DNA of 64,000 nt from Lutimonas zeaxanthinifaciens (GTDB taxonomy: Bacteria > Bacteroidota > Bacteroidia > Flavobacteriales > Flavobacteriaceae): NCBI RefSeq assembly GCF_030503675.1, contig NZ_CP129964.1, positions 682,001 to 746,000 of the forward strand, written 5' to 3'. This document shows positions 1-64,000 of the stretch, piece by piece (positions within the stretch are counted from its first letter, which is position 1; each line of letters begins with the position of its first letter). The translations under genes and the position numbers were made by a program. Under the pieces are notes generated by a model that saw only the letters and a program-made list of their open reading frames with translations, was not told the origin of the DNA and searched no databases.

Positions 1-90
1 TAAAGCACGAAACGGCGGATCACTCACATCCTCCATGGGAGCGAGCAATAAAGGAAAATCTCCAAGATCTATATTGCCTATTTTTGCCAA
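1..90 (-). CDS. dus: tRNA-dihydrouridine synthase, N-terminal fragment (runs off left edge)
   Basis: The reverse strand reads 30 codons into the window edge. They contain PLLLAPMEDVSDPPFRAL, the FMN-binding first strand and loop of Dus enzymes, which reduce uridines in the tRNA D-loop. No in-frame ATG exists between the upstream stop at about 126 and this motif. The likely start is the TTG at 88-90, because a TAATTTTG -7 box lies about 20 bases upstream and leaves a short leader. Only the first 30 residues are visible, so the Dus subfamily cannot be told. The family call comes from the motif; the TTG start is inference. Confidence 0.8.
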   Translation of the reverse strand, partial: MAKIGNIDLGDFPLLLAPMEDVSDPPFRAL

Positions 91-107
91 GTTTTCTGTT
101 TTGGCTG

Positions 108-115
108 CAAAATTA
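108..115 (-). promoter_or_regulatory. -7 box of the dus promoter
   Basis: On the minus strand this reads TAATTTTG, matching the Bacteroidota -7 consensus TAnnTTTG. It lies just upstream of the TTG start of dus. No TTG -33 element at the usual spacing was found, so the call rests on one box and its position. Confidence 0.4.
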
Positions 116-222
116 CATAAATTTTAGACATTAAATTTCACTTCAAATTCAATTTGAAATGGTTTTCGCCTTGCACAGTCAATCCATCTTCTTTTTATGG
201 GTGAGTATAATTGCAAAAAGTG

Positions 223-230
223 TATTTTTG
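223..230 (+). promoter_or_regulatory. -7 box upstream of the PD40 lipoprotein gene
   Basis: TATTTTTG matches TAnnTTTG and ends 21 bases before the ATG at 252. This supports starting that gene at 252 and not at the upstream in-frame ATG at 159, which would lie before the promoter. No clear -33 element was seen. Confidence 0.4.
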
Positions 231-251
231 ATTTCAAAATTAAATCAATCT

Positions 252-1358
252 ATGAAACTAAAATTATATTCCCTTGTTATTTTTATTGCGTTTGCGGCAT
301 GTAAATCTTCAAAAAGTAAACAAGGTTATGACGGATATTCGGGAGCGACAAAAATTGAGAATGTTCTGCATTATCCCAAAGAGAAGCATCTGAAGAATGT
401 GAGGCAGTTAACCTTTGGGGGTGACAATGCAGAAGCATACTGGAGCTTTGACAGTTCTAAACTCGTTTTCCAGGCAAACAACAAAGCCTGGGGCCTGGAA
501 TGTGATCAGATTTTTATGATGGATGCCTCCCAGCCGCTAGACAGCAGTGAGATTCCTCAATTAATCAGCACAGGGAAGGGAAGAACGACCTGCAGTTATT
601 TTTTACCAGGTAATGAAACCATTGTTTACTCCTCCACACATTTGGCCGATGATGCCTGCCCGCCGGTTCCAAAAAAGGAGGATTACGGAAATAAATATAT
701 ATGGCCGGTTTATGAAGGATATGACATCTTTATAGCGGATACAAAGGGAAACCAGCTCAAGCAGCTCACATTTGAGGATGGTTATGACGCGGAACCAACG
801 GTGTCCCCAAAGGGAGACCGAATCGTTTTTACTTCTACCAGAACTGGAGATCTTGAGTTATTTACCATGGCTATTGACGGAAGTGATGTAAAACAGGTCA
901 CCCATGAACTTGGATATGACGGGGGTGCATTCTTCTCACCTGACGGCACCAAGTTGATATTTAGATCCTCTAGACCGAAAACCGAGGAGGAAATTAAGGA
1001 ATACAAGGACCTTTTGTCCAAAGGCCTCGTTCAGCCTACCAATATGGAACTTTATGTATGCAACGTTGACGGGAGTGACCTTAAAAAGATCACAGATCTT
1101 GGCAGCGCCAACTGGGCTCCATTTTTTCATCCCTCAGGGAAAAAAGTGTTATTTTCAAGCAATCATGTTTCGAAAAGAAGTTTTAACCTTTTTATGATAA
1201 ATATTGACGGAACCGGATTGGAACAAGTCACCTATGACACGGTTTTCGACGCATTTCCGATGTTCTCTCCGGATGGAAAAAAATTAGTATTCTCTTCGAA
1301 CAGGAATAATAACGGAACGCGCGATACGAACTTATTCGTTGCAGACTGGGTTGAGTAA
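252..1358 (+). CDS. TolB-like PD40 beta-propeller lipoprotein
   Basis: The 368-residue product starts with a lipoprotein signal peptide: basic start, hydrophobic core and lipobox FAAC with the lipidated cysteine at 17. It therefore probably sits in the periplasm on a membrane. The rest is WD40-like PD40 repeats of the form SPDGxKLxFxSxR, for example FSPDGTKLIFRSSR, FHPSGKKVLFSSN and FSPDGKKLVFSSNR, giving a TolB-like propeller. Such domains mostly bind proteins, or form the N-terminal part of peptidases; no peptidase domain follows here. An in-frame ATG at 159 is rejected because it would place 31 residues before the signal peptide and precede the predicted promoter. The specific role is unknown. 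A Gfo/Idh/MocA gene follows 11 bases later. Confidence 0.8.
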   Translation: MKLKLYSLVIFIAFAACKSSKSKQGYDGYSGATKIENVLHYPKEKHLKNVRQLTFGGDNAEAYWSFDSSKLVFQANNKAWGLECDQIFMMDASQPLDSSEIPQLISTGKGRTTCSYFLPGNETIVYSSTHLADDACPPVPKKEDYGNKYIWPVYEGYDIFIADTKGNQLKQLTFEDGYDAEPTVSPKGDRIVFTSTRTGDLELFTMAIDGSDVKQVTHELGYDGGAFFSPDGTKLIFRSSRPKTEEEIKEYKDLLSKGLVQPTNMELYVCNVDGSDLKKITDLGSANWAPFFHPSGKKVLFSSNHVSKRSFNLFMINIDGTGLEQVTYDTVFDAFPMFSPDGKKLVFSSNRNNNGTRDTNLFVADWVE

Positions 1359-1369
1359 AATTCAAAAAT

Positions 1370-2356
1370 ATGAGTAAAACATATAACTGGGCCATACTGG
1401 GATGTGGTAAAATAGCAAGAAAATTTGTCAATGATCTTAAACTTTTAGAAAATGCAAAGCTTTATGCGGCAGCCTCAAGGAGCATTGAGAATGCGAAGAA
1501 CTTTGCAGATGAACTGGGTTTTGAGAAGGCTTACGGCTCTTACCTGGAAATGGTAGAGGATCCTGAGGTTGATGTGGTCTATATTGCAACCCCTCATGCC
1601 ATGCACAAGGAACACAGTATACTTTGCCTTGATCATAAAAAGGCGGTTTTATGCGAAAAGGCATTTGCCATGAATGTTAAGGAAGTTGATCAGATGATTG
1701 CTTCATCAAAAGAGAATAAAACATTTCTTATGGAAGCATTCTGGACAATTTTTCAGCCAAAATTCAATAAAGTTCTTGAGCTGGCTAAGGACCCTGACCT
1801 GGGACGTTTGAAATTTGTCAAATCGGATTTTATGTTCAATGCTGATTTTGATCCTGATAAGAGGCTCTACAATATTGATCTGGGGGCAGGTTCTTTACTC
1901 GATATCGGAATCTATCCCATCTTCAGGTCCATGATGTTTTTAGGTAAACCTGAAAAAATTAAAACGATGGCAAATATCAGGGAAACGGGAGTGGAAGACA
2001 GTATCTGTATGCTTTTTGATTATGAAGGAGGTGAAAAAGCAGTACTTACATCCAGTTTTGAAAGCTCGAGCATCAACGAGACGGAACTTTGTTTTGAACA
2101 TGGTTTTATAAAATTCGAAAGAGACCCAAATTATCCTATCATATTTGGTAAAAATGGTAAAAGAGAAGAGATTGGATTTGAATTATCACAGGGAGAAGGT
2201 TACGAACTTGAAGCGGCTCATGTCATGGAATGCATGGATCAGGGCATTACAGAGAGCCCGGTTTTAACCTTTCAGTTTAGCCGTGATTTGATGGAAATCA
2301 TGGACAGGGTAAGAAAAGAGGCGGGAATTGTCTTCCCTAAGCATGATTTAACATAA
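1370..2356 (+). CDS. Gfo/Idh/MocA-family NAD(P)-dependent oxidoreductase
   Basis: This 328-residue protein has the typical two-domain layout: an N-terminal Rossmann fold with a GCGKIARKF dinucleotide-binding loop near residue 11, then an alpha/beta substrate domain. The conserved Gfo/Idh EKP motif appears as CEKAFA, with Ala replacing Pro, although the catalytic lysine is kept. [13 protein letters not shown] and EAFWTIFQP resemble the trans-1,2-dihydrobenzenediol/D-xylose dehydrogenase-like branch. The substrate is probably a sugar or cyclic polyol but cannot be named from sequence. It lies 11 bases behind the PD40 lipoprotein gene and may share its transcript. Confidence 0.85.
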
Positions 2357-2387
2357 AGAATTCGGTTTTCCGAACGAACTAATTGGT

Positions 2388-2395
2388 TATATTTG
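2388..2395 (+). promoter_or_regulatory. -7 box of the lepA promoter
   Basis: TATATTTG matches TAnnTTTG and lies 28 bases before the lepA start. A short inverted repeat, TTCGG-tttt-CCGAA at 2361-2374, stands just upstream. It could be the tail of the preceding gene's transcript, but it has no U-tract. Confidence 0.4.
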
Positions 2396-2423
2396 CGCAA
2401 ATATTGAAGACAGGACGACACGA

Positions 2424-4220
2424 ATGAAGAATATCAGAAACTTTTGCATTATAGCCCATATTGATCATGGTAAAAGTACCCTGGCAGACAGGCTATTGGA
2501 ATATACCAATACGATTTCTGACAGAGAGAAACAGGATCAGTTGCTTGATAGCATGGATTTGGAGCGGGAACGTGGTATAACGATTAAAAGTCATGCCATT
2601 CAAATGAATTATAAGTACCAGGGTGAAGACTATGTACTGAATTTAATAGATACCCCGGGCCATGTGGACTTTTCTTATGAAGTTTCGAGATCAATAGCTG
2701 CCTGCGAAGGTGCGCTTTTAATAGTAGATGCGGCTCAAAGCATACAGGCTCAGACCATATCTAATTTATACCTGGCTCTGGACAATGATCTAGAGATTAT
2801 TCCGGTTTTGAACAAAGTAGATCTTCCGAGCGCCAATCCGGAAGAAGTTACCGATGATATTGTTGACTTACTGGGATGTGATCCTGAGGAAGTGATCCAT
2901 GCCAGTGGTAAAACAGGCTTTGGGGTCGAAAATATTCTTGAGGCTATCATTGAAAGAATCCCGGCACCAAAAGGTGATCCAAAAAGGCCTTTACAGGCCC
3001 TTATTTTTGATTCTGTCTACAATTCCTACAGAGGTGTAGAAACCTATTTCAGGGTTATAGATGGTGAGATCCGAAAAGGGCAAAGGATCAAATTTATGGC
3101 CACAAATAAGGAATATTTTGCCGATGAAGTGGGAACCCTGAAGTTGGAACAGGAGCCCAAAAAGAGTATTTCGGCCGGTGATGTAGGCTATTTGATCACA
3201 GGTATAAAAACGGCAAGCGAGGTAAAAGTGGGTGATACCGTAACAGATGCGGTAAATCCAACCCAGAATCGGATAGATGGTTTTGAGGATGTAAAACCCA
3301 TGGTTTTTGCAGGAATCTATCCTGTAGATACAGAGGATTATGAGGAACTGAGGTCCTCAATGGAAAAGCTGCAGCTCAATGACGCATCTCTGGTTTTTGT
3401 ACCGGAAAGTTCAGCGGCTCTTGGCTTTGGTTTTCGTTGTGGGTTTTTGGGAATGCTTCATCTTGAGATCATTCAGGAAAGACTTGAACGAGAGTTTGAT
3501 ATGACGGTTATTACAACGGTCCCGAACGTTTCCTACCATGCCTACACCAATAAGAAACCTGATGAAATGATCCTGGTAAACAACCCTTCTGATCTGCCGG
3601 AACCATCAACCCTGAACAGAGTAGAGGAACCTTATATAAAGGCAAGCATTATAACAAAAGCTGATTTCGTGGGCCCTGTAATGAGTTTGTGTATAGAAAA
3701 GAGAGGTGAGATCACAAATCAGACATATTTGACAACAGAAAGGGTTGAATTGAATTTTGACATGCCCTTATCAGAGATTGTCTTTGACTTTTACGACCGC
3801 TTGAAAACGGTGTCGAAAGGCTATGCCTCATTTGATTATCACCCGATTGGTTTCAGAGCCTCAAAATTGGTTCGAGTGGACATTTTATTGAATGCCCAGC
3901 CTGTAGATGCTTTATCTTCCTTGCTCCACGAATCCACCGCATACGCCATTGGAAAGAAAATGTGTGAGAAACTCAGACAGTTAATACCGAGGCAACAGTT
4001 TGATATTCCTGTTCAGGCGGCAATTGGCGCTAAGATCATTGCCAGAGAAACAATCAAGGCATTGAGAAAAGACGTAACTGCTAAATGTTACGGGGGTGAT
4101 ATTTCCAGAAAACGAAAACTTCTTGAAAAGCAGAAAAAAGGTAAAAAGCGCATGAGGCAAGTGGGTAATGTAGAAATCCCACAACAGGCCTTTATGGCGG
4201 TCCTTAAACTGAATGATTAA
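2424..4220 (+). CDS. lepA: Elongation factor 4 (back-translocating GTPase LepA)
   Basis: The 598-residue length is typical of LepA. The GTPase domain shows G1 AHIDHGKST (about residues 10-18), G3 DTPGH and G4 NKVD. The LepA-specific C-terminal region follows, including [18 protein letters not shown] and a basic tail rich in Lys/Arg. LepA acts on ribosomes in the cytoplasm and affects translation under stress and during 30S assembly. The gene is a single unit with its own likely promoter. It converges on the MscS channel gene with only three bases between the two stop codons. Confidence 0.97.
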
Positions 4221-4223
4221 GTA

Positions 4224-5993
4224 TTATTCGGAAAACAGATCACGACCTTTATCGTTTCCCTTGTCCGGCTTTGTTTTTTTATCAGAGCTTTTTCTGACTG
4301 TTACGGCTTGATTCTTTCCCGTAAGATGGTCTACCAGTTTGTCAAAAGGACTTCTTGAATCAGAAGGGATTTTACTCGGAACAGTTGTCAGATTTCCATC
4401 CCGAGCGGCAATATAGGAAGGAGACAAAATTTCAATTCCAGCTTCATTAAATACCTCTAATATGTTTTTATGGATGTCAGAATAGATCAGTGCCATCTTT
4501 TTAGGCTCTTTACTGTAAGCGTTAAGTTCGTACGAAACATAGTTGTCATCCAGACTGGTTTGCAAAACAAAAGGAGAGGGTTCTGCTTCAATATGCAGGC
4601 TTCTTTTTCCTGCATCTATCAATAATTTCTCTACGGTTTTCCATGGAATATCATAACCAATGGTTATTGAGGTGTGAAGCAAGAGGCCATTTTTGTCCAC
4701 ATTGGCGGAATAATTAACCAGATGATTTATGATTATATTGGCATTGGGTATGGTCACATCTTCATTCTTTACGGTCCTGATCCGGGTGACCAAAAGCGTC
4801 TTTTCGATGACATCACCTACAGTATCCTGAATTCGGACACGATCGCCTATTTGATAAGGCCTCATATAAGTAATAACAACCCCGGCCACGATATTTGCCA
4901 CGGCGGAAGTAGAGCCAAATGAAACCAGCGCCCCGATAAAAATCGATACTCCTTTAAAGGCAGGAGAGGTGGAACCCGGTAAATGAGGGTAGATTAGTAC
5001 AAGAGCGAATGCCCAGATCAAAAGACTGATGATCTTTTGTGTGGTATTTGCCCAGTCTTTTGGAAAATTTTTTATGATGAATTTTTCAGCTTCGATGTCT
5101 TCAACAATATCTTTTTGAACCCTTATTATATATCTTGTGATCAAAATGATCACAATAATAAAGATCAGATTCGGTAAAAAATCCACAAACCCATAGAACA
5201 CAAATCGTACTGGCCTTGCAAGATAGCCGTAAAAATTACTTACAATTTCCTCTGCCCAGGGAAAAAAACTGAACATAAAGGGTAAATAGGTGAATAGCAC
5301 GAATAGAATTGTGATGATTCGCAAGACGTTCGATAGAAAAACAAAAATATTAGCCGTGTTCTTGGGAATAAAATACTTGAAAATATTCTTTTTATTCTTT
5401 AGAAATCTTTTTTCAAACCTTGAAAGGTAGATGTTGAGTTTTCTGAAAAGCCAGTTGATCACTTTAATGACAAGGATCAAGATGACGAGTGAAATAAGGA
5501 AGTATCCGATTCGTATTAACCACTCCTTTGTAGATAGATTATATTGATCCTGCTTATTTACAGATTCTTTGAACTTCCGGATTTGCATTTCAGCCAGTTC
5601 ATTTAAAGACATTTTATTTGTGATGGCGTCATTTTCAGTAATGATAAAAGCAATTTCATCATTGTACATTATGCTCGCAAACTGATTTCCTTCCTTTACA
5701 TAAATGGTGTCAATACCTTTCTCGTATTTTTCGTACAAATCATTGAGCCTTTTGGAGATCTGCTTGGCTCTGTAGGTAACAGGGTATTCATTTGCAGAGT
5801 ATCTGATAAAGTAAAGCGTATCCCTTTTAAAGATCACAGGTGCTACATTATTCTGAAAAGCTTCTTGTTCTGCTGTGGCTGGAGTCTGCGGGGGCGGCTC
5901 GTTATTCAGGCTATCCGGATTGGAAATCTGGGCTGATAAGGAAAAGCACAAAAGACCTACTAAAAAAAATAAGGCAATTCGAGGGGGACGCAT
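4224..5993 (-). CDS. MscS-family mechanosensitive ion channel
   Basis: The 589-residue product has an N-terminal signal peptide and a periplasmic region of roughly 150 residues. Several hydrophobic membrane segments follow (about residues 160-390). The MscS pore helix and beta domain are marked by GALVSFGSTSAVANIVAGV and the RPYQIGDRVRI segment, then TVKNEDVTIPNANI. MscS channels open on membrane tension and release solutes during hypo-osmotic shock. The extra N-terminal domain and membrane segments make it longer than the 286-residue E. coli MscS, as in many larger paralogues. The C-terminal tail is charged and probably disordered. No operon partner is visible. Confidence 0.93.
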   Translation of the reverse strand: MRPPRIALFFLVGLLCFSLSAQISNPDSLNNEPPPQTPATAEQEAFQNNVAPVIFKRDTLYFIRYSANEYPVTYRAKQISKRLNDLYEKYEKGIDTIYVKEGNQFASIMYNDEIAFIITENDAITNKMSLNELAEMQIRKFKESVNKQDQYNLSTKEWLIRIGYFLISLVILILVIKVINWLFRKLNIYLSRFEKRFLKNKKNIFKYFIPKNTANIFVFLSNVLRIITILFVLFTYLPFMFSFFPWAEEIVSNFYGYLARPVRFVFYGFVDFLPNLIFIIVIILITRYIIRVQKDIVEDIEAEKFIIKNFPKDWANTTQKIISLLIWAFALVLIYPHLPGSTSPAFKGVSIFIGALVSFGSTSAVANIVAGVVITYMRPYQIGDRVRIQDTVGDVIEKTLLVTRIRTVKNEDVTIPNANIIINHLVNYSANVDKNGLLLHTSITIGYDIPWKTVEKLLIDAGKRSLHIEAEPSPFVLQTSLDDNYVSYELNAYSKEPKKMALIYSDIHKNILEVFNEAGIEILSPSYIAARDGNLTTVPSKIPSDSRSPFDKLVDHLTGKNQAVTVRKSSDKKTKPDKGNDKGRDLFSE

Positions 5994-6068
5994 AGCTTAA
6001 AGGTTTGTTAAGCTAATATAAGAGAAATTATTATAATAACCTCATTTTGACCCCTTTGAAGGAGTCAT

Positions 6069-6100
6069 AAAAAAAGGGCTGATCCCGGAGAGATCAGCCC
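6069..6100 (-). terminator. Rho-independent terminator after the HEPN gene
   Basis: Arms GGGCTGATC (6076-6084) and GATCAGCCC (6092-6100) form a perfect 9-bp stem with a 7-base loop. On the minus strand it is followed by a run of Ts. It lies 22 bases beyond the stop of the HEPN gene. Confidence 0.85.
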
Positions 6101-6121
6101 GAACTATGATTTATTTTGATG

Positions 6122-6496
6122 TTAAATTATTTTTTTACTGATAAGAAAGTTTTCCAGCTGATCAGCAGTTTGGAAACAGGCGCTTACCTTATCCACGTCC
6201 TCACAGTATCTGTTGTGGTCAGGATTGTTGCTGCAGTCGATCAGGTTGAGGTCAATCTGCCGAAACTTTTTGTCAAGCAAACGACATCGTTCCAAAAGCT
6301 GGTCCAAAGATTCTGTTGGTTTGGTTTCAAAGCCACGTTTAGTAAGATATCCTTTTAAGTAATTTTCAATGGAAAGCAGTGAATTTTTACAAACCTGGAA
6401 AGTTACAACATCTTCTTTTGGCTTGAACAATCCTTCATTGGCTTCCTGTAATTGCTTTTTTGCTTTTTCAAAGTGATCCTGTGCTTTTTTATCCAT
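6122..6496 (-). CDS. HEPN-domain protein
   Basis: This 124-residue, mostly helical protein resembles HEPN-domain proteins, with a helix-rich start and the central segment CKNSLLSIENYLKGYL. HEPN proteins include RNases and nucleotide-binding partners of minimal nucleotidyltransferases. The catalytic Rx4-6H motif of RNase-type HEPNs is not evident and no nucleotidyltransferase gene is adjacent, so an antitoxin/toxin role is not supported. The gene stands between two terminators, downstream of nifJ on the same strand, and probably has its own promoter. The family assignment is moderate and the function unknown. Confidence 0.6.
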   Translation of the reverse strand: MDKKAQDHFEKAKKQLQEANEGLFKPKEDVVTFQVCKNSLLSIENYLKGYLTKRGFETKPTESLDQLLERCRLLDKKFRQIDLNLIDCSNNPDHNRYCEDVDKVSACFQTADQLENFLISKKII

Positions 6497-6503
6497 GGCT
6501 TAA

Positions 6504-6543
6504 AAATAAGAATCCCACGCAGTAATGGATACCACGTGGGATT
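6504..6543 (-). terminator. Rho-independent terminator after nifJ
   Basis: AATCCCACG (6511-6519) pairs perfectly with CGTGGGATT (6535-6543) across a 15-base loop. On the minus strand it is followed by CTTATTTTT. It starts 11 bases past the nifJ stop codon and separates nifJ from the HEPN gene. Confidence 0.75.
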
Positions 6544-6553
6544 GGTTTATAGT

Positions 6554-9500
6554 TTAAAGGCTTTTAAACAATTCCAAACGTTCCCATTTAGAATCAACCT
6601 CTTCCTGAGCTTCATTAAGTAATTCAGAAGCCAGGTCTGCATTCTCTTTTACAACTCTTGTAAAACGAGATTCATTGTACATGAATTCTTCCAGAGGAGC
6701 AGACGGCGCTTTCGAGTCTAGTCTGAACTTCTTGCCTTTTGGCTTCGAAGGATCAAATCTGAACAATGGCCAGTATCCGGTGTCAACGGCTTTCGCTTGT
6801 TGCGTAGCACCATGTTTCAGGTCATAACCGTGTTCACCACAATGTGAATAAGCAACGATCAATGATGGTCCGTTGTATTCAGCTGCTTCCTTAATGGCTT
6901 TCAGGGTCTGAACATCTTTGGCTCCCATTGCAATTTGTGCCACATAAACGTTTCCGTAAGAAATTGCCTGCATGGAAAGACTCTTCTTAGGAGTTTTCTT
7001 ACCTGCAATTGAAAACTTGGCACTCGCTCCAATTGGAGTTGCTTTAGAAGTCTGACCTCCTGTGTTTGAATAAACTTCTGTGTCCATTACAAGGATATTG
7101 ATGTTCTCACCAGAGGCAAGTACGTGGTCTACACCACCGTATCCAATATCATAGGCCCAGCCATCTCCACCAAAGATCCATACCGCTTTTTTACGCAGGT
7201 ATTCGGTCAATTGGTTAAGCTTTTTAGCTTCCTCGTTATTGTCCAGGATATCAAGGGTCTCTTTCAATCTGTCAATGTCCTCGAATTTTTTGGCTTTTTC
7301 TGATTCGTTAGATTCAGGATTGTTCAAGATGGCACTCACCAATTCGCTTCCAACAAGCAATTCCAGAGATTTCAGAAGATTTACCGCAATTTCCTGTTTT
7401 TTGGTCAGGGCAAGTTGCATACCTAATCCAAATTCAGCGTTGTCTTCGAACAGGGAGTTTGCCCATGCCGGCCCTCTTCCAAATTCATTGGTTCTGTAAG
7501 GCGTCGTTGGAAGGTTACCACCATAAATTGAACTACATCCTGTTGCGTTGGCAATCATCATGCTGTCTCCGTATAATTGAGTGATCAGCTTGATGTATGG
7601 AGTTTCCCCACATCCTGAACAGGCTCCTGAAAATTCGAACAGCGGTTGAAGGAACTGGGCTCCTTTCACATTCGAAGTACTCAATTCAGTTCTGTCGTAA
7701 TCAGGAAGATTGATAAAGTAATCCCAGTTGAGGTTCTCAACGGTATCATGATCAAGCTTCTTACGCATATTAATTGATTTGAAATTCGGGATTTCTTTGC
7801 TTTCTGCCGGACAAACCTCAACACAAAGATCACATCCTGTACAATCTTCAGGTGAAACCTGCAGTACATAAGCATCCTCTTTACCAAACGGACGACCTTT
7901 AGCAGGAACACTTTTCATTGTCAATGGGGCCTCGAATAATTCTTCTTTTGGCACAACTTTCGCTCTGATCGCAGCGTGAGGACAGATAGCGACACACTTG
8001 TTACACTGTGTACACAAGTTCTCATCATCCCAGATCGGAATAAAGTGAGCAATACCACTTTTTTCATATTGAGTTGTTCCGGTTGGGAATGTTCCGTCAA
8101 CAGGGAAGGCACTTACGGGAAGTTCATCTCCGCGTCCGCCAAGAATAGTTTCCAGTACTTCAGTAACAAATCCGTCAGGCGCATTGGTCATTGCTGATAC
8201 AAATTGCTTTTTACTTGTTACTTTTTTCGGGTATTCTACTTTTTGTAAGTTTTCAAGAGACTTATCTACAGCCTCGAAGTTCATCTGAACTACCTTCTCA
8301 CCTTTATGTGAGTAAGACTTGACGATGGCATCCTTGATTTTCTGAATTGCCTCGTCTTTAGGAAGTATACCTGAAATAGCAAAGAAACAGGTTTGTAATA
8401 CCGTGTTGGTTCGTTTACCTAGTTTTGCATCCTGTGCCACTTTAGAGGCATCTATGATATAGAAATTAACTTCGTGTTCGATCAAATGCTTCTGCATTTT
8501 TTCAGGAAGCTTATCCCAAATTTCATCTTTTGAGTAAGGTGAGTTCAGTAAGAAAGTACCACCTTGTTTTAAATCGTCAATCATATCATATTTTTCAATA
8601 AAATTGAATTGATGACTTGCTATGAAATCTGCTTTTTCAATAAGATAAGTTGAATGAATTGGCTCAGGTCCAAATCTTAGATGTGAAATTGTTTGTGCAC
8701 CCGCTTTTTTAGAGTCATAAACAAAATATCCCTGTACAAAATTATTTGTGGTTTCACCAATAATCTTGATCGAGTTCTTATTACCACCTACAGTACCATC
8801 AGAACCTAATCCGTAGAACATGCAGTTAAAAGTAGATCGTTTAAGTTCAAAAGTAGGATCCGCCACAAGGCTGGTATGAGTCACATCGTCAATAATACCT
8901 ACGGTAAAGTGATTTTTCGGATTTTCTTTTAAAAGTTCATCATAAATTCCTTTAACCATTTTAGGAGTAAATTCTTTCGAAGAAAGACCGTACCTACCAC
9001 CCACAATTGAAGGAATCGTTTCTGAACCTTCCATGTACGCACTTAATACATCCATATAAAGAGGTTCTCCAATACTTCCGGGTTCTTTAGTTCTGTCAAG
9101 AACAGCAATTTTCTTGACTGTTTTAGGCATTTTTTCTATGAAATCCGCAACAGAGAAAGGTCTGTAAAGGCGAACAAACAATGCTCCTACTTTTTCACCG
9201 TCGGCAACCATTTTTTCAAGAGTTTCATAAACAGGTCCTTCCCCGGATCCCATGATAACCGTTACTCTTTCAGCCTCAGGATGTCCTACATAATTGAACA
9301 GATCATATCTTCTGCCAGTATGATGGTAGAATTCATCCATTACTTCCTGAACGATTCCTGGTACAGCTGCATAATAGTTGTTTGCAGCTTCTCTGGCCTG
9401 GAAGAAAACATCTGGGTTCTGAGAGGTTCCTCTGATAACCGGATTATCCGGGTCAAGTGAATTCTTTTTGTGAGCCATGATCTTATCTTCGGGCATCATT

Positions 9501-10084
9501 GCCTTGATAATATCATCAGGAATTGAGTCAATTTTTGAAATTTCATGAGAAGTTCTGAATCCGTCGAAAATGTTCATAAACGGAATTCTCGATCTTAAGG
9601 TTGCTACCTGTGAAATCAATGCGAAATCCTGTGCTTCTTGAACTGAACCGGCAAAAAGCATTGAAAAACCTGTTTGTCTAGCAGACATCACATCACTGTG
9701 ATCTCCAAAAATTGACAAAGCATGCGTGGCAACAGTCCTCGCCGCCACATGTATTACTGTTGGGAGTAATTCTCCTGCCATTTTATACATGTTGGGGATC
9801 ATTAACAATAATCCCTGAGAAGCTGTAAATGTCGTTGTAAGTGCTCCGGCCTGAAGTGATCCATGAACTGCGCCAGCTGCTCCACCTTCACTCTGCATTT
9901 CAACAATCCTTGGAATGTTGTTCCAGATATTCTTCTGTTCTTTTGCGCTGAAAAGATCAACATGCTCCCCCATAGGAGATGCCGGAGTGATCGGGTAGAT
10001 GGCACATACTTCATTTGTCTTATGTGCTACTCTGGCAACCGCCTCATTCGCATCACATATAATTTTATCAAATTGTTTTTTCAT
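6554..10084 (-). CDS. nifJ: Pyruvate:ferredoxin (flavodoxin) oxidoreductase
   Basis: The single-chain PFOR of 1176 residues, the usual length, converts pyruvate, CoA and oxidised ferredoxin to acetyl-CoA, CO2 and reduced ferredoxin. The N-terminal domain carries YPITPASPMGEH. The gamma-like and CoA domains follow. An inserted 2[4Fe-4S] domain has CTQCNKCVAICP (about residue 691) and CTGCDLCVEVCP (about 746). The TPP domain shows the cluster-ligating CSGCGETP and the TPP/Mg motif GDGWAYDIG (about 973), ending VYSNTGGQTSKATP. It lies 236 bases downstream of a ferredoxin gene on the same strand, but a terminator sits between them. PFOR is unusual in strictly aerobic bacteria and suggests low-oxygen growth. 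Confidence 0.97.
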   Translation of the reverse strand: MKKQFDKIICDANEAVARVAHKTNEVCAIYPITPASPMGEHVDLFSAKEQKNIWNNIPRIVEMQSEGGAAGAVHGSLQAGALTTTFTASQGLLLMIPNMYKMAGELLPTVIHVAARTVATHALSIFGDHSDVMSARQTGFSMLFAGSVQEAQDFALISQVATLRSRIPFMNIFDGFRTSHEISKIDSIPDDIIKAMMPEDKIMAHKKNSLDPDNPVIRGTSQNPDVFFQAREAANNYYAAVPGIVQEVMDEFYHHTGRRYDLFNYVGHPEAERVTVIMGSGEGPVYETLEKMVADGEKVGALFVRLYRPFSVADFIEKMPKTVKKIAVLDRTKEPGSIGEPLYMDVLSAYMEGSETIPSIVGGRYGLSSKEFTPKMVKGIYDELLKENPKNHFTVGIIDDVTHTSLVADPTFELKRSTFNCMFYGLGSDGTVGGNKNSIKIIGETTNNFVQGYFVYDSKKAGAQTISHLRFGPEPIHSTYLIEKADFIASHQFNFIEKYDMIDDLKQGGTFLLNSPYSKDEIWDKLPEKMQKHLIEHEVNFYIIDASKVAQDAKLGKRTNTVLQTCFFAISGILPKDEAIQKIKDAIVKSYSHKGEKVVQMNFEAVDKSLENLQKVEYPKKVTSKKQFVSAMTNAPDGFVTEVLETILGGRGDELPVSAFPVDGTFPTGTTQYEKSGIAHFIPIWDDENLCTQCNKCVAICPHAAIRAKVVPKEELFEAPLTMKSVPAKGRPFGKEDAYVLQVSPEDCTGCDLCVEVCPAESKEIPNFKSINMRKKLDHDTVENLNWDYFINLPDYDRTELSTSNVKGAQFLQPLFEFSGACSGCGETPYIKLITQLYGDSMMIANATGCSSIYGGNLPTTPYRTNEFGRGPAWANSLFEDNAEFGLGMQLALTKKQEIAVNLLKSLELLVGSELVSAILNNPESNESEKAKKFEDIDRLKETLDILDNNEEAKKLNQLTEYLRKKAVWIFGGDGWAYDIGYGGVDHVLASGENINILVMDTEVYSNTGGQTSKATPIGASAKFSIAGKKTPKKSLSMQAISYGNVYVAQIAMGAKDVQTLKAIKEAAEYNGPSLIVAYSHCGEHGYDLKHGATQQAKAVDTGYWPLFRFDPSKPKGKKFRLDSKAPSAPLEEFMYNESRFTRVVKENADLASELLNEAQEEVDSKWERLELFKSL

Positions 10085-10262
10085 TTTATAGAAAGTTTAA
10101 AAGTATGAGTTAAGTTTATTCGTTATTAATGTCTAAGCCATTCAAGATGACATCTTTAATTCATTGTGTAAAATTATGGCTATAAAAACACTTAAATTAT
10201 GATATAAGTCATAGGGGCCTTTGTAAGTGAAGTAAAGGGAGTAACACTTGTTACCGAAAGGC

Positions 10263-10296
10263 ATAAAAAAAAGAGTATTTGTTGCCAAATACTCTT
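10263..10296 (-). terminator. Rho-independent terminator after the ferredoxin gene
   Basis: AAGAGTATTTG (10271-10281) and CAAATACTCTT (10286-10296) form an 11-bp stem with a TTGC loop. A run of Ts follows on the minus strand. It ends the ferredoxin transcript, so nifJ should have its own promoter in 10085-10262. The best candidate there is TAATTTTA on the minus strand, an imperfect -7 match. Confidence 0.8.
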
Positions 10297-10320
10297 TTGA
10301 AATTGTTTTGTGAAAATTAA

Positions 10321-10671
10321 TTATTCACCGTGAAGCCAAGCTTTTTTCTCTAATAATGCCTCTTCAGTTTCAACATTATCTTCATCAGGTACACAACAAT
10401 CTACAGGGCATACCGAAGCACATTGAGGTTCTTCGTGAAATCCTTTACATTCTGTACATTTATCAGTTACAATAAAATAGAATTCATCGCTTATTGCTTC
10501 ATTTTCCGCATCGGCATCCACTGTTCTGCCGTCTGGAGTGGTAACTTCTCCACTAAGTGAAGTTTCATCAGAGTAAGACCATTCACTATCCGGTTCGTAT
10601 ATCGCGTTATTTGGACATTCCGCCACACAAGCATCACAATTGATACATTCGTCTGTTATAATTATAGCCAT
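10321..10671 (-). CDS. 2[4Fe-4S] ferredoxin (Alvin type, acidic)
   Basis: The 116-residue product begins MAIIITDECINCDACVAECP, a classic CxxCxxCxxxCP cluster motif. A second motif is CTEC-x8-CASVCP, where the eight-residue insert between the second and third cysteines is the mark of Alvin-type (Chromatium-type) ferredoxins with low-potential clusters. An acidic stretch of about 45 residues separates the two motifs, longer than usual. The gene sits between nifJ and korAB, which both make reduced ferredoxin, and a complex I without an NADH module is nearby. It is therefore the obvious candidate carrier linking them; that link is inference. Confidence 0.9.
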   Translation of the reverse strand: MAIIITDECINCDACVAECPNNAIYEPDSEWSYSDETSLSGEVTTPDGRTVDADAENEAISDEFYFIVTDKCTECKGFHEEPQCASVCPVDCCVPDEDNVETEEALLEKKAWLHGE

Positions 10672-10696
10672 TTTTATTTGTTTTAAAATTCTTCAA

Positions 10697-10704
10697 CAAA
10701 GTTA
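10697..10704 (-). promoter_or_regulatory. -7 box of the ferredoxin promoter
   Basis: On the minus strand this is TAACTTTG, matching TAnnTTTG, about 25 bases before the ferredoxin ATG. No good -33 TTG is present at the right spacing. The intergenic region 10672-10901 is shared with the divergent korA gene, for which no clean promoter was found. Confidence 0.4.
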
Positions 10705-10901
10705 AAGAATAAAAATTTGATAAATTTCAGCCAGTTTGAAATTTAGAATTATTCCAAATAAGAGAGTATCAGGTCTTTAATTGTAATAAAAATTACAGAT
10801 TGATAAATGTCATGTTCTTATTAAAATGAGCTTCCTACTTTTAGCTGCCAAAAGAGTAGGGTAATCTAAATTTTATTAAATTTATAAAAAATATACAGAG
10901 G

Positions 10902-12767
10902 ATGACTGTTAATAAAATTCAAACCGCTGAGCAAGAGGTAGAATCACTTAGTGCTGTGGTAATAAGATTTGTAGGGGATTCAGGAGATGGAATGCAATTG
11001 ACTGGAACTCAATTTACTGATACTTCTGCTATGTTTGGTAATGACGTAGCGACTTTCCCAAACTACCCTGCTGAAATCAGGGCCCCCCAGGGAAGTTTAT
11101 ATGGAGTTTCAGGTTATCAGGTTCATATTGGGAGCATTGAGGTAAGTACCCCCGGGGATGACCTTGATTTGTTGGTGGCCATGAATCCGGCAGGACTTAA
11201 AACCAACCTTCACGCCTTGAAGCCGGGCCATACATTAATAATCGACGTAGACTCTTTTTCAAAGAAGAATTTGCAAAAAGCAGAATATGAAACTAATCCT
11301 CTTGAAGATGGCTCTCTTGAAAATTATCGTGTCATAGAGGTTTCTATGACTTCGATGACCAAAGAGGCGCTCAAGGATATGGGTCTTGATAATAAGAGTA
11401 TCACCAGAAGTAAAAATATGTTTGCTCTGGGAATGGTCTACTGGATGTATGACCGGGATATGAATCATACGCTGAATTTTTTCGACCAGAAATTCAAGTA
11501 TAAGCCCGAAATTGCCCAAGCGAATGCAAAAGTCCTAAAAGCAGGTTATTATTATGCGGAGACACTGGAACTGATACCAAATGCTTACAAGATAATGCCC
11601 TCGGAAATGCCTAAGGGTACGTATAGAATTCTGAATGGTAATACGGCTACAGCCTGGGGTTTCCTGGCGGCTGCCGAGAAATCAGGACTCGAATTATTTT
11701 TAGGCTCTTATCCGATTACTCCTGCCACTGATATTTTACATGAATTGGTAAAACACAAGAATTTTGGGGTTAAAGCTTTTCAGGCAGAGGATGAAATAGC
11801 AGGTGTCACCTCGGCTATAGGGGCATCATTTGCAGGTGATCTTGCCATAACAACGACCTCAGGTCCCGGCCTGGCTTTGAAGGGAGAGGCCATTGGCCTG
11901 GCTATGATGACAGAGTTGCCGTTGGTCATTGTCAATGTCCAGCGAGGAGGTCCATCAACAGGTTTGCCAACAAAAACTGAGCAATCGGATTTGTTACAGG
12001 CCCTTTACGGTAGAAATGGTGAGTCACCGGTAATCGTGATTGCAGCCAGTACACCGGCAAATTGTTTTGACTATGCTTTTGAAGCGGCCAAATTGACCTT
12101 GGAGCATATGACTCCGGTTATTTTACTTACCGATGGTTATATTGCCAACGGTTCAGAACCATGGCGCATAAAATCGATCAAGGATATGCCGGAGATCATG
12201 ACACATGTTATTGATGAACGGTCAGAAACCTGGCATCCTTATGATCGCGATAATGATACCCTTTCGAGAAACTGGGCCATTCCGGGAACTCCAGGTCTTG
12301 AGCACCGAGTTGGCGGTTTGGAAAAAGATAAGATCACAGGAAATGTTTCATATGTCCCTGATAATCATGAATATATGACTAATATACGAGCAGAAAAAGT
12401 TAAGCGTGTTGAAAACTATATTCCGGATCTGGAAGCTGAGTATAATGAGGAAGGCGATTTATTGTTGATCGGTTGGGGTGGTACCTATGGCAGTTTACAT
12501 TCGGCCGTTAGAAAACTGGATGCAAAAGGCTATAAGGTCGGACACGCCCATTTTCATTATTTAAATCCTTTTCCAAAGAATACAGCTGAGGTTTTGTCAA
12601 AATTCAAAAAGATTGTTGTTTGTGAACTGAACAAAGGCCAGCTTGCCAAAGTGTTGAAGTCAAGGTTCCCCGAATTTGAATATATCCAGTATAATAAGGT
12701 AATGGGCTTACCATTTTCAGTAACCGATCTGGTTGCAAAATCAAAAAATATAATTAAAGACAATTGA
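10902..12767 (+). CDS. korA: 2-oxoglutarate:ferredoxin oxidoreductase subunit alpha (gamma-alpha fusion)
   Basis: The 621-residue chain fuses the gamma domain (about residues 15-210, GDSGDGMQLTG at the start) to the alpha domain. The alpha domain (from about 230) has YPITPATDILH and the TTSGPGLALKGEAIGLA segment. With KorB it oxidises 2-oxoglutarate (or a related 2-oxoacid) with CoA to the acyl-CoA, reducing ferredoxin. The fused layout and sequence style fit the 2-oxoacid:acceptor oxidoreductases common in Bacteroidota. It is followed one base later by korB. The ATG at 10902 is preceded by a CAGAGG-like ribosome site. The 2-oxoglutarate assignment rests on family resemblance, not on a diagnostic residue. 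Confidence 0.93.
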   Translation: MTVNKIQTAEQEVESLSAVVIRFVGDSGDGMQLTGTQFTDTSAMFGNDVATFPNYPAEIRAPQGSLYGVSGYQVHIGSIEVSTPGDDLDLLVAMNPAGLKTNLHALKPGHTLIIDVDSFSKKNLQKAEYETNPLEDGSLENYRVIEVSMTSMTKEALKDMGLDNKSITRSKNMFALGMVYWMYDRDMNHTLNFFDQKFKYKPEIAQANAKVLKAGYYYAETLELIPNAYKIMPSEMPKGTYRILNGNTATAWGFLAAAEKSGLELFLGSYPITPATDILHELVKHKNFGVKAFQAEDEIAGVTSAIGASFAGDLAITTTSGPGLALKGEAIGLAMMTELPLVIVNVQRGGPSTGLPTKTEQSDLLQALYGRNGESPVIVIAASTPANCFDYAFEAAKLTLEHMTPVILLTDGYIANGSEPWRIKSIKDMPEIMTHVIDERSETWHPYDRDNDTLSRNWAIPGTPGLEHRVGGLEKDKITGNVSYVPDNHEYMTNIRAEKVKRVENYIPDLEAEYNEEGDLLLIGWGGTYGSLHSAVRKLDAKGYKVGHAHFHYLNPFPKNTAEVLSKFKKIVVCELNKGQLAKVLKSRFPEFEYIQYNKVMGLPFSVTDLVAKSKNIIKDN

Positions 12768-12768
12768 T

Positions 12769-13782
12769 ATGCAAGATACTGTAGAAAAAAAATATACTTT
12801 CAAGGATTTTGCCAGTGACCAGGAGGTCAGATGGTGTCCCGGTTGTGACGATTATGTGATTCTTAGATCGATGCAGAAGGCCTTGCCGGATATGGGTGTT
12901 AAAAAAGAAGATGTTGTTTTTATTTCCGGTATAGGTTGCTCTTCAAGGTTTCCTTACTATATTGATTCTTACGGGATGCACAGTATTCACGGGAGAGCAG
13001 CGGCTATTTCAAGTGGTGTGAAACTGGCTAATCCGGATCTAAGTGTCTGGATGATCACCGGAGACGGGGATAGTCTTGCCATTGGGGGGAATCATTTTAT
13101 TCATGTCCTTAGAAGAAACCTAAACCTCAATATTATCTTGTTTAACAATGAGATATATGGATTGACCAAAGGACAATTTTCTCCAACATCCCTAATAGGT
13201 CAAAAAACGAAATCCTCACCATATGGAAACACGCAACCGCCTTTTCATCCGGGAGAACTGGCTCTTGGAGCGCAGGCTAGATTTTTTGCGAGATTAGGAG
13301 GTAACAGCCCGAAAGAAATGACAGCTCTTTTTGTAGAAGCTGAGAAATTCAAAGGAACTTCACTTATCGAAATTCTTCAGAATTGTGTTATTTTCAATGA
13401 CGGTTGTTTTACACAGTTTACGGATAAAAAGATTAAAGAAGATAAACAGATTTTCCTTGAACATGGCAAACCGATGATTTTTGGAAAGGAAAGAGATAAA
13501 GGTTTGGTGCTAAACGGATTAAAACTTGAGGTTGTAACGATTGGAGAAAATGGTGTTACTGAAGAAGATATTCTGGTTCACAATGCAAAATGCGAGGATA
13601 ATACGCTTCATCAGATGCTGGTTAAGCTGCAGTATCCGCTTGCCACTGGAATTATTCGCAGTTATGAAGACTCGACTTTCGAAGAGCGGGAAGCCATGCT
13701 GAACGAACAGGTAAAATCAAAATCAGGTTTTTCGAAAGTAGATGAATTATTTTTCTCGGGAGAAACCTATGAAGTTAAATAG
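12769..13782 (+). CDS. korB: 2-oxoglutarate:ferredoxin oxidoreductase subunit beta
   Basis: The 337-residue TPP-binding subunit partners KorA. WCPGCDD near the N-terminus, GIGCSSRFPYY and LQNCVIFND supply the four cysteines expected for one [4Fe-4S] cluster. GDGDSLAIGGNH, starting at about residue 98, is the TPP/Mg motif, completed by NNEIYGLTKGQFSPTS. The start codon is one base past the korA stop, so the two are co-transcribed and probably translationally coupled. A strong terminator follows 15 bases after the stop, which separates korAB from the nuo operon. Confidence 0.95.
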   Translation: MQDTVEKKYTFKDFASDQEVRWCPGCDDYVILRSMQKALPDMGVKKEDVVFISGIGCSSRFPYYIDSYGMHSIHGRAAAISSGVKLANPDLSVWMITGDGDSLAIGGNHFIHVLRRNLNLNIILFNNEIYGLTKGQFSPTSLIGQKTKSSPYGNTQPPFHPGELALGAQARFFARLGGNSPKEMTALFVEAEKFKGTSLIEILQNCVIFNDGCFTQFTDKKIKEDKQIFLEHGKPMIFGKERDKGLVLNGLKLEVVTIGENGVTEEDILVHNAKCEDNTLHQMLVKLQYPLATGIIRSYEDSTFEEREAMLNEQVKSKSGFSKVDELFFSGETYEVK

Positions 13783-13797
13783 GATAAATTATTGTTT

Positions 13798-13828
13798 AAA
13801 GGGTGACAATCGTCATCCTTTTTTTTTA
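13798..13828 (+). terminator. Rho-independent terminator between korB and nuoA
   Basis: AAAGGGTGAC (13798-13807) pairs with GTCATCCTTT (13812-13821) over a four-base loop, with one G-U pair. The stem runs straight into a T-tract. korAB and nuo are therefore separate transcription units despite being adjacent. Confidence 0.85.
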
Positions 13829-13838
13829 AAAGGCAGAA

Positions 13839-13846
13839 TACATTTG
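13839..13846 (+). promoter_or_regulatory. -7 box of the nuo operon promoter
   Basis: TACATTTG matches TAnnTTTG, lies just behind the korB terminator and ends 23 bases before the nuoA ATG. No TTG -33 element was seen upstream, where the T-tract lies. Confidence 0.5.
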
Positions 13847-13869
13847 TGTTCTAATTAAGAAAATCAATT

Positions 13870-14220
13870 ATGGGGTACGAAGCAATCTTAGTATTTTTTA
13901 TTGCCGGGGTCTTTTTAGTGGTTCTGGCGAATTTCTTATCGAATCTGATTTCTCACAAATCAGAGAATCCTGCTAAAAAAGAACCTTATGAATGTGGAAT
14001 TGAAACAATAGGACCTACTTGGGTACAATTCAAGGTAGGGTATTATTTATTCGCAATTCTTTTTTTATTGTTTGATATTGAGATTGCATTTCTGGTGCCT
14101 TGGGCAGTGGTTTTTAAAGAAATAGGAACGGTTGCTTTAATTGAAATAATGGTATTTTTATTTATTTTAGGTTTAGGACTGTTATATGCATACAAAAAAA
14201 GAGCCTTAAAATGGGAGTAG
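13870..14220 (+). CDS. nuoA: NADH-quinone oxidoreductase-type complex I subunit A
   Basis: This 116-residue membrane subunit has three hydrophobic segments. The conserved NuoA loop carries [14 protein letters not shown] and the acidic [14 protein letters not shown] segment. NuoA sits at the junction between the quinone site and the membrane arm. It opens an eleven-gene nuo operon in the order A-B-C-D-H-I-J-K-L-M-N, and the following nuoB overlaps it by 10 bases. Confidence 0.96.
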
Positions 14221-14810
14221 AAAAGAAGAGATATTTAAGTCAGTTAGAAGCTGAAGGTTTAAAAGAGGTTGTTCCGGATAGTTTTCCGGGAAAAGTAATC
14301 CCGGCAGGAAATGGAGCGAATATTGTAGTTACTACGCTGGATTCTGTTGTGAACTGGGGCCGATCGAATTCCTTGTGGCCCTTATATTTTGGTACGAGTT
14401 GTTGTGCTATAGAAATGATGCAGACAGGAGCTCCGAAACATGATTTTTCGCGTTTTGGCTTTGAAGTAGCAAGACCTTCTGCCAGACAAGCAGATTTGAT
14501 CATCATTGCCGGTACTATTGTAAATAAAATGGGACCGGTATTAAGAAGGCTTTATGACCAAATGGCAGAGCCTAAATATGTGATTGCTATGGGAGCATGT
14601 GCCATTTCAGGTGGACCGTTTTATTATAATTCCTATTCTGTTATTAAAGGTGCGGATCATGTAATTCCGGTGGATGTTTATGTGCCTGGATGCCCACCAA
14701 GGCCCGAATCATTATTGGAAGGGATGATCATGTTACAAGATAAAATAAAGAATGAGAACATGAAGAATAAGATCAATCCTATTGACGGTTTTGATGAAGG
14801 AAATATTTAG
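14211..14810 (+). CDS. nuoB: Complex I subunit B (N2 cluster subunit)
   Basis: The 199-residue product has all the cysteines for the N2 [4Fe-4S] cluster: the adjacent pair in [10 protein letters not shown], one in GACAISGG and one in [10 protein letters not shown]2 is the last cluster before quinone, so it is needed in all complex I types, including those without the NADH module. The start overlaps nuoA by 10 bases, which suggests translational coupling. A C-terminal extension of about 20 Lys/Asn-rich residues follows the core. Confidence 0.97.
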
Positions 14811-14830
14811 CATCTAAGCATACAGATACC

Positions 14831-15292
14831 ATGAAAAACGAAGAACTACAAAATATTATTAATGGTTTAGGAGAAAATCTGGAATTCACTGAAGAGGGAT
14901 CGGAATATTTGACCCTGACGGTCCCTAAAGAACAACTTCATGCAGTTTGCAGTAAGCTAAAATCAGAGCCTGAACTAAAATTTGATTATGCTTTTTGTAT
15001 CACAGGAATGGACTGGGGTAAAGAATTAGGTGTTATTTATCACTTGGAATCCACTGAATTTAAACATGCGATGGTTGTAAAAGTGAAGACTGAAGACAGA
15101 GAGAACCCAACACTTGATTCTGTTTCTGATATCTGGAGAACAGCCGAATTTCATGAAATGGAAATCTATGATTTTTTTGGTATAAAATTCAATAATCATC
15201 CAAATTTAAAGCGCCTTTTCTTAACCCCGGAATGGGATGGCTGGCCTTTGAGAAAAGATTATGAAGATGAAACTAATATGATTATTAAATAG
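14831..15292 (+). CDS. nuoC: Complex I subunit C (30 kDa)
   Basis: The 153-residue peripheral-arm subunit carries the family signature near its end: EMEIYDFFGIKFNNHPNLKR then EWDGWPLRKDYE. It is encoded separately from NuoD, unlike the fused NuoCD of E. coli. It packs against NuoD at the quinone-reducing end of the complex. The gene lies 20 bases after nuoB and eight before nuoD. Confidence 0.95.
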   Translation: MKNEELQNIINGLGENLEFTEEGSEYLTLTVPKEQLHAVCSKLKSEPELKFDYAFCITGMDWGKELGVIYHLESTEFKHAMVVKVKTEDRENPTLDSVSDIWRTAEFHEMEIYDFFGIKFNNHPNLKRLFLTPEWDGWPLRKDYEDETNMIIK

Positions 15293-15300
15293 GGATTTAT

Positions 15301-16422
15301 ATGGCCAATCAAGACTTAACAACCAAAATTAAAACGGAAGAATACTTCGTTAATATGGGTCCTCAACACCCTGCAGCTCATGGTGTTTTACGTTTGTTAT
15401 TAACCATTGATGGAGAAATAATCAAAAATGTTGAGCCCGATCTCGGTTATATACATCGTTCTATTGAAAAAATGTGCGAACGAGATAGTTATCAGCAAAT
15501 CGTTCATCTCACAGACAGGATGGATTATTTGTCTTCTCATATCAATAATGAGGCTGTATGCCTGGCGGTAGAAAAAGGACTTGAAATAGAGGTTCCTGAT
15601 CGCGTAAAAGTGATTCGTACTATTATTGGGGAACTTACTCGAATAGCATCTCATTGTTTATGGTGGGGTGTAATGGGAATGGACCTGGGAGCATTAACAA
15701 CCTATTTCTATGCCTTTAGAGATCGCGAGATGATCAACGATATTTTTGAAGAAACCTGTGGTGCCCGGCTAACTATGAATTACAACATTCCTGGCGGACT
15801 CATGTTTGATGTTCATCCAAATTTTGTAAATCGAACCAAAGAATTTATTAAGCATTTTAAAACCAAAATTCCTGAATACGACCGTTTGTTAACAGGAAAT
15901 GTAATTTTCGAGAAAAGAACAAAAGGAGTTGGGATTCTGACAAAAGAGGATGCCATTTCGTTTGGCGTTACGGGCCCGGTTGCCAGAGGTTCCGGTTTTT
16001 CAAGTGATGTGAGAAAGCATCACCCGTACAGCGCCTATGATCGTGTTGAATTTAAGGAGGCTTTATATACAGAAGGAGATACTTACGCGAGATATAAAGT
16101 AAGAATAATGGAAATGTGGGAGTCGATGTCAATTATTGAACAATTGATCGATAATATTCCGGAAGGAGAGATCCAAACAACAACAAAAGCAGTAATTAAA
16201 TTACCAAAAGGTGAATATTACCAGCGAGTTGAAACGGCAAGAGGAGAATTAGGGGTTTATATAAACAGCACCGGAACCAAAAATCCATACAGGCTTAAAT
16301 TTCGTTCACCCGGATTTTCGAATTTATCCGTTTTAAACCATATTTCAAAAGGAAGTAAAATAGCCGATTTAGTGGCCACTATGGCTTCATTTGATTTTGT
16401 AATTCCAGATATAGATCGCTAA
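15301..16422 (+). CDS. nuoD: Complex I subunit D (49 kDa)
   Basis: The 373-residue product begins with the family hallmark [15 protein letters not shown], whose histidines line the quinone site. [13 protein letters not shown] and RHHPYSAYD-like (here [14 protein letters not shown]) segments also match. It is related to the large subunit of NiFe hydrogenases but lacks the metal-binding cysteines, as expected. With NuoB it forms the quinone chamber. It follows nuoC closely in the operon. Confidence 0.96.
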
Positions 16423-16438
16423 TAAGACTAATTTTTTG

Positions 16439-17506
16439 ATGATGAATTTACCATTAAGCATAACAAAAACAATAAGTGATTGGGTTTACTCGATCATGCC
16501 TGAAAGTGCAGCGACGGTTACAATTTGGGTATTAATTGCAGCAGCTTATCTAGCCTTATTTGCAGTGGCAGGTTTGTATTTAGTATTGTTGGAACGCAAA
16601 GTAGCTGCGTGGTTTCAGTTGAGATTGGGGCCAAACAGAGTTGGGCCGGGGGGATTGTTTCAAACCATGGCGGATGCCTTAAAGCTGGTTTCTAAAGAAT
16701 TGACAAGTACTATAAAGGTGGATAAATTTTTATTCAATTTAGCCCCTTATTTTGTCATAGTTTCTGCACTAATTTCAATTAGCGTTTTACCTTTTTCGAG
16801 ACACTTTCAGGCCTTTGATATCAATATCGGGGTGTTCTTTTTATTGGCAGTCTCCTCAATTGGTGTGATAGGAATTTTATTGGGAGGATGGGCCAGTAAC
16901 AACAAATTTGCTTTGATAGGGGCCATGCGAAGCGGATTACAGACTATTAGTTATGAATTGTCGGTAGGCTTGTCCATATTAACAATGGTATTGCTGACAG
17001 GATCTTTGCAATTATCTGAAATTATTGAGGTACAGAGAACCGGTGGCTGGTTGATCGTACAGGGTCATATTCCTGCGATCATCGCCTTTATGATTTTTAT
17101 GATAGCTGGAACGGCAGAAACCAACAGGGCACCTTTTGATTTGGTAGAAGCAGAATCTGAGCTGGGAGCCGGATTTCACACAGAATATTCAGGGATGAAA
17201 TTTGCCTATTTCTTCTTAGCCGAATTCATCAATATGTTTATTATTGCTTCTATAGCTGTCGTATTATTTTTTGGCGGATGGTTATCTCCCTTTGGAATCA
17301 CGGATAATATTGCATGGTTCCCTGAATCTATTTGGTTTTTGATAAAAGTACTGATCATTATCTTTTTAATGATGTGGTTTAGGTGGACTTTTCCAAGATT
17401 GAGGGTAGATCAGTTATTAACCCTGGAGTGGAAGTATTTATTACCGATAAACTTGGTAAATATCGTAATAATGGCAATAGTAATTTGGTTGAATTGGACA
17501 ATTTAA
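16439..17506 (+). CDS. nuoH: Complex I subunit H
   Basis: This membrane subunit of about 355 residues with eight or nine hydrophobic segments forms the heel of the complex, joining quinone site and proton-pumping arm. Diagnostic segments are [20 protein letters not shown] and the loop [21 protein letters not shown], rich in conserved acids. Two ATGs (16439, 16442) follow an in-frame TTG at 16436. The ATG at 16439 is chosen, though any of these gives nearly the same protein. Confidence 0.95.
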
Positions 17507-17526
17507 TAAATGATTAAAGAACGATA

Positions 17527-18003
17527 ATGAGTTACTTTTCAGATATATATCACGGAATTAAAACCTTATTCAAAGGGATGAGTGTTACCGGAGGATATTT
17601 TATTCGTGCTCGAAAGGGCAGTATCACACAACAATATCCGGATAACAGAGATACTTTAAAAATGTTCGATCGGTTTCGAGGAGAGGTTGTAATGCCTCAT
17701 GACGAAAATAATGAACATCATTGTACCGGATGCCAGAAATGTGAAATTGCCTGTCCTAACGGGACAATTGAGATCGTCTGGGACAGACAGGTCGATCCGG
17801 CAACTGGGAAAAAGAAAAAAATGATCGATAAGCATATTTATCATTTATCTATGTGTACCATGTGTGGTTTATGTATCGAAGCTTGCCCAACCGATGCTAT
17901 TGTCTGGGCACAGAATTATGAAAATTCTGTTTATGACAGAAGCGCACTAACTAAAGTATTGAACCAGCCTGGCTCTAAGGTAAAAGCAGGAATAGAAGAT
18001 TAA
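17527..18003 (+). CDS. nuoI: Complex I subunit I (TYKY, two [4Fe-4S])
   Basis: The 158-residue subunit has two ferredoxin motifs, CTGCQKCEIACP and CTMCGLCIEACP, which bind clusters N6a and N6b and pass electrons to N2. In ferredoxin-dependent complex I relatives such as photosynthetic NDH, the equivalent subunit sits where electrons enter, so it is a probable contact for the donor here. The gene lies 20 bases after nuoH. Confidence 0.95.
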   Translation: MSYFSDIYHGIKTLFKGMSVTGGYFIRARKGSITQQYPDNRDTLKMFDRFRGEVVMPHDENNEHHCTGCQKCEIACPNGTIEIVWDRQVDPATGKKKKMIDKHIYHLSMCTMCGLCIEACPTDAIVWAQNYENSVYDRSALTKVLNQPGSKVKAGIED

Positions 18004-18007
18004 TAAT

Positions 18008-18514
18008 ATGGAAAGAATTGTATTTTATCTTATTGCTTTGATCATGATCGTTTTCGCGATTAAAGCGGTTTCAAGTAGAAAAATGCTAAGAGCAGTGATC
18101 TACCTTTTATTCGTATTAATAGGAATCGCAGGTATTTATTTTTTGGTCGACTATGCGTTTATGGCCGCTATTCAATTGGCTGTTTATGCAGGTGGTGTAA
18201 TTGTTTTGATCATTTTCTCTGTATTGCTGGTACACCATATAGAATTAAGACTTGAGGTTTCGAAATTATCTCAACGCGTTTTGGCGGGATTGTTAAGCCT
18301 TTCAGGACTCACCGTGACCCTATATACAATTTTCACATTTGACTTTAATCCGGTTGAAAACACAAACAGCATCGAAGTCTATGATATCGGACATGGCATG
18401 TTGAGTTATAAGGCAGGTGGGTTTATACTCCCTTTTGAAGTAATTAGTGTATTGCTGGTTGCCGTGATGATTGGCGCCATAGTGATTGCAAAAGGTAAAC
18501 GCTTAGAACAATAA
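18008..18514 (+). CDS. nuoJ: Complex I subunit J
   Basis: This 168-residue membrane protein has five predicted hydrophobic segments. AIQLAVYAGGVIVLIIFSVLL is the conserved third-helix region that contains the pi-bulge in known structures, and the C-terminal helix ends VAVMIGAIVIAKGKR. It starts four bases after the nuoI stop. Confidence 0.93.
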   Translation: MERIVFYLIALIMIVFAIKAVSSRKMLRAVIYLLFVLIGIAGIYFLVDYAFMAAIQLAVYAGGVIVLIIFSVLLVHHIELRLEVSKLSQRVLAGLLSLSGLTVTLYTIFTFDFNPVENTNSIEVYDIGHGMLSYKAGGFILPFEVISVLLVAVMIGAIVIAKGKRLEQ

Positions 18515-18526
18515 AATTAGAAACTA

Positions 18527-18844
18527 ATGATACAGGGAATTAGCATATATGAAATCTTAACCTTGACTTCCATACTTTTTTTTATCGGGGTTTACGGATT
18601 TTTAACAAGAAAGAATCTGATCACCATGTTATTGTCAATTGAGTTGATACTGAATGCTTCAGCCATCAATTTTGTTGTGATCAACACCTATTTGTTTCCA
18701 GAAAATCTTCAAGGGGTATTCTTCTCGGTTTTTATAGTTGCAATAGCGGCGGCGGAAACGGCACTTGCGGTTGCGATCGTCATCAACTTGTACAAACTGA
18801 TAACATCAGTTGAAGTCAAGGATACAGAAATAATGAAATTTTGA
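18527..18844 (+). CDS. nuoK: Complex I subunit K
   Basis: The 105-residue protein has three membrane helices. It carries the conserved buried glutamates in LLSIELILNASAINF and AAAETALAVAIVINLY, which form part of the proton path. Length and order in the operon are standard. Confidence 0.94.
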   Translation: MIQGISIYEILTLTSILFFIGVYGFLTRKNLITMLLSIELILNASAINFVVINTYLFPENLQGVFFSVFIVAIAAAETALAVAIVINLYKLITSVEVKDTEIMKF

Positions 18845-18864
18845 ATCAGTGAAATAATCTAATT

Positions 18865-20784
18865 ATGGATTTTAGTTATACGATTTTAATTCCGCTTATC
18901 CCTTTGGCAGTGTTTCTGTTGCTTGGGATCAATTACAACCGCATCAAACCTGCCGTGTCAGGATGGATAGGCTCATTGGGGCTTCTTGCTACCCTGGTTT
19001 TATCTTATTATGCTGCTTATCAGTATTTCTTTGTGGCAGGACAATTAGAAGGCGTTTACCAGTCTTTTACCCATCAATGGAGATGGATGACTTTTAACGA
19101 TTCGCTTTATATTGATATGGGGGTTCTCATTGATCAGATTTCAGTAATGATGCTTATTGTTGTGTCCACGATTTCATTTATGGTTCATCTCTACAGCAGA
19201 GGCTATATGAAAGGAGACCCGGGTTACACCAAGTTTTTTGCTTATCTGTCTTTGTTTACTTTTTCCATGATGGGATTGGTACTCGCGGTTAATTTATTTC
19301 AGATCTATATATTCTGGGAACTTGTCGGAGTTTCATCATTCCTTCTGATAGGCTATTATTATACAAAGCCTTCAGCGGTTTCAGCTGCAAAAAAAGCTTT
19401 TATTGTTACCCGATTTGCTGACCTGGGATTTTTGATCGGTATTTTGATCATCGGTTATTATGGAGGGTCTTATGATTTTGCTACATTAAATGACCTGGAT
19501 GGCAGTGTTATAGCGAATTGGGCTTCTCTTTCTTTTATGGGCCTCTCGGTTATTACCTGGGGACTATTACTCATATTTATTGGGGGAGCGGGAAAATCTG
19601 CCATGTTTCCTTTACATATCTGGTTACCTGACGCTATGGAAGGACCAACACCCGTATCCGCTTTGATACATGCTGCAACCATGGTTGTGGCAGGGGTTTA
19701 TCTGGTTGCCAGGCTTTTCCCACTGTTCTATTTTGTTGAAGGTGGATACGCCTTAAATGTTGTAGCCTGGGTAGGGGCTTTCTCTGCACTTTTCGCGGCG
19801 ATAATAGCCCTGACACAAAATGATATAAAAAGAGTGCTGGCTTTTTCTACCATGTCACAGATTGGTTACATGATGCTGGCCCTGGGTGTTTCAGGCTATA
19901 CCGGACATGACGGGCTGGGTTATATGGCCTCCATGTTCCACCTCTTTACACATGCCATGTTTAAAGGCTTGCTCTTCCTTGGAGCCGGTTCAATAATTCA
20001 TGCCATTCACAGTAATAATTTACAAGAGATGGGCGGCCTTCGAAAATACATGCCGATTACGCATATTACCTTTTTAATAGCTGCTTTATCGATTGCAGGG
20101 TTTCCTGGATTTGCCGGTTTTTTCAGTAAGGATGAAATTCTGGTAGCCGCTTTTGAACACAACCGACTCATTTACGTTATAGGTGTCCTCGTTGCCGGAC
20201 TTACCGCTTTTTATATGTTCAGATTGTATTTCGGTATTTTCTGGGGAACAGACAGGCAATACAAGCACGCGCCTCATGAGTCTCCTTTATCAATGACCGG
20301 TCCAATGATATTTTTGGCTTTTATGAGTGTTGCTGCAGGTTACATTCATTTTAGTGAGTATGTAACTGCTGACAAACAGCCTTTTGAAGCGCATCTGAAT
20401 TATCCGCTGGCGGCCATAGCTGTGAGCGTTGGGTTATTTGGAATTATTTTAGCCTATTTGTTTTATAAAAAGCCGAGTACTTTGCCCGATAAAACGGCAA
20501 AATCTTTTGGACAATTGTACAAATGGGCCTATGACAAGTTTTATTTTGATGAGCTGTATTTATTTGTAACAAAGCAGATCATCTTTAAAAGGATTTCTGC
20601 CCCGTTTGCATGGTTTGACAAGAATGTTGTTGACGGTACCATGAATCTCATTGGTAACTCCACGGTATCGGGATCAGAAAAAATTAAGAAAATTCAATCA
20701 GGAGTCGTTCAGGATTATGCCTTCGCATTTATAGCAGGTGCGGTTGTTCTGGCCATGATATTTATTTATAAATGGATTATTTAG
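18865..20784 (+). CDS. nuoL: Complex I subunit L (antiporter-like)
   Basis: This 639-residue antiporter-like subunit has about 16 hydrophobic segments and a C-terminal extension containing the lateral helix. Conserved pumping elements are visible: IFWELVGVSSFLLIGYYYTK with the key Glu, SAMFPLHIWLPDAMEGPTPV with the Lys/His region, and LIHAATMVVAGVYL. It carries proton (or possibly sodium) transport at the far end of the membrane arm. The following nuoM begins seven bases after its stop. Confidence 0.96.
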   Translation: MDFSYTILIPLIPLAVFLLLGINYNRIKPAVSGWIGSLGLLATLVLSYYAAYQYFFVAGQLEGVYQSFTHQWRWMTFNDSLYIDMGVLIDQISVMMLIVVSTISFMVHLYSRGYMKGDPGYTKFFAYLSLFTFSMMGLVLAVNLFQIYIFWELVGVSSFLLIGYYYTKPSAVSAAKKAFIVTRFADLGFLIGILIIGYYGGSYDFATLNDLDGSVIANWASLSFMGLSVITWGLLLIFIGGAGKSAMFPLHIWLPDAMEGPTPVSALIHAATMVVAGVYLVARLFPLFYFVEGGYALNVVAWVGAFSALFAAIIALTQNDIKRVLAFSTMSQIGYMMLALGVSGYTGHDGLGYMASMFHLFTHAMFKGLLFLGAGSIIHAIHSNNLQEMGGLRKYMPITHITFLIAALSIAGFPGFAGFFSKDEILVAAFEHNRLIYVIGVLVAGLTAFYMFRLYFGIFWGTDRQYKHAPHESPLSMTGPMIFLAFMSVAAGYIHFSEYVTADKQPFEAHLNYPLAAIAVSVGLFGIILAYLFYKKPSTLPDKTAKSFGQLYKWAYDKFYFDELYLFVTKQIIFKRISAPFAWFDKNVVDGTMNLIGNSTVSGSEKIKKIQSGVVQDYAFAFIAGAVVLAMIFIYKWII

Positions 20785-20791
20785 TAACAAG

Positions 20792-22279
20792 ATGGATATA
20801 CTAAGCTTATTTGTTGTCGTACCGGTCATAACCATTTTGGTTTTGATACTTTCAAAGAATTTGAAACAATCCAGGGTGATTGCCGCAGTTGGAATGCTGG
20901 TACAGTTTTTAATGTCACTGAATTTGATATACGCTTATGTTCAGGAAAGAAAAGTGAATGACGATATTATGGTCTTTATGAAAGACTATATGTGGTTTGA
21001 AAGGTTCAATATCCATTATACCATTGGAGTAGACGGTATTTCCGTCGCTATGATCGTTCTCGCTTCGATCGTAGTGCTGGCAGGTGTTTTTATTTCCTGG
21101 AAAATGGAAGACCTGCATAAAGAATTCTTTATTGCCCTAATTGTTTTAGCTACAGGAGTATTTGGGTTTTTCATATCCATTGATCTGTTTACCATGTTCT
21201 TGTTCTATGAAATTGCGGTTATACCAATGTTCTTGCTGATAGGGATCTGGGGTTCTGGCCCAAAGGAATATTCGGCCATGAAACTTACGCTAATGCTGAT
21301 GGGGGCCTCAGCACTTTTACTAGTCGGGATCCTGGGAATTTACTTTAATTCAAATCCAGAGGGAGGGGCCTTAACTTATAATATTCTTGAAATAGCGCAG
21401 GTAAATATTCCTTACGAGGCTCAAAACCTGTTTTTCCCATTAACTTTTATTGGATTTGCGGTATTAGGTGCCTTGTTCCCGTTCCACACCTGGTCACCTG
21501 ATGGTCATGCCTCGGCTCCAACAGCCGTGTCTATGCTTCATGCAGGCGTATTGATGAAACTTGGAGGATATGGCGTATTTCGGGTGGCGATGTACCTGCT
21601 TCCTGACGGGGCGATGTCCTGGTCAAACTTTTTTATTGTTTTGTCTGTAATCGGTGTCTTTTATGGAGCACTTGCAGCCATTAAACAAACTGATTTAAAA
21701 TACATCAATGCTTACTCCTCTGTAAGCCATTTGGGAATGGTTTTGTTTGCCTTGCTTATGCTTAACAAAACCTCCTGGAACGGAGCTATTTTGCAGTCTT
21801 TGTCGCATGGATTTATGACAGCCTTGTTCTTTGCGCTGATAGGGATGATCTACGGAAGAACACACACCCGTGATGTACGAAAAATGAGTGGTCTCTTAAA
21901 AGTAATACCCTTTATTTCTGCTATGTATGTAATTGCAGGTCTGGCTTCCCTCGGTTTACCCGGATTCAGTGGATTTATGGCAGAGATGCAGATTTTTGTG
22001 GGTGCGTTTGAGCATCCGGATATGTTCCACAGAGTGGCAACAGTTGTTACTGTTTCTGCAATTGTGGTTACAGCAGTTTATATTTTAAGGGTTGTTGGAA
22101 TGATGCTGATGGGACCGGTAAAGAATGAAGAATTTAACCAATTTGAAAAGGCAACCTGGTATGAAAGAACAGGTGTGATCCTTTTATTAATTCCCATTGT
22201 ATTTATGGGTGTTACCCCAATTTGGTTGAGCGACATGATCAGAGAGAGTTTAACTCCGTTTATAGAAAGGTTGATTTAG
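20792..22279 (+). CDS. nuoM: Complex I subunit M (antiporter-like)
   Basis: The 495-residue antiporter-like subunit has about 14 hydrophobic segments. Signature elements are FLFYEIAVIPMFLLIGIWG, LFPFHTWSPDGHASAPT, VSMLHAGVLMKLGGYG and LKYINAYSSVSHLGMV. It is the central ion-pumping module of the membrane arm. Spacing to nuoL is seven bases and to the chosen nuoN start 77 bases. Confidence 0.96.
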   Translation: MDILSLFVVVPVITILVLILSKNLKQSRVIAAVGMLVQFLMSLNLIYAYVQERKVNDDIMVFMKDYMWFERFNIHYTIGVDGISVAMIVLASIVVLAGVFISWKMEDLHKEFFIALIVLATGVFGFFISIDLFTMFLFYEIAVIPMFLLIGIWGSGPKEYSAMKLTLMLMGASALLLVGILGIYFNSNPEGGALTYNILEIAQVNIPYEAQNLFFPLTFIGFAVLGALFPFHTWSPDGHASAPTAVSMLHAGVLMKLGGYGVFRVAMYLLPDGAMSWSNFFIVLSVIGVFYGALAAIKQTDLKYINAYSSVSHLGMVLFALLMLNKTSWNGAILQSLSHGFMTALFFALIGMIYGRTHTRDVRKMSGLLKVIPFISAMYVIAGLASLGLPGFSGFMAEMQIFVGAFEHPDMFHRVATVVTVSAIVVTAVYILRVVGMMLMGPVKNEEFNQFEKATWYERTGVILLLIPIVFMGVTPIWLSDMIRESLTPFIERLI

Positions 22280-22356
22280 AAATTTAGTATCTGCCTCAGA
22301 AGTTGGGGTACATGTGTACAAGGATAATAATTAGAATACAAGTAATAATTGAAAAT

Positions 22357-23772
22357 ATGGATTTAGGAGGGTTTTTATTAATGAGACAAGAGCTGATCTT
22401 GCTGGCAGTAATACTGCTTCTTGTGATTATGGAAATTTTCATAAGCAATAAACAAACACTGGTCAACGTAGGGATAGGATTGTTTGGGCTACATACAGTA
22501 TTTGGGTTCATGCATCTGGATGACGGGTCTTTGTTTGGAGGAATGTTTCACACCACACAACTGATTCATCTGTTTAAAAATGTATTGAATGTTGGGGTGC
22601 TTATCATTTTATTACAGTCTTCGTCATGGATTAAAAACGAACTGGTTGCGAAACATAAATCTACTGAGTTTTTTATGATGATGTTTTCCTCATTACTTGG
22701 AATGTATTTTATGATTTCATCAGGAGATTTTTTAATGTTCTATCTTGGGCTGGAGCTTTCTGCGCTGCCAGTAGCGGCATTAGTGGCTTTTGAGACAAAC
22801 AAAAGAGTTTCTGCCGAGGCTGGGATCAAATTTATTTTGTCATCAGCCCTGGCATCAGGAACTTCGGTTTTTGGAGTTTCTCTGATCTATGCTACTACCG
22901 GAAGTATATATTTTACAGAGGTGGCATCGCTGTTAACCTATTCCAACTTAAGTCTTCTTGGATTCGTATTTTTCTTTTCAGGGCTTGCCTTTAAAATTTC
23001 GCTGGTTCCATTCCATTTCTGGACAGCAGATGTTTATCAGGGGGCACCTATTGGGGTTACTTCTTATCTGTCGGTAATTTCAAAGGGATCTGCAGTTTTA
23101 ATTTTGATGATCATCGTTTTTACAGTGATGAAACCTTTTCATATGATCAGCTCCAATTTATTGTATATAGTCTCAATAGCAACGATGTTTATCGGAAACC
23201 TTTTTGCCTTGAGACAGCAGAATATGAAACGATTTCTTGCTTTTTCATCTATAGCCCAGGCAGGGTTTATTCTGCTAGGAATGCTTTCAAATGATCAGCT
23301 AGGGGTATCTACTGTGGTATACTTTGTTTCTATTTATGTATTTACCAACCTGGCGGCTTTTGGAGTTGTTCAGGCCATTTCATCTCAAACCGGGAAAGAA
23401 AATATGAGTGATTATGAAGGCCTTTACAGAACAAACCCAAAACTGAGCCTGGTTATGATGCTTGCCTTATTCTCTCTTGCGGGAATACCGCCTGTTGCAG
23501 GATTTTTCGGAAAGTTCTTTTTGTTTACGGCCGCAGCAAGTCAGGGATTGTACCTGCTTGTGTTTATTGCCGTTGTGAACGTAACCATCTCTTTATACTA
23601 TTATTTATTGGTGGTAAGGGCTATTTTTCTCAGGAAAAGCGATACGCCAATACCTTATTTTAAAAGTGGTACAAGTATGAAACTCGGTATTTTGATTGCG
23701 GTAATTGGTGTCCTTTTTATTGGGGTATACAGTCCGGTATATGATTATATTTATCAACTAAGTATTTTTTAG
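22357..23772 (+). CDS. nuoN: Complex I subunit N (antiporter-like)
   Basis: This antiporter-like subunit of about 471 residues includes FYLGLELSALPVAALVAFE, KISLVPFHFWTADVYQGAPI and the FLAFSSIAQAGFILLG segment. The reading frame is open from 22303 with a TTG and an ATG at 22312. The ATG at 22357 is preferred because the protein then begins MDLGGFLLMRQEL, as expected for Bacteroidota NuoN. An AGGAGG at 22365-22370 could instead serve an ATG at 22381, so the start is uncertain by eight residues. It is the last recognised nuo gene. Confidence 0.93.
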   Translation: MDLGGFLLMRQELILLAVILLLVIMEIFISNKQTLVNVGIGLFGLHTVFGFMHLDDGSLFGGMFHTTQLIHLFKNVLNVGVLIILLQSSSWIKNELVAKHKSTEFFMMMFSSLLGMYFMISSGDFLMFYLGLELSALPVAALVAFETNKRVSAEAGIKFILSSALASGTSVFGVSLIYATTGSIYFTEVASLLTYSNLSLLGFVFFFSGLAFKISLVPFHFWTADVYQGAPIGVTSYLSVISKGSAVLILMIIVFTVMKPFHMISSNLLYIVSIATMFIGNLFALRQQNMKRFLAFSSIAQAGFILLGMLSNDQLGVSTVVYFVSIYVFTNLAAFGVVQAISSQTGKENMSDYEGLYRTNPKLSLVMMLALFSLAGIPPVAGFFGKFFLFTAAASQGLYLLVFIAVVNVTISLYYYLLVVRAIFLRKSDTPIPYFKSGTSMKLGILIAVIGVLFIGVYSPVYDYIYQLSIF

Positions 23773-23776
23773 ACTT

Positions 23777-24103
23777 ATGGCTTTAGCAGGAAAACATATG
23801 TTTGGTGCAATCGGTGAAACTCGAGTCACGTTTGTGGAGAAAAAAATTGACAAGGACCGAATGGAATTTTTAAGGAAACTGCTCGAAGTTAATGGCTTTG
23901 AGGTCTTAATTCAGGAAGAAAAACGAAAAAGTGAAGAAGAGCCTCAGCTCTATACCTTGGGAGTGACCGATATGGTATTTAACCCGACGGTATACGTTTT
24001 CCAAAGAAGGTTAAAAACCCTGGACGGAAATCACATTGTCAATCAGGAATACTGGAATCAATTGTCTGAAGACACCAAGCCTCAGTATTGGAAAAATTCG
24101 TGA
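23777..24103 (+). CDS. Small conserved-looking protein at the end of the nuo operon
   Basis: This 108-residue soluble, charged protein has no signal peptide or membrane segment. It starts four bases after the nuoN stop, so it is almost certainly translated with the nuo genes. I do not recognise the family. It looks like a compact alpha/beta domain: an N-terminal strand GETRVTFVEKK, a helix DRMEFLRKLLEVNGFEVL, a strand pair LYTLGVTDMVFNPTVYVFQR and a Trp-containing tail. It has no cysteines, so it does not bind an iron-sulfur cluster. An accessory or assembly role for the ferredoxin-type complex I is inferred from position only. Confidence 0.75.
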   Translation: MALAGKHMFGAIGETRVTFVEKKIDKDRMEFLRKLLEVNGFEVLIQEEKRKSEEEPQLYTLGVTDMVFNPTVYVFQRRLKTLDGNHIVNQEYWNQLSEDTKPQYWKNS

Positions 24104-24277
24104 TTCCCGTAATTTTAAAATGGGCTGACAGGTAGAATTAATATTCAGTATTTTCTGCGCTTATTTGATTTGTTTTCGACAATAGTACAATTGAATCTTT
24201 AAATGGAATTTATATTCGGAGACAATATTTTTAGAATACCATAATTATTTATATATTAAAAAATTAAAACCAATAAT

Positions 24278-24313
24278 GTTATACCATTGTTTATCAGTGG
24301 TATAACTTTTTTT
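24278..24313 (+). terminator. Hairpin with U-tract just before the glycogen operon
   Basis: GTTATACCA (24278-24286) pairs perfectly with TGGTATAAC (24298-24306) around an 11-base loop and runs into seven Ts. It looks like an intrinsic terminator for nuo and the small gene behind it. However, it ends only 14 bases before the first glg ATG, so a glg promoter must lie upstream of it. It may therefore act as a leader attenuator. The rest of 24104-24277 is AT-rich, with no clear TAnnTTTG box. Confidence 0.65.
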
Positions 24314-24327
24314 GTCAGTTAATTATT

Positions 24328-25131
24328 ATGGAAATTCTACACGTAAGCGCCGAGTGTTTCCCTGTAGCCAAGGTTGGTGGGTTAGCAGATGTCCTGGTGG
24401 CATTGCCAAAATATCAGAATAAAAATGGTGTTGACTCAAAGGTAATTATGCCATTCTATGACAACGAGTTTAAAGATTCAAATGAGTTCAAATCAATATA
24501 TCAGGCTCATTTAAAACTTGGAAAGCTCCATTATGACTTTGAAATTTTGACTCCATTGAAAGCCCTGGAATTCCCCGTTTTTCTCGTAGACATCCATGGG
24601 TTGTTTGACAGGCCAAAGGTGTATTCTTATGAGGATGATGTGGAACGATTTCTTGCTTTTCAATTGGCCGTTCTGGAATGGTTGTTAAGCCTTAAAAAGA
24701 AACCAGATATCTTACATGCCCATGACCATCAAACCGGTTTTCTGGCTTTTTTAATGTCTCATGGAAAAGCATACAAGACTCTTAAAGAGATTCCAACGGT
24801 TTTCACGATTCACAATGCAAAGTATCAGGGACAGTTTGGTTATGATAAATTGCGGTATTTCCCTGATTTTGATCTGAAGAAAATGGGTATCATTGACTGG
24901 GATGGTTCTATTAATCCTCTGGCTACCGCAATAAAATGTTCATGGAGAGTGACTACCGTTTCCAAAGGATATCTTGAGGAATTAAAGTCAAATGCAAATG
25001 GTCTGGAAAAACTGATAAATGATGAAAGCGAAAAATTTTCCGGAATCCTCAATGGGATCGACACTGAGATTTGGAATCCTGAACTCGATCCTAATCTCGT
25101 GAAAAACTATTCAATAAAAGCGACAAAATAA
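24328..25131 (+). CDS. glgA: Glycogen synthase GT5, N-terminal (acceptor) half only
   Basis: The 267-residue product is the GT5 starch/glycogen synthase catalytic domain. It has KVGGLADV (the ADP-glucose contact KxGGL) near residue 15, HAHDHQTGF and FTIHNAKYQGQF, and ends SGILNGIDTEIWNP then about 20 residues. In full-length GlgA (about 480 residues) this is the N-terminal Rossmann domain, and the linker to the second domain begins exactly where this protein stops. The missing half is encoded 1.2 kb downstream at 26333. The stop overlaps the next ATG in TAATG, which suggests coupling. GT5 N-only proteins are known in Bacteroidota, so a stand-alone role is possible. Confidence 0.88.
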   Translation: MEILHVSAECFPVAKVGGLADVLVALPKYQNKNGVDSKVIMPFYDNEFKDSNEFKSIYQAHLKLGKLHYDFEILTPLKALEFPVFLVDIHGLFDRPKVYSYEDDVERFLAFQLAVLEWLLSLKKKPDILHAHDHQTGFLAFLMSHGKAYKTLKEIPTVFTIHNAKYQGQFGYDKLRYFPDFDLKKMGIIDWDGSINPLATAIKCSWRVTTVSKGYLEELKSNANGLEKLINDESEKFSGILNGIDTEIWNPELDPNLVKNYSIKATK

Positions 25132-26333
25132 TGAAAGCACTTTTTTTTACCAGAGAATTTCCGCCATATGTGTACGGTGGAGCCGGAGTTCATGTTGAAT
25201 ACCTTGCAGGGGAACTTGCAAAACTGATGGAGATGGATGTAAGATGTTTTGGGGATCAGGATGAAAAGGATGGAAATTTATCGGTAAAAGGCTTCCCTTA
25301 CGATAATGTGGTATTTGACGGATCCAATGATAAATTGAAAGCAGTTTTCAAAACCTTGAGTACCTGTATACACATGAATGCAGAAGAAATCGATGCGGAT
25401 GTGGTTCATTGTCATACCTGGTATGCCCAGTTTGCGGGTATTGTGGCCAAGTTGTGTTACGGAATTCCTTTGGTCATAACGACGCATTCACTTGAGCCTT
25501 TGAGGCCTTGGAAAAGAGAACAGCTGGGTAGGGGTTATGACGCCTCTTCATGGGTTGAAAAAACAGCTATTGAAATGGCGGATGCAATTATCGCCGTTTC
25601 TGAGGAAACCAAAGTGGACGTTTTAAAGAATTTTAACGTTGACCCGGATAAGGTAAAGGTAATTTATAACGGAATCAATCTTCAGGAATATGTGGTTACT
25701 GAAACAGATAAAACCTTACTGAAATACGGGGTTGATACGGATAAGCCATTTGTATTGTTCGTGGGCCGAATTACCAGGCAAAAAGGGATCATCCATTTGG
25801 TAAATGCCATTAAATATATCGATCCGAATACTCAGGTGGTATTGTGTGCCGGCGCACCGGATACCCCGGAGATTGCTAAGGAAATGGAAGATAGTGTAAA
25901 CGAGGTGAAGAAAGAAAGAGACAATGTCATTTGGATCGATGTAATGCTTGAAAAAGAAGAGGTAATTGAACTCTATTCACATGCAGATGTGTTTTGCTGC
26001 CCATCGATTTATGAACCATTTGGAATCATAAATATAGAGGCTATGGCTTGTGAAACAGCTGTTGTGGCAAGTGCAGTAGGAGGAATCAAGGAGGTTGTTG
26101 TGGATGGAGAAACCGGTATTCTGGTTCCTTTGGAGCAGCAGGATGTTGCGCCTTTCGAACCTGTAGATCCGGATAAATTTTCAAGGGACATGGCAGAGGG
26201 TGTCAACAAACTGATCAGTGATAGGGAGCTTGCAAGAGATATGGCCCGGAAGGGAAGAAAGAGAGTGGAAGATTATTTTGACTGGATCGCAATCGCTAAA
26301 CAAGTAGAAGGATTGTACAAATCATTATTGTAA
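25131..26333 (+). CDS. glgM: GT4 glycogen synthase / maltose-1-phosphate synthase, GlgM-like
   Basis: This complete 400-residue GT-B enzyme has the N-terminal TREFPPYVYGGAGVH, the linker-following GRITRQKG and the GT4 Ex7E motif in YEPFGIINIEAMACE. It resembles the actinobacterial GlgA/GlgM family, which moves glucose from ADP-glucose onto glucose-1-phosphate (giving maltose-1-phosphate) or onto glucan. glgC, glgE and maltokinase lie in the same operon, which favours the maltose-1-phosphate role, but sequence alone does not decide between them. It is inserted between the two halves of a split GT5 synthase, and both ends overlap their neighbours by one base (TAATG). Confidence 0.85.
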   Translation: MKALFFTREFPPYVYGGAGVHVEYLAGELAKLMEMDVRCFGDQDEKDGNLSVKGFPYDNVVFDGSNDKLKAVFKTLSTCIHMNAEEIDADVVHCHTWYAQFAGIVAKLCYGIPLVITTHSLEPLRPWKREQLGRGYDASSWVEKTAIEMADAIIAVSEETKVDVLKNFNVDPDKVKVIYNGINLQEYVVTETDKTLLKYGVDTDKPFVLFVGRITRQKGIIHLVNAIKYIDPNTQVVLCAGAPDTPEIAKEMEDSVNEVKKERDNVIWIDVMLEKEEVIELYSHADVFCCPSIYEPFGIINIEAMACETAVVASAVGGIKEVVVDGETGILVPLEQQDVAPFEPVDPDKFSRDMAEGVNKLISDRELARDMARKGRKRVEDYFDWIAIAKQVEGLYKSLL

Positions 26334-26986
26334 TGAAGGATAAGCCATCGAGCTCATCGTTTGTTAAAACTGATCTCACATCAGGGAAGCAGAAGAATAA
26401 GATTGACTTATGCAGAAGATTTTCCTTGGACCCTAAAAAACCCTTGTTTTCGTTTATCGGAAGACTGGTCGGGGAAAAGGGGGCCGATTTGCTCCCGGGA
26501 ATTGTTTATAAAGCTTTACTCCGTCAGGAAATAAGCATTTTAATATTAGGTGAGGGAAAAGCAGAAATCACCGCAGAATTAAGTTCATTGAATGTTCATT
26601 TTAAATCAGATTTGGCTTGTATTACAGGATTTGATGAGGTTCTTGCGCATCAAATATATGCAGGGTCAGATTTTCTTCTTATGCCTTCGAGAACAGAACC
26701 CTGTGGTTTGAATCAAATGTACGCGATGAGATACGGTACCATTCCGATTGTAAGAAGAACGGGAGGACTGAATGATACAGTTATGGATATTGGAGACGGG
26801 GGTTTTGGCATTTGTCATGTTCAGGCCTCTGTTAAAGATGTAACGGATTCGATAAACAGAGCAATAGAACTGTTCGGAAAGAAGAAAAAACTGCTTGAAA
26901 TAAGGAAAAAATGTATGCGAATTGATCATTCATGGAATAAATCAGCGCAAGAATATTTAAATTTATACAAATCTTTAACCCATTAA
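26333..26986 (+). CDS. glgA: Glycogen synthase GT5, C-terminal (nucleotide-sugar) half only
   Basis: The 217-residue product is the second Rossmann domain of a GT5 glycogen synthase. SFIGRLVGEKGADLL carries the Arg and Lys that bind the diphosphate. PSRTEPCGLNQMYAMRYG and PIVRRTGGLNDTV complete the donor site, and the C-terminal helix crosses back in full-length enzymes. The first 14 residues (MKDKPSSSSFVKTD) look like new leader sequence. From LTSGKQKNK on, it continues the GlgA linker that the N-half leaves off. Catalytic residues are retained, so assembly with the 24328-25131 product into an active synthase is plausible. Degeneration is not evident. Confidence 0.88.
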   Translation: MKDKPSSSSFVKTDLTSGKQKNKIDLCRRFSLDPKKPLFSFIGRLVGEKGADLLPGIVYKALLRQEISILILGEGKAEITAELSSLNVHFKSDLACITGFDEVLAHQIYAGSDFLLMPSRTEPCGLNQMYAMRYGTIPIVRRTGGLNDTVMDIGDGGFGICHVQASVKDVTDSINRAIELFGKKKKLLEIRKKCMRIDHSWNKSAQEYLNLYKSLTH

Positions 26987-26988
26987 AT

Positions 26989-28254
26989 ATGTTCACTAAA
27001 AAAGTTTTAGGAATTATCCTCGGAGGAGGACAGGGATCTCGACTTTACCCCCTTACAGAAAGTCGTTCTAAACCTGCTGTGCCGATAGCGGGCAAATACA
27101 GATTAGTCGATATTCCAATTTCGAATTGTATCAACTCAGAGATCAAAAGAATGTATGTGTTGACACAATTTAATTCCGCATCCCTTAACAGACATATTAA
27201 GAACACCTATCATTTTAGTTTCTTCAGCCAGGCATTTGTAGATGTTCTTGCAGCTGAACAGACCCCTATGAGCGATACCTGGTTTCAGGGCACGGCTGAT
27301 GCAGTTCGACAAAGCATGCATCATTTCCTAAGGCATGAATTTGAATATGCTTTGATTTTATCAGGAGATCAGTTGTATCAGATGGACTATAACCTGATGG
27401 TCGATCAACACATCAAAAGCAAGGCGAAAATTTCTATTGCTACAATTCCTGTTAATGCGAAAGAAGCTACCTCTTTTGGAATTCTTAAATCTGATGAAAA
27501 GAACAAAATAACCTCGTTCATTGAAAAGCCGGATTCAAGTTTGCTTCCAGACTGGACTTCTGAAGTGAGCGATGACATGAAGGCGGCTGGACGAAATTAT
27601 CTTGCTTCGATGGGGATCTACATATTTAACAGGGATTTGCTGATCGATCTGATGAATAATCCGGATACAAATGATTTTGGAAAGGAAATAATTCCGCAGT
27701 CAATCGATAAGCATAAGGTAGTGAGCTATCAATACGAAGGATATTGGACGGATATAGGAAATATAGATTCATTTTTTGAAGCGAATCTGGGATTGACAGA
27801 TGATATTCCTGCCTTCGATCTTTATGACCGAAACAAACGGATCTATACCAGAGCAAGAATGCTTCCCACTTCAAAAATTTCAGGAACAACCTTGAATAGA
27901 AGCGTCATTGGTGAAGGATGTATTATCCATGCTGCAAAAATAGACAGGTCAGTTATTGGAATCCGTTCGCGAATTGGAAACGAATCTACGGTGATCAATA
28001 CGTATATGATGGGTAATGACTGGTACGAGACCCTTGATGATATCGAAAAGAAAAGAACACAGATACTGATGGGTATTGGTGAGCGATGCTTTATAAAGAA
28101 CGCCATCATTGATAAAAATTGCCGCATTGGAGATGATGTAAGAATTAATGGAGGGCCTCATCAAAAAGACAGAGAAACTGAAACTTACTGTGTTAAGGAT
28201 GGCATTGTTGTTATCAAGAAAGGTGCAGTTATTCCAAAAGGATACGTAATTTAA
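26989..28254 (+). CDS. glgC: Glucose-1-phosphate adenylyltransferase
   Basis: The 421-residue enzyme makes ADP-glucose from ATP and glucose-1-phosphate, the first committed step of bacterial glycogen synthesis. IILGGGQGSRLYPLTESRSK is the nucleotide and activator region, SGDQLYQMDY the metal-binding segment and FIEKP the sugar-phosphate contact. YWTDIGNIDSFFEAN precedes the C-terminal left-handed beta-helix, which is typically involved in allosteric control. Length is normal for bacterial GlgC. It starts two bases after the glgA C-half stop, so it belongs to the same transcript, and it supplies donor for both synthases upstream. Confidence 0.96.
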   Translation: MFTKKVLGIILGGGQGSRLYPLTESRSKPAVPIAGKYRLVDIPISNCINSEIKRMYVLTQFNSASLNRHIKNTYHFSFFSQAFVDVLAAEQTPMSDTWFQGTADAVRQSMHHFLRHEFEYALILSGDQLYQMDYNLMVDQHIKSKAKISIATIPVNAKEATSFGILKSDEKNKITSFIEKPDSSLLPDWTSEVSDDMKAAGRNYLASMGIYIFNRDLLIDLMNNPDTNDFGKEIIPQSIDKHKVVSYQYEGYWTDIGNIDSFFEANLGLTDDIPAFDLYDRNKRIYTRARMLPTSKISGTTLNRSVIGEGCIIHAAKIDRSVIGIRSRIGNESTVINTYMMGNDWYETLDDIEKKRTQILMGIGERCFIKNAIIDKNCRIGDDVRINGGPHQKDRETETYCVKDGIVVIKKGAVIPKGYVI

Positions 28255-28269
28255 CTAACAATTAATAGC

Positions 28270-30207
28270 ATGCAAAAGCAGCAAAGAGTCGTTATTGACC
28301 GTGTTTCTCCACAAATTAACGGCGGAGCTTATTATATTAAAAGAGTAGTGGGCCAACTGGTCCATGTGTCAGCGGACGTACTTGCCGACGGACATGATGT
28401 GTTGGCGGTTTCCATACGATATAAGCATCAAAGTGACAGAAGGTGGAATGAGGTAAGAATGCATCCCGGCCATAATGATGAATGGTATGGTTCCTTCAAA
28501 GTTGAAAAACAAGGAAATTATGCATACAAAATTGAAGGCTGGGTTGATTATGCACTCAATTGGCAACATGGTATCAGCAGAAAGATTCAGGATGGTCAGC
28601 ATGTAAGTTCTGAGTTATCCGAAGGGGTTTTGTATCTCAAACAGGTTATGAAAAAGGCAGATGCTGAAGAAAAAAAGTATTTAAAAGGCCTTATTTCATT
28701 GTTTGGAAACGAAAGTGATTATACAGAAGCAGTTGAGGAATCCGAGTCGAAAAAACTTAAGGAGATTTTTGAAAAGTATCCTGCAAAAATATTGGCAAAT
28801 ACCTCTGAGGAATTGCCTGTTTATGTAGATAGAAAGAAGGCACTTTTTAGTACCTGGTATGAATTCTTTCCAAGATCATCCTCAAAAGAAGAGAACAGGC
28901 ACGGAACCTTTAAGGATTGCATTCCTTTGCTTGGAAGGGTGGCTGAGATGGGTTTTGACACCCTTTATTTTCCACCTATCCATCCTATTGGGGAAGTTAA
29001 CCGTAAGGGTAAAAATAATACAACCAATGCCTTGGAAGGAGATGTTGGATCCTGTTGGGGTATTGGTTCAAAAGAGGGAGGCCATAAGGATATTCACCCA
29101 CAGCTGGGAAGTATCGATGATTTTAAAGAATTAATTAGAGAGGCAAATTCGCTTGGCGTTGAGATTGCAATGGACTATGCCTTGCAGGCTGCCCCGGATC
29201 ATCCATGGGTTAAGGATCATCCTTCATGGTTTAAATGGCGACCCGACGGAACTGTACAATATGCCGAGAATCCTCCAAAAAAGTATCAGGATATCCTGCC
29301 CATATATTTTGAATCAGAAGAATTTAAAGGATTATGGAAGGAATGTCTGGATATCTTATTTTACTGGATAGATTGTGGAATACGAATTTTCAGGGTTGAT
29401 AATCCACATACCAAACCTTTTTATTTTTGGAACTGGATCATCAACGAAGTCAAACAAAAATATCCTGATGTTATCTTTCTTGCTGAAGCATTTACAAGGC
29501 CCAAAATAATGCAGCAACTGGCTAAGCAGGGCTACACTCAGTCTTATACTTATTTTACCTGGCGGGATAATAAGCATGAATTAATCAACTATCTTGAAGA
29601 ATTGACCAAGACGGAGCAAAGGGAATATATGAGGCCGAACTTCTGGCCGAATACCCCGGATATTAATCCTTATCATTTGCAGGGTGCTAATGAGTCCAAG
29701 CACATTCAACGCTATGTTCTGGCAGCAACTTTGAGCTCGAACTTAGGGATTTACGGGCCGATATTTGAGCAAATGATCAGTGCGCCATTATCAGGAAGAG
29801 AGGAATATTTGAACTCTGAGAAATTTCAGATCCAGCATCATGACTGGTCAGTTGAAAACTGGTTGATAAAACTTATTTCAGGGATCAATCAGGCCAGAAA
29901 AGATCATGAGGCCTTGCAGCAAACCAATAATATTAAATTTTGTCATATTGATAATGATCAATTAATAGCCTTTTACAAATGGAATGATGAAAGAACCAGT
30001 GAGGTATTTGTTGTGGTCAGTTTGGATCATCATCACGCCCAGCGAGGAACGGTTCAACTTCCTGTTCAGGACATCGGAATTGGTCATGACCAGGACTTGC
30101 AGATCAGAGATATTGTACCTGATGTAAGCTATACATGGAAAGGAGAATGGAATTTTGTTGAATTACATCCGAATATGCCTTTCCATATTTTTGAAATAAT
30201 TAAATAA
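28270..30207 (+). CDS. glgE: Alpha-1,4-glucan:maltose-1-phosphate maltosyltransferase (GH13_3)
   Basis: The 645-residue GlgE extends alpha-1,4-glucans with maltosyl units from maltose-1-phosphate. An N-terminal beta-sandwich (DUF3416-type, about residues 1-170) is followed by the GH13 barrel with YFPPIHPIGEVNRKGKNN, typical of GlgE. The nucleophile is Asp377 in FRVDNPHTKP and the acid/base is Glu406 in FLAEAFTRP. A C-terminal beta domain completes the usual layout. It is followed two bases later by maltokinase, which makes its substrate from maltose, while GlgC plus GlgM could make it from ADP-glucose. Confidence 0.95.
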   Translation: MQKQQRVVIDRVSPQINGGAYYIKRVVGQLVHVSADVLADGHDVLAVSIRYKHQSDRRWNEVRMHPGHNDEWYGSFKVEKQGNYAYKIEGWVDYALNWQHGISRKIQDGQHVSSELSEGVLYLKQVMKKADAEEKKYLKGLISLFGNESDYTEAVEESESKKLKEIFEKYPAKILANTSEELPVYVDRKKALFSTWYEFFPRSSSKEENRHGTFKDCIPLLGRVAEMGFDTLYFPPIHPIGEVNRKGKNNTTNALEGDVGSCWGIGSKEGGHKDIHPQLGSIDDFKELIREANSLGVEIAMDYALQAAPDHPWVKDHPSWFKWRPDGTVQYAENPPKKYQDILPIYFESEEFKGLWKECLDILFYWIDCGIRIFRVDNPHTKPFYFWNWIINEVKQKYPDVIFLAEAFTRPKIMQQLAKQGYTQSYTYFTWRDNKHELINYLEELTKTEQREYMRPNFWPNTPDINPYHLQGANESKHIQRYVLAATLSSNLGIYGPIFEQMISAPLSGREEYLNSEKFQIQHHDWSVENWLIKLISGINQARKDHEALQQTNNIKFCHIDNDQLIAFYKWNDERTSEVFVVVSLDHHHAQRGTVQLPVQDIGIGHDQDLQIRDIVPDVSYTWKGEWNFVELHPNMPFHIFEIIK

Positions 30208-30209
30208 CC

Positions 30210-31838
30210 ATGGCGGAAAAAGCCTTAAAGAACAAACTTCAGTCAACCTTCGAATTTGAAGGGGTATGGGAAGAACTTTTGGATAATAAAGATTTTATAG
30301 AAATTTTTTTGTCAGAGGTTTTAGAAGACTATATCCTGAAGCAAAGATGGTATGGCGGTAAGTCCAGTAAGCTGAAATATATTGAGCTCAGTGAGTATTT
30401 TAGAATTCAGCAGCACGGGGAGGTTTATTTTGGCTTACTTCTGGAAATCGATTTTGTTGAAGGGTTTTATCATCATTATTTTATTCCTATTGCTTTTGTA
30501 ACAGATGCGAGCTTTGCCAAAAGTGATAGAATACTTCCTATTAAAATTCAAGGGCAACAGGGGTACATTATAGATGCCATTAACCTGGAGGCCTTTAGAA
30601 AACTGGTTTTTGAAAGAATTTTAGGAGCGGTTCCTGTTGACAGAACGAAGGTTCAGTACCATCGCAGTGAATCATTTTGCGATGTGGTGTATGAGTCATC
30701 ACGGTTTATGGGGATGGAACAGAGTAACACATCTATCATATATAATGACAGATTCGTCCTTAAATTCTTTAGACGGATTTTTGCGGATAAGAATCCAGAT
30801 TATGAGATGAGCAGGTTTTTGACCGAGGTCAAGGATTTTAAAAATACCCCTGCCTATAAAGGGAGTTTAAATATTATTGATTCTGATAATGTCAATGTCA
30901 CCATTGCCTTAATGCAGGAGCTTGTGCCAAATAAAGGAGACGCCTGGGACTATATGCTTCATGAATTGCACGAAGTGTTTTTAAATCTTGATGCGAAACA
31001 TATTGATATAAATTCCCTTCAGAGAGTTGGTATGTTTGAAAGGATGAACATTAACCAGGTTAGTCCTGAAATTATAGATTGGATCGGGTTGAACCTTTTT
31101 GTAAAGGTCAGGAAACTTGCAGTCAGGACCGCTGAAATGCATATTGTTTTAGGTTCGGAGTTTGAAGACAATTCCTTCACTCCAAACCATTTTAACGGGG
31201 ATTACGAAGTGTGGTTGAAAAACAGGTTGATCCATCAGTTTCAGAACCGACTCAATACTGTTGAGAATCAGATGCATAAATTAGATGGCATGGCCATGGA
31301 CCTGGCAAAAGAATTTCTTGAAAAAAAGAATGTCATCCGAAAAAAAATTACAAATTTTGACTGGACCAAACTCAAAGGAGAGCGTATCAGGGTACATGGT
31401 GATTATCACCTTGGACAGATTCTGGTCACAGAAGATGATTTTTACATACTCGATTTTGAGGGAGAACCTGAAAGTACCATACGCGACAGAAAAGTAAAGC
31501 AACCTCCTTTGAAGGATGTAGCGGGATTGTTCAGGTCATTCCATTACGCAATTTATGCAAGCCTTTTTAACAATTCCGAGGCCTATAAAAGGCCCCAGGA
31601 AGAACTTTTTGAAGCAGCGGAAATTATATATGCTTATTTGACAAGTGTATTTCTTGAGACCTATGTTGAACAGGTTCAAAATGCCAATTTGAATATAGGT
31701 TATAATCAGGAGCGCATTTTTATATTAAAGTATTGTTTATTGGAAAAAGCTGTTTATGAGATAGGATATGAGCTTAATTCCAGGCCCAGATGGGCACTGA
31801 TTCCATTAAAAGGAATCTCTAATATTATAAATCATTAA
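30210..31838 (+). CDS. mak: Maltokinase
   Basis: The 542-residue maltokinase, which phosphorylates maltose with ATP to maltose-1-phosphate for GlgE, has a eukaryotic-kinase-like fold. An N-terminal cap has KQRWYGGKSSKL, common to Mak/Pep2 proteins. The C-lobe has the catalytic loop HGDYHLGQI (His396, Asp398) and the metal motif DFEGEP (Asp415). In many bacteria this domain is fused to trehalose synthase; here it stands alone, and no treS gene is in the window. It sits between glgE and glgB with two- and four-base gaps, so it is co-transcribed. Confidence 0.9.
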   Translation: MAEKALKNKLQSTFEFEGVWEELLDNKDFIEIFLSEVLEDYILKQRWYGGKSSKLKYIELSEYFRIQQHGEVYFGLLLEIDFVEGFYHHYFIPIAFVTDASFAKSDRILPIKIQGQQGYIIDAINLEAFRKLVFERILGAVPVDRTKVQYHRSESFCDVVYESSRFMGMEQSNTSIIYNDRFVLKFFRRIFADKNPDYEMSRFLTEVKDFKNTPAYKGSLNIIDSDNVNVTIALMQELVPNKGDAWDYMLHELHEVFLNLDAKHIDINSLQRVGMFERMNINQVSPEIIDWIGLNLFVKVRKLAVRTAEMHIVLGSEFEDNSFTPNHFNGDYEVWLKNRLIHQFQNRLNTVENQMHKLDGMAMDLAKEFLEKKNVIRKKITNFDWTKLKGERIRVHGDYHLGQILVTEDDFYILDFEGEPESTIRDRKVKQPPLKDVAGLFRSFHYAIYASLFNNSEAYKRPQEELFEAAEIIYAYLTSVFLETYVEQVQNANLNIGYNQERIFILKYCLLEKAVYEIGYELNSRPRWALIPLKGISNIINH

Positions 31839-31842
31839 TTAC

Positions 31843-33753
31843 ATGGCAGAAGTAATAAATCACAGTCTTTTTACCGAATTTGACATCAATTTATTTAAAT
31901 CCGGCAAGCATTACCGTCTTTATGAAAAATTTGGCTCTCATCCGATCACAGTTGATGGTGTTTCCGGAACTTATTTCTCGGTTTGGGCGCCATCGGCTGA
32001 ATCAGTATCGGTGATCGGAGATTTTAACTTCTGGAACGAAAAGCAGCACAGGCTTAACGTACGATGGGACGGTTCAGGGATCTGGGAAGGATTTATACCG
32101 GATGCAAAAGAAGGAATGCGGTATAAATATAAAATCAAGTCCCATCACAACAATATAGTAACTGAGAAAGCAGATCCTTATGCTTTTTCTTATGAGAAGC
32201 CACCAAATACGGCCTCCATTATTACCAGTATTGATGGATATGAATGGAAGGATAAAGAATGGATGGGTTACAGAAAAGAAAAAAACGGTCTTGATAAACC
32301 TTATGCCGTATATGAAGTTCATTTGGGGTCCTGGATGAGAAACGCTTCTGATAATACTTTTTTTAGCTATGATCAATTAGCGGAAAAGCTGGTCGATTAT
32401 TTAAAGAAAATGAATTTTACCCATGTAGAATTTATGCCGATCATGGAATATCCTTTTGACCCGTCCTGGGGATATCAGCTTATTGGGTATTACGCGCCAA
32501 CCTCAAGATTCGGATCTGCCAAGGATTTTATGAAATTATGTGATCGTTTGCATCAGAATGATATTGGAGTGATACTTGACTGGGTTCCATCTCATTTTCC
32601 TTCAGATGATCATGGACTGGGATTTTTTGACGGAAGTCATTTGTATGAGCACCCGGACCCTAGAAAGGGTTATCACCAGGACTGGAAAAGTTTGATCTTT
32701 AATTACGGCAGAAATGAAGTGAAGTCATTTTTGATCAGTAATGCGTTTTACTGGCTTGATAAATACCATGTTGACGGACTTAGGGTCGATGCGGTTGCAT
32801 CGATGTTGTATCTTGATTATTCTCGTGAAGACGGGGAATGGGAGCCAAATATGTATGGAGGCAGAGAAAATCTCGAAGCGATCGATTTTATCAAAGATTT
32901 TAACAGAGAAGTTTACGCCAATTTTGATGGTATTCAGACCATTGCAGAAGAATCTACAGCCTTTACGGGAGTGACCAATGATGTTGAATTTGGAGGTCTT
33001 GGATTTGGTATGAAATGGATGATGGGATGGATGCATGATACACTTGAGTATTTCGCAAAGGACCCTATTTACAGAAAGCATCATCAAAATGAGATTACCT
33101 TTAGCCTGGCTTATGCTTTTTCTGAAAAGTTCATGCTTCCTTTATCGCATGATGAGGTGGTTTACGGGAAAAATTCACTCTTGGGCAGGATGCCCGGGGA
33201 TGAATGGCAGCGCTTTGCCAATCTCAGACTTCTCTATGCCTATATGTACACCCATCCGGGAACAAAACTGATTTTCCAGGGAGGGGAATTCGGCCAGTCT
33301 GAAGAATGGAACTTCTCTCAAAGCCTGGATTGGCATTTGCTCGAATACAAGCCCCATAAAGGGCTTCAGAGCTTTGTCAGGGATCTCAATTCATTTTACA
33401 AAAATACTCCGGCACTTTATGAAAAGGCCTTCTCTGGAGAAGGATTTGAATGGATCAATTACGGAGATCATGAAAATTCTGTTATATCATATATCAGGAA
33501 GGGACATGACGAACAAAATGACGTTGTAGTAGTTTGCAATTTTACATCTGTGATTCGTAAGAACTATGAAATAGGGCTACCGAGAAAGGGAAAATTAAAA
33601 CAAATTCTCAATAGTGATTATAAGAAATACTTCGGAAGTGGGGTGAGTAACTCCAAAGCCATTGAAATCAAGAAAGTTGAAAGAGACGGCAGGCCTTTTT
33701 CTGCGGCCATAACCTTGCCTCCGCTAAGTTTAGTGGCTTTTGAGATAATATAG
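31843..33753 (+). CDS. glgB: 1,4-alpha-glucan branching enzyme (GH13)
   Basis: The 636-residue GlgB adds alpha-1,6 branches to the glucan. It has an N-terminal CBM48 with YFSVWAPSAESVSVIGDFN, then the barrel motifs EVHLGSW and EFMPIMEYPFDPSWGYQ. The nucleophile Asp316 is in GLRVDAVASML, the acid Glu369 in IAEEST, and LSHDEVVYGKNSL follows. A C-terminal all-beta domain ends the protein. The absence of a longer N1 domain places it among the shorter branching enzymes. It is the last gene of the tightly packed glg run; the GH31 gene follows 161 bases later with its own probable promoter. Confidence 0.96.
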   Translation: MAEVINHSLFTEFDINLFKSGKHYRLYEKFGSHPITVDGVSGTYFSVWAPSAESVSVIGDFNFWNEKQHRLNVRWDGSGIWEGFIPDAKEGMRYKYKIKSHHNNIVTEKADPYAFSYEKPPNTASIITSIDGYEWKDKEWMGYRKEKNGLDKPYAVYEVHLGSWMRNASDNTFFSYDQLAEKLVDYLKKMNFTHVEFMPIMEYPFDPSWGYQLIGYYAPTSRFGSAKDFMKLCDRLHQNDIGVILDWVPSHFPSDDHGLGFFDGSHLYEHPDPRKGYHQDWKSLIFNYGRNEVKSFLISNAFYWLDKYHVDGLRVDAVASMLYLDYSREDGEWEPNMYGGRENLEAIDFIKDFNREVYANFDGIQTIAEESTAFTGVTNDVEFGGLGFGMKWMMGWMHDTLEYFAKDPIYRKHHQNEITFSLAYAFSEKFMLPLSHDEVVYGKNSLLGRMPGDEWQRFANLRLLYAYMYTHPGTKLIFQGGEFGQSEEWNFSQSLDWHLLEYKPHKGLQSFVRDLNSFYKNTPALYEKAFSGEGFEWINYGDHENSVISYIRKGHDEQNDVVVVCNFTSVIRKNYEIGLPRKGKLKQILNSDYKKYFGSGVSNSKAIEIKKVERDGRPFSAAITLPPLSLVAFEII

Positions 33754-33860
33754 TATATAATTTCACTACTTGATATCAATACTCTCTTTTAATTGAATAG
33801 TTCGTAAAAATAAGGGGGTATTTTTAATATATCCTTATAGTTAGTGCTCTGTAATTTTAT

Positions 33861-33868
33861 TAGGTTTG
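33861..33868 (+). promoter_or_regulatory. -7 box before the GH31 gene
   Basis: TAGGTTTG matches TAnnTTTG and lies 46 bases before the GH31 start codon. It would allow the alpha-glucosidase to be expressed apart from the synthetic glg genes. No -33 TTG is seen at the expected spacing. Confidence 0.35.
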
Positions 33869-33914
33869 TAAGCTATGAAATGTTCTGTCTTTATGGCAGA
33901 CAAAATGAAGATTT

Positions 33915-36320
33915 ATGATTTTAAATACAGAACTGGAACACAAAGGGAATTTGTTCCCTTCAAAAGTAATATCGTACAGAAAAGATGTAGATACTTTTTA
34001 TTTTACCACAGATAATTTTGTGGTATTACAGGTTACCGTGAGACGAGATAGTGTGATCCGTTTCAGATATAGTACAAAGACGATTTTTGACAATGATTTT
34101 TCGTATGCCATAACAAAATATGCAAGCGAGGGTTATAACCATCTTGAGCTGACAGAGGATGAAACGCATTATATTATTACCACCTCAAAATTGATCTGCA
34201 AGATATCAAAGACGGACCTCAGAAAGTCTATTTATGATGCAAAGGATGATAAATTAATATGTGAGGATGAGCTAGGATTTCACTGGGAGGAAAGCTACGA
34301 ATTTGGAGGTGATATTGTAAAGATGTCAAAAGTTTCACAAGACAGTGAAGCCTTTTATGGGTTGGGAGACAAGCCGGTACATATCAATTTAAAGGGAAAG
34401 AGATTCGAGAACTGGGTAACGGATTCATATGCTTACGGAAGAGATACAGACCCAATTTATAAAACGATTCCATTTTACGTTGGGCTTCATCATGAGAAGG
34501 CCTATGGAATATTTTTTGATAACACATTCCGATCTTATTTTGATTTTTGCAGCGAAAGAAGAAATATTACAAGTTTCTGGGCCGAAGGTGGTGAAATGAA
34601 TTACTATTTCATATACGGCCCTGCCATGACCGATGTGGTAGCGTCCTATACGGATCTTACCGGTAAACCTCATGAATTACCCCCTTTATGGGCTTTGGGT
34701 TACCATCAATGCAAATGGAGCTATTATCCTGAATCAAATGTAAGGGCCATAACCAGTAAGTTTCGTGAATTGGAAATTCCTTGCGATGCCATTTACCTTG
34801 ATATTGATTATATGGACGGATTCAGGTGTTTTACCTGGAATAAAGAGCACTTTCCGGACCCAAAGAAAATGGTAAAGGATTTTGAGGAACAAGGGTTTAA
34901 AACCATAGCCATAATAGACCCTGGAATCAAGATCGATATGGAATACTCGGTTTTCCGTGAAGCCCTGGAGAAGGATTATTTTTGTAAAAGGGCAGACGGG
35001 CCATATATGAAAGGGAAAGTATGGCCGGGAGAATGTTTCTTCCCGGATTTTACCGATCCTGAGGTTCGCGACTGGTGGTCAGGACTCTTTAAAGAACTCA
35101 TTGAAGAAATTGGTGTTAAGGGAGTTTGGAATGATATGAATGAACCGGCGGTTATGGATGTTCCCGGTAAAACCTTTCCAAATGACGTAAGGCACAACTA
35201 TGAGGGAAACAGATGCAGTCATAGAAAAGCACATAATATTTATGGTATGCAAATGGCCAGAGCCACATATCAGGGCCTAAAGAAATTTTCATATCCAAAG
35301 CGCCCCTTTGTAATAACCAGGGCTGCATATTCAGGAACCCAGCGTTACACTTCAACCTGGACAGGTGATAATGTAGCTACCTGGGATCATTTGAATATTG
35401 CCAATATACAGGCTCAAAGGCTTAGCATGTCAGGGTTCTCTTTTGTAGGATCTGATATAGGAGGTTTTGCTGAACAACCCAATGGAGAACTTTATGCTAG
35501 ATGGATACAGCTTGGGATGTTTCATCCTTTTTTCAGAACGCATTCGTCAGGAGATCACGGAGATCAGGAACCTTGGGCCTTTGGATCGAACATTACAGAT
35601 ATCGTTCGTAAATTTATTGAAATCAGGTATCAATTGCTTCCTTATTTATACACTGCCTTTTGGAGATATGCTGAAGAAGGTATCCCTATTTTAAAGTCAC
35701 TTGTATTGTTTGATCAGGAAGATCAGCACACACATTACAGAAATGATGAATTTATTTTTGGAGAAAAGATTCTTGCCTGTCCTATTGCGGAACCAAATGC
35801 CAAAGGAAGAAGAATGTTTATTCCTCGTGGAGACTGGTATAATTTCTGGGATAATACAGTGTGGAAAGGCGGTGAAGAAGTTTGGGTGGATGCCGACCTG
35901 GACTCCATGCCTATATTTGTGAAGGCCGGGGCAATCATACCTAAGTATCCTGTTCAGCAATACGTAGGGGAAAAAGAGATCAAAGAACTTGAATTGGATG
36001 TATATTATAAGGAAGGAAAAGAAACTTCACAGGTATATGAAGATGCCCATGATGGTTATGACTATAAAAAAGGCAGGTTTAGCCTGAGAGACTTTAAGTT
36101 GATAGGGAAAAAGAAATCGCTTACGATCCAGCAGTTCAAGGCAGGGAAATATATGACCCCCTATGAAACTTTTAAAATCAATATAAAAGGCCTTCCTTTT
36201 AAAATCACTAAGATTGATATTGACCATGACCTGCTTGATTTGAAGAAAGTTAAGGTCAATGGAGATAATTCCTTTGTTATTGCAAAAGAATTCAACAGGT
36301 TGCATATTACAGGGAAATAG
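33915..36320 (+). CDS. GH31 alpha-glucosidase
   Basis: The 801-residue GH31 enzyme hydrolyses alpha-linked glucose from glucans or maltose. The N-terminal beta-sandwich is followed by the barrel with WALGYHQCKWSYYPE. The nucleophile Asp407 is in WNDMNEP, the acid/base Asp485 in TWTGDN, and FVGSDIGGF and HSSGDHGDQEPW line the active site. No signal peptide is present, so it is probably cytoplasmic and acts on internal glycogen or imported maltodextrin. Its place after the glycogen synthesis genes fits a degradative counterpart. A bidirectional terminator follows. Confidence 0.94.
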   Translation: MILNTELEHKGNLFPSKVISYRKDVDTFYFTTDNFVVLQVTVRRDSVIRFRYSTKTIFDNDFSYAITKYASEGYNHLELTEDETHYIITTSKLICKISKTDLRKSIYDAKDDKLICEDELGFHWEESYEFGGDIVKMSKVSQDSEAFYGLGDKPVHINLKGKRFENWVTDSYAYGRDTDPIYKTIPFYVGLHHEKAYGIFFDNTFRSYFDFCSERRNITSFWAEGGEMNYYFIYGPAMTDVVASYTDLTGKPHELPPLWALGYHQCKWSYYPESNVRAITSKFRELEIPCDAIYLDIDYMDGFRCFTWNKEHFPDPKKMVKDFEEQGFKTIAIIDPGIKIDMEYSVFREALEKDYFCKRADGPYMKGKVWPGECFFPDFTDPEVRDWWSGLFKELIEEIGVKGVWNDMNEPAVMDVPGKTFPNDVRHNYEGNRCSHRKAHNIYGMQMARATYQGLKKFSYPKRPFVITRAAYSGTQRYTSTWTGDNVATWDHLNIANIQAQRLSMSGFSFVGSDIGGFAEQPNGELYARWIQLGMFHPFFRTHSSGDHGDQEPWAFGSNITDIVRKFIEIRYQLLPYLYTAFWRYAEEGIPILKSLVLFDQEDQHTHYRNDEFIFGEKILACPIAEPNAKGRRMFIPRGDWYNFWDNTVWKGGEEVWVDADLDSMPIFVKAGAIIPKYPVQQYVGEKEIKELELDVYYKEGKETSQVYEDAHDGYDYKKGRFSLRDFKLIGKKKSLTIQQFKAGKYMTPYETFKINIKGLPFKITKIDIDHDLLDLKKVKVNGDNSFVIAKEFNRLHITGK

Positions 36321-36334
36321 TAAATGATTCACAT

Positions 36335-36368
36335 AAAAAAAAGCTGTCTTTTGGGACAGCTTTTCTTT
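36335..36368 (+). terminator. Bidirectional terminator between GH31 and DUF6249-like genes
   Basis: AAAAGCTGTC (36339-36348) and GACAGCTTTT (36355-36364) form a 10-bp stem with a six-base loop, flanked by A-run and T-run. It can stop transcription from both converging genes. Confidence 0.85.
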
Positions 36369-36392
36369 TGTAGACTCTTTTTATTCTTTTTA

Positions 36393-36728
36393 TTATTCCT
36401 CAATTCGATCTTTCTTTTCGATCATCGCGTTTGCTACAAGGAACAAGCCACCGAATAAGAAAATCATTGAAGGATAAGCAACTTCCTCGTCCATTACCGT
36501 ATAGGTTTCTATTAACGATGCCACGAGGATTCCTATTCCGATACCAACTGCCAACATACCGAACTTCAACGTAAGATTAGACCTGTGGGTTTTTTTGGAT
36601 TGGAAAAGTGAGGCATCCGCACCTTTTTCAATTAAGGCCATTCTTTCTTTGTTTCTTGTGCTAAGAAAAATATAAAAGACACCAAAGATTGATGCGAATA
36701 CTATTAAAGGGATCAATACTGCTTCCAT
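36393..36728 (-). CDS. Small DUF6249-like membrane protein
   Basis: This 111-residue protein has an N-terminal membrane helix, then LSTRNKERMALIEKGADASLF, a segment typical of small Bacteroidota proteins annotated DUF6249. Two further hydrophobic helices (about residues 52-70 and 85-102) and a charged tail end the protein. Such genes are often found next to ECF sigma factor genes, and here one is divergently transcribed 136 bases away. The function is unknown; a role near the sigma/anti-sigma pair is inferred from position. The family assignment is from memory of the pattern. Confidence 0.7.
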   Translation of the reverse strand: MEAVLIPLIVFASIFGVFYIFLSTRNKERMALIEKGADASLFQSKKTHRSNLTLKFGMLAVGIGIGILVASLIETYTVMDEEVAYPSMIFLFGGLFLVANAMIEKKDRIEE

Positions 36729-36789
36729 GATAAAATGTTTTTAGTTTAAATTAATTTCTTTCTATCTATGACGGCAGGTTTAAAATTCT

Positions 36790-36834
36790 GGTTACACTTT
36801 TTTTAAAAAAAATTTTTTGACGTAACTTGTAACC
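36790..36834. promoter_or_regulatory. Inverted repeat upstream of the ECF sigma gene
   Basis: GGTTACA (36790-36796) is exactly inverted as TGTAACC (36828-36834), separated by a 31-base A/T tract. It lies between the divergent DUF6249-like and sigma genes. TGTAAC-type sequences occur in autoregulated ECF promoters, so this may be part of the sigma factor's own promoter or an operator. No mapped promoter supports it. Confidence 0.3.
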
Positions 36835-36864
36835 TCATCTTTAAGAAAGGTGTCTTATAGGTAT

Positions 36865-37440
36865 ATGGATAAAAATGCTGATCAGATCTACATTGAAAAG
36901 GTATTAATGGGTGACGCCAATGCATACGCGTACTTAATTAATAAGTATAAGGATATGACTTATACCCTTGCCATGAAGATTGTCAAGAACCATGAAGATG
37001 CCGAAGAAGTGGCTCAGGATAGTTTCTTAAAGGCCTATGAGAAACTGGATAGTTTTAAAGGAGATTCAAAATTCTCTACCTGGTTATATACAATTGTCTA
37101 TCGTAATTCAATCACAAAGATCAGAAAAAAGAAAGTGGCTACTTCGGATATAGATGACTACGTTATGGACAACTATTCAGAAGGAAGTGAATCTCCGCAG
37201 ATCGATGCCATAAAAGGTGAGGAACAGAAGAAATACGTAAAGGAGGCCATTGACAGATTACCTGAAAAAGACGCCTATCTGGTGACACTTTTTTACATGA
37301 ATGAAAGTTCTATAGAAGAGATAGAAAAGATTACGGGTCTTACCCAGAGTAACATCAAGGTGAAACTCTTTAGAGCAAGAAAAAAGCTGAATACAGAATT
37401 ATCCTTTTTATTAAAGGAGGAAGTAAAGACAATATTATGA
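36865..37440 (+). CDS. ECF-type RNA polymerase sigma factor
   Basis: This sigma-70 factor of about 191 residues has region 2 (YLINKYKDMTYTLAMKIVKN through AEEVAQDSFLKAYEKL and FSTWLYTIVYRN) and region 4 (RLPEKDAYLVTLFYMNESSI through TGLTQSNIKVKLFRARKKL). No other sigma regions are present, as expected for the ECF class. The ATG at 36865 is chosen; an in-frame GTG at 36850 would add five residues. The stop overlaps the next gene's start in ATGA, so sigma factor and partner are translationally coupled. The regulon is unknown. Confidence 0.93.
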   Translation: MDKNADQIYIEKVLMGDANAYAYLINKYKDMTYTLAMKIVKNHEDAEEVAQDSFLKAYEKLDSFKGDSKFSTWLYTIVYRNSITKIRKKKVATSDIDDYVMDNYSEGSESPQIDAIKGEEQKKYVKEAIDRLPEKDAYLVTLFYMNESSIEEIEKITGLTQSNIKVKLFRARKKLNTELSFLLKEEVKTIL

Positions 37441-37940
37441 AGGAAGAGAACAAAATAGATAAGTTGATTAGAGAGAGTTTGAAGGCTGAAAAACCCTCAT
37501 TGGACTTTACGGATAAGATCATGAATCAAATTGAAGCAAAAAACAGTAAAGAGGAAATGGCGCTTGGATCATTATTGAAAAGAACGTCAATTGAATCACC
37601 TTCTTTAAATTTTACAGACAGAGTGATGGCTCAAATAGAAAGAACGAGCGCCTTAGCAGTTGATAAACCTCTTATCAGTAAAAAGATATGGATACTAATT
37701 AGTGTTTTTGTAGGATCGATTTTTACATATGTGTTATTGACAGGTGAAAAGAATGCTGCAGCTTCTGAAGTCATAGATGGAGCCGTTCAAAAAGTTGGCG
37801 GAGCCTTTTCAAATTCTTTGTCATTTGAATTGCCGGCTTTACTTACCTCTCCCATCTTCGGGCTTAGTATATTTGCTTTGAGTGCCTTATTGTTTTTCGA
37901 TTATTTTATGGGAAACAGGAAGCTATCCGTTAAGATTTAA
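37437..37940 (+). CDS. Putative anti-sigma-like membrane protein
   Basis: This 167-residue protein overlaps the sigma gene by four bases (ATGA). The N-terminal cytoplasmic part contains the same motif twice, PSLDFTDKIMNQIE (about residues 21-34) and PSLNFTDRVMAQIE (about 59-72). Two membrane segments follow (about 84-101 and 136-156). Position and layout suggest an anti-sigma factor or a membrane anchor for the sigma factor, but no zinc-binding HxxxCxxC motif is present, so it is not a classical ZAS anti-sigma. The duplicated motif is the most notable feature. Function is inferred from context only. Confidence 0.7.
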   Translation: MKEENKIDKLIRESLKAEKPSLDFTDKIMNQIEAKNSKEEMALGSLLKRTSIESPSLNFTDRVMAQIERTSALAVDKPLISKKIWILISVFVGSIFTYVLLTGEKNAAASEVIDGAVQKVGGAFSNSLSFELPALLTSPIFGLSIFALSALLFFDYFMGNRKLSVKI

Positions 37941-37961
37941 TCATTAAATTTAAAGAAATTA

Positions 37962-38012
37962 ACCCTCTTTTAATGGCTGATTTTATACAGTCATGAAGAG
38001 GGTGTTTTTTTT
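37962..38012 (+). terminator. Terminator after the sigma operon
   Basis: ACCCTCTT (37962-37969) pairs with AAGAGGGT (37996-38003), and inside it TGGCTG can pair with CAGTCA, giving a long interrupted stem. A run of eight Ts follows. It ends the sigma/anti-sigma-like transcript before the tRNA gene. Confidence 0.8.
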
Positions 38013-38086
38013 GAAATATTTTTTAAAAAACGTTTGTGATAATTCTAAAAACATTTATATTTGCACACCTCAAAACAAAATGAGAT

Positions 38087-38160
38087 TCCTCCTTAGCTCA
38101 GTTGGTTAGAGCATCTGACTGTTAATCAGAGGGTCCTTGGTTCGAGCCCAAGAGGAGGAG
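38087..38160 (+). tRNA. tRNA-Asn (anticodon GTT)
   Basis: The 74-base cloverleaf has acceptor arms TCCTCCT and AGGAGGA, D-arm AGCTCAGTTGGTTAGAGC and anticodon stem TCTGA/TCAGA. The loop CTGTTAA gives anticodon GTT, and the T-arm contains GGTTCGAGCCC. The discriminator base is G and CCA is not encoded. It is followed directly by a terminator hairpin. Its last 22 bases plus the next C recur at 38280-38302. Confidence 0.97.
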
Positions 38161-38165
38161 CTTTA

Positions 38166-38195
38166 AACACCGACATTTGTCGGTGTTTTTTTTTT
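38166..38195 (+). terminator. Terminator of the tRNA-Asn transcript
   Basis: AACACCGAC (38166-38174) and GTCGGTGTT (38179-38187) form a 9-bp stem with an ATTT loop, followed by a run of Ts. It begins five bases after the end of the tRNA. Confidence 0.85.
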
Positions 38196-38310
38196 GGACT
38201 TTGGTCTCTCCCAAGTCAACGCGCCGGCCCACCCCTTCGCTCAAAACATCCACTGGATGTTTGGCTTAACGCTCGGTTGGGTTCGAGCCCAAGAGGAGGA
38301 GCAAAACAAA

Positions 38311-38342
38311 AAAGCCGCAAATTTATTTTTGCGGCTTTTTTT
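38311..38342 (+). terminator. Second terminator hairpin behind the tRNA 3'-end copy
   Basis: AAAGCCGCAAA (38311-38321) and TTTGCGGCTTT (38328-38338) form an 11-bp stem with a six-base loop and a T-tract. Its sequence differs from the first tRNA terminator, although both follow the same 23-base tRNA tail. Confidence 0.8.
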
Positions 38343-38606
38343 ATTTGCGACTCCGATTGGGGGAGCAGAGCCCAATGAGGCGGCCGAGCGTTTAGAAAAT
38401 GTCCAGTGAACATTTTTAGCGAAGGAGCGAGATGGCGCGTAGGCAGAGAAAGAATAGTCCAGTGGACCTTTGATAGCAAGGAGCGAGGAGGTGCGCTGGC
38501 ATTAGCCGGTGCTTTTTTTATACCTCAGCTTTAAATTTTATACCTTTATGGACGAATTTTATTAGAGAAATTCGAAAAAATAAATTGATAATTAATTTAA
38601 CTTACA

Positions 38607-39635
38607 ATGACAAATTCATTTAAACTGTCAAAAACCATTATGATGGTTTTTGTAATGGCCTTTTTTCTGAGTTGTAATTCTGGCCCTAAATCTTCAGATG
38701 GAGAAAAAGCAACCGAAGATCTTACTGAAAAACCTGATCATAAAGAATCTGATTTTAAGATATCCCTGGCTCAGTGGTCACTGCACAAAACTTACTTTGG
38801 CGGACCCATAACAGATTGGGGTGAATTTGCCAGGTTAATAAAGGAATCACCTGATTCGGTATTAAAGGGTGATGCGGACCCAATGGATTTTCCAGAGTTG
38901 GCAGCTAGCTATGGAATTAAATCCATAGAGTTAGTCAACACCTTTTATTTTACGAAAGTTGAAGACATGGAGTACTGGTCAGCATTTAAAAAGAAATGTG
39001 AAGATTCAGGCGTGTCGGTTGGATTGATCATGTGTGACCTGGTTGGTAACTTGGCGGATGCTGATCCTGAGGTTCGTTTAAAAGCTGTAGAGGACCATTA
39101 TAAATGGGTGGATCTGGCCGATTTCCTGGGTGCTAAATCAATTCGAGTCAATGCAGGCGGAGAAGGCACGGCTGAAGAAGTGGCCGCAAATGCAGTGGAC
39201 GGGCTTTCAAAATTGGGAACTTATGGTGCATCAAAAGGCATCAATATCATTGTTGAAAACCACGGAGGATATTCTTCCAACGGAGAATGGCTTTCAGAAA
39301 TCATGAAAAAAGTCGGAATGGAAAATGTTGGGACATTGCCTGACTTTGGCAATTTTTGTGTGAAATACGGTGCTGACGGATGTGAGGAATCTTATGATAA
39401 ATACAAAGGAATGGCTGAACTCATGCCTTTTGCAAAGGGTGTCAGTGCCAAATCGAATCAATTCGATGAAAACGGAAATGAGGTTAACTCTGATTATCTC
39501 AGGATGATGAAAATCGTTAAGGAGTCAGGATTTAAAGGCTACGTGGGTATTGAATACGAAGGAGTGGAGCTTTCTGAAGATGAAGGAATCAAGGCAACAA
39601 AAGCCTTACTTGAAAAAGTATTCGAAGAAATTTAG
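38607..39635 (+). CDS. Xylose-isomerase-like TIM-barrel lipoprotein
   Basis: This 342-residue lipoprotein has the lipobox FLSC, Cys23, so the barrel is held outside the cytoplasm. The mature part looks like the sugar phosphate isomerase/epimerase (AP endonuclease 2) TIM barrel: ISLAQWSLHKTYFGG, YGIKSIELVNTFYF, AKSIRVNAGGEGT, NIIVENHGGYSSN and GYVGIEYEGVEL. The Glu in VENHGG and the Glu in GIEYEG are in typical metal-ligand positions. The substrate is unknown. It is a single gene with its own terminator. The start at 38607 is set by the signal peptide. Confidence 0.82.
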   Translation: MTNSFKLSKTIMMVFVMAFFLSCNSGPKSSDGEKATEDLTEKPDHKESDFKISLAQWSLHKTYFGGPITDWGEFARLIKESPDSVLKGDADPMDFPELAASYGIKSIELVNTFYFTKVEDMEYWSAFKKKCEDSGVSVGLIMCDLVGNLADADPEVRLKAVEDHYKWVDLADFLGAKSIRVNAGGEGTAEEVAANAVDGLSKLGTYGASKGINIIVENHGGYSSNGEWLSEIMKKVGMENVGTLPDFGNFCVKYGADGCEESYDKYKGMAELMPFAKGVSAKSNQFDENGNEVNSDYLRMMKIVKESGFKGYVGIEYEGVELSEDEGIKATKALLEKVFEEI

Positions 39636-39644
39636 ATATAGTTA

Positions 39645-39674
39645 AAGCACCTATGAAAGCAGGTGCTTTTTTTG
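39645..39674 (+). terminator. Terminator after the TIM-barrel lipoprotein gene
   Basis: AAAGCACCT (39645-39653) and AGGTGCTTT (39662-39670) form a 9-bp stem with an eight-base loop, then a T-tract. It starts nine bases after the stop codon. Confidence 0.85.
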
Positions 39675-39766
39675 TTTTACCAATGAGCACTTTTGGCGTT
39701 TAAATTATGCGTGTTGGCATGATTCATGTATCTAAGAAGTACAGTTTAGTTAAAAAAATTAATATA

Positions 39767-40543
39767 ATGGTTCGATTCAAACATCTCTTAATTTTTCTGG
39801 GATTTATTGCCTTGCTATCATGTGAGGATAATGGAAGTAATTTATCTGAACGTCAGGTTCAAATGAATTTATTGAATAAAAACAAAGACTTATGGGAGGG
39901 GCACAGTATTGATCATTATAAGCTGGATCAGTCCAAAGTTTGTTATTGCTATTTTGGGGATGCAGGGAATAACTGGAGTATTGAAATTCAGAAAACACCT
40001 GATCGATTGGTGCTGTTCAATAATGACATTGTCGAGGAACTTCCAGAATTCGCTTTATCTGTTGACCAATTATTCAATCAGATCGAGAGGGAAATTAATC
40101 GAGACCCTTTTCCTTATAAATTGGAGGTTAAGTATAATTCAGATTATGGATATCCGGAGATGTTCTCGGTTGATATTGATAAGAATATAGCAGACGAAGA
40201 ATACAGTTTCATAAACTCTGATTTTAAAATTATGGAATGTGAATCCGGATCATTGACGGGGAAACTCGTTTTGAAAGGAATCTGCATGAACTATGTAATC
40301 GAAGTGGTGGATGGTAACATCGATCCTGATTTAATAGAGGAGACCTGGATCAATCCGTCAACAAATGATTCTTATAATAATGTTTTTGCTTTGGGCAGTT
40401 TGTGTGATTTCCCGGAGAGTATAGAAGAAGGAGATGTTTTTCAGTTTTCCATTGTGACGGATGAATCTCCTCAGTCATGTGCAGTATGTCAAGCTTATAG
40501 CCCGGTTCCGGAGAAATCAATACGCATAAAAGTTTGTCAATAG
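39767..40543 (+). CDS. DUF6174-like lipoprotein
   Basis: This 258-residue lipoprotein starts MVRFKHLLIFLGF and has lipobox LLSC at Cys19. The first half matches the pattern of DUF6174: W..HSIDHYKLDQSKVCYCYF, then an LF..IEREI helix, then YNSDYGYPEMFSVDIDKNIADEEY. The second half, from about residue 160, is a separate domain with several cysteines (ICMNYVIEVV, SLCDFPESIEEGDVFQF) that I do not recognise. The frame is open from 39707, but the signal peptide fixes the start at 39767. Function is unknown. Confidence 0.7.
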   Translation: MVRFKHLLIFLGFIALLSCEDNGSNLSERQVQMNLLNKNKDLWEGHSIDHYKLDQSKVCYCYFGDAGNNWSIEIQKTPDRLVLFNNDIVEELPEFALSVDQLFNQIEREINRDPFPYKLEVKYNSDYGYPEMFSVDIDKNIADEEYSFINSDFKIMECESGSLTGKLVLKGICMNYVIEVVDGNIDPDLIEETWINPSTNDSYNNVFALGSLCDFPESIEEGDVFQFSIVTDESPQSCAVCQAYSPVPEKSIRIKVCQ

Positions 40544-40581
40544 ACGATTAAAAAACTGTAATAAATTTTTTAAAAGCTTCG

Positions 40582-40617
40582 ATGATGAGAATCAAATTTT
40601 GACTTGATTCGCATCAT
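40582..40617. repeat. Inverted repeat between the DUF6174-like and esterase genes
   Basis: ATGATGAGAATCAA (40582-40595) and TTGATTCGCATCAT (40604-40617) are inverted copies with one mismatch, around an eight-base loop. There is no U-tract, so a simple terminator is doubtful. It lies 39 bases past one gene and 55 before the next, where an operator or RNA hairpin could sit. Confidence 0.45.
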
Positions 40618-40672
40618 TTCATATGATTCTTACTGTGGTTAACTTTAAGGTTTAACTTTAAACAGATTACAT

Positions 40673-41770
40673 ATGAAAAGGCTTTTAAACATTTTAGGAA
40701 TAATAACCGTTGTGTTATTCCTGTGGACATGTCAGGATGATGAAAATGAACCTATATCCGAAAGTAAACTGGAATTTAAAGAGTTCACAAGCATATCCTT
40801 AAAGGACAACCCAATTGGTAACGCAGATATAAGAAAGGTTCAGATTTACCTGCCAAGGGGTTATGAAAATAATCCTTCAAAAAAGTATCCTGTCATTTAT
40901 TTGCTGCATGGACTTCCATTTACAAGTGAATCGTTTACAGAAATTGAAACATGGGATCCTTTTATTGGAGGTAATAGCCCATTCCAGATTTATCCTGATT
41001 TTCCGGATGAAGGATTCAGATCCTGGGTTGACGGTTTGATTTTGAGTGGTAAAATGAAATCTTCCATTCTCGTCATGCCTGATGCTGCAAGTACTTATGG
41101 ATTTAGTTTTTACACCAATTCAATTTTAAATGGAGGGTTTGAAGATTTTATCGCCAAAGATCTTGTTGGTTTTATCGATGCAAATTACCGAACCTTGTCT
41201 AATAAAGACGGAAGAGCATTAATTGGGTTCTCACAGGGAGGTTATGGCGCTGTCAAATTAGCAATGAAGCATTCGGATGTTTTCGGTGTAGTTGCCGGTC
41301 ATAGTGGAGCCTTATATCTAGATGGATTTTTCGGAATGGGCGCTTTGATCATTGCTGAAAACCCTGATGGCCTGACCGGACCGGACCCAAACAAGTTTTT
41401 TACAACTGCAGCTTACGCCATGAGTTCTGCCTGGTCACCAAATTTAGCAAACCCTCCCTATATGGTTGATTTTCCTTTTGAATATCCATCAGGAGATATC
41501 GTTCCCAAAGTAAGGGAACGCTGGCTCAAAAATTGCGCCTTTAACTTACTTGACGATCATCTTGACGGAATGAATTCCTTGAATGGTGTTTATTTGGATT
41601 GCGGTACCCTTGATGAACTGCAAATGTCTGGAATGGTGGAAGCTTTTGTAGCTAAAATAGATGTTGCGGGTGTGGATTACACTTATGAAACTTTTGAAGG
41701 AGGGCATTTTGATAAAATGTTTTCAAGACTTGAAAGATCACTTTCTTTCGCATCTTCCAATTTGAATTGA
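40673..41770 (+). CDS. Alpha/beta-hydrolase (esterase D-like) lipoprotein
   Basis: This 365-residue lipoprotein has lipobox LWTC at Cys20. The mature enzyme is an esterase-family (PF00756-like) alpha/beta hydrolase: KVQIYLPRGYEN, YPVIYLLHGLPF as the oxyanion strand, the nucleophile elbow GFSQGG with Ser187, and a C-terminal GGHFDKMF supplying the probable catalytic His. The Asp is probably in LDCGTLDELQ. Such enzymes cut acyl esters, including acetyl or feruloyl groups on polysaccharides, but no substrate can be assigned. GH16 is encoded next, which may hint at polysaccharide use. Confidence 0.85.
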   Translation: MKRLLNILGIITVVLFLWTCQDDENEPISESKLEFKEFTSISLKDNPIGNADIRKVQIYLPRGYENNPSKKYPVIYLLHGLPFTSESFTEIETWDPFIGGNSPFQIYPDFPDEGFRSWVDGLILSGKMKSSILVMPDAASTYGFSFYTNSILNGGFEDFIAKDLVGFIDANYRTLSNKDGRALIGFSQGGYGAVKLAMKHSDVFGVVAGHSGALYLDGFFGMGALIIAENPDGLTGPDPNKFFTTAAYAMSSAWSPNLANPPYMVDFPFEYPSGDIVPKVRERWLKNCAFNLLDDHLDGMNSLNGVYLDCGTLDELQMSGMVEAFVAKIDVAGVDYTYETFEGGHFDKMFSRLERSLSFASSNLN

Positions 41771-41796
41771 TTTTTTTATTCCAGGTAATTCCATAA

Positions 41797-41826
41797 AAAA
41801 ACACCCGCTTGTGCGGGTGTTTTTTT
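41797..41826 (+). terminator. Terminator after the esterase gene
   Basis: ACACCCGC (41801-41808) and GCGGGTGT (41813-41820) pair around TTGT, flanked by an A-run and a T-run. It is a strong intrinsic terminator. Confidence 0.9.
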
Positions 41827-41866
41827 GATATTAAATAAGGAAAAATGGACTAATTTAAAATGATTC

Positions 41867-41874
41867 TACTTTTG
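41867..41874 (+). promoter_or_regulatory. -7 box upstream of the GH16 gene
   Basis: TACTTTTG matches TAnnTTTG and would give a leader of about 125 bases before the GH16 ATG. An imperfect TATCTTTA lies closer. The long leader shows no obvious hairpin. Confidence is limited by the missing -33 element. Confidence 0.3.
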
Positions 41875-42003
41875 TGAGCAGGACAGGTTTTTTATCTTTA
41901 CAACTTGTTTTTAAGGACTCAAACTAGAGGTGCCCTTTACATCAAAAATCATGAACATTCATAAATTAGAACATTCAATATTAATCAATAGATATCACCA
42001 GCA

Positions 42004-42858
42004 ATGAAATACTTTTTAACTATCGCAATAGCATTTGTTCTTTTGGCTATGGGAATCAAAATGAAGAACAAAGAAGAGAAATTATCCAAATCGGAACCTC
42101 CGGTATGGGAAGTCGATTTTTTCGATGATTTTGAAACTTTCAACACAGATAACTGGCAGGATCAAAGAATCTGGGTGAATAATGAAAAGCAATGTTATGT
42201 GCCTGATGGTGAGTTTGGAACACGAGAAGTCAGTGACGGGACTTTAAAAATAAAGGTGATTAATATAGGTAAAAAACGGCCATGTGATAACCTGGACAAA
42301 TTCGGCAAACAACAAGATGATACCCCCTATGTAGCCGGAAGAATTGCGTCTAAAAACAGAAAGGAATTTATCAAGGGAAGATGGACCGCCCGGTTGCGAT
42401 TAGTGGGTAAAAGCGAGCCAAGTATGTTTCCGGCATGGTGGATCCTTGGAGCTCAGAACAATGAATCTCCCGTACAGGAGGAAAATGAAAATATCTGCTG
42501 GCCAATGACGGGATCCGGTGAAATTGATATTTTTGAGCATCATGGAGATGGCGACAAGAATCATTATACTACCGGTGCGATTAAAAACCTAGGAGAATGT
42601 GATAAGGGTGATTGGTGGTCATTGCGAACAGGCGTTGAAACAACCCTGGATGAATATCATGAATACGCGGTAGAGTGGGAAGGAAGTGACCTTGTTTATC
42701 GTTTGGATGGAAAAGAGGTTTATCGTAATGTGGGTGAAGGAGATAAATATCCAGAGCCTATGTTTGCCATTTTAAATTATGCAAAAATTACAGATTCACC
42801 TATGGAAGGGGAATGGGTAATGGAAGTTGACTGGGTCAAACATGAGTATCTAAAATAG
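42004..42858 (+). CDS. GH16-family glycoside hydrolase (laminarinase-like)
   Basis: The 284-residue product has an N-terminal hydrophobic segment (about residues 1-18) with no clear lipobox, so it is exported or membrane-anchored. The GH16 jelly-roll shows the catalytic motif EIDIFE with nucleophile Glu173, Asp175 and acid/base Glu178. MFPAWWILG and YHEYAVEWEG also match the family. EIDIFE (ExDxxE with the extra residue) is the laminarinase/lichenase-type spacing, suggesting beta-1,3(4)-glucan as substrate, but agarase or carrageenase types are not fully excluded. No SusCD pair is nearby, so this is not a complete polysaccharide locus. Confidence 0.9.
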   Translation: MKYFLTIAIAFVLLAMGIKMKNKEEKLSKSEPPVWEVDFFDDFETFNTDNWQDQRIWVNNEKQCYVPDGEFGTREVSDGTLKIKVINIGKKRPCDNLDKFGKQQDDTPYVAGRIASKNRKEFIKGRWTARLRLVGKSEPSMFPAWWILGAQNNESPVQEENENICWPMTGSGEIDIFEHHGDGDKNHYTTGAIKNLGECDKGDWWSLRTGVETTLDEYHEYAVEWEGSDLVYRLDGKEVYRNVGEGDKYPEPMFAILNYAKITDSPMEGEWVMEVDWVKHEYLK

Positions 42859-42883
42859 AACCTTGGGTTGTATTAATAAATAA

Positions 42884-43222
42884 TCAGTTACCGTTCAAAG
42901 CATCTTTCACGGTTGGTTTTACGTCAATAATTGTGTTAAAACCCGATACTGTCAGGATATCTTTTACAATTTCATTTGGGTGACACAGGACCAAAGTACC
43001 TGAATTGGCCATGATTCTTTTAGCTGTAGCCAGAAATACCCTCAGTCCGGCGCTGCTAACATATCTGGTTTGTTCCAGGTCGATCAGCATCTTTTTTGTT
43101 CCCTTATCCAGTAATTCAAGAATTGCATCCTCCGCAACAGGTGAAGTATTGGTATCAAGAGTTCCAATGAAAGCAATAACGGTCTTATCTTGTATTTCTT
43201 TCAATTTGATTTCTAAACTCAT
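42884..43222 (-). CDS. STAS-domain anti-anti-sigma factor
   Basis: This 112-residue SpoIIAA/RsbV-like STAS protein has IAFIGTLDTNTSP, the LIDLEQTRYVSSAGLRVF strand-loop and a typical C-terminal helix. Ser56/Ser57 in SSAG are the expected phosphorylation site. Its ATG overlaps the stop of the 1359-residue sensor gene by four bases, and that protein carries both an RsbW-like kinase and a SpoIIE phosphatase domain. The two therefore probably form a partner-switching pair. The downstream target is unknown, as Bacteroidota lack sigma-B and no cognate sigma gene is adjacent. Confidence 0.9.
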   Translation of the reverse strand: MSLEIKLKEIQDKTVIAFIGTLDTNTSPVAEDAILELLDKGTKKMLIDLEQTRYVSSAGLRVFLATAKRIMANSGTLVLCHPNEIVKDILTVSGFNTIIDVKPTVKDALNGN

Positions 43223-46200
43223 ATTGAATTGGTATTAACATTATACTTGATTAAATTTATGATGTTCTTGTTAGATTGTCTAATGTAATGATATTCATCT
43301 ACAAGATTTTTGACTATATGAACTCCTAAACCTCCAAGATTACGTTCGGAAATGGAAAGTTTAATGTCAGGAGCTTCGTTTCTAAAAGGATTGAACGGAA
43401 TTCCATCATCTTCTATGGTAATGATCAACCGTAAATACTTGAGTTGAAATTTTATATTAATGATATGATCATCGTAGTCGTTATAAGCATAAGAAATAAT
43501 ATTGTTTAATAGCTCATCCAGTACGATATTGAATTTTTGTATCGCTTTAGGAGTGAGATCATTTTGTGAGGCAAAGGCTTCAAAATGTGCTATTACCTTT
43601 GGCATTTCACTAATTTTATTAAAAATTTTGATGGCAGTCTGTTCGCTGGAATCTCTTTCTTTGTCCTGAAGATATTGTATGGCAAGAACGGTTATGTCAT
43701 CGAACTGTTCCGTTCCATCTTCAAAGTGTTTGACGTTTTTTACGATCAGATCGGTAAGACTGCGCGTTGAATCGTACTCACCTGTCTTTATTAATTTGGT
43801 CAATCTGGAAACCCCATAAAACTCTTCATGAATGTTCTGAGCCTCTGAAACACCATCAGTGTAGGCGAGGACCATATCATCTTTTTCGAGATATAATGTA
43901 CTTTCATTATAGGTCATTCCCTCCATGGCACCGATCACAGGTCCATGTAGCTCGTCCAGTATAGTTATATCGCGGTTTTTCCCGATAATATAGGATGGAT
44001 TATGACCCGCATTTGAATAGACGAATTTACCATTATCAGTATTCAAAATGGCTATAAAAACCGTTATGAACATATAAGTATCATTGTCCTTGGCTATTTC
44101 ATTATTAACCTGGGTCAGGATACTGGCGGTAGATCTATCATTGGCAGCGTTTGATTTTAGCAAAGTCTTTGCAACAGCCATTTCCAATGCAGCCGGAACT
44201 CCTTTACCCGAAACATCCCCAACTGCTAAGCAAATATGGTTTTCATCTAAAAAATTAAAATCATAAAAGTCTCCTCCAACTTCTCGAGCAGGAATTAGAT
44301 CTGCATAGATGTCAATTTCCTTTCTATTGGGAAAGGCAGGAAAAGTTAAAGGAAGCATACTCATTTGAATATCTTTTCCAACATTTAATTCACCTTCCAT
44401 CCGTTTATTGGCCTGCATCATTAGGGCTTCATTTTTTTTCCTTTTCGTAATATCCCGAATGATGCCACTGAAATTCATTTGATCAATACCTTCCCACATC
44501 GAAAGTGCAAGAGTTACTGGAAAAATAGTATTATCTTTTTTCTTGCCCTCCATCTCAACGATGTGGCCAATAGCTCTTTTTTCTCCTCCGCTCAATACAC
44601 GTTTCATCCCTTCCTGATGACCCTTATGATACTTTTCGGGTATGATAATCTCCAGATTTTGACCCAAAGCTTCTTCTTCCGTATATCCGAAGATTCTTGT
44701 AGCTGCAGGATTCCATGATTCTATTATTCCGTGCTTGTTGGCAGAGACAATGGCATCAATTGCCGTGGAAGTAATGGAACGAAATCTGTTTTCAGAGGCC
44801 CTGATCTTCTCTTCTGTTTCTTTTCTGTCCGTAATGTCACGGCCAATTCCAATCAGTCCTGCTAACTTGCCATCTTCTGAAAAATAGGGAGTTTTTAAAG
44901 TTTCAACAACGATCCGTTTACCATTGGGTAAAATCGTGACAGACTCGAATAGTTCGGAAGTTCCTTTTTTCAAAACAAAATCATCTGAATTCAAATGTTT
45001 TTCGGCCCGTTCCTTGTCAAGGATATGTAAATCTGTTTTCCCTGCCAGATCGTTTATGTTTAATCCCATATGCTTTTCAAAAGCCAAATTTGCTCCTAAG
45101 TATCGTTTACGGGTGTCTTTATAAAAAATGATGTCAGGTATGGCATTGATCAGGGTTTTTAAAAATGCTTTTTCCTTATTTAATTGTTTGGTTCTCAAAA
45201 TTACCCGATTCTCAAGTTCACCTTTAGCGTTAATTAGTGCCAAATTAGCCTTTTCTCCAAGTTCAAGCGAAAACAGAATGGCAAGTATCGTTAGAATTAT
45301 AACCCCTCCAAAGACCCCAAGTACTGTGAGGCGCATGGTAGTATACGTTGAATTGCCTTCAGTAATATCAATCTCTGAAGCCATACCCATTCTCAAATTT
45401 TTATCCCATAGCCAGGATCCGTAAACCATTACGCCTCGATAATCTCTGTATCCAGTCATGTTAGTACCTGATTTCCCTTTTATGGCATCAGCAGCCATTA
45501 AGGTTAAAGGTTGATCATTTCTTGACACTTTTGGAATAAAGCCTGTTGTCATGTCTCCCCCAGGGTTTCTGATTTCCAATTGCAATATATCACCGTAGTC
45601 ATACGAAATCAATCCTAAATTTCTTAGATCGGTTTTGAACCTGCTCTCAGACAAAAGCCTTCCTTTTTCTCCGAAAACGTAGCATTCACCCGTTCTACCA
45701 ATTCTGGTCAATTGCATCACTTTAGAAAATCCTTTTGATGGATCCAGTCTAATTGCAAGTGCGGCCAGTATTTTCCCCTCTGCATTTTGCACAGGAGATA
45801 CGAAAAATATACTTGCCGGTTTAATTTCTTTTCTGAGGTTTCCATTCAAAAAAACATCAGATTCTATAGGAGGAACAAAAACTGAATTACCCTCGAACAC
45901 CATTTCCAAGAGTTCGGGCCTTTGCTTATAGATTAAATTTTTCAACCCGATATTTTCATCTCTAGATGAAGCAAGATTTACAGCATTCGTATCAATAATA
46001 AAAAATCCAACGCTTTGAAGTTCATCCTGATGCCTTCTATAAAACTCCCTTAGGTTTATGAGTGCTTGTGAGGTAATTAAAGAATCCCTCTCTATGGGTA
46101 TACTCAAAATTTCATTCGCAGATTTCACGAGGATTGGATCTCGGCCAAACTCCTGTACGATTAGTTTGTGATGGTCAATCCAGAGCTTTAATCTTTCATG

Positions 46201-47298
46201 GGTATTTTCAAGTGTCGTTTCAAGGTTTACTTCTAAATCATTAAGAATTTTATTCTTGTTGTGTTCCATGGCCATATAACCGAAAAAGGAGATAACAAGC
46301 AGTATGATCAGGGTTCCGATCATTGTAATAATTCGAAATCTTCTTGAACCTATTTCGAGGACAATCTCTTCCTTGACAACTTTTTTGAAAAAATACTTGA
46401 TCGAATAATGTCCGATTATAAATAAAAGGGCAATAACGGCGATACTTTTAAAAATCAGATATGAAAAGTTAAAAGAATCATCTTCATCCAGGGATTCCGA
46501 TGCAACCCATTTTTCTCGTAAAGTTTTCATTTCATCCTGTGAGATGCTTTCAAGTCCTTTTTGAAGGATGCCGTGCAACACAGGGTTCCTTTTATGAACC
46601 GCTATATATAAAGGGGGAGAGTTCATTTTTTCCAACTGGACATCGGAGGAGATTTTCAGGTTTGGAATATAGTTTTCCTCCAGATAGTAGGAAACCACAC
46701 CGATGCTTTCCACAAACCCATCCAGCTCACCTGTAGAAACTTTGAGAAGGCCGTCTTTAATCGATTTTACCTCAACAGCATTGATCTCGGGATATTTACT
46801 TTCCAACTCAGCCGTGATGGAGAAGCCTTTAATAACCGCAATATTTTTATCCGTAAGATCGTGGATGGAGTTTATCGAATCATTGATGTTTGTGACTAAA
46901 ATGGAGGGTTGAAGATAATAACTTGATGTAAAGGCCATATATTCACTTCGTTCATCATCTTTAAAAACAGCAGGTAAAATCTGAATTTCATCGCGTTTAA
47001 ATAACTCGAGTAATTCATTCCACGTGTAGCCGTTTACAAACTCAATATTCATTCCTGCTTTCTCACTGATCATTGAGATCAGATCGATGGAGTATCCCGA
47101 AGGAAGATCCCCGTCGACAAAATCAAATGGAGGCCAATCCATTTCATTTGCTACATATACAGTGCGATGTTCCTCGATCCAGACGAGTTCTTCATTTGAC
47201 AATTCAAGAGATTTTTCCTGCGCTTTTATATCGTTTACCAATACAATGGTAAAAAGTATTGAAAGGAAATCAATTCTCAATGTTCTGAAAAGTTTCAT
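43219..47298 (-). CDS. Giant sensor: solute-binding, Cache, PAS-PAS, SpoIIE phosphatase, RsbW-like kinase
   Basis: The 1359-residue protein begins with a signal peptide. A periplasmic bacterial extracellular solute-binding domain (about 35-275, MDWPPFDFVDGDLPSGYSID) comes next, then two close membrane helices (about 285-350) and a periplasmic Cache-like domain (about 350-640). A further membrane helix, two PAS domains (about 705-830, 835-955) and a short coiled coil follow. The PP2C/SpoIIE phosphatase (from about 980) has GGDFYDF, GDVSGKG, TDGVSEA and FDDITV acids intact. The C-terminal HATPase (about 1215-1355) has ELLNNIISYAYND and IEDDGIPFNPF. It overlaps the STAS gene in ATGA and follows a porin gene by 30 bases. 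The ligand is unknown. Confidence 0.9.
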   Translation of the reverse strand: MKLFRTLRIDFLSILFTIVLVNDIKAQEKSLELSNEELVWIEEHRTVYVANEMDWPPFDFVDGDLPSGYSIDLISMISEKAGMNIEFVNGYTWNELLELFKRDEIQILPAVFKDDERSEYMAFTSSYYLQPSILVTNINDSINSIHDLTDKNIAVIKGFSITAELESKYPEINAVEVKSIKDGLLKVSTGELDGFVESIGVVSYYLEENYIPNLKISSDVQLEKMNSPPLYIAVHKRNPVLHGILQKGLESISQDEMKTLREKWVASESLDEDDSFNFSYLIFKSIAVIALLFIIGHYSIKYFFKKVVKEEIVLEIGSRRFRIITMIGTLIILLVISFFGYMAMEHNKNKILNDLEVNLETTLENTHERLKLWIDHHKLIVQEFGRDPILVKSANEILSIPIERDSLITSQALINLREFYRRHQDELQSVGFFIIDTNAVNLASSRDENIGLKNLIYKQRPELLEMVFEGNSVFVPPIESDVFLNGNLRKEIKPASIFFVSPVQNAEGKILAALAIRLDPSKGFSKVMQLTRIGRTGECYVFGEKGRLLSESRFKTDLRNLGLISYDYGDILQLEIRNPGGDMTTGFIPKVSRNDQPLTLMAADAIKGKSGTNMTGYRDYRGVMVYGSWLWDKNLRMGMASEIDITEGNSTYTTMRLTVLGVFGGVIILTILAILFSLELGEKANLALINAKGELENRVILRTKQLNKEKAFLKTLINAIPDIIFYKDTRKRYLGANLAFEKHMGLNINDLAGKTDLHILDKERAEKHLNSDDFVLKKGTSELFESVTILPNGKRIVVETLKTPYFSEDGKLAGLIGIGRDITDRKETEEKIRASENRFRSITSTAIDAIVSANKHGIIESWNPAATRIFGYTEEEALGQNLEIIIPEKYHKGHQEGMKRVLSGGEKRAIGHIVEMEGKKKDNTIFPVTLALSMWEGIDQMNFSGIIRDITKRKKNEALMMQANKRMEGELNVGKDIQMSMLPLTFPAFPNRKEIDIYADLIPAREVGGDFYDFNFLDENHICLAVGDVSGKGVPAALEMAVAKTLLKSNAANDRSTASILTQVNNEIAKDNDTYMFITVFIAILNTDNGKFVYSNAGHNPSYIIGKNRDITILDELHGPVIGAMEGMTYNESTLYLEKDDMVLAYTDGVSEAQNIHEEFYGVSRLTKLIKTGEYDSTRSLTDLIVKNVKHFEDGTEQFDDITVLAIQYLQDKERDSSEQTAIKIFNKISEMPKVIAHFEAFASQNDLTPKAIQKFNIVLDELLNNIISYAYNDYDDHIINIKFQLKYLRLIITIEDDGIPFNPFRNEAPDIKLSISERNLGGLGVHIVKNLVDEYHYIRQSNKNIINLIKYNVNTNSI

Positions 47299-47328
47299 TA
47301 CTGTAATTATTAGTTTCGTTTTATTATA

Positions 47329-48570
47329 TCAGAAATAGTATCCCAAATTTATGTTCAACCTTGAATTCCAATTTTGATCTCCAGGATGTGTTAATCCGAT
47401 CCCAGGCCCTCCTGAAAACCACATGTTCTGGCCGAAGATGTAGTCAAAATAGGCATACAATCCTCTTTTTATCAAGGTGGTTCCAATAACGATCTGTTTT
47501 GAGGTACTACCGAAATCTATTTTTGGTTTAACCATACTTGTATCGAGATAAAGCTTAATATTATCAAGGTATTTTCCATTTATATCAATCTGCCTGGCAA
47601 CATTCAAGGTATAGACATTGGCTTTAGAGCTCACCAGAAACGGAAACATAAAAGCTCCAAACTGAACAGTCTTATCACTTAGTCCTTCCGGATTTTTCGG
47701 ATTGAATTCATAATTGATCCATTGCAATTGAAAATTCCATTTTTTATAGAACATGTTGCCGTGTAATGCCAGGGCATGACGATCTCCTTTTTTTTCGGTT
47801 GTTTTATTATAGATCTGTCCTGTTTCTGCCGAGGCCCCCAAATTCATTAAAAAGTTATCATTTAGCTGCCATTTATAAACAGCCCTTAAATTAAACTGAT
47901 TGATTTCTTCATTTGTCTGAACCTCATCGGTGACCAGATCAAAAGAGTATCTTCCGTAACGTTCCGAATCCGTATATTCAGGATTCTTATAAAATGCGGC
48001 CTGAAGATTCCATTTCTCATTATCGTGAATCAGTTTTATTCCTGCGTCATAATCATCTTCAAATCCCAGATAATAGGTAGCATTGAACCAAAAACTATGA
48101 GAGGCATAAGGCAACATTCCAAAAGGAACCTGATGAATGCCAATTTGAAAAGAGGTATTTTCCGTAACATGGTAACCAAAATATCCTTGACGAATGGCAT
48201 TGAAATCACTATACCATCTAAACTCAACAAGAAAAAAAATGTCCTTATACGTTATGTCCGCGTCAATCCTGAACATTTCAAAACCGAAATCCCCCAATCT
48301 GTCTTTGTTTTGATCATCGTAATCTTTGTAAGCATAATTTAATCGAATTGCTCCTCCAAGGTTCAGTTCAGGAATTTGTTTTACGCTGTCCTTTTTTTTT
48401 TGATTCTTGGATTTTAACAGATCTTTTAAAAAGTTCGTCTTTACCTTATTTGAGGGCTCATAGAAAACTGTATCCACATCTATGGATTCAATTTGACTGA
48501 AGCTCTTACCATACCCTGCGATAATCAACACCCAAAAAAAGAAAATTTTAAATAATGACCATTTCATCAA
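47329..48570 (-). CDS. Outer-membrane porin, phosphate-selective porin O/P-like
   Basis: The 413-residue product has a signal peptide (about 1-25) and a Lys-rich linker, then a beta-barrel rich in alternating aromatic strands. It ends in the C-terminal aromatic motif NINLGYYF used for outer-membrane insertion. GYFGYHVTENTSFQIGIHQV and FGMLPYASHSFWFN resemble porin O/P family proteins. It lies upstream of the 1359-residue sensor on the same strand with a 30-base gap, so the two are likely co-transcribed, which could tie solute entry to sensing. Substrate specificity is not known. Confidence 0.8.
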   Translation of the reverse strand: MMKWSLFKIFFFWVLIIAGYGKSFSQIESIDVDTVFYEPSNKVKTNFLKDLLKSKNQKKKDSVKQIPELNLGGAIRLNYAYKDYDDQNKDRLGDFGFEMFRIDADITYKDIFFLVEFRWYSDFNAIRQGYFGYHVTENTSFQIGIHQVPFGMLPYASHSFWFNATYYLGFEDDYDAGIKLIHDNEKWNLQAAFYKNPEYTDSERYGRYSFDLVTDEVQTNEEINQFNLRAVYKWQLNDNFLMNLGASAETGQIYNKTTEKKGDRHALALHGNMFYKKWNFQLQWINYEFNPKNPEGLSDKTVQFGAFMFPFLVSSKANVYTLNVARQIDINGKYLDNIKLYLDTSMVKPKIDFGSTSKQIVIGTTLIKRGLYAYFDYIFGQNMWFSGGPGIGLTHPGDQNWNSRLNINLGYYF

Positions 48571-49027
48571 TCCAAATTATTAGGGATGCTCGTTATGGAT
48601 TTGCCGTATCTGTGATTTCCATTTTAATCCACAATTATTCTTTTTTAAAGAGACTTGTTGTTGGATTAAAATGTGGTAACAAAACCCAATTGAGTATATT
48701 CTTAACCTAATGGGTATTGAAGTTCATAATAAGTTTATCAAATTTTATTTTACAAAACCACTAAACAAGGACGTAGGTATCAGAATACTTTTCAAAAACC
48801 ATGTTTTTGTTATCGAATGAATTTTTCGGACTCTTTCACATGGTGGTATGTGCATATTATTTACTCTTATGTACTGTGTTCCAAACCATAATCGATGGAA
48901 GTTTGAGATTTATTTCCGATATTGTTGAGGACATTGTTATAAAAACCTCAGTTTAGGAAAGCATTAAACCAAAGAAATTAGTGATGTAATTTCTGGAAAT
49001 CTGAAAGATCAGAATTGAAAAATCAAC
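48571..49027. other. Divergent intergenic region, no gene seen
   Basis: This 457-base AT-rich region separates the divergent porin/sensor and kinase operons and must hold promoters for both. No TAnnTTTG box with good -33 spacing was found on either strand, and no coding frame is convincing. A weak inverted repeat TGAGG...CCTCA lies near 48924-48951, without a U-tract. Confidence 0.6.
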
Positions 49028-52000
49028 ATGAAACCTACCACCAAGCAAGAGAGAGACATATATAAAATATACGATACCTGGTTGCATAGCTATTTGAATG
49101 GTGATGTTGAAACCTATGATTCCTTTTTTGCCAATGATTACCATTTTATTGGTTCTACCAATAACGAAGAATTTCTCAACAGAAAGGAAACCACAAATTT
49201 TTTCAGAGATACTGCGGACCAGTTTTCAGGTAAAACTGAGTTAAGAAACGAAAAGAGGGTCATTGAAAAGTTTGGAGAACTGATCATCTTGACTCATGTT
49301 TTTGATGCCTGGTTTTTGAATGAGAATGAATGGACCTATTACGGACGGTTCAGATTTACCTCAACACTTCAGGAAAAAAAAGAGGGATGGCGCTTTATCT
49401 ACCAGCATTTTTCGACTACCGATTCTAAAACAGATGAAGGTGAAACCATTGGCTATGATAAAGTGAATGCCGAAAATCAGGAGTTAAGAGAAGCGATAAA
49501 AAGAAAAACCCTTGAACTTGAACAAAAGAATCGAAAACTTGAAATTGAATCGGCCCTTGAAAGGATTCGTTCCAGGGTAACAGCTATGACGAAGTCTTCG
49601 GATTTACTTGATATCGTTGTTTCTATGCGAGAAGAATTTACTCAGCTTGGTCACAGGGCGGATTATTTCTGGCATATGATGTGGCTGCCCGATAAATTTG
49701 AAAAAGCAATGACTTCTGGTGATGGCAGCAAGATTGGGATGATCATGGAACTACCAAGAGATTTTCATAGCTACTATGAAGGCATGGATGAATGGGAAGC
49801 CAGTGACGAACCTAGTATGATCTTAGCCTTGGAAGTTGAAGAGGCAGTCGATTATATTGATAAGATGATCACTTTGGGAAACTTTCAACAAGTAGATCCG
49901 AAAGCTCCTACCTTGGAGGATATCAGACATATTGGTGGCATAACCTTTGTTATGGCACGTACCACCCGCGGTGAAATTGGATATAGTTTACCAGGAGTTG
50001 TCAGGAACCCGCCAGAGGAGGATATTAAGATTTTAGAGCGATTTGCAGGTGTTTTCGATCTTGCCCACAGAAGATTTCTTGATTTACAAAATGCAGAAAG
50101 ACAGGCTCGAGAAGTTGAGATTGAATTGGCGCTGGAAAGAGTTAGATCAAGGTCAATGGGGATGCATGAAAGTGAGGAGCTTAGAGAGGTGATTAAGGTG
50201 ATATTTGAACAGATGGCCAAGTTGAATATCAATGCGGAACATGCTGGCATTGTTGTGGACTATGAACCAAAGAACGATTGGCATTTTTGGGTAGCCGAGA
50301 CTCAGGACATTCCTTCAAAGATTACTGTTCCCTATTTGGATTTGATTTGGGACAGGCAATTCACTGAGGCGAAAAAGAAGGGTGAAGATTTCTTTGCCAC
50401 GCAACTTGATTTTGAAGAAAAGAATGACTTTTACAAGGAATTACTGCCCCACATAAAAGGATTAACTAAAAAAGCACGTAACTTTTATTTTAAATGCCCC
50501 GGACTGGCCATATCAACTGTCGTACACGAAGATATCGGCCTGTACATTGAAAACTTCTCAGGCATACCATATTCAATTGATGAAAATTCGATCCTTAGGA
50601 GGTTTGGTAAGGTATTCCAACAAACGTATACTCGTTTTCTAGACTTACAAAAAGCGGAAGAACAAACAAGAGAATCGCAAATTGAAGCTGCCTTAGAGCG
50701 CGTAAGGGCAAGGACTATGGCCATGCAAAAAAGTGAAGAACTGGGTGAAACCGCAGAATTGTTATTTCAACAAGTCGAAGAATTAGGAATTGAGACCTGG
50801 ACCACCGGGTTTAATATATGGAATAAGGATAATAATTCTTTTGTTGACAGGGTCAGTCTTAAATATGGTTTTATTGAACCTTATGAAGTTGACTGTAAGG
50901 CCCATCCATTTTTTGCTGATTTAGCCAAAGCCAGGAACAGCGGAGAAGATTTTCATGTTTTTGAATTGGAAGGAACTTATCTTGAAGAGATTTATGCGAT
51001 CATGGCAGGTATGGCCAGGCTAAATTTTGAGAAAATAAAGGAATCAGGAATGACCTTGCCATCTCGTCAATTCAATCATTATGTGTTTGGTGAAGAGGTC
51101 AGTCTTATGTTCATTACTTTTGAACCCTGTCCTGAGGCCTGGGACATCTTTAAGCGATTTGGTAAGGTTTTTGAACAGACGTACACTCGTTTTCTTGACC
51201 TCCAAAAAGCGGAAGAACAGGCAAGAGAATCGCAAATTGAAGCCGCATTGGAACGAGTTCGCTCTAAGACGATGTCCATGCATAATAGTAAGGATATGGA
51301 GGATATTGTCGTTACTTTATTTGAAGAGGTTTTGAATTTAGGTCTTGACAGTTCCATGCGATGCGGGCTTGGAATTCTGGAAGGTCATGAAAGAATGGAA
51401 ACCCGATCTGTGAACGCGAGCCCTGACGGAAAAGTAGAGCTGAGAGTCGGAATGCTGAATATGAAAATTCATCCAATGCTGGTAGGTCTTAAAAAAGCAT
51501 GGGAAGATGGAGTTGAAGGATATTCTTACTATTATACAAAAAAAGATGTTCGAAAGTACTATGAGGCATTAAACAAAGAACCTGAATATCCTTTTAATGC
51601 AAATTTAGAAGCCCTTCCTGAACAGGAATATCATCAAAGTTACTTTTATTCTTCAGGAATTCTATTTGCTTTTTCAGAGAATCCTATTACAAAGGAATCA
51701 TCCGGAATTCTATCCAGATTTGCAGCAGTTTTTGGTCAGACGTACAGAAGGTATTTGGACCTTCAGAAAGCCGAGGAACAATCGAGAGAGGCACAAATAG
51801 AACTTGCGCTGGAACGTGTCAGGAACAGAGCAATGACCATGATGAACTCAGATGAACTTGGTGATCTTATCATCACCGTTTTTAAGGAATTACAAGGACT
51901 TGATATGGAGTTGACCCGTTGTCTTTTGTGGATTTTCAATAAAGAGGATGAATCTGCAGTGGCATGGATGACAAATTCAGAAGACCCTGATCGTGCGGAT

Positions 52001-54820
52001 CATTATCGCGTACCTTATCATAATCATCCTGCTTATAAAAATTACATCAAAAACTGGAAACTTCAGTTGGCCGAATGGGAATACGATCTAAAGGGAAAGA
52101 ACAAAGATAACTGGGATGAAATTCTGGTTGAAGGGTTTTTCAAAAAATTGCCAAGAAAAGTGAAGAATGCAATGAAGGCTCCTAAGCAGATTATCCTTTC
52201 GGGTTCCTTTAATAAATACGGATTGATACAAACGGCTGGTCTGGAGCCCTTGTCCACAGAAAACAAAGGAATTTTAAAGCGTTTCAGCCAGGTCTTTGAA
52301 CAAAATTACAATCGTTTTCTTGACCTTAAAAAAGCGGAAAAACAAGCGCGTGAGGCACAGATTGAAGCGGCGCTGGAAAAAGTTAGAGCTCGAACCATGG
52401 CTATGCAGTCAAGTCAAGAGCTCCAGGATGCGGCTAATTTATTGTTTTTGGAAGTACAAGGTTTAGGAATTAATGCATGGAGCGCCGGATATAATATTGT
52501 TAATGAACGTAAAACTCAAAGCGAGTGCTGGATGAGCAGCGAAGGGGAGTTGCAAGATCCTTTTCCTCTGTATTTTACTAAAGAGGCTTCATTTAAAGCC
52601 ATGGGGAAATTCTTAAAAAGTGAGGATACTTTTTTTGTTCAGGAATTAAAGGGCAAGGCATTGGAGAGGCATTATAATTATATGAGATCTTTACCGGAAC
52701 TAAAGGAGACCTTTCAGCACCTGGATGATGCTGGCCTTTCTTTGCCAACCTATCAGATCAATCATCTCTGTAAATTCAGCAAAGGCTTTTTATTGTTTAT
52801 CACATATGAAAAAGACCCTGATGCCCATGAAATATTTAGGCGTTTTACCAATGTTTTTGAACAGACCTACACAAGGTTCCAGGATCTTCAAAAAGCGGAG
52901 AATCAGTCAAAAGAGGCACAGATAGAACTGGCCCTTGAAAGAGTCAGGGCGAGTACCATGGCAATGCATGAAAGTAAACAACTCGCTGAGACCGCACAGG
53001 TTTTGTTTGAGCAATTTGATCTCTTGGGAGTCATTCCTGATCGTATTAGTATTGCCATCTATAACGAGGACAAAAGATTGTTTGAATTATGGGCTACAGA
53101 CCAAAACGGAATCCTTGTAGATCATGTACATGATTTTTCAATTGACGAACCTACTTGTATGTCTAAAACTTACAAGGCATGGAAAAAAGGGGAGGAGTCA
53201 TTCGTGGTAGACCTTCAGGGAAAAGAATTAGAAGAATGGGTGCAATTTGTCAGAGAAGATACTCAGATGGAAATAGATGCATCTCAGTTCCGGGGAAGAA
53301 GGGTACAACATTCGGCCTTTTTCTCAAATGGCTACTTAATGTTGAGCTCTCATGAGCCAATTCCCGAGGAAATGATGAAACTATTGCTACGCTTTGCAAA
53401 AGTTTTTGAGCAAACCTACACACGTTTCCTTGATCTGCAAAAAGCCGAATTACAGGCACGGGAGGCTATTAAACATGCCTCAGTTGACAGGGTCAGGGCA
53501 GAAATTGCCTCTATGCGGACCACAAAGGATCTGAAAAGGATAACACCTTTGATCTGGAATGAATTAAATACTCTCAATGTTCCTTTTATCCGATGTGGCG
53601 TTTTTATCATGAACGAAGAAGAGCAAATGGTTCAAACGTATTTATCTACTCCTGACGGAAAGGCTATCGCCTCTTTCGATCTGCCATTTGATGATACAAA
53701 ACCTCTTACTGAATTGTTACCTCACTGGAGGAAGAAAGAAATGTATACAGATTTTTGGGATGAATCAGCCTTTATTGAATCGACAAAAATTTTAATGAAT
53801 CGAGGAGCTATATCATCCAAAGAAAATTATACCACAGAAAATCGACCTACAAACTTACATCTCCATTTCCTTCCTTTTCTGCAAGGGATGTTGTATGTGG
53901 GGAGTGAAGTACCTTTAAACAAGGATGAATTAAATTTGGCACATAACCTTGCAGACGCCTTTTCAACAGCCTATTCCCGATATGATGACTTTAAGAAACT
54001 CGAGTTGGCGAATAAAAAAATAGAAAAAACACTGGTCGATCTTAAACAAACACAAGCACAGTTGATTCAGTCCGAAAAAATGGCCTCTTTGGGTGAGTTG
54101 ACTGCTGGAATTGCACATGAGATCCAAAATCCATTGAACTTTGTCAATAATTTCTCGGAGGTAAGTCATGAACTTTTGACTGAAATGATAGAGGAACTTG
54201 ATAATGGAGATTTGGAAGAGGTTCGGGAAATCACGAAGGATATCGAGCAAAATCTGGAAAAGATAAATCATCATGGACATCGGGCCAGTGATATTGTGAA
54301 GGGAATGCTTCAGCATAGCAGGAGTAGCAGCGGAGAAAAGGAACTTATTGATATCAATGCCCTGGCTGATGAATATTTAAGGCTGGCTTATCACGGATTG
54401 AGAGCAAAGGACAAATCTTTTAATTCAAGAATGGAAACCGATTTAGAGGAAAATCTGGAGAAAATTAAAGTTGTTCCTCAGGAGATTGGCAGGGTAATTC
54501 TTAACCTGATCACCAATGCATTTCATACTGTTTCTGAGAAGAAAAAAGCATCTGCTGAACCATATGACCCAATCGTCAGAGTAAGCACTAAAAAGGTGGG
54601 TAAAGCTATTGAGATTGTTGTGAAAGACAATGGAAATGGGATACCAAAGAAAGTGCAGGATAAAATATTTCAACCCTTTTTTACGACGAAACCCACCGGA
54701 CAGGGAACAGGTTTGGGCCTATCTTTAAGTTATGATATTGTGAAAGCTCACGGGGGAGAATTAACGGTTGAATCAAGCGAGAAAGAAGGAACTGAATTAA
54801 AAATAATTTTACCGATCTAA
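49028..54820 (+). CDS. Giant cytoplasmic histidine kinase with SnoaL-like domain and eight tandem sensor modules
   Basis: The 1930-residue protein has no signal peptide or membrane helix. Residues 1-135 look like a SnoaL/NTF2-like domain (IYDTWLHSYLNGDVETYDSF). Eight modules with a period of about 187 residues follow, each opening with a helix of the type IEAALERVRxRTMAM (anchor alanines near 176, 368, 555, 740, 927, 1115, 1302, 1484). Each continues into a GAF-like alpha/beta region and closes with FEQTYTRFLDLQKAE. The transmitter has H1697 in IAHEIQNPLNF, the N box NLITNAFH, DNGNG and TTKPTGQGTGLGLSL. It heads a five-gene operon. The ligands are unknown. Confidence 0.9.
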   Translation: MKPTTKQERDIYKIYDTWLHSYLNGDVETYDSFFANDYHFIGSTNNEEFLNRKETTNFFRDTADQFSGKTELRNEKRVIEKFGELIILTHVFDAWFLNENEWTYYGRFRFTSTLQEKKEGWRFIYQHFSTTDSKTDEGETIGYDKVNAENQELREAIKRKTLELEQKNRKLEIESALERIRSRVTAMTKSSDLLDIVVSMREEFTQLGHRADYFWHMMWLPDKFEKAMTSGDGSKIGMIMELPRDFHSYYEGMDEWEASDEPSMILALEVEEAVDYIDKMITLGNFQQVDPKAPTLEDIRHIGGITFVMARTTRGEIGYSLPGVVRNPPEEDIKILERFAGVFDLAHRRFLDLQNAERQAREVEIELALERVRSRSMGMHESEELREVIKVIFEQMAKLNINAEHAGIVVDYEPKNDWHFWVAETQDIPSKITVPYLDLIWDRQFTEAKKKGEDFFATQLDFEEKNDFYKELLPHIKGLTKKARNFYFKCPGLAISTVVHEDIGLYIENFSGIPYSIDENSILRRFGKVFQQTYTRFLDLQKAEEQTRESQIEAALERVRARTMAMQKSEELGETAELLFQQVEELGIETWTTGFNIWNKDNNSFVDRVSLKYGFIEPYEVDCKAHPFFADLAKARNSGEDFHVFELEGTYLEEIYAIMAGMARLNFEKIKESGMTLPSRQFNHYVFGEEVSLMFITFEPCPEAWDIFKRFGKVFEQTYTRFLDLQKAEEQARESQIEAALERVRSKTMSMHNSKDMEDIVVTLFEEVLNLGLDSSMRCGLGILEGHERMETRSVNASPDGKVELRVGMLNMKIHPMLVGLKKAWEDGVEGYSYYYTKKDVRKYYEALNKEPEYPFNANLEALPEQEYHQSYFYSSGILFAFSENPITKESSGILSRFAAVFGQTYRRYLDLQKAEEQSREAQIELALERVRNRAMTMMNSDELGDLIITVFKELQGLDMELTRCLLWIFNKEDESAVAWMTNSEDPDRADHYRVPYHNHPAYKNYIKNWKLQLAEWEYDLKGKNKDNWDEILVEGFFKKLPRKVKNAMKAPKQIILSGSFNKYGLIQTAGLEPLSTENKGILKRFSQVFEQNYNRFLDLKKAEKQAREAQIEAALEKVRARTMAMQSSQELQDAANLLFLEVQGLGINAWSAGYNIVNERKTQSECWMSSEGELQDPFPLYFTKEASFKAMGKFLKSEDTFFVQELKGKALERHYNYMRSLPELKETFQHLDDAGLSLPTYQINHLCKFSKGFLLFITYEKDPDAHEIFRRFTNVFEQTYTRFQDLQKAENQSKEAQIELALERVRASTMAMHESKQLAETAQVLFEQFDLLGVIPDRISIAIYNEDKRLFELWATDQNGILVDHVHDFSIDEPTCMSKTYKAWKKGEESFVVDLQGKELEEWVQFVREDTQMEIDASQFRGRRVQHSAFFSNGYLMLSSHEPIPEEMMKLLLRFAKVFEQTYTRFLDLQKAELQAREAIKHASVDRVRAEIASMRTTKDLKRITPLIWNELNTLNVPFIRCGVFIMNEEEQMVQTYLSTPDGKAIASFDLPFDDTKPLTELLPHWRKKEMYTDFWDESAFIESTKILMNRGAISSKENYTTENRPTNLHLHFLPFLQGMLYVGSEVPLNKDELNLAHNLADAFSTAYSRYDDFKKLELANKKIEKTLVDLKQTQAQLIQSEKMASLGELTAGIAHEIQNPLNFVNNFSEVSHELLTEMIEELDNGDLEEVREITKDIEQNLEKINHHGHRASDIVKGMLQHSRSSSGEKELIDINALADEYLRLAYHGLRAKDKSFNSRMETDLEENLEKIKVVPQEIGRVILNLITNAFHTVSEKKKASAEPYDPIVRVSTKKVGKAIEIVVKDNGNGIPKKVQDKIFQPFFTTKPTGQGTGLGLSLSYDIVKAHGGELTVESSEKEGTELKIILPI

Positions 54821-54841
54821 ACTGAACCTAAAAGAAAATTA

Positions 54842-57800
54842 ATGAGACAGAAAGAACAGTCATTTAAATCAGCATTAACCATTCTTGTGGTGTTCTTATT
54901 GGTCCCAATAGGCATAATGGCTCAAAAAGAGAAAATTGCTTTCGAAAAATATGGGGTGGAAGAAGGACTTCCCGAAGAATATGTTACTTCTATGATTCAG
55001 GATGATCAAGGTTTTATTTGGGCCACTACGCAAAATGGACTGGTAAAATTTGACGGTTATGATATCAAGGTGATAAGAGGAGATAGAAACATTAATGATT
55101 CGACCAAACTTAAGTTTAGACATTTAGGTGGAGGAATTATAAAATCCAGGGATGGAAAACTATGGCTCGGAGGATTACATCAAGGAGGCATAGCATCATA
55201 TGATCCAAAAACAGAAAGATTTAATAATTTTCTTCGGAACTCTAAAGATTCAACAGGAATCCCTTTTGAAATGAATAGATTGCAATTTGAGGATTCAAAT
55301 GATAATATTTGGTTCGTGAGCCGCTCATTGGATGGAGACACAGCTGTCGTTGCAAGAATAAATACAAAGACGAATTCGATTAAGACTTATCCATACATAA
55401 TTCAAGGATTCAAGTATAACGAAATAGTATTAAACTTTAGGATTTTAGAAGCTGATATAGATAAAAGTATTTGGCTTCTTGAAGATAAGGGTCAATTAAG
55501 AGTGTTTAATAGAGAAAAAGATACTTTTGAAATAGTTATCCCTACAGGTTCTGTCATTCCTGGAACGGGAGTCAAGGATACCCTGAAGGGTATTGTCAAT
55601 GGTAAAAAACATTTTGTTTTAAATGGAATCAAAGGATTTTATATCTGGGATCCCGTAAAAAATGAAGCAAATAAGAGTTATACAAATATTGTAGGGAATG
55701 GTCAATTGCTGTCTTCTGATCCTTTGATATTTGCTTTCGGGGATTCAGAAGGTCAGTTCTGGTTACTTCAGGATGGAGGGAACATAACGGTGGTAAATCC
55801 TTATAATCAAAAAGTCTCAAAATATACTTGGGGTAAGGAATCCTTGGATTTCAATAAGGGTATAGATAATTGTTGGTTATTATTTCCGCTTATTCAAGAT
55901 TCAAAAGGAATTTGGTTCCAAGCCTATTGCGAAGAAAGAGACTATGCCTTTGTTTATTATGAGCATTCAACACATTCTTTTAAATACTATAATAATCAGT
56001 TTTTTGATTTTAAAAATCAATTACCTTCGAGAGGTAACCCTATCAAAGTACTTGAAGATAAAACAGGCCTTAAATGGCTTGCTACTCGTCCTTATTTTTA
56101 TAAACAATCTCCAAAGGCAAGAAGGATAGACTTATATCTTCAAAATGCACAAGATGAATTCTGGATACCTTCAGATACAATATACCATTTAGTTGAAGAT
56201 ACTAAGAACAGGCTTTGGGTCGGAACGGAATCAGGTATCGCTCTAAAACTTCCAAATAATAATTTCCATCAGTATTACTTTAATGATTCCGATGGCCGTA
56301 AAAAAGATTTGGGTCCAATAAGCTCTATACATGAGGATACCAAAGGTAGAATATGGGTGGGAAACTCGCACAGTGGCCTTTTCCTATTCAATGAAAAAAA
56401 ACAGGTATTTGACAGGATTAAGATTTTTGAAACTGTTTCTGACAGAAATGAGGTTCAGGTTAGTGAAGACAGACTTGGGAATATTTGGGCATCTATTAGA
56501 AATAGGGGGGTTTACGTATTGAATAGTGAATTGTTGACAATTGAAGCAAAATTCGAACCTCGAAACAAAGATGAACATGGATTGATGAGTTATAGAATCA
56601 GTTATCTGTTTAAAGATTCCGAAGGAGATATGTGGTTAGGAGATCCCGGAAATAATGATTTCGGACTTTACAAATATTTGGCGGAACAAAATAGATTTAA
56701 GAATTATCAATACAGTGCAAACGATTCTTTAACTTTAATAAATAATGAAATTCGAGGTATCTATGAAGATGATATGAGCAGAATGTGGGTTGGAACAGAT
56801 GGAGGGTTGTGTTTATATGATCGCGAGTCAGATGTTTTTTTTAGAAACAATAGAGAATTTGATCTACCTAGTGTTCAGTTGCATGAAAAGGCGGGTAATG
56901 GAAGGGTTTGGGTGACAGCCTACAGTGGAGGAGGATTAGCACTGGTGGGCCCCGGCGTGAATGATGTAGAGCTATTTGGTGAGGAAAAAGGTCTGCTGCA
57001 TAATGATGCCAATAATGCTGTCATGGATGATCAGGGACGGCTATGGATTCCAACCCAAAGGGGGTTGTCGGTTTTTGACACCTTGTCTAAAACTTATACA
57101 AGTTACTTTGAGAAAGATGGATATCAAAAAAATGGTAGGTGGAATCCTGCCGTAAAAACGAGTAACGGAGATATCTGGATAGGTGGTATGAATGGCTTAA
57201 ACAGGATTTTTCCAAATTATTTGTTTAAAAAGGATTCAACCCAGCCGGCTGTTTTAATAACTTCTGTTGGAATTTTAGATTCGTTATATTCAGCTCCGGA
57301 TGGTTCTATTTTTAAGGAAGCTGTCTCTTATACCACTGAAATCAAATTAAAGCATTGGCAAAAGGATTTGAGTTTTGAGTTTGTGGCCTTACATTATCTA
57401 AGATCAGAAGAAAATCTCTATTCCTGGAAACTGGAAAATTATGACAATAAATGGTCATCTCCCTCAAAACAGAGGGAAGTGTCTTATACAAATTTATCTC
57501 CAGGAAATTATGTGTTTCGAGTTAAGGGCTCCAATGCAGATGGTATCTGGAATGAAGAGGGTGCTAGTATCCGGATAATTATCGCTCCGCCGTGGTGGTT
57601 TACTTGGTGGGCCTATGTTGTTTATGCTCTGATTGCAGGATTAATTGGGCTTCAGGTTCATAAATTTCAGAAGGCACGAACGTTGAGAATTGCAAGGCAA
57701 AATGCCCAGGAAAAAGAATTGGCTCAGGCCAGGGAAATTGAAAAAGCCTATTCAGAACTCAAAAGCACCCAGGCTCAACTGATTCAATCAGAAAAAATGG

Positions 57801-58537
57801 CCTCGCTTGGTGAGCTCACCGCAGGTATTGCTCATGAGATTCAGAATCCATTGAACTTTGTCAATAATTTTTCGGAAGTCAGTAATGAACTTTTGGATGA
57901 GTTGAATGAAGAAATAGAGAAGGGTGATCTTGGGGAAGTGAAAGGAATATCGGAAGATCTAAAGCTGAATCTGGAAAAAATAAACCATCATGGGAAAAGA
58001 GCGGACTCTATAGTGAAAGGAATGTTGCATCATAGCAGGGGGAGCGATGGAGAAAAGGAACTTACTGATATCAATGCCCTGGCTGATGAATATTTGAGGT
58101 TGGCCTACCACGGATTAAGAGCAAAGGACAAATCGTTTAATGTTACCATGAAAACAGATTTCGATAAGCGTATTAGCGAAATAAAATTAGTTGCTCAGGA
58201 TGTTGGCAGGGTGGTGCTCAACTTGATCACGAATGCCTTTTATGCAGTAGATGAAAAAAAGAAATCCGGTATTGAAAATTATGAACCGACAGTGACTGTT
58301 GGAACCAAAAAAGTAGGGAAAAATATTGAAATAAAGGTTGTTGATAACGGAAATGGTATTCCCGAAAAGGTCCTTGATAAAATATTTCAACCCTTTTTTA
58401 CAACCAAACCCACCGGGCAGGGAACAGGACTAGGCTTATCTTTAAGCTATGATATTGTAACGGCCCATGGAGGAGAGCTGAGCGTTGAAACTAAAGAGAA
58501 TACAGGAACGGAGTTTAAAATTATTTTACCAATATAG
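54842..58537 (+). CDS. Two-component propeller / Y_Y_Y sensor histidine kinase
   Basis: The 1231-residue protein has a signal peptide (about 1-28) and periplasmic two-component-regulator propeller blades up to about residue 800. They recur as DSxGxxWxGT-type elements, for example DDQGFIWATTQNGLVKFD and EDDMSRMWVGTDGGLCLYD. A Y_Y_Y domain ends NYVFRVKGSNADGIWNE, then one membrane helix (about 920-940), a coiled coil and the transmitter with His998 (AHEIQNPLNF), NLITNAFYAV, DNGNG and the TGQGTGLGLSL box. It lacks the receiver and AraC domains of hybrid HTCS regulators. The transmitter is very close to those of the neighbouring kinases. Confidence 0.93.
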   Translation: MRQKEQSFKSALTILVVFLLVPIGIMAQKEKIAFEKYGVEEGLPEEYVTSMIQDDQGFIWATTQNGLVKFDGYDIKVIRGDRNINDSTKLKFRHLGGGIIKSRDGKLWLGGLHQGGIASYDPKTERFNNFLRNSKDSTGIPFEMNRLQFEDSNDNIWFVSRSLDGDTAVVARINTKTNSIKTYPYIIQGFKYNEIVLNFRILEADIDKSIWLLEDKGQLRVFNREKDTFEIVIPTGSVIPGTGVKDTLKGIVNGKKHFVLNGIKGFYIWDPVKNEANKSYTNIVGNGQLLSSDPLIFAFGDSEGQFWLLQDGGNITVVNPYNQKVSKYTWGKESLDFNKGIDNCWLLFPLIQDSKGIWFQAYCEERDYAFVYYEHSTHSFKYYNNQFFDFKNQLPSRGNPIKVLEDKTGLKWLATRPYFYKQSPKARRIDLYLQNAQDEFWIPSDTIYHLVEDTKNRLWVGTESGIALKLPNNNFHQYYFNDSDGRKKDLGPISSIHEDTKGRIWVGNSHSGLFLFNEKKQVFDRIKIFETVSDRNEVQVSEDRLGNIWASIRNRGVYVLNSELLTIEAKFEPRNKDEHGLMSYRISYLFKDSEGDMWLGDPGNNDFGLYKYLAEQNRFKNYQYSANDSLTLINNEIRGIYEDDMSRMWVGTDGGLCLYDRESDVFFRNNREFDLPSVQLHEKAGNGRVWVTAYSGGGLALVGPGVNDVELFGEEKGLLHNDANNAVMDDQGRLWIPTQRGLSVFDTLSKTYTSYFEKDGYQKNGRWNPAVKTSNGDIWIGGMNGLNRIFPNYLFKKDSTQPAVLITSVGILDSLYSAPDGSIFKEAVSYTTEIKLKHWQKDLSFEFVALHYLRSEENLYSWKLENYDNKWSSPSKQREVSYTNLSPGNYVFRVKGSNADGIWNEEGASIRIIIAPPWWFTWWAYVVYALIAGLIGLQVHKFQKARTLRIARQNAQEKELAQAREIEKAYSELKSTQAQLIQSEKMASLGELTAGIAHEIQNPLNFVNNFSEVSNELLDELNEEIEKGDLGEVKGISEDLKLNLEKINHHGKRADSIVKGMLHHSRGSDGEKELTDINALADEYLRLAYHGLRAKDKSFNVTMKTDFDKRISEIKLVAQDVGRVVLNLITNAFYAVDEKKKSGIENYEPTVTVGTKKVGKNIEIKVVDNGNGIPEKVLDKIFQPFFTTKPTGQGTGLGLSLSYDIVTAHGGELSVETKENTGTEFKIILPI

Positions 58538-58540
58538 AAT

Positions 58541-61018
58541 ATGAGATCAGTTAAGTTAGTAGTTGTATTGATTTGCATTTATTTTTCCCCTTGCCGGGCT
58601 CAGGATACACTCTATGTGGATCCTGTTAAAATAGATAGTTTAAAAACTTTGTTGAAAGAGAGTTCTAAAGAGGATACTGAGAGAGTCAGACTTCTTAATG
58701 AATTCGCACGACTTAGTTTTTACAACAGAGAGCTAATACAGGGATTCGAAGCAACAATAAAAGCTATACAATTATCAAAAAAAATAGGATATAAAGAAGG
58801 GGAGGTCCTGTATCATGAAACTCTGGCCGCTTTTTTGGGTGATGGGGACATGGTAGCCTTTCATCATCAAAAGGCGAGAATGTTAAATGCCCAACTCAGT
58901 AAAAGTGACTCATTTGCTGAAGTGCAGGTTCCTGAAGGCTATCCCGACCCAATAACCGATGCATACAGTAAAAAGTTGATAGACGCTCTGGAACATTTCA
59001 AGGATGTGGACCAAAGGGAAATATTAGCGACCATTTATACTCATTTGGGATACTATTATTTCGGAAATGAAAGATTTATTGAGTTAAAATCTGTACATGC
59101 TGAAGCGATCGATATTTACAAAGAACTTGAAGAACTATATCCGATTTTTCTATATTATTCCTACGGAACCTATCTTGCCTATAGGATGGGAGATAATGAT
59201 GAAATGCAGAGGATCGATAATGAAATACAAAAACTTGTGGCTTCCATTCAGGACAATTCTGAAACCGGCCCTTTAAATTTTATCCTTGCCAATTATTATG
59301 CGAGAAATAATAAGCAGACTGTTGCCATAGAGCACTATTTAAAATGTATTGATTTTTTTGAATCCATCGAGGATTATTTGTTGCTGGCAAGTGTTTATTC
59401 AGAGATGACCAACCTTTATACTAATTTGGAGATGTTTTCCAAAGCTGCGGAAGCTATGGAGAACAGGATCAGAATTATCGAAACACATGGTCTGAAATTG
59501 AACAATTTTGCAGAGTATAACAGGGCAATGTGGACAATGTATGATTCTAAAAATTATATCAAGGCCTATTATTACCGAGATCGAATGGAGGAATTGATTA
59601 CCGAGCAAAACAAGGAGCATTTTCTGGCAGATAACTACAGTATTGAAGGTCATATACTTTTGGATCAAAAAAAATTCGAAGATGCCATTCCCCTCTTGAA
59701 AAATGCCTTGGAAATATCCTTGAGAATAAACAGGTTTCAAAGTGATGAGTGGGAGGCCTTTCGTCTCGCGGATTGTTATTATCAGATTAAGGACTATAAC
59801 AATGCCTTGAAGTATGCGTTGAAAAGTGAAGAACTCCTGGATGGCGGCAATCTGAGATTGAATAGAAATTTGAATTTATTGTTGTCTGATATATATGACG
59901 CAAGAAATAATGAGATTCTCGCCTATAAACATTTAAAAAATTATGCCAACCTGATCAAGGAATCTCAAGAGGCCGAGGTTGCGAGCCTGATCATGCGTAA
60001 TGAAGTAAGGTCAGTTCTTGAAAAAAAGGAAAAGGAAATTGACTTGCTGGAACAGGAACAAGAATTGAGGGAGCAGGAAAATAAGGCTCAGCGATTATGG
60101 ATCATCAGTATCGCAGGAGCTCTTTTAACTGCTCTGCTTTTAAGTTTGATTTTGTATCGAAATAATAAAAACAGACAAAAGGCGAATCGAATTCTTCAAA
60201 AACAAAAAGAAAGAATTCAGGAAACCTTAACAGAGTTAAAGGCTACACAGTCCCAACTCATTCAATCTGAGAAGATGGCTTCTTTAGGGGAACTAACTGC
60301 GGGGATCGCCCATGAGATTCAAAACCCGCTGAACTTTGTCAACAACTTTTCTGAAGTAAATTCTGAGTTAATTGAAGAGATGCTGGAAGAACTCGAAAAG
60401 GGTAATCTGAATGAGGTCAAATCACTATCCAAAGATATTGATGAGAATGAACAGAAGATTATCTTCCACGGAAAAAGAGCTGATTCGATCGTTAAGGGGA
60501 TGTTGCAACATAGCAGGAGCAGTGATGGTAAAAAGGAGCCTGTAGATATAAACATTCTGTGCGATGAATATTTAAGGTTGTCATACCATGGATTAAGAGC
60601 CAAAGACAAGTCTTTCAATGCTACAATGAAAACTGAATTTGATGAGCAAATAGGCAAAATAAATATAGTTGCTCAGGATATTGGCCGGGTTGTACTCAAT
60701 CTGATCACCAATGCTTTTCATGCGGTTGATGAAAAAAAGAAAGGTGGAGCCAAAGATTATGAACCGAGGGTGACAGTTGGTACTGAAAAATTAGCGAAGA
60801 ATATAAAAATTATGGTAAAAGATAATGCCAACGGGGTTCCAAAAGAAATACTGGATAAAATTTTTCAACCCTTTTTTACCACGAAACCCACAGGGCAGGG
60901 TACAGGGCTAGGCTTGTCATTAAGCTATGATATTGTAAAAGCCCATGGTGGAGAATTACAAGTTGAAACGAAAAAAGATAAAGGGACAACCTTTAGCATT
61001 TTGCTTCCAATTGGTTAA
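58541..61018 (+). CDS. TPR-repeat sensor histidine kinase
   Basis: The 825-residue protein has a signal peptide ending near residue 21 and a periplasmic helical TPR region (about 30-490), for example NYYARNNKQTVAIEHYLKCI and LKNALEISLRI. A coiled coil, one membrane helix (about 518-540) and a second coiled coil precede the transmitter. The phospho-acceptor is His591 in AHEIQNPLNFVNNFSEV. The N box NLITNAFHAV and the TTKPTGQGTGLGLSL box are intact, but the G1 box reads DNANG, with Ala763 replacing the first Gly of DxGxG. It starts three bases after the previous kinase gene, so they are co-translated. Confidence 0.92.
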   Translation: MRSVKLVVVLICIYFSPCRAQDTLYVDPVKIDSLKTLLKESSKEDTERVRLLNEFARLSFYNRELIQGFEATIKAIQLSKKIGYKEGEVLYHETLAAFLGDGDMVAFHHQKARMLNAQLSKSDSFAEVQVPEGYPDPITDAYSKKLIDALEHFKDVDQREILATIYTHLGYYYFGNERFIELKSVHAEAIDIYKELEELYPIFLYYSYGTYLAYRMGDNDEMQRIDNEIQKLVASIQDNSETGPLNFILANYYARNNKQTVAIEHYLKCIDFFESIEDYLLLASVYSEMTNLYTNLEMFSKAAEAMENRIRIIETHGLKLNNFAEYNRAMWTMYDSKNYIKAYYYRDRMEELITEQNKEHFLADNYSIEGHILLDQKKFEDAIPLLKNALEISLRINRFQSDEWEAFRLADCYYQIKDYNNALKYALKSEELLDGGNLRLNRNLNLLLSDIYDARNNEILAYKHLKNYANLIKESQEAEVASLIMRNEVRSVLEKKEKEIDLLEQEQELREQENKAQRLWIISIAGALLTALLLSLILYRNNKNRQKANRILQKQKERIQETLTELKATQSQLIQSEKMASLGELTAGIAHEIQNPLNFVNNFSEVNSELIEEMLEELEKGNLNEVKSLSKDIDENEQKIIFHGKRADSIVKGMLQHSRSSDGKKEPVDINILCDEYLRLSYHGLRAKDKSFNATMKTEFDEQIGKINIVAQDIGRVVLNLITNAFHAVDEKKKGGAKDYEPRVTVGTEKLAKNIKIMVKDNANGVPKEILDKIFQPFFTTKPTGQGTGLGLSLSYDIVKAHGGELQVETKKDKGTTFSILLPIG

Positions 61019-61044
61019 AATAGAAATGAATAAAATATAGAAAG

Positions 61045-61416
61045 ATGAAAATATTAGTAGTAGATGACGAAAGGGACGTCAAGATATTGTTCGAGCAGCG
61101 ATTCAGAAAGGAAATCAGAAAAGGAGATGTTACTTTTGTATTTGCGTTCTCTGGTGAGGAAGCCGTCGAAACCCTGGACAAACTCAATCAGGAAGCTGTT
61201 TTGATTTTATCGGATATCAACATGCCTGGAATGAGTGGACTGGAACTTTTGGAGCATATTAAGAAAAACTTGTATAAACCTCCTCCTGTGGTCATGATGA
61301 TCACTGCTTATGGAGATGAACAGAACAGAAAAGCGGCTGAAAGATTAGGCGCTGACGCCTTTTTAACGAAACCCCTGGATTTTAAACTTTTGAAAAACGA
61401 ACTTTTAAATATTTAG
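61045..61416 (+). CDS. Single-domain response regulator
   Basis: The 123-residue CheY-like receiver has acidic pair Asp7/Asp8, phospho-acceptor Asp57 in LSDINMPGM, Thr87 and Lys109 in LTKPLDF. No output domain is attached. It follows the TPR kinase by 26 bases and precedes the receiver-cyclase gene by two. The two receivers share the unusual FRKEIRK segment and DINMP, so they are probably duplicates. It may act as a phosphate sink or protein-protein regulator for the three kinases; that role is inference. Confidence 0.93.
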   Translation: MKILVVDDERDVKILFEQRFRKEIRKGDVTFVFAFSGEEAVETLDKLNQEAVLILSDINMPGMSGLELLEHIKKNLYKPPPVVMMITAYGDEQNRKAAERLGADAFLTKPLDFKLLKNELLNI

Positions 61417-61418
61417 TT

Positions 61419-62459
61419 ATGGCGAAAATTTTGGTTGTTGATGACGAAACAGATCTGGAAATACTGATCAAACAAAAGTTTCGTAAGGAAATCAGAAAAA
61501 AAGAATATGAATTTCTTTTTGCTGTAAACGGCCTGGATGCGTTGGAGAAAATCCTGCAGGATCCTGAAGTTGATATTGTGTTAAGTGATATCAATATGCC
61601 TGAGATGGATGGGCTTACTTTATTGACGAAATTAAACGAAAAGAGTCCCTTGATTCAAGCGGTGATTGTTTCGGCCTATGGAGATATGGAAAATATCAGG
61701 ACAGCTATGAACAGAGGCGCTTTTGATTTTATAACCAAACCCATCAATTTCAAGGATCTGACCCTGACAATGGAAAAGACTTTGAAGCATGCCAGACAGC
61801 TCAGGGAAACTTTGAAAGCTGTAAAAGAAAACAATATCTTAAAGATGTATGTTGATCAGAACGTGCTCAATTTCATGGGAAGTCGAGAATATGAGTCGGC
61901 CATAATGGTTAACGAATCCGTGGAAGGTACCGTCGTTTTTATTGATATATGTGGTTTTACCCGTATAAGCGAAAAGGAACCTGCGGATAAGGTTGTAAAA
62001 ATGTTAAACGCATACTTTGACATCATGGTGAAGGAGATTATCAAACAAGACGGTAATGTAGATAAGTTTTTGGGTGATGCCGTGATGGCCTTTTTTAGTG
62101 GTGACTTTCATCTGGACAGGGCTATCGAAGCTTGTGTTGATATACGAACGGCAATAGAAAACGCTGACATTGGTATTGGAATTGAATCTTTCAAACCCGA
62201 AGTTTCCATTGGTATTAACAGCGGGGACATGGTTTGGGGAAATATTGGATCTTCAACCTTAAAGCGACTTGATCATACGGTAATAGGGGATGCAGTGAAT
62301 CTTGCTGCTCGATTACAATCAGCTGCTCAAAACGGTCAAATTCTGATCACAGAAGAAAGTTACGAGAAAGTCAAGGAATCCTTTAAATGTGAGAAAATTG
62401 GGCCAATCCAAATGAAGAATAGATCGGAACCGGTTATCGTATACCAGGTGATCAGCTAA
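61419..62459 (+). CDS. Response regulator fused to class III adenylate cyclase
   Basis: The 346-residue protein has a receiver (about 1-125, Asp57 phospho-acceptor, Lys107), a helical linker and a class III cyclase domain (about 168-340). Metal-binding Asp176 (FIDICGFT) and Asp220 (FLGDAVMAF) are present. The adenine-selecting pair is Lys216 and Asp285, and the transition-state pair Asn294/Arg298 lies in NLAARL. All key residues fit an active adenylate cyclase, so the output of this kinase operon is probably cAMP. No CRP-type receptor is in the window. It is the last gene of the operon. Confidence 0.94.
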   Translation: MAKILVVDDETDLEILIKQKFRKEIRKKEYEFLFAVNGLDALEKILQDPEVDIVLSDINMPEMDGLTLLTKLNEKSPLIQAVIVSAYGDMENIRTAMNRGAFDFITKPINFKDLTLTMEKTLKHARQLRETLKAVKENNILKMYVDQNVLNFMGSREYESAIMVNESVEGTVVFIDICGFTRISEKEPADKVVKMLNAYFDIMVKEIIKQDGNVDKFLGDAVMAFFSGDFHLDRAIEACVDIRTAIENADIGIGIESFKPEVSIGINSGDMVWGNIGSSTLKRLDHTVIGDAVNLAARLQSAAQNGQILITEESYEKVKESFKCEKIGPIQMKNRSEPVIVYQVIS

Positions 62460-62481
62460 AAAAAGGCCGCATATAGCGGCC
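62456..62481 (-). terminator. Terminator between the cyclase and fasciclin genes
   Basis: GGCCGC (62465-62470) pairs with GCGGCC (62476-62481) over ATATA. The minus strand then has seven Ts, so it best terminates the fasciclin gene. On the plus strand AAAACGGATTTTT follows, giving only weak termination for the kinase operon. Confidence 0.7.
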
Positions 62482-62513
62482 AAAACGGATTTTTCTAGTT
62501 AGTAAGAAGTTTC

Positions 62514-63224
62514 CTAAGGATTCGCTCCCTGACATGCAAGATCAATGGGTAAAAGTACTTCACTAATGACATGTACGATACCATTCTTTGCTATTTTATC
62601 GGCATCATTTGGCCCAATTATCGCGATACTGCCAACACTTTCAACCGTTCGATCATATTTTACTGTAAGCGGTTTACCATATAAAGTTTCCACTTCTCGT
62701 TCGTTCTCATTTGGGATAATACTGTTGGCATCTTGTCTTCCTTTAGCTACGTGATAGAGAAGAATATCCCGTACCAGACCAGGATCTCCGATTTCTGAAA
62801 TATCCTGAGTTTTCATACCCAGACAATTGTATAGTTTGAAAAAGGCTTCATTGTTTGGGGCAAAAACAGTGTGCTGTACGGATTGGGAAGCAAATAATTC
62901 GATAAGCTGAGTATAAATTTCGGCATTGACATAATCAAGTGCTTCAATCAATTCGGTGTGCCCGTTATCCAGAAGTATGGCTGTTATTGATTCCTTCAAT
63001 TCCTCATCTCCTGCATTACTAACCGGGTTATTCACTGGTGTGTTGTATGAGGTTGAAGAGCTGACACGTTCTTCTACAATGTCCATGCTGTCTGAGCCAC
63101 AAGATAAAAGTATAATAACTATAAACATCATCGCTCCGATCAGAGCAGTTGATCCATATAATTTTGAGACCCATTTCTGAATCTTGAATTTATCTATTTT
63201 TGCTATGCTAATGTTTCCTCTCAT
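62514..63224 (-). CDS. Fasciclin (FAS1)-domain lipoprotein
   Basis: The 236-residue lipoprotein has a long N-terminal region of 41 residues ending in lipobox LLSC (Cys42). A single FAS1 domain follows from about residue 95: VQHTVFAPNNEAFFKL (H1 motif), RDILLYHVAKG and the end motif KNGIVHVISEVLLP (H2). FAS1 proteins act in adhesion or matrix contacts on the cell surface. It is a single gene with a good promoter and its own terminator. The long N-terminus could mean a later start, but no better ATG precedes the hydrophobic core. Confidence 0.88.
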   Translation of the reverse strand: MRGNISIAKIDKFKIQKWVSKLYGSTALIGAMMFIVIILLSCGSDSMDIVEERVSSSTSYNTPVNNPVSNAGDEELKESITAILLDNGHTELIEALDYVNAEIYTQLIELFASQSVQHTVFAPNNEAFFKLYNCLGMKTQDISEIGDPGLVRDILLYHVAKGRQDANSIIPNENEREVETLYGKPLTVKYDRTVESVGSIAIIGPNDADKIAKNGIVHVISEVLLPIDLACQGANP

Positions 63225-63281
63225 TCCCGTTAATTCTTAACATTTGAATTTATTGTTTAAGAAAAAATATAAAAACTTAAA

Positions 63282-63313
63282 CAAAAGTATATCATTTCTC
63301 GTGAAAAAACAAA
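63282..63313 (-). promoter_or_regulatory. Promoter of the fasciclin gene (-33 and -7)
   Basis: On the minus strand TTTG (63313-63310) and TACTTTTG (63289-63282) are separated by 20 bases, matching the Bacteroidota -33/-7 arrangement. The start site would fall near 63276, giving a leader of about 50 bases. This is the best full promoter match in the window. Confidence 0.65.
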
Positions 63314-63408
63314 TCTGTACCCAATAAATCAATAAGTTTTTTCTTTTTTTAAAGCAGTCATTGCTCATTTTTGAGTAACAGTTGAGATATTTGCATTTTA
63401 ATTTTGAC

Positions 63409-64000
63409 ATGGATAAAGTTTCAAGTCAACGCGTATCGTTGAGTATATATTTTTTTCTGTTGGGTTTCGGATTTTCTAACTGGGCCTCCAGAATTCCGTC
63501 TATTAAAGAGAATTTCAATTTTGATGAAGCGGAACTAGGGAATTTACTTTTGGTGATGCCGATCAGTTCAATGATCGGGTTGCCCATATCCGGTTGGCTC
63601 GTATCTAAATTCAACAGCAGGACCCCGCTATTGGTTTCCTTTGTGGTTCTCTGTCTTTCATTGATCCTTATTGGTTATGCCGATGATCTGGTTAGCCTGA
63701 TTATTGGGGTGGCACTTTTCGCATTTTGTACCCGAATAGCTAATATTGCTGTAAACACGCAATCTTTGACTCTGCAAAAACAAAGGGAAAAAAAGATTAT
63801 AGGTTCCTTTCATGGTCTTTGGAGCCTGGGAGGACTGGGCGGTGCATTGTTCTCAACGATTATGGTAGGGTTCGGGATATCCATGAGAGATCATTTTTTG
63901 TATATCGGTATCCTGAGTCTTGTAGTTTCTGTTGCTTCCTTCTCCTACCTAATCCCGAAAGATAAATCTGAAATTGGTAACAAGCTAATTTTAGGTAAAC
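63409..64000 (+). CDS. MFS transporter, N-terminal part (runs off right edge)
   Basis: The frame is open from ATG 63409 to the window end and gives 197 residues. They begin MDKVSSQRVSLSIYFFLLGF, with hydrophobic helices and the loop NWASRIPSIKENFNFDEAEL seen in fucose-permease-like MFS proteins. The inter-helix WLVSKFNSR segment stands where the MFS A-motif lies. About six helices are visible, so half the transporter is missing. The substrate is unknown. A TAATTTTG sits only two bases before the ATG, too close to act as its promoter unless the message is nearly leaderless. Confidence 0.85.
   Translation, partial: MDKVSSQRVSLSIYFFLLGFGFSNWASRIPSIKENFNFDEAELGNLLLVMPISSMIGLPISGWLVSKFNSRTPLLVSFVVLCLSLILIGYADDLVSLIIGVALFAFCTRIANIAVNTQSLTLQKQREKKIIGSFHGLWSLGGLGGALFSTIMVGFGISMRDHFLYIGILSLVVSVASFSYLIPKDKSEIGNKLILGK

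Follow-up and report, generated by a model that had tools for sequence, protein, structure and literature searches.

A GT5 glycogen synthase gene divided at its interdomain linker by a complete glgM gene: a candidate two-chain enzyme in Lutimonas

The closest described systems are the GT5 glycogen synthase GlgA (TIGR02095; structures 2qzs and 1rzu), GlgM acting with GlgE (TIGR02149; structure 6tvp) and the Alg13/Alg14 transferase. GlgM is presented as the GT4 enzyme supplying GlgE in the available portions of PMC4981310 and PMC11046441, and as mostly actinobacterial in that of PMC11046441. According to the same portions of both papers, GlgE of Gram-positive bacteria coexists with the GT4 enzyme and never with GT5 GlgA, and other combinations occur. 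The available text of PMC11046441 also records a GT5 fragment that is retained in Bacteroidetes, and that of PMC8993221 describes Alg13/Alg14 as a two-chain GT-B GlcNAc transferase whose heterodimer is proven. No precedent for a split GlgA or a split GT5 enzyme was found in the open-access literature searched.

We analyzed a window of 64,000 nucleotides (the whole stretch of DNA under study) from the complete, 3.53-Mb genome of Lutimonas zeaxanthinifaciens. Here, the nuo genes are followed, from 5′ to 3′, by a 108-aa gene, the N half of a GT5 synthase, a GlgM-type GT4 gene, the C half, glgC, glgE, a maltokinase-like gene (mak), glgB, and an 801-aa gene that we take to be GH31-like (Table 1). 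The three open reading frames that a sequence-only reading of this DNA had pointed out lie exactly where it placed them, and the motifs it quoted are present in the GT5 halves. Against the glgA model TIGR02095, the N half matched positions 1-270 (231.4 bits) and the C half positions 267-477 (214.0 bits), and the two together tile positions 1-477 with a 4-position overlap; a full-length match in one protein was not obtained, each half scoring below the curated cut-off of 328.45. Thus, the break falls at a domain boundary, as had been claimed, and its site is the variable interdomain linker: the N chain extends little beyond the NYS motif, and the C chain, after a short species-variable N terminus, picks up at the SGK motif of intact enzymes. 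The middle gene covered positions 1-390 of 391 of TIGR02149 with 542.1 bits (cut-off, 302.4), matched the solved M. smegmatis GlgM structure 6tvp at E=6e-109, and is linked to glgC and glgE in the window (26989-30207).

Table 1. Features of the glycogen locus, in window coordinates
Feature	Position	Strand	Evidence or remark
12-pair hairpin followed by a T run	24278..24313	+	about 15 bases 5′ of the N-half start codon
GT5 glycogen synthase N half, acceptor-side Rossmann domain, 267 aa	24328..25131	+	TIGR02095 1-270; PF08323 214 bits; AlphaFold2 model
Joint 1, TAATG stop-start overlap	25129..25133	+	read in DNA, compared across relatives
glgM-type GT4, complete, 400 aa	25131..26333	+	TIGR02149 542 bits; 6tvp E=6e-109
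Joint 2, TAATG stop-start overlap	26331..26335	+	read in DNA, compared across relatives
GT5 glycogen synthase C half, ADP-glucose domain and C-terminal helix, 217 aa	26333..26986	+	TIGR02095 267-477; AlphaFold2 model
glgC, glucose-1-phosphate adenylyltransferase	26989..28254	+	NF002772 630.6 bits, TIGR02091 445.6, both above cut-off
glgE, maltose-1-phosphate maltosyltransferase	28270..30207	+	PF11896 176.5 bits, PF21702 81 bits, both above cut-off
Maltokinase-like gene (mak)	30210..31838	+	TIGR02457 353.4 bits, slightly below cut-off 375.05
glgB, branching enzyme	31843..33753	+	NF003811 957.9 bits, above cut-off
801-aa gene	33915..36320	+	neighbor 3′ of glgB kept in both locus types

Like GlgA, the GT5 pair comprises both domains, has the main catalytic residues and lies 5′ of glgC; unlike GlgA, it consists of two chains with another gene between them, neither of which reaches the family cut-off. 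The middle gene resembles the described GlgM in being a complete gene of this type in an operon with glgC and glgE, and differs in being nested inside glgA. GT-B N and C domains reside on separate chains here as in Alg13/Alg14, a eukaryotic, membrane-bound enzyme of another GT family; pairing is proven there, in the available part of that source, whereas here it is proposed.

The one-base TAATG overlaps reported for the two joints are present at both of them in the window genome and in its two closest relatives (G013 and G017) but are not general, since G004, G009, and G012 differ at one or both: at joint 1, the stop abuts the start in G004 and the overlap is four bases in G009, and a short gap precedes the C half in G012 and G009. 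Thus, the conserved feature across relatives is close spacing and not the overlap itself. With the TAATG joints not conserved, we can only infer that the N chain, the C chain, and GlgM are made in fixed ratio. All six full split loci have the same gene order with very close spacing, which would also suit a single three-chain complex, in which the N chain, the C chain, and GlgM apportion ADP-glucose to glucan elongation and to the making of maltose 1-phosphate for GlgE. This assembly appears distinctly improbable, as exact overlaps are not conserved, close spacing is common in such operons, and GlgM of the split loci, which has no added domain, resembles GlgM of the GlgM-only loci, the latter being 79-84 percent identical to that of the window.

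Among 22 Lutimonas genomes, the split arrangement was found in 7, with all three genes in 6 (G000, the window genome, G004, G009, G012, G013, and G017) and cut by a contig end in G015, which starts within glgM. An intact glgA was present in 6/22 (G006, G008, G010, G011, G019, and G005, the last as two contig-end pieces), glgM without GlgA in 5/22 (G002, G003, G016, G020, and G021), and neither gene in 4/22, all of them incomplete (G001, G007, G014, and G018). G006 is a metagenome-assembled genome (MAG), 67% complete, that carries a glgM-type contig besides its intact glgA and may be a mixture of genomes. A search of relatives for the order GT5-N/GT4/GT5-C therefore returned it whole in 6 of the 22 genus genomes. 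Retention of one half only, which the sequence-only reading had named as counting against itself, was not seen: both halves occur in all six complete stretches (G015, cut by its contig, is uninformative on this point). Three simpler accounts were rejected. Presence in seven genomes rules out an assembly error, and seven genomes with open frames together with purifying selection (see below) rule out a frameshift or pseudogene, in line with the earlier statement that this is not a frameshift. The third, another glycogen synthase in the genome, found neither an intact GT5 nor a GT3 enzyme: no intact GlgA, and hence no separate intact glgA, was present among the GT5 matches of the complete window genome, and no GT3 synthase was found in the 22 genus genomes.

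We also scanned 397 Flavobacteriaceae genomes, 3 of them Lutimonas, for GT5. Three GT5 matches at 1e-20 were listed in 7/397, namely, the 3 Lutimonas genomes and G072, G178, G339, and G373; among the matches listed, none of the latter four is split, and G339 is seemingly cut by contig ends. Eleven odd cases checked from 395 genomes of the phylum likewise contained no second such split among the matches listed, being intact genes, intact genes plus a fragment, one-frame pieces, contig pieces, N-only proteins, or parts of very long frames. When the C half was used as the query, 4 of the best 80 of 533 named loci were split, all matching Lutimonas genomes, and in the other 76 a single frame contained both the N and the C part, a contig end cutting one of these loci. 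Separately, a GT5 C-part match (positions 227-474) was noted in a 262-aa open frame (G792:C166:37645-38394); an intact GlgA is present in that genome as well.

Selection on the halves was evaluated as codon-model omega, with one ratio per set. The N half gave 0.044 in the six split genomes versus 0.056 for the same half of five intact Lutimonas genes, and the C half gave 0.063 (0.053 without its new N terminus) versus 0.043. In the split genomes, the corresponding values were 0.014 for GlgM, 0.011 for GlgC, 0.037 for GlgE, 0.016 for Mak, and 0.029 for NuoN. Silent sites in these wider sets are near saturation, and the closest trio, as the safer guide, yielded 0.040 for the N half, 0.088 for the C half (0.068 without the new N terminus), and 0.013 for GlgM. 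Constraint on the halves is close to that on the intact enzyme, slightly weaker for the C half, and both halves evolve more freely than GlgM and GlgC. Relaxed selection, another observation that would have spoken against the original proposal, was thus absent, omega being about as low as for intact GlgA. Between close relatives, dS of the C half was 0.40-0.56, below the 0.77-1.21 of the N half and the 0.99-1.66 of GlgM in these genomes. We give almost no credence to the halves being decaying remnants of a broken glgA. Genome G020, with no GT5 between or around its glgM, would suit decay; an omega of 0.04-0.06 speaks strongly against it, and the frames have stayed open in all split genomes although amino-acid identity to the window is as low as 72 percent for the N half and 69 percent for the C half.

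Active-site residues were compared using the numbering of Escherichia coli GlgA. K15, G17, G18, D21, D137, H161, N162, and Y165 are kept in 6/6 N halves, and R300, K305, E377, P378, C379, G380, and D403 in 7/7 C halves. K15, D21, D137, H161, R300, K305, and C379 are presumably GlgA active-site residues, and the title of structure 3cop names a mutant of E377; by these eight residues, the pair belongs with GlgA. The claim that catalytic residues remain in both halves is therefore upheld for the main ones. Two other positions have changed: H139 is replaced by Q in 5/6 split N halves and Y355 by F in 5/7 split C halves, both being invariant across an alignment of 22 intact sequences, among them that of E. 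coli. Of 140 positions that at least 98% of the 75 intact relatives used for comparison share, 9, 8, 9, 5, 7, and 5 are changed in the six full split pairs, 5, 5, 7, 2, and 3 in five intact Lutimonas sequences, and 7 in the outside genome G023; E. coli GlgA differs at 47/138.

These substitutions in derived split genomes (H139Q and Y355F), together with the slightly freer C half, are what would be expected if the halves had separate, non-synthase roles, e.g., the C half binding ADP-glucose in partnership with GlgC or GlgM and the N half binding glucan. Stand-alone GT5 N domains do exist in Bacteroidota, as the available text of PMC11046441 reports, and the sequence-only reading had taken such proteins as its main alternative. 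One is encoded in this genome too: a second GT5 N-domain protein of 269 aa (L002:1489-2298) adjoins a panC-like gene, and same-size matches to it occur in most genus genomes. It shares with the N half the possession of a GT5 N domain alone. Unlike the split pair, however, it lies at a different locus, has no C half, and has lost catalytic residues, differing at K15, D21, D137, and H161; it is thus a different gene, and this form of the alternative was not borne out. Separate roles would not require donor- and acceptor-side catalytic residues to be kept on separate chains, the known N-only protein did lose them, and the two halves occur together in 6/6 genomes with the whole stretch. We consider separate roles rather unlikely.

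Each half is predicted to fold as a GlgA domain. Modeled alone with AlphaFold2, the N half reached a mean pLDDT of 84.6 and a pTM of 0.86, and its best Foldseek matches were the N domains of 6gne, 1rzu, and 2qzs. The C half gave a mean pLDDT of 75.9 and a pTM of 0.77, with low confidence in loop 142-161 and the last helix, the one that in GT-B enzymes packs against the other domain. Its Foldseek matches were 4hln, 2qzs, 1rzu, and 2bfw; the last, to which it has TM scores of 0.71 and 0.78, is the separately solved C domain of Pyrococcus GlgA, indicating that a GlgA C domain can fold by itself.

Taken together, a natural two-chain GT5 glycogen synthase working beside the GlgM-GlgE route is, in our judgment, a reasonably probable reading of these sequences. 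It draws on the tiling of the GlgA model by the halves, their conservation across the clade, their low omega and kept residues, the lack of another GT5 or GT3 synthase, the domain-like predicted folds, the solved 2bfw domain, and the Alg13/Alg14 precedent; and the maintenance of both halves by selection suggests that the two chains still work together. Weighing against it are H139Q, Y355F, the freer C half, the 5-9 of 140 conserved positions that are broken (2-7 in intact Lutimonas sequences), genome G020 with its glgM and no GT5, and the low-confidence loop and last helix of the C-half model. The N and C chains would most likely join without a covalent linker and form an ordinary GT-B cleft, and the joined chains would elongate glucan from ADP-glucose, while GlgM would draw on the same ADP-glucose to form maltose 1-phosphate for GlgE. 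Both the binding and the joint activity of the two chains are what we infer from their sequences.

The slot behind nuoN and the 108-aa gene holds an intact glgA in G005, G010, and G011, glgM in G002, G003, G016, G021, and the second G006 contig, and the split locus in G000, G009, G012, G013, and, with one extra gene on the 5′ side, G004; G008 and G019 have an intact glgA with other upstream neighbors, and the upstream side is off-contig or masked in G006 (first contig), G015, G017, and G020. Sister species thus carry either an intact glgA or glgM in the slot upstream of glgC. Intact Lutimonas loci read glgA-glgC-glgB, with no glgE or mak seen, and glgM-only and split loci have glgE after glgC wherever the contig extends that far (in G003 and G021, no mak separates glgE from glgB, and glgE is truncated in G017). 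Among 18 fetched loci with glgC from other genera, 8 were glgA-glgC-glgB and 10 were glgM-glgC with glgE nearby, glgM being linked to glgC and glgE in all 10, one with intervening genes. Flanking genes were homologous in 5/6 same-genus pairs of differing locus type, which indicates that the locus contents were exchanged in place. The glycogen locus of Flavobacteriaceae has two exchangeable forms, glgA-glgC-glgB and glgM-glgC-glgE-mak-glgB, swapped in place within genera.

Across the 397 family genomes, canonical intact GlgA scored above the cut-off in 74 and GlgM in 61, the latter in contrast to its description as mostly actinobacterial in the available part of PMC11046441. Both occurred together in 0 genomes versus 11.4 expected (Fisher p 1e-6, relatedness ignored). 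G072, a GlgM genome in 320 contigs, encodes a distant GT5 of the long type, at 34% identity, on a different contig. MAG G006 aside, the split Lutimonas genomes are the only ones seen with both canonical-type GlgA and GlgM. Given the alternative contents of the slot and this lack of co-occurrence, the split locus is a hybrid of the family's two alternative glycogen loci.

In phylogenetic trees, the split GT5 sequences formed one clade (support 100/99) inside the Lutimonas GT5 clade (100/99), and this nesting indicates that the halves descend from the resident glgA. In the GlgC tree, glgA-type and glgM-type loci were intermixed (e.g., G082 with G303 at 100/100), which fits an exchange of glgA and glgM-glgE around a resident glgC-glgB. 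The rpoB tree was weak at depth and did not recover the split genomes as one clade, and AU tests of one entry into Lutimonas or more gave p values of 0.056 for GlgE and 0.25 for GlgM. In the simplest history, the ancestor of a single Lutimonas lineage would have received glgM in the interdomain linker of its resident glgA, and glgE and mak would have come to lie between glgC and glgB; how and in which direction the insertion took place is a reconstruction.

G020 has glgM directly 5′ of glgC and no GT5, and by GlgC it is sister to the split genomes (97/95). Either both halves were lost from it or its lineage diverged before the insertion occurred, and the GT5 pair would accordingly be dispensable there or was never present. 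The 52-nt spacer 5′ of its glgC matched the tails of the split genomes better than 300/300 shuffles. As a control, 5 of 11 other glgM-type spacers reached a p of at most 0.04, and 3 of these scored higher (34 versus 31); peculiar to G020 and the split genomes are only the shared last spacer bases and the glgC start. The trace may be a weak sign that both halves were lost.

The hairpin upstream of the N half (Table 1) recurs in 5/6 split genomes (not in G009), and in G004 and G012 both stem sides are changed with pairing preserved. No similar hairpin with a T run was seen in 4 intact and 6 glgM-type upstream stretches. It is a possible terminator or attenuator of the operon; the terminator count of the scan was not above chance (2 versus 3.0), and the promoter scan gave no signal (17 promoter-like sites versus 12.6 expected). 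Elsewhere in the window (43219-47298 and 49028-58537) lie genes for very large sensor proteins, i.e., a solute-binding/PAS/SpoIIE protein (1359 aa), a histidine kinase bearing a SnoaL-like domain at its N terminus (1930 aa), and a propeller-type histidine kinase (1231 aa).

If the chains cooperate, nature would here have split a GT-B enzyme known from textbooks as a single chain, and the sister species with intact or GlgM-only loci are ready-made controls. This makes it testable whether a GT-B enzyme stays functional when its domains are uncoupled and why the two routes exclude each other. A three-chain assembly, if true, would reconcile pathways that are otherwise mutually exclusive in Flavobacteriaceae. 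The locus catches a switch between two glycogen pathways, both of which Lutimonas retains, one nested inside the other.
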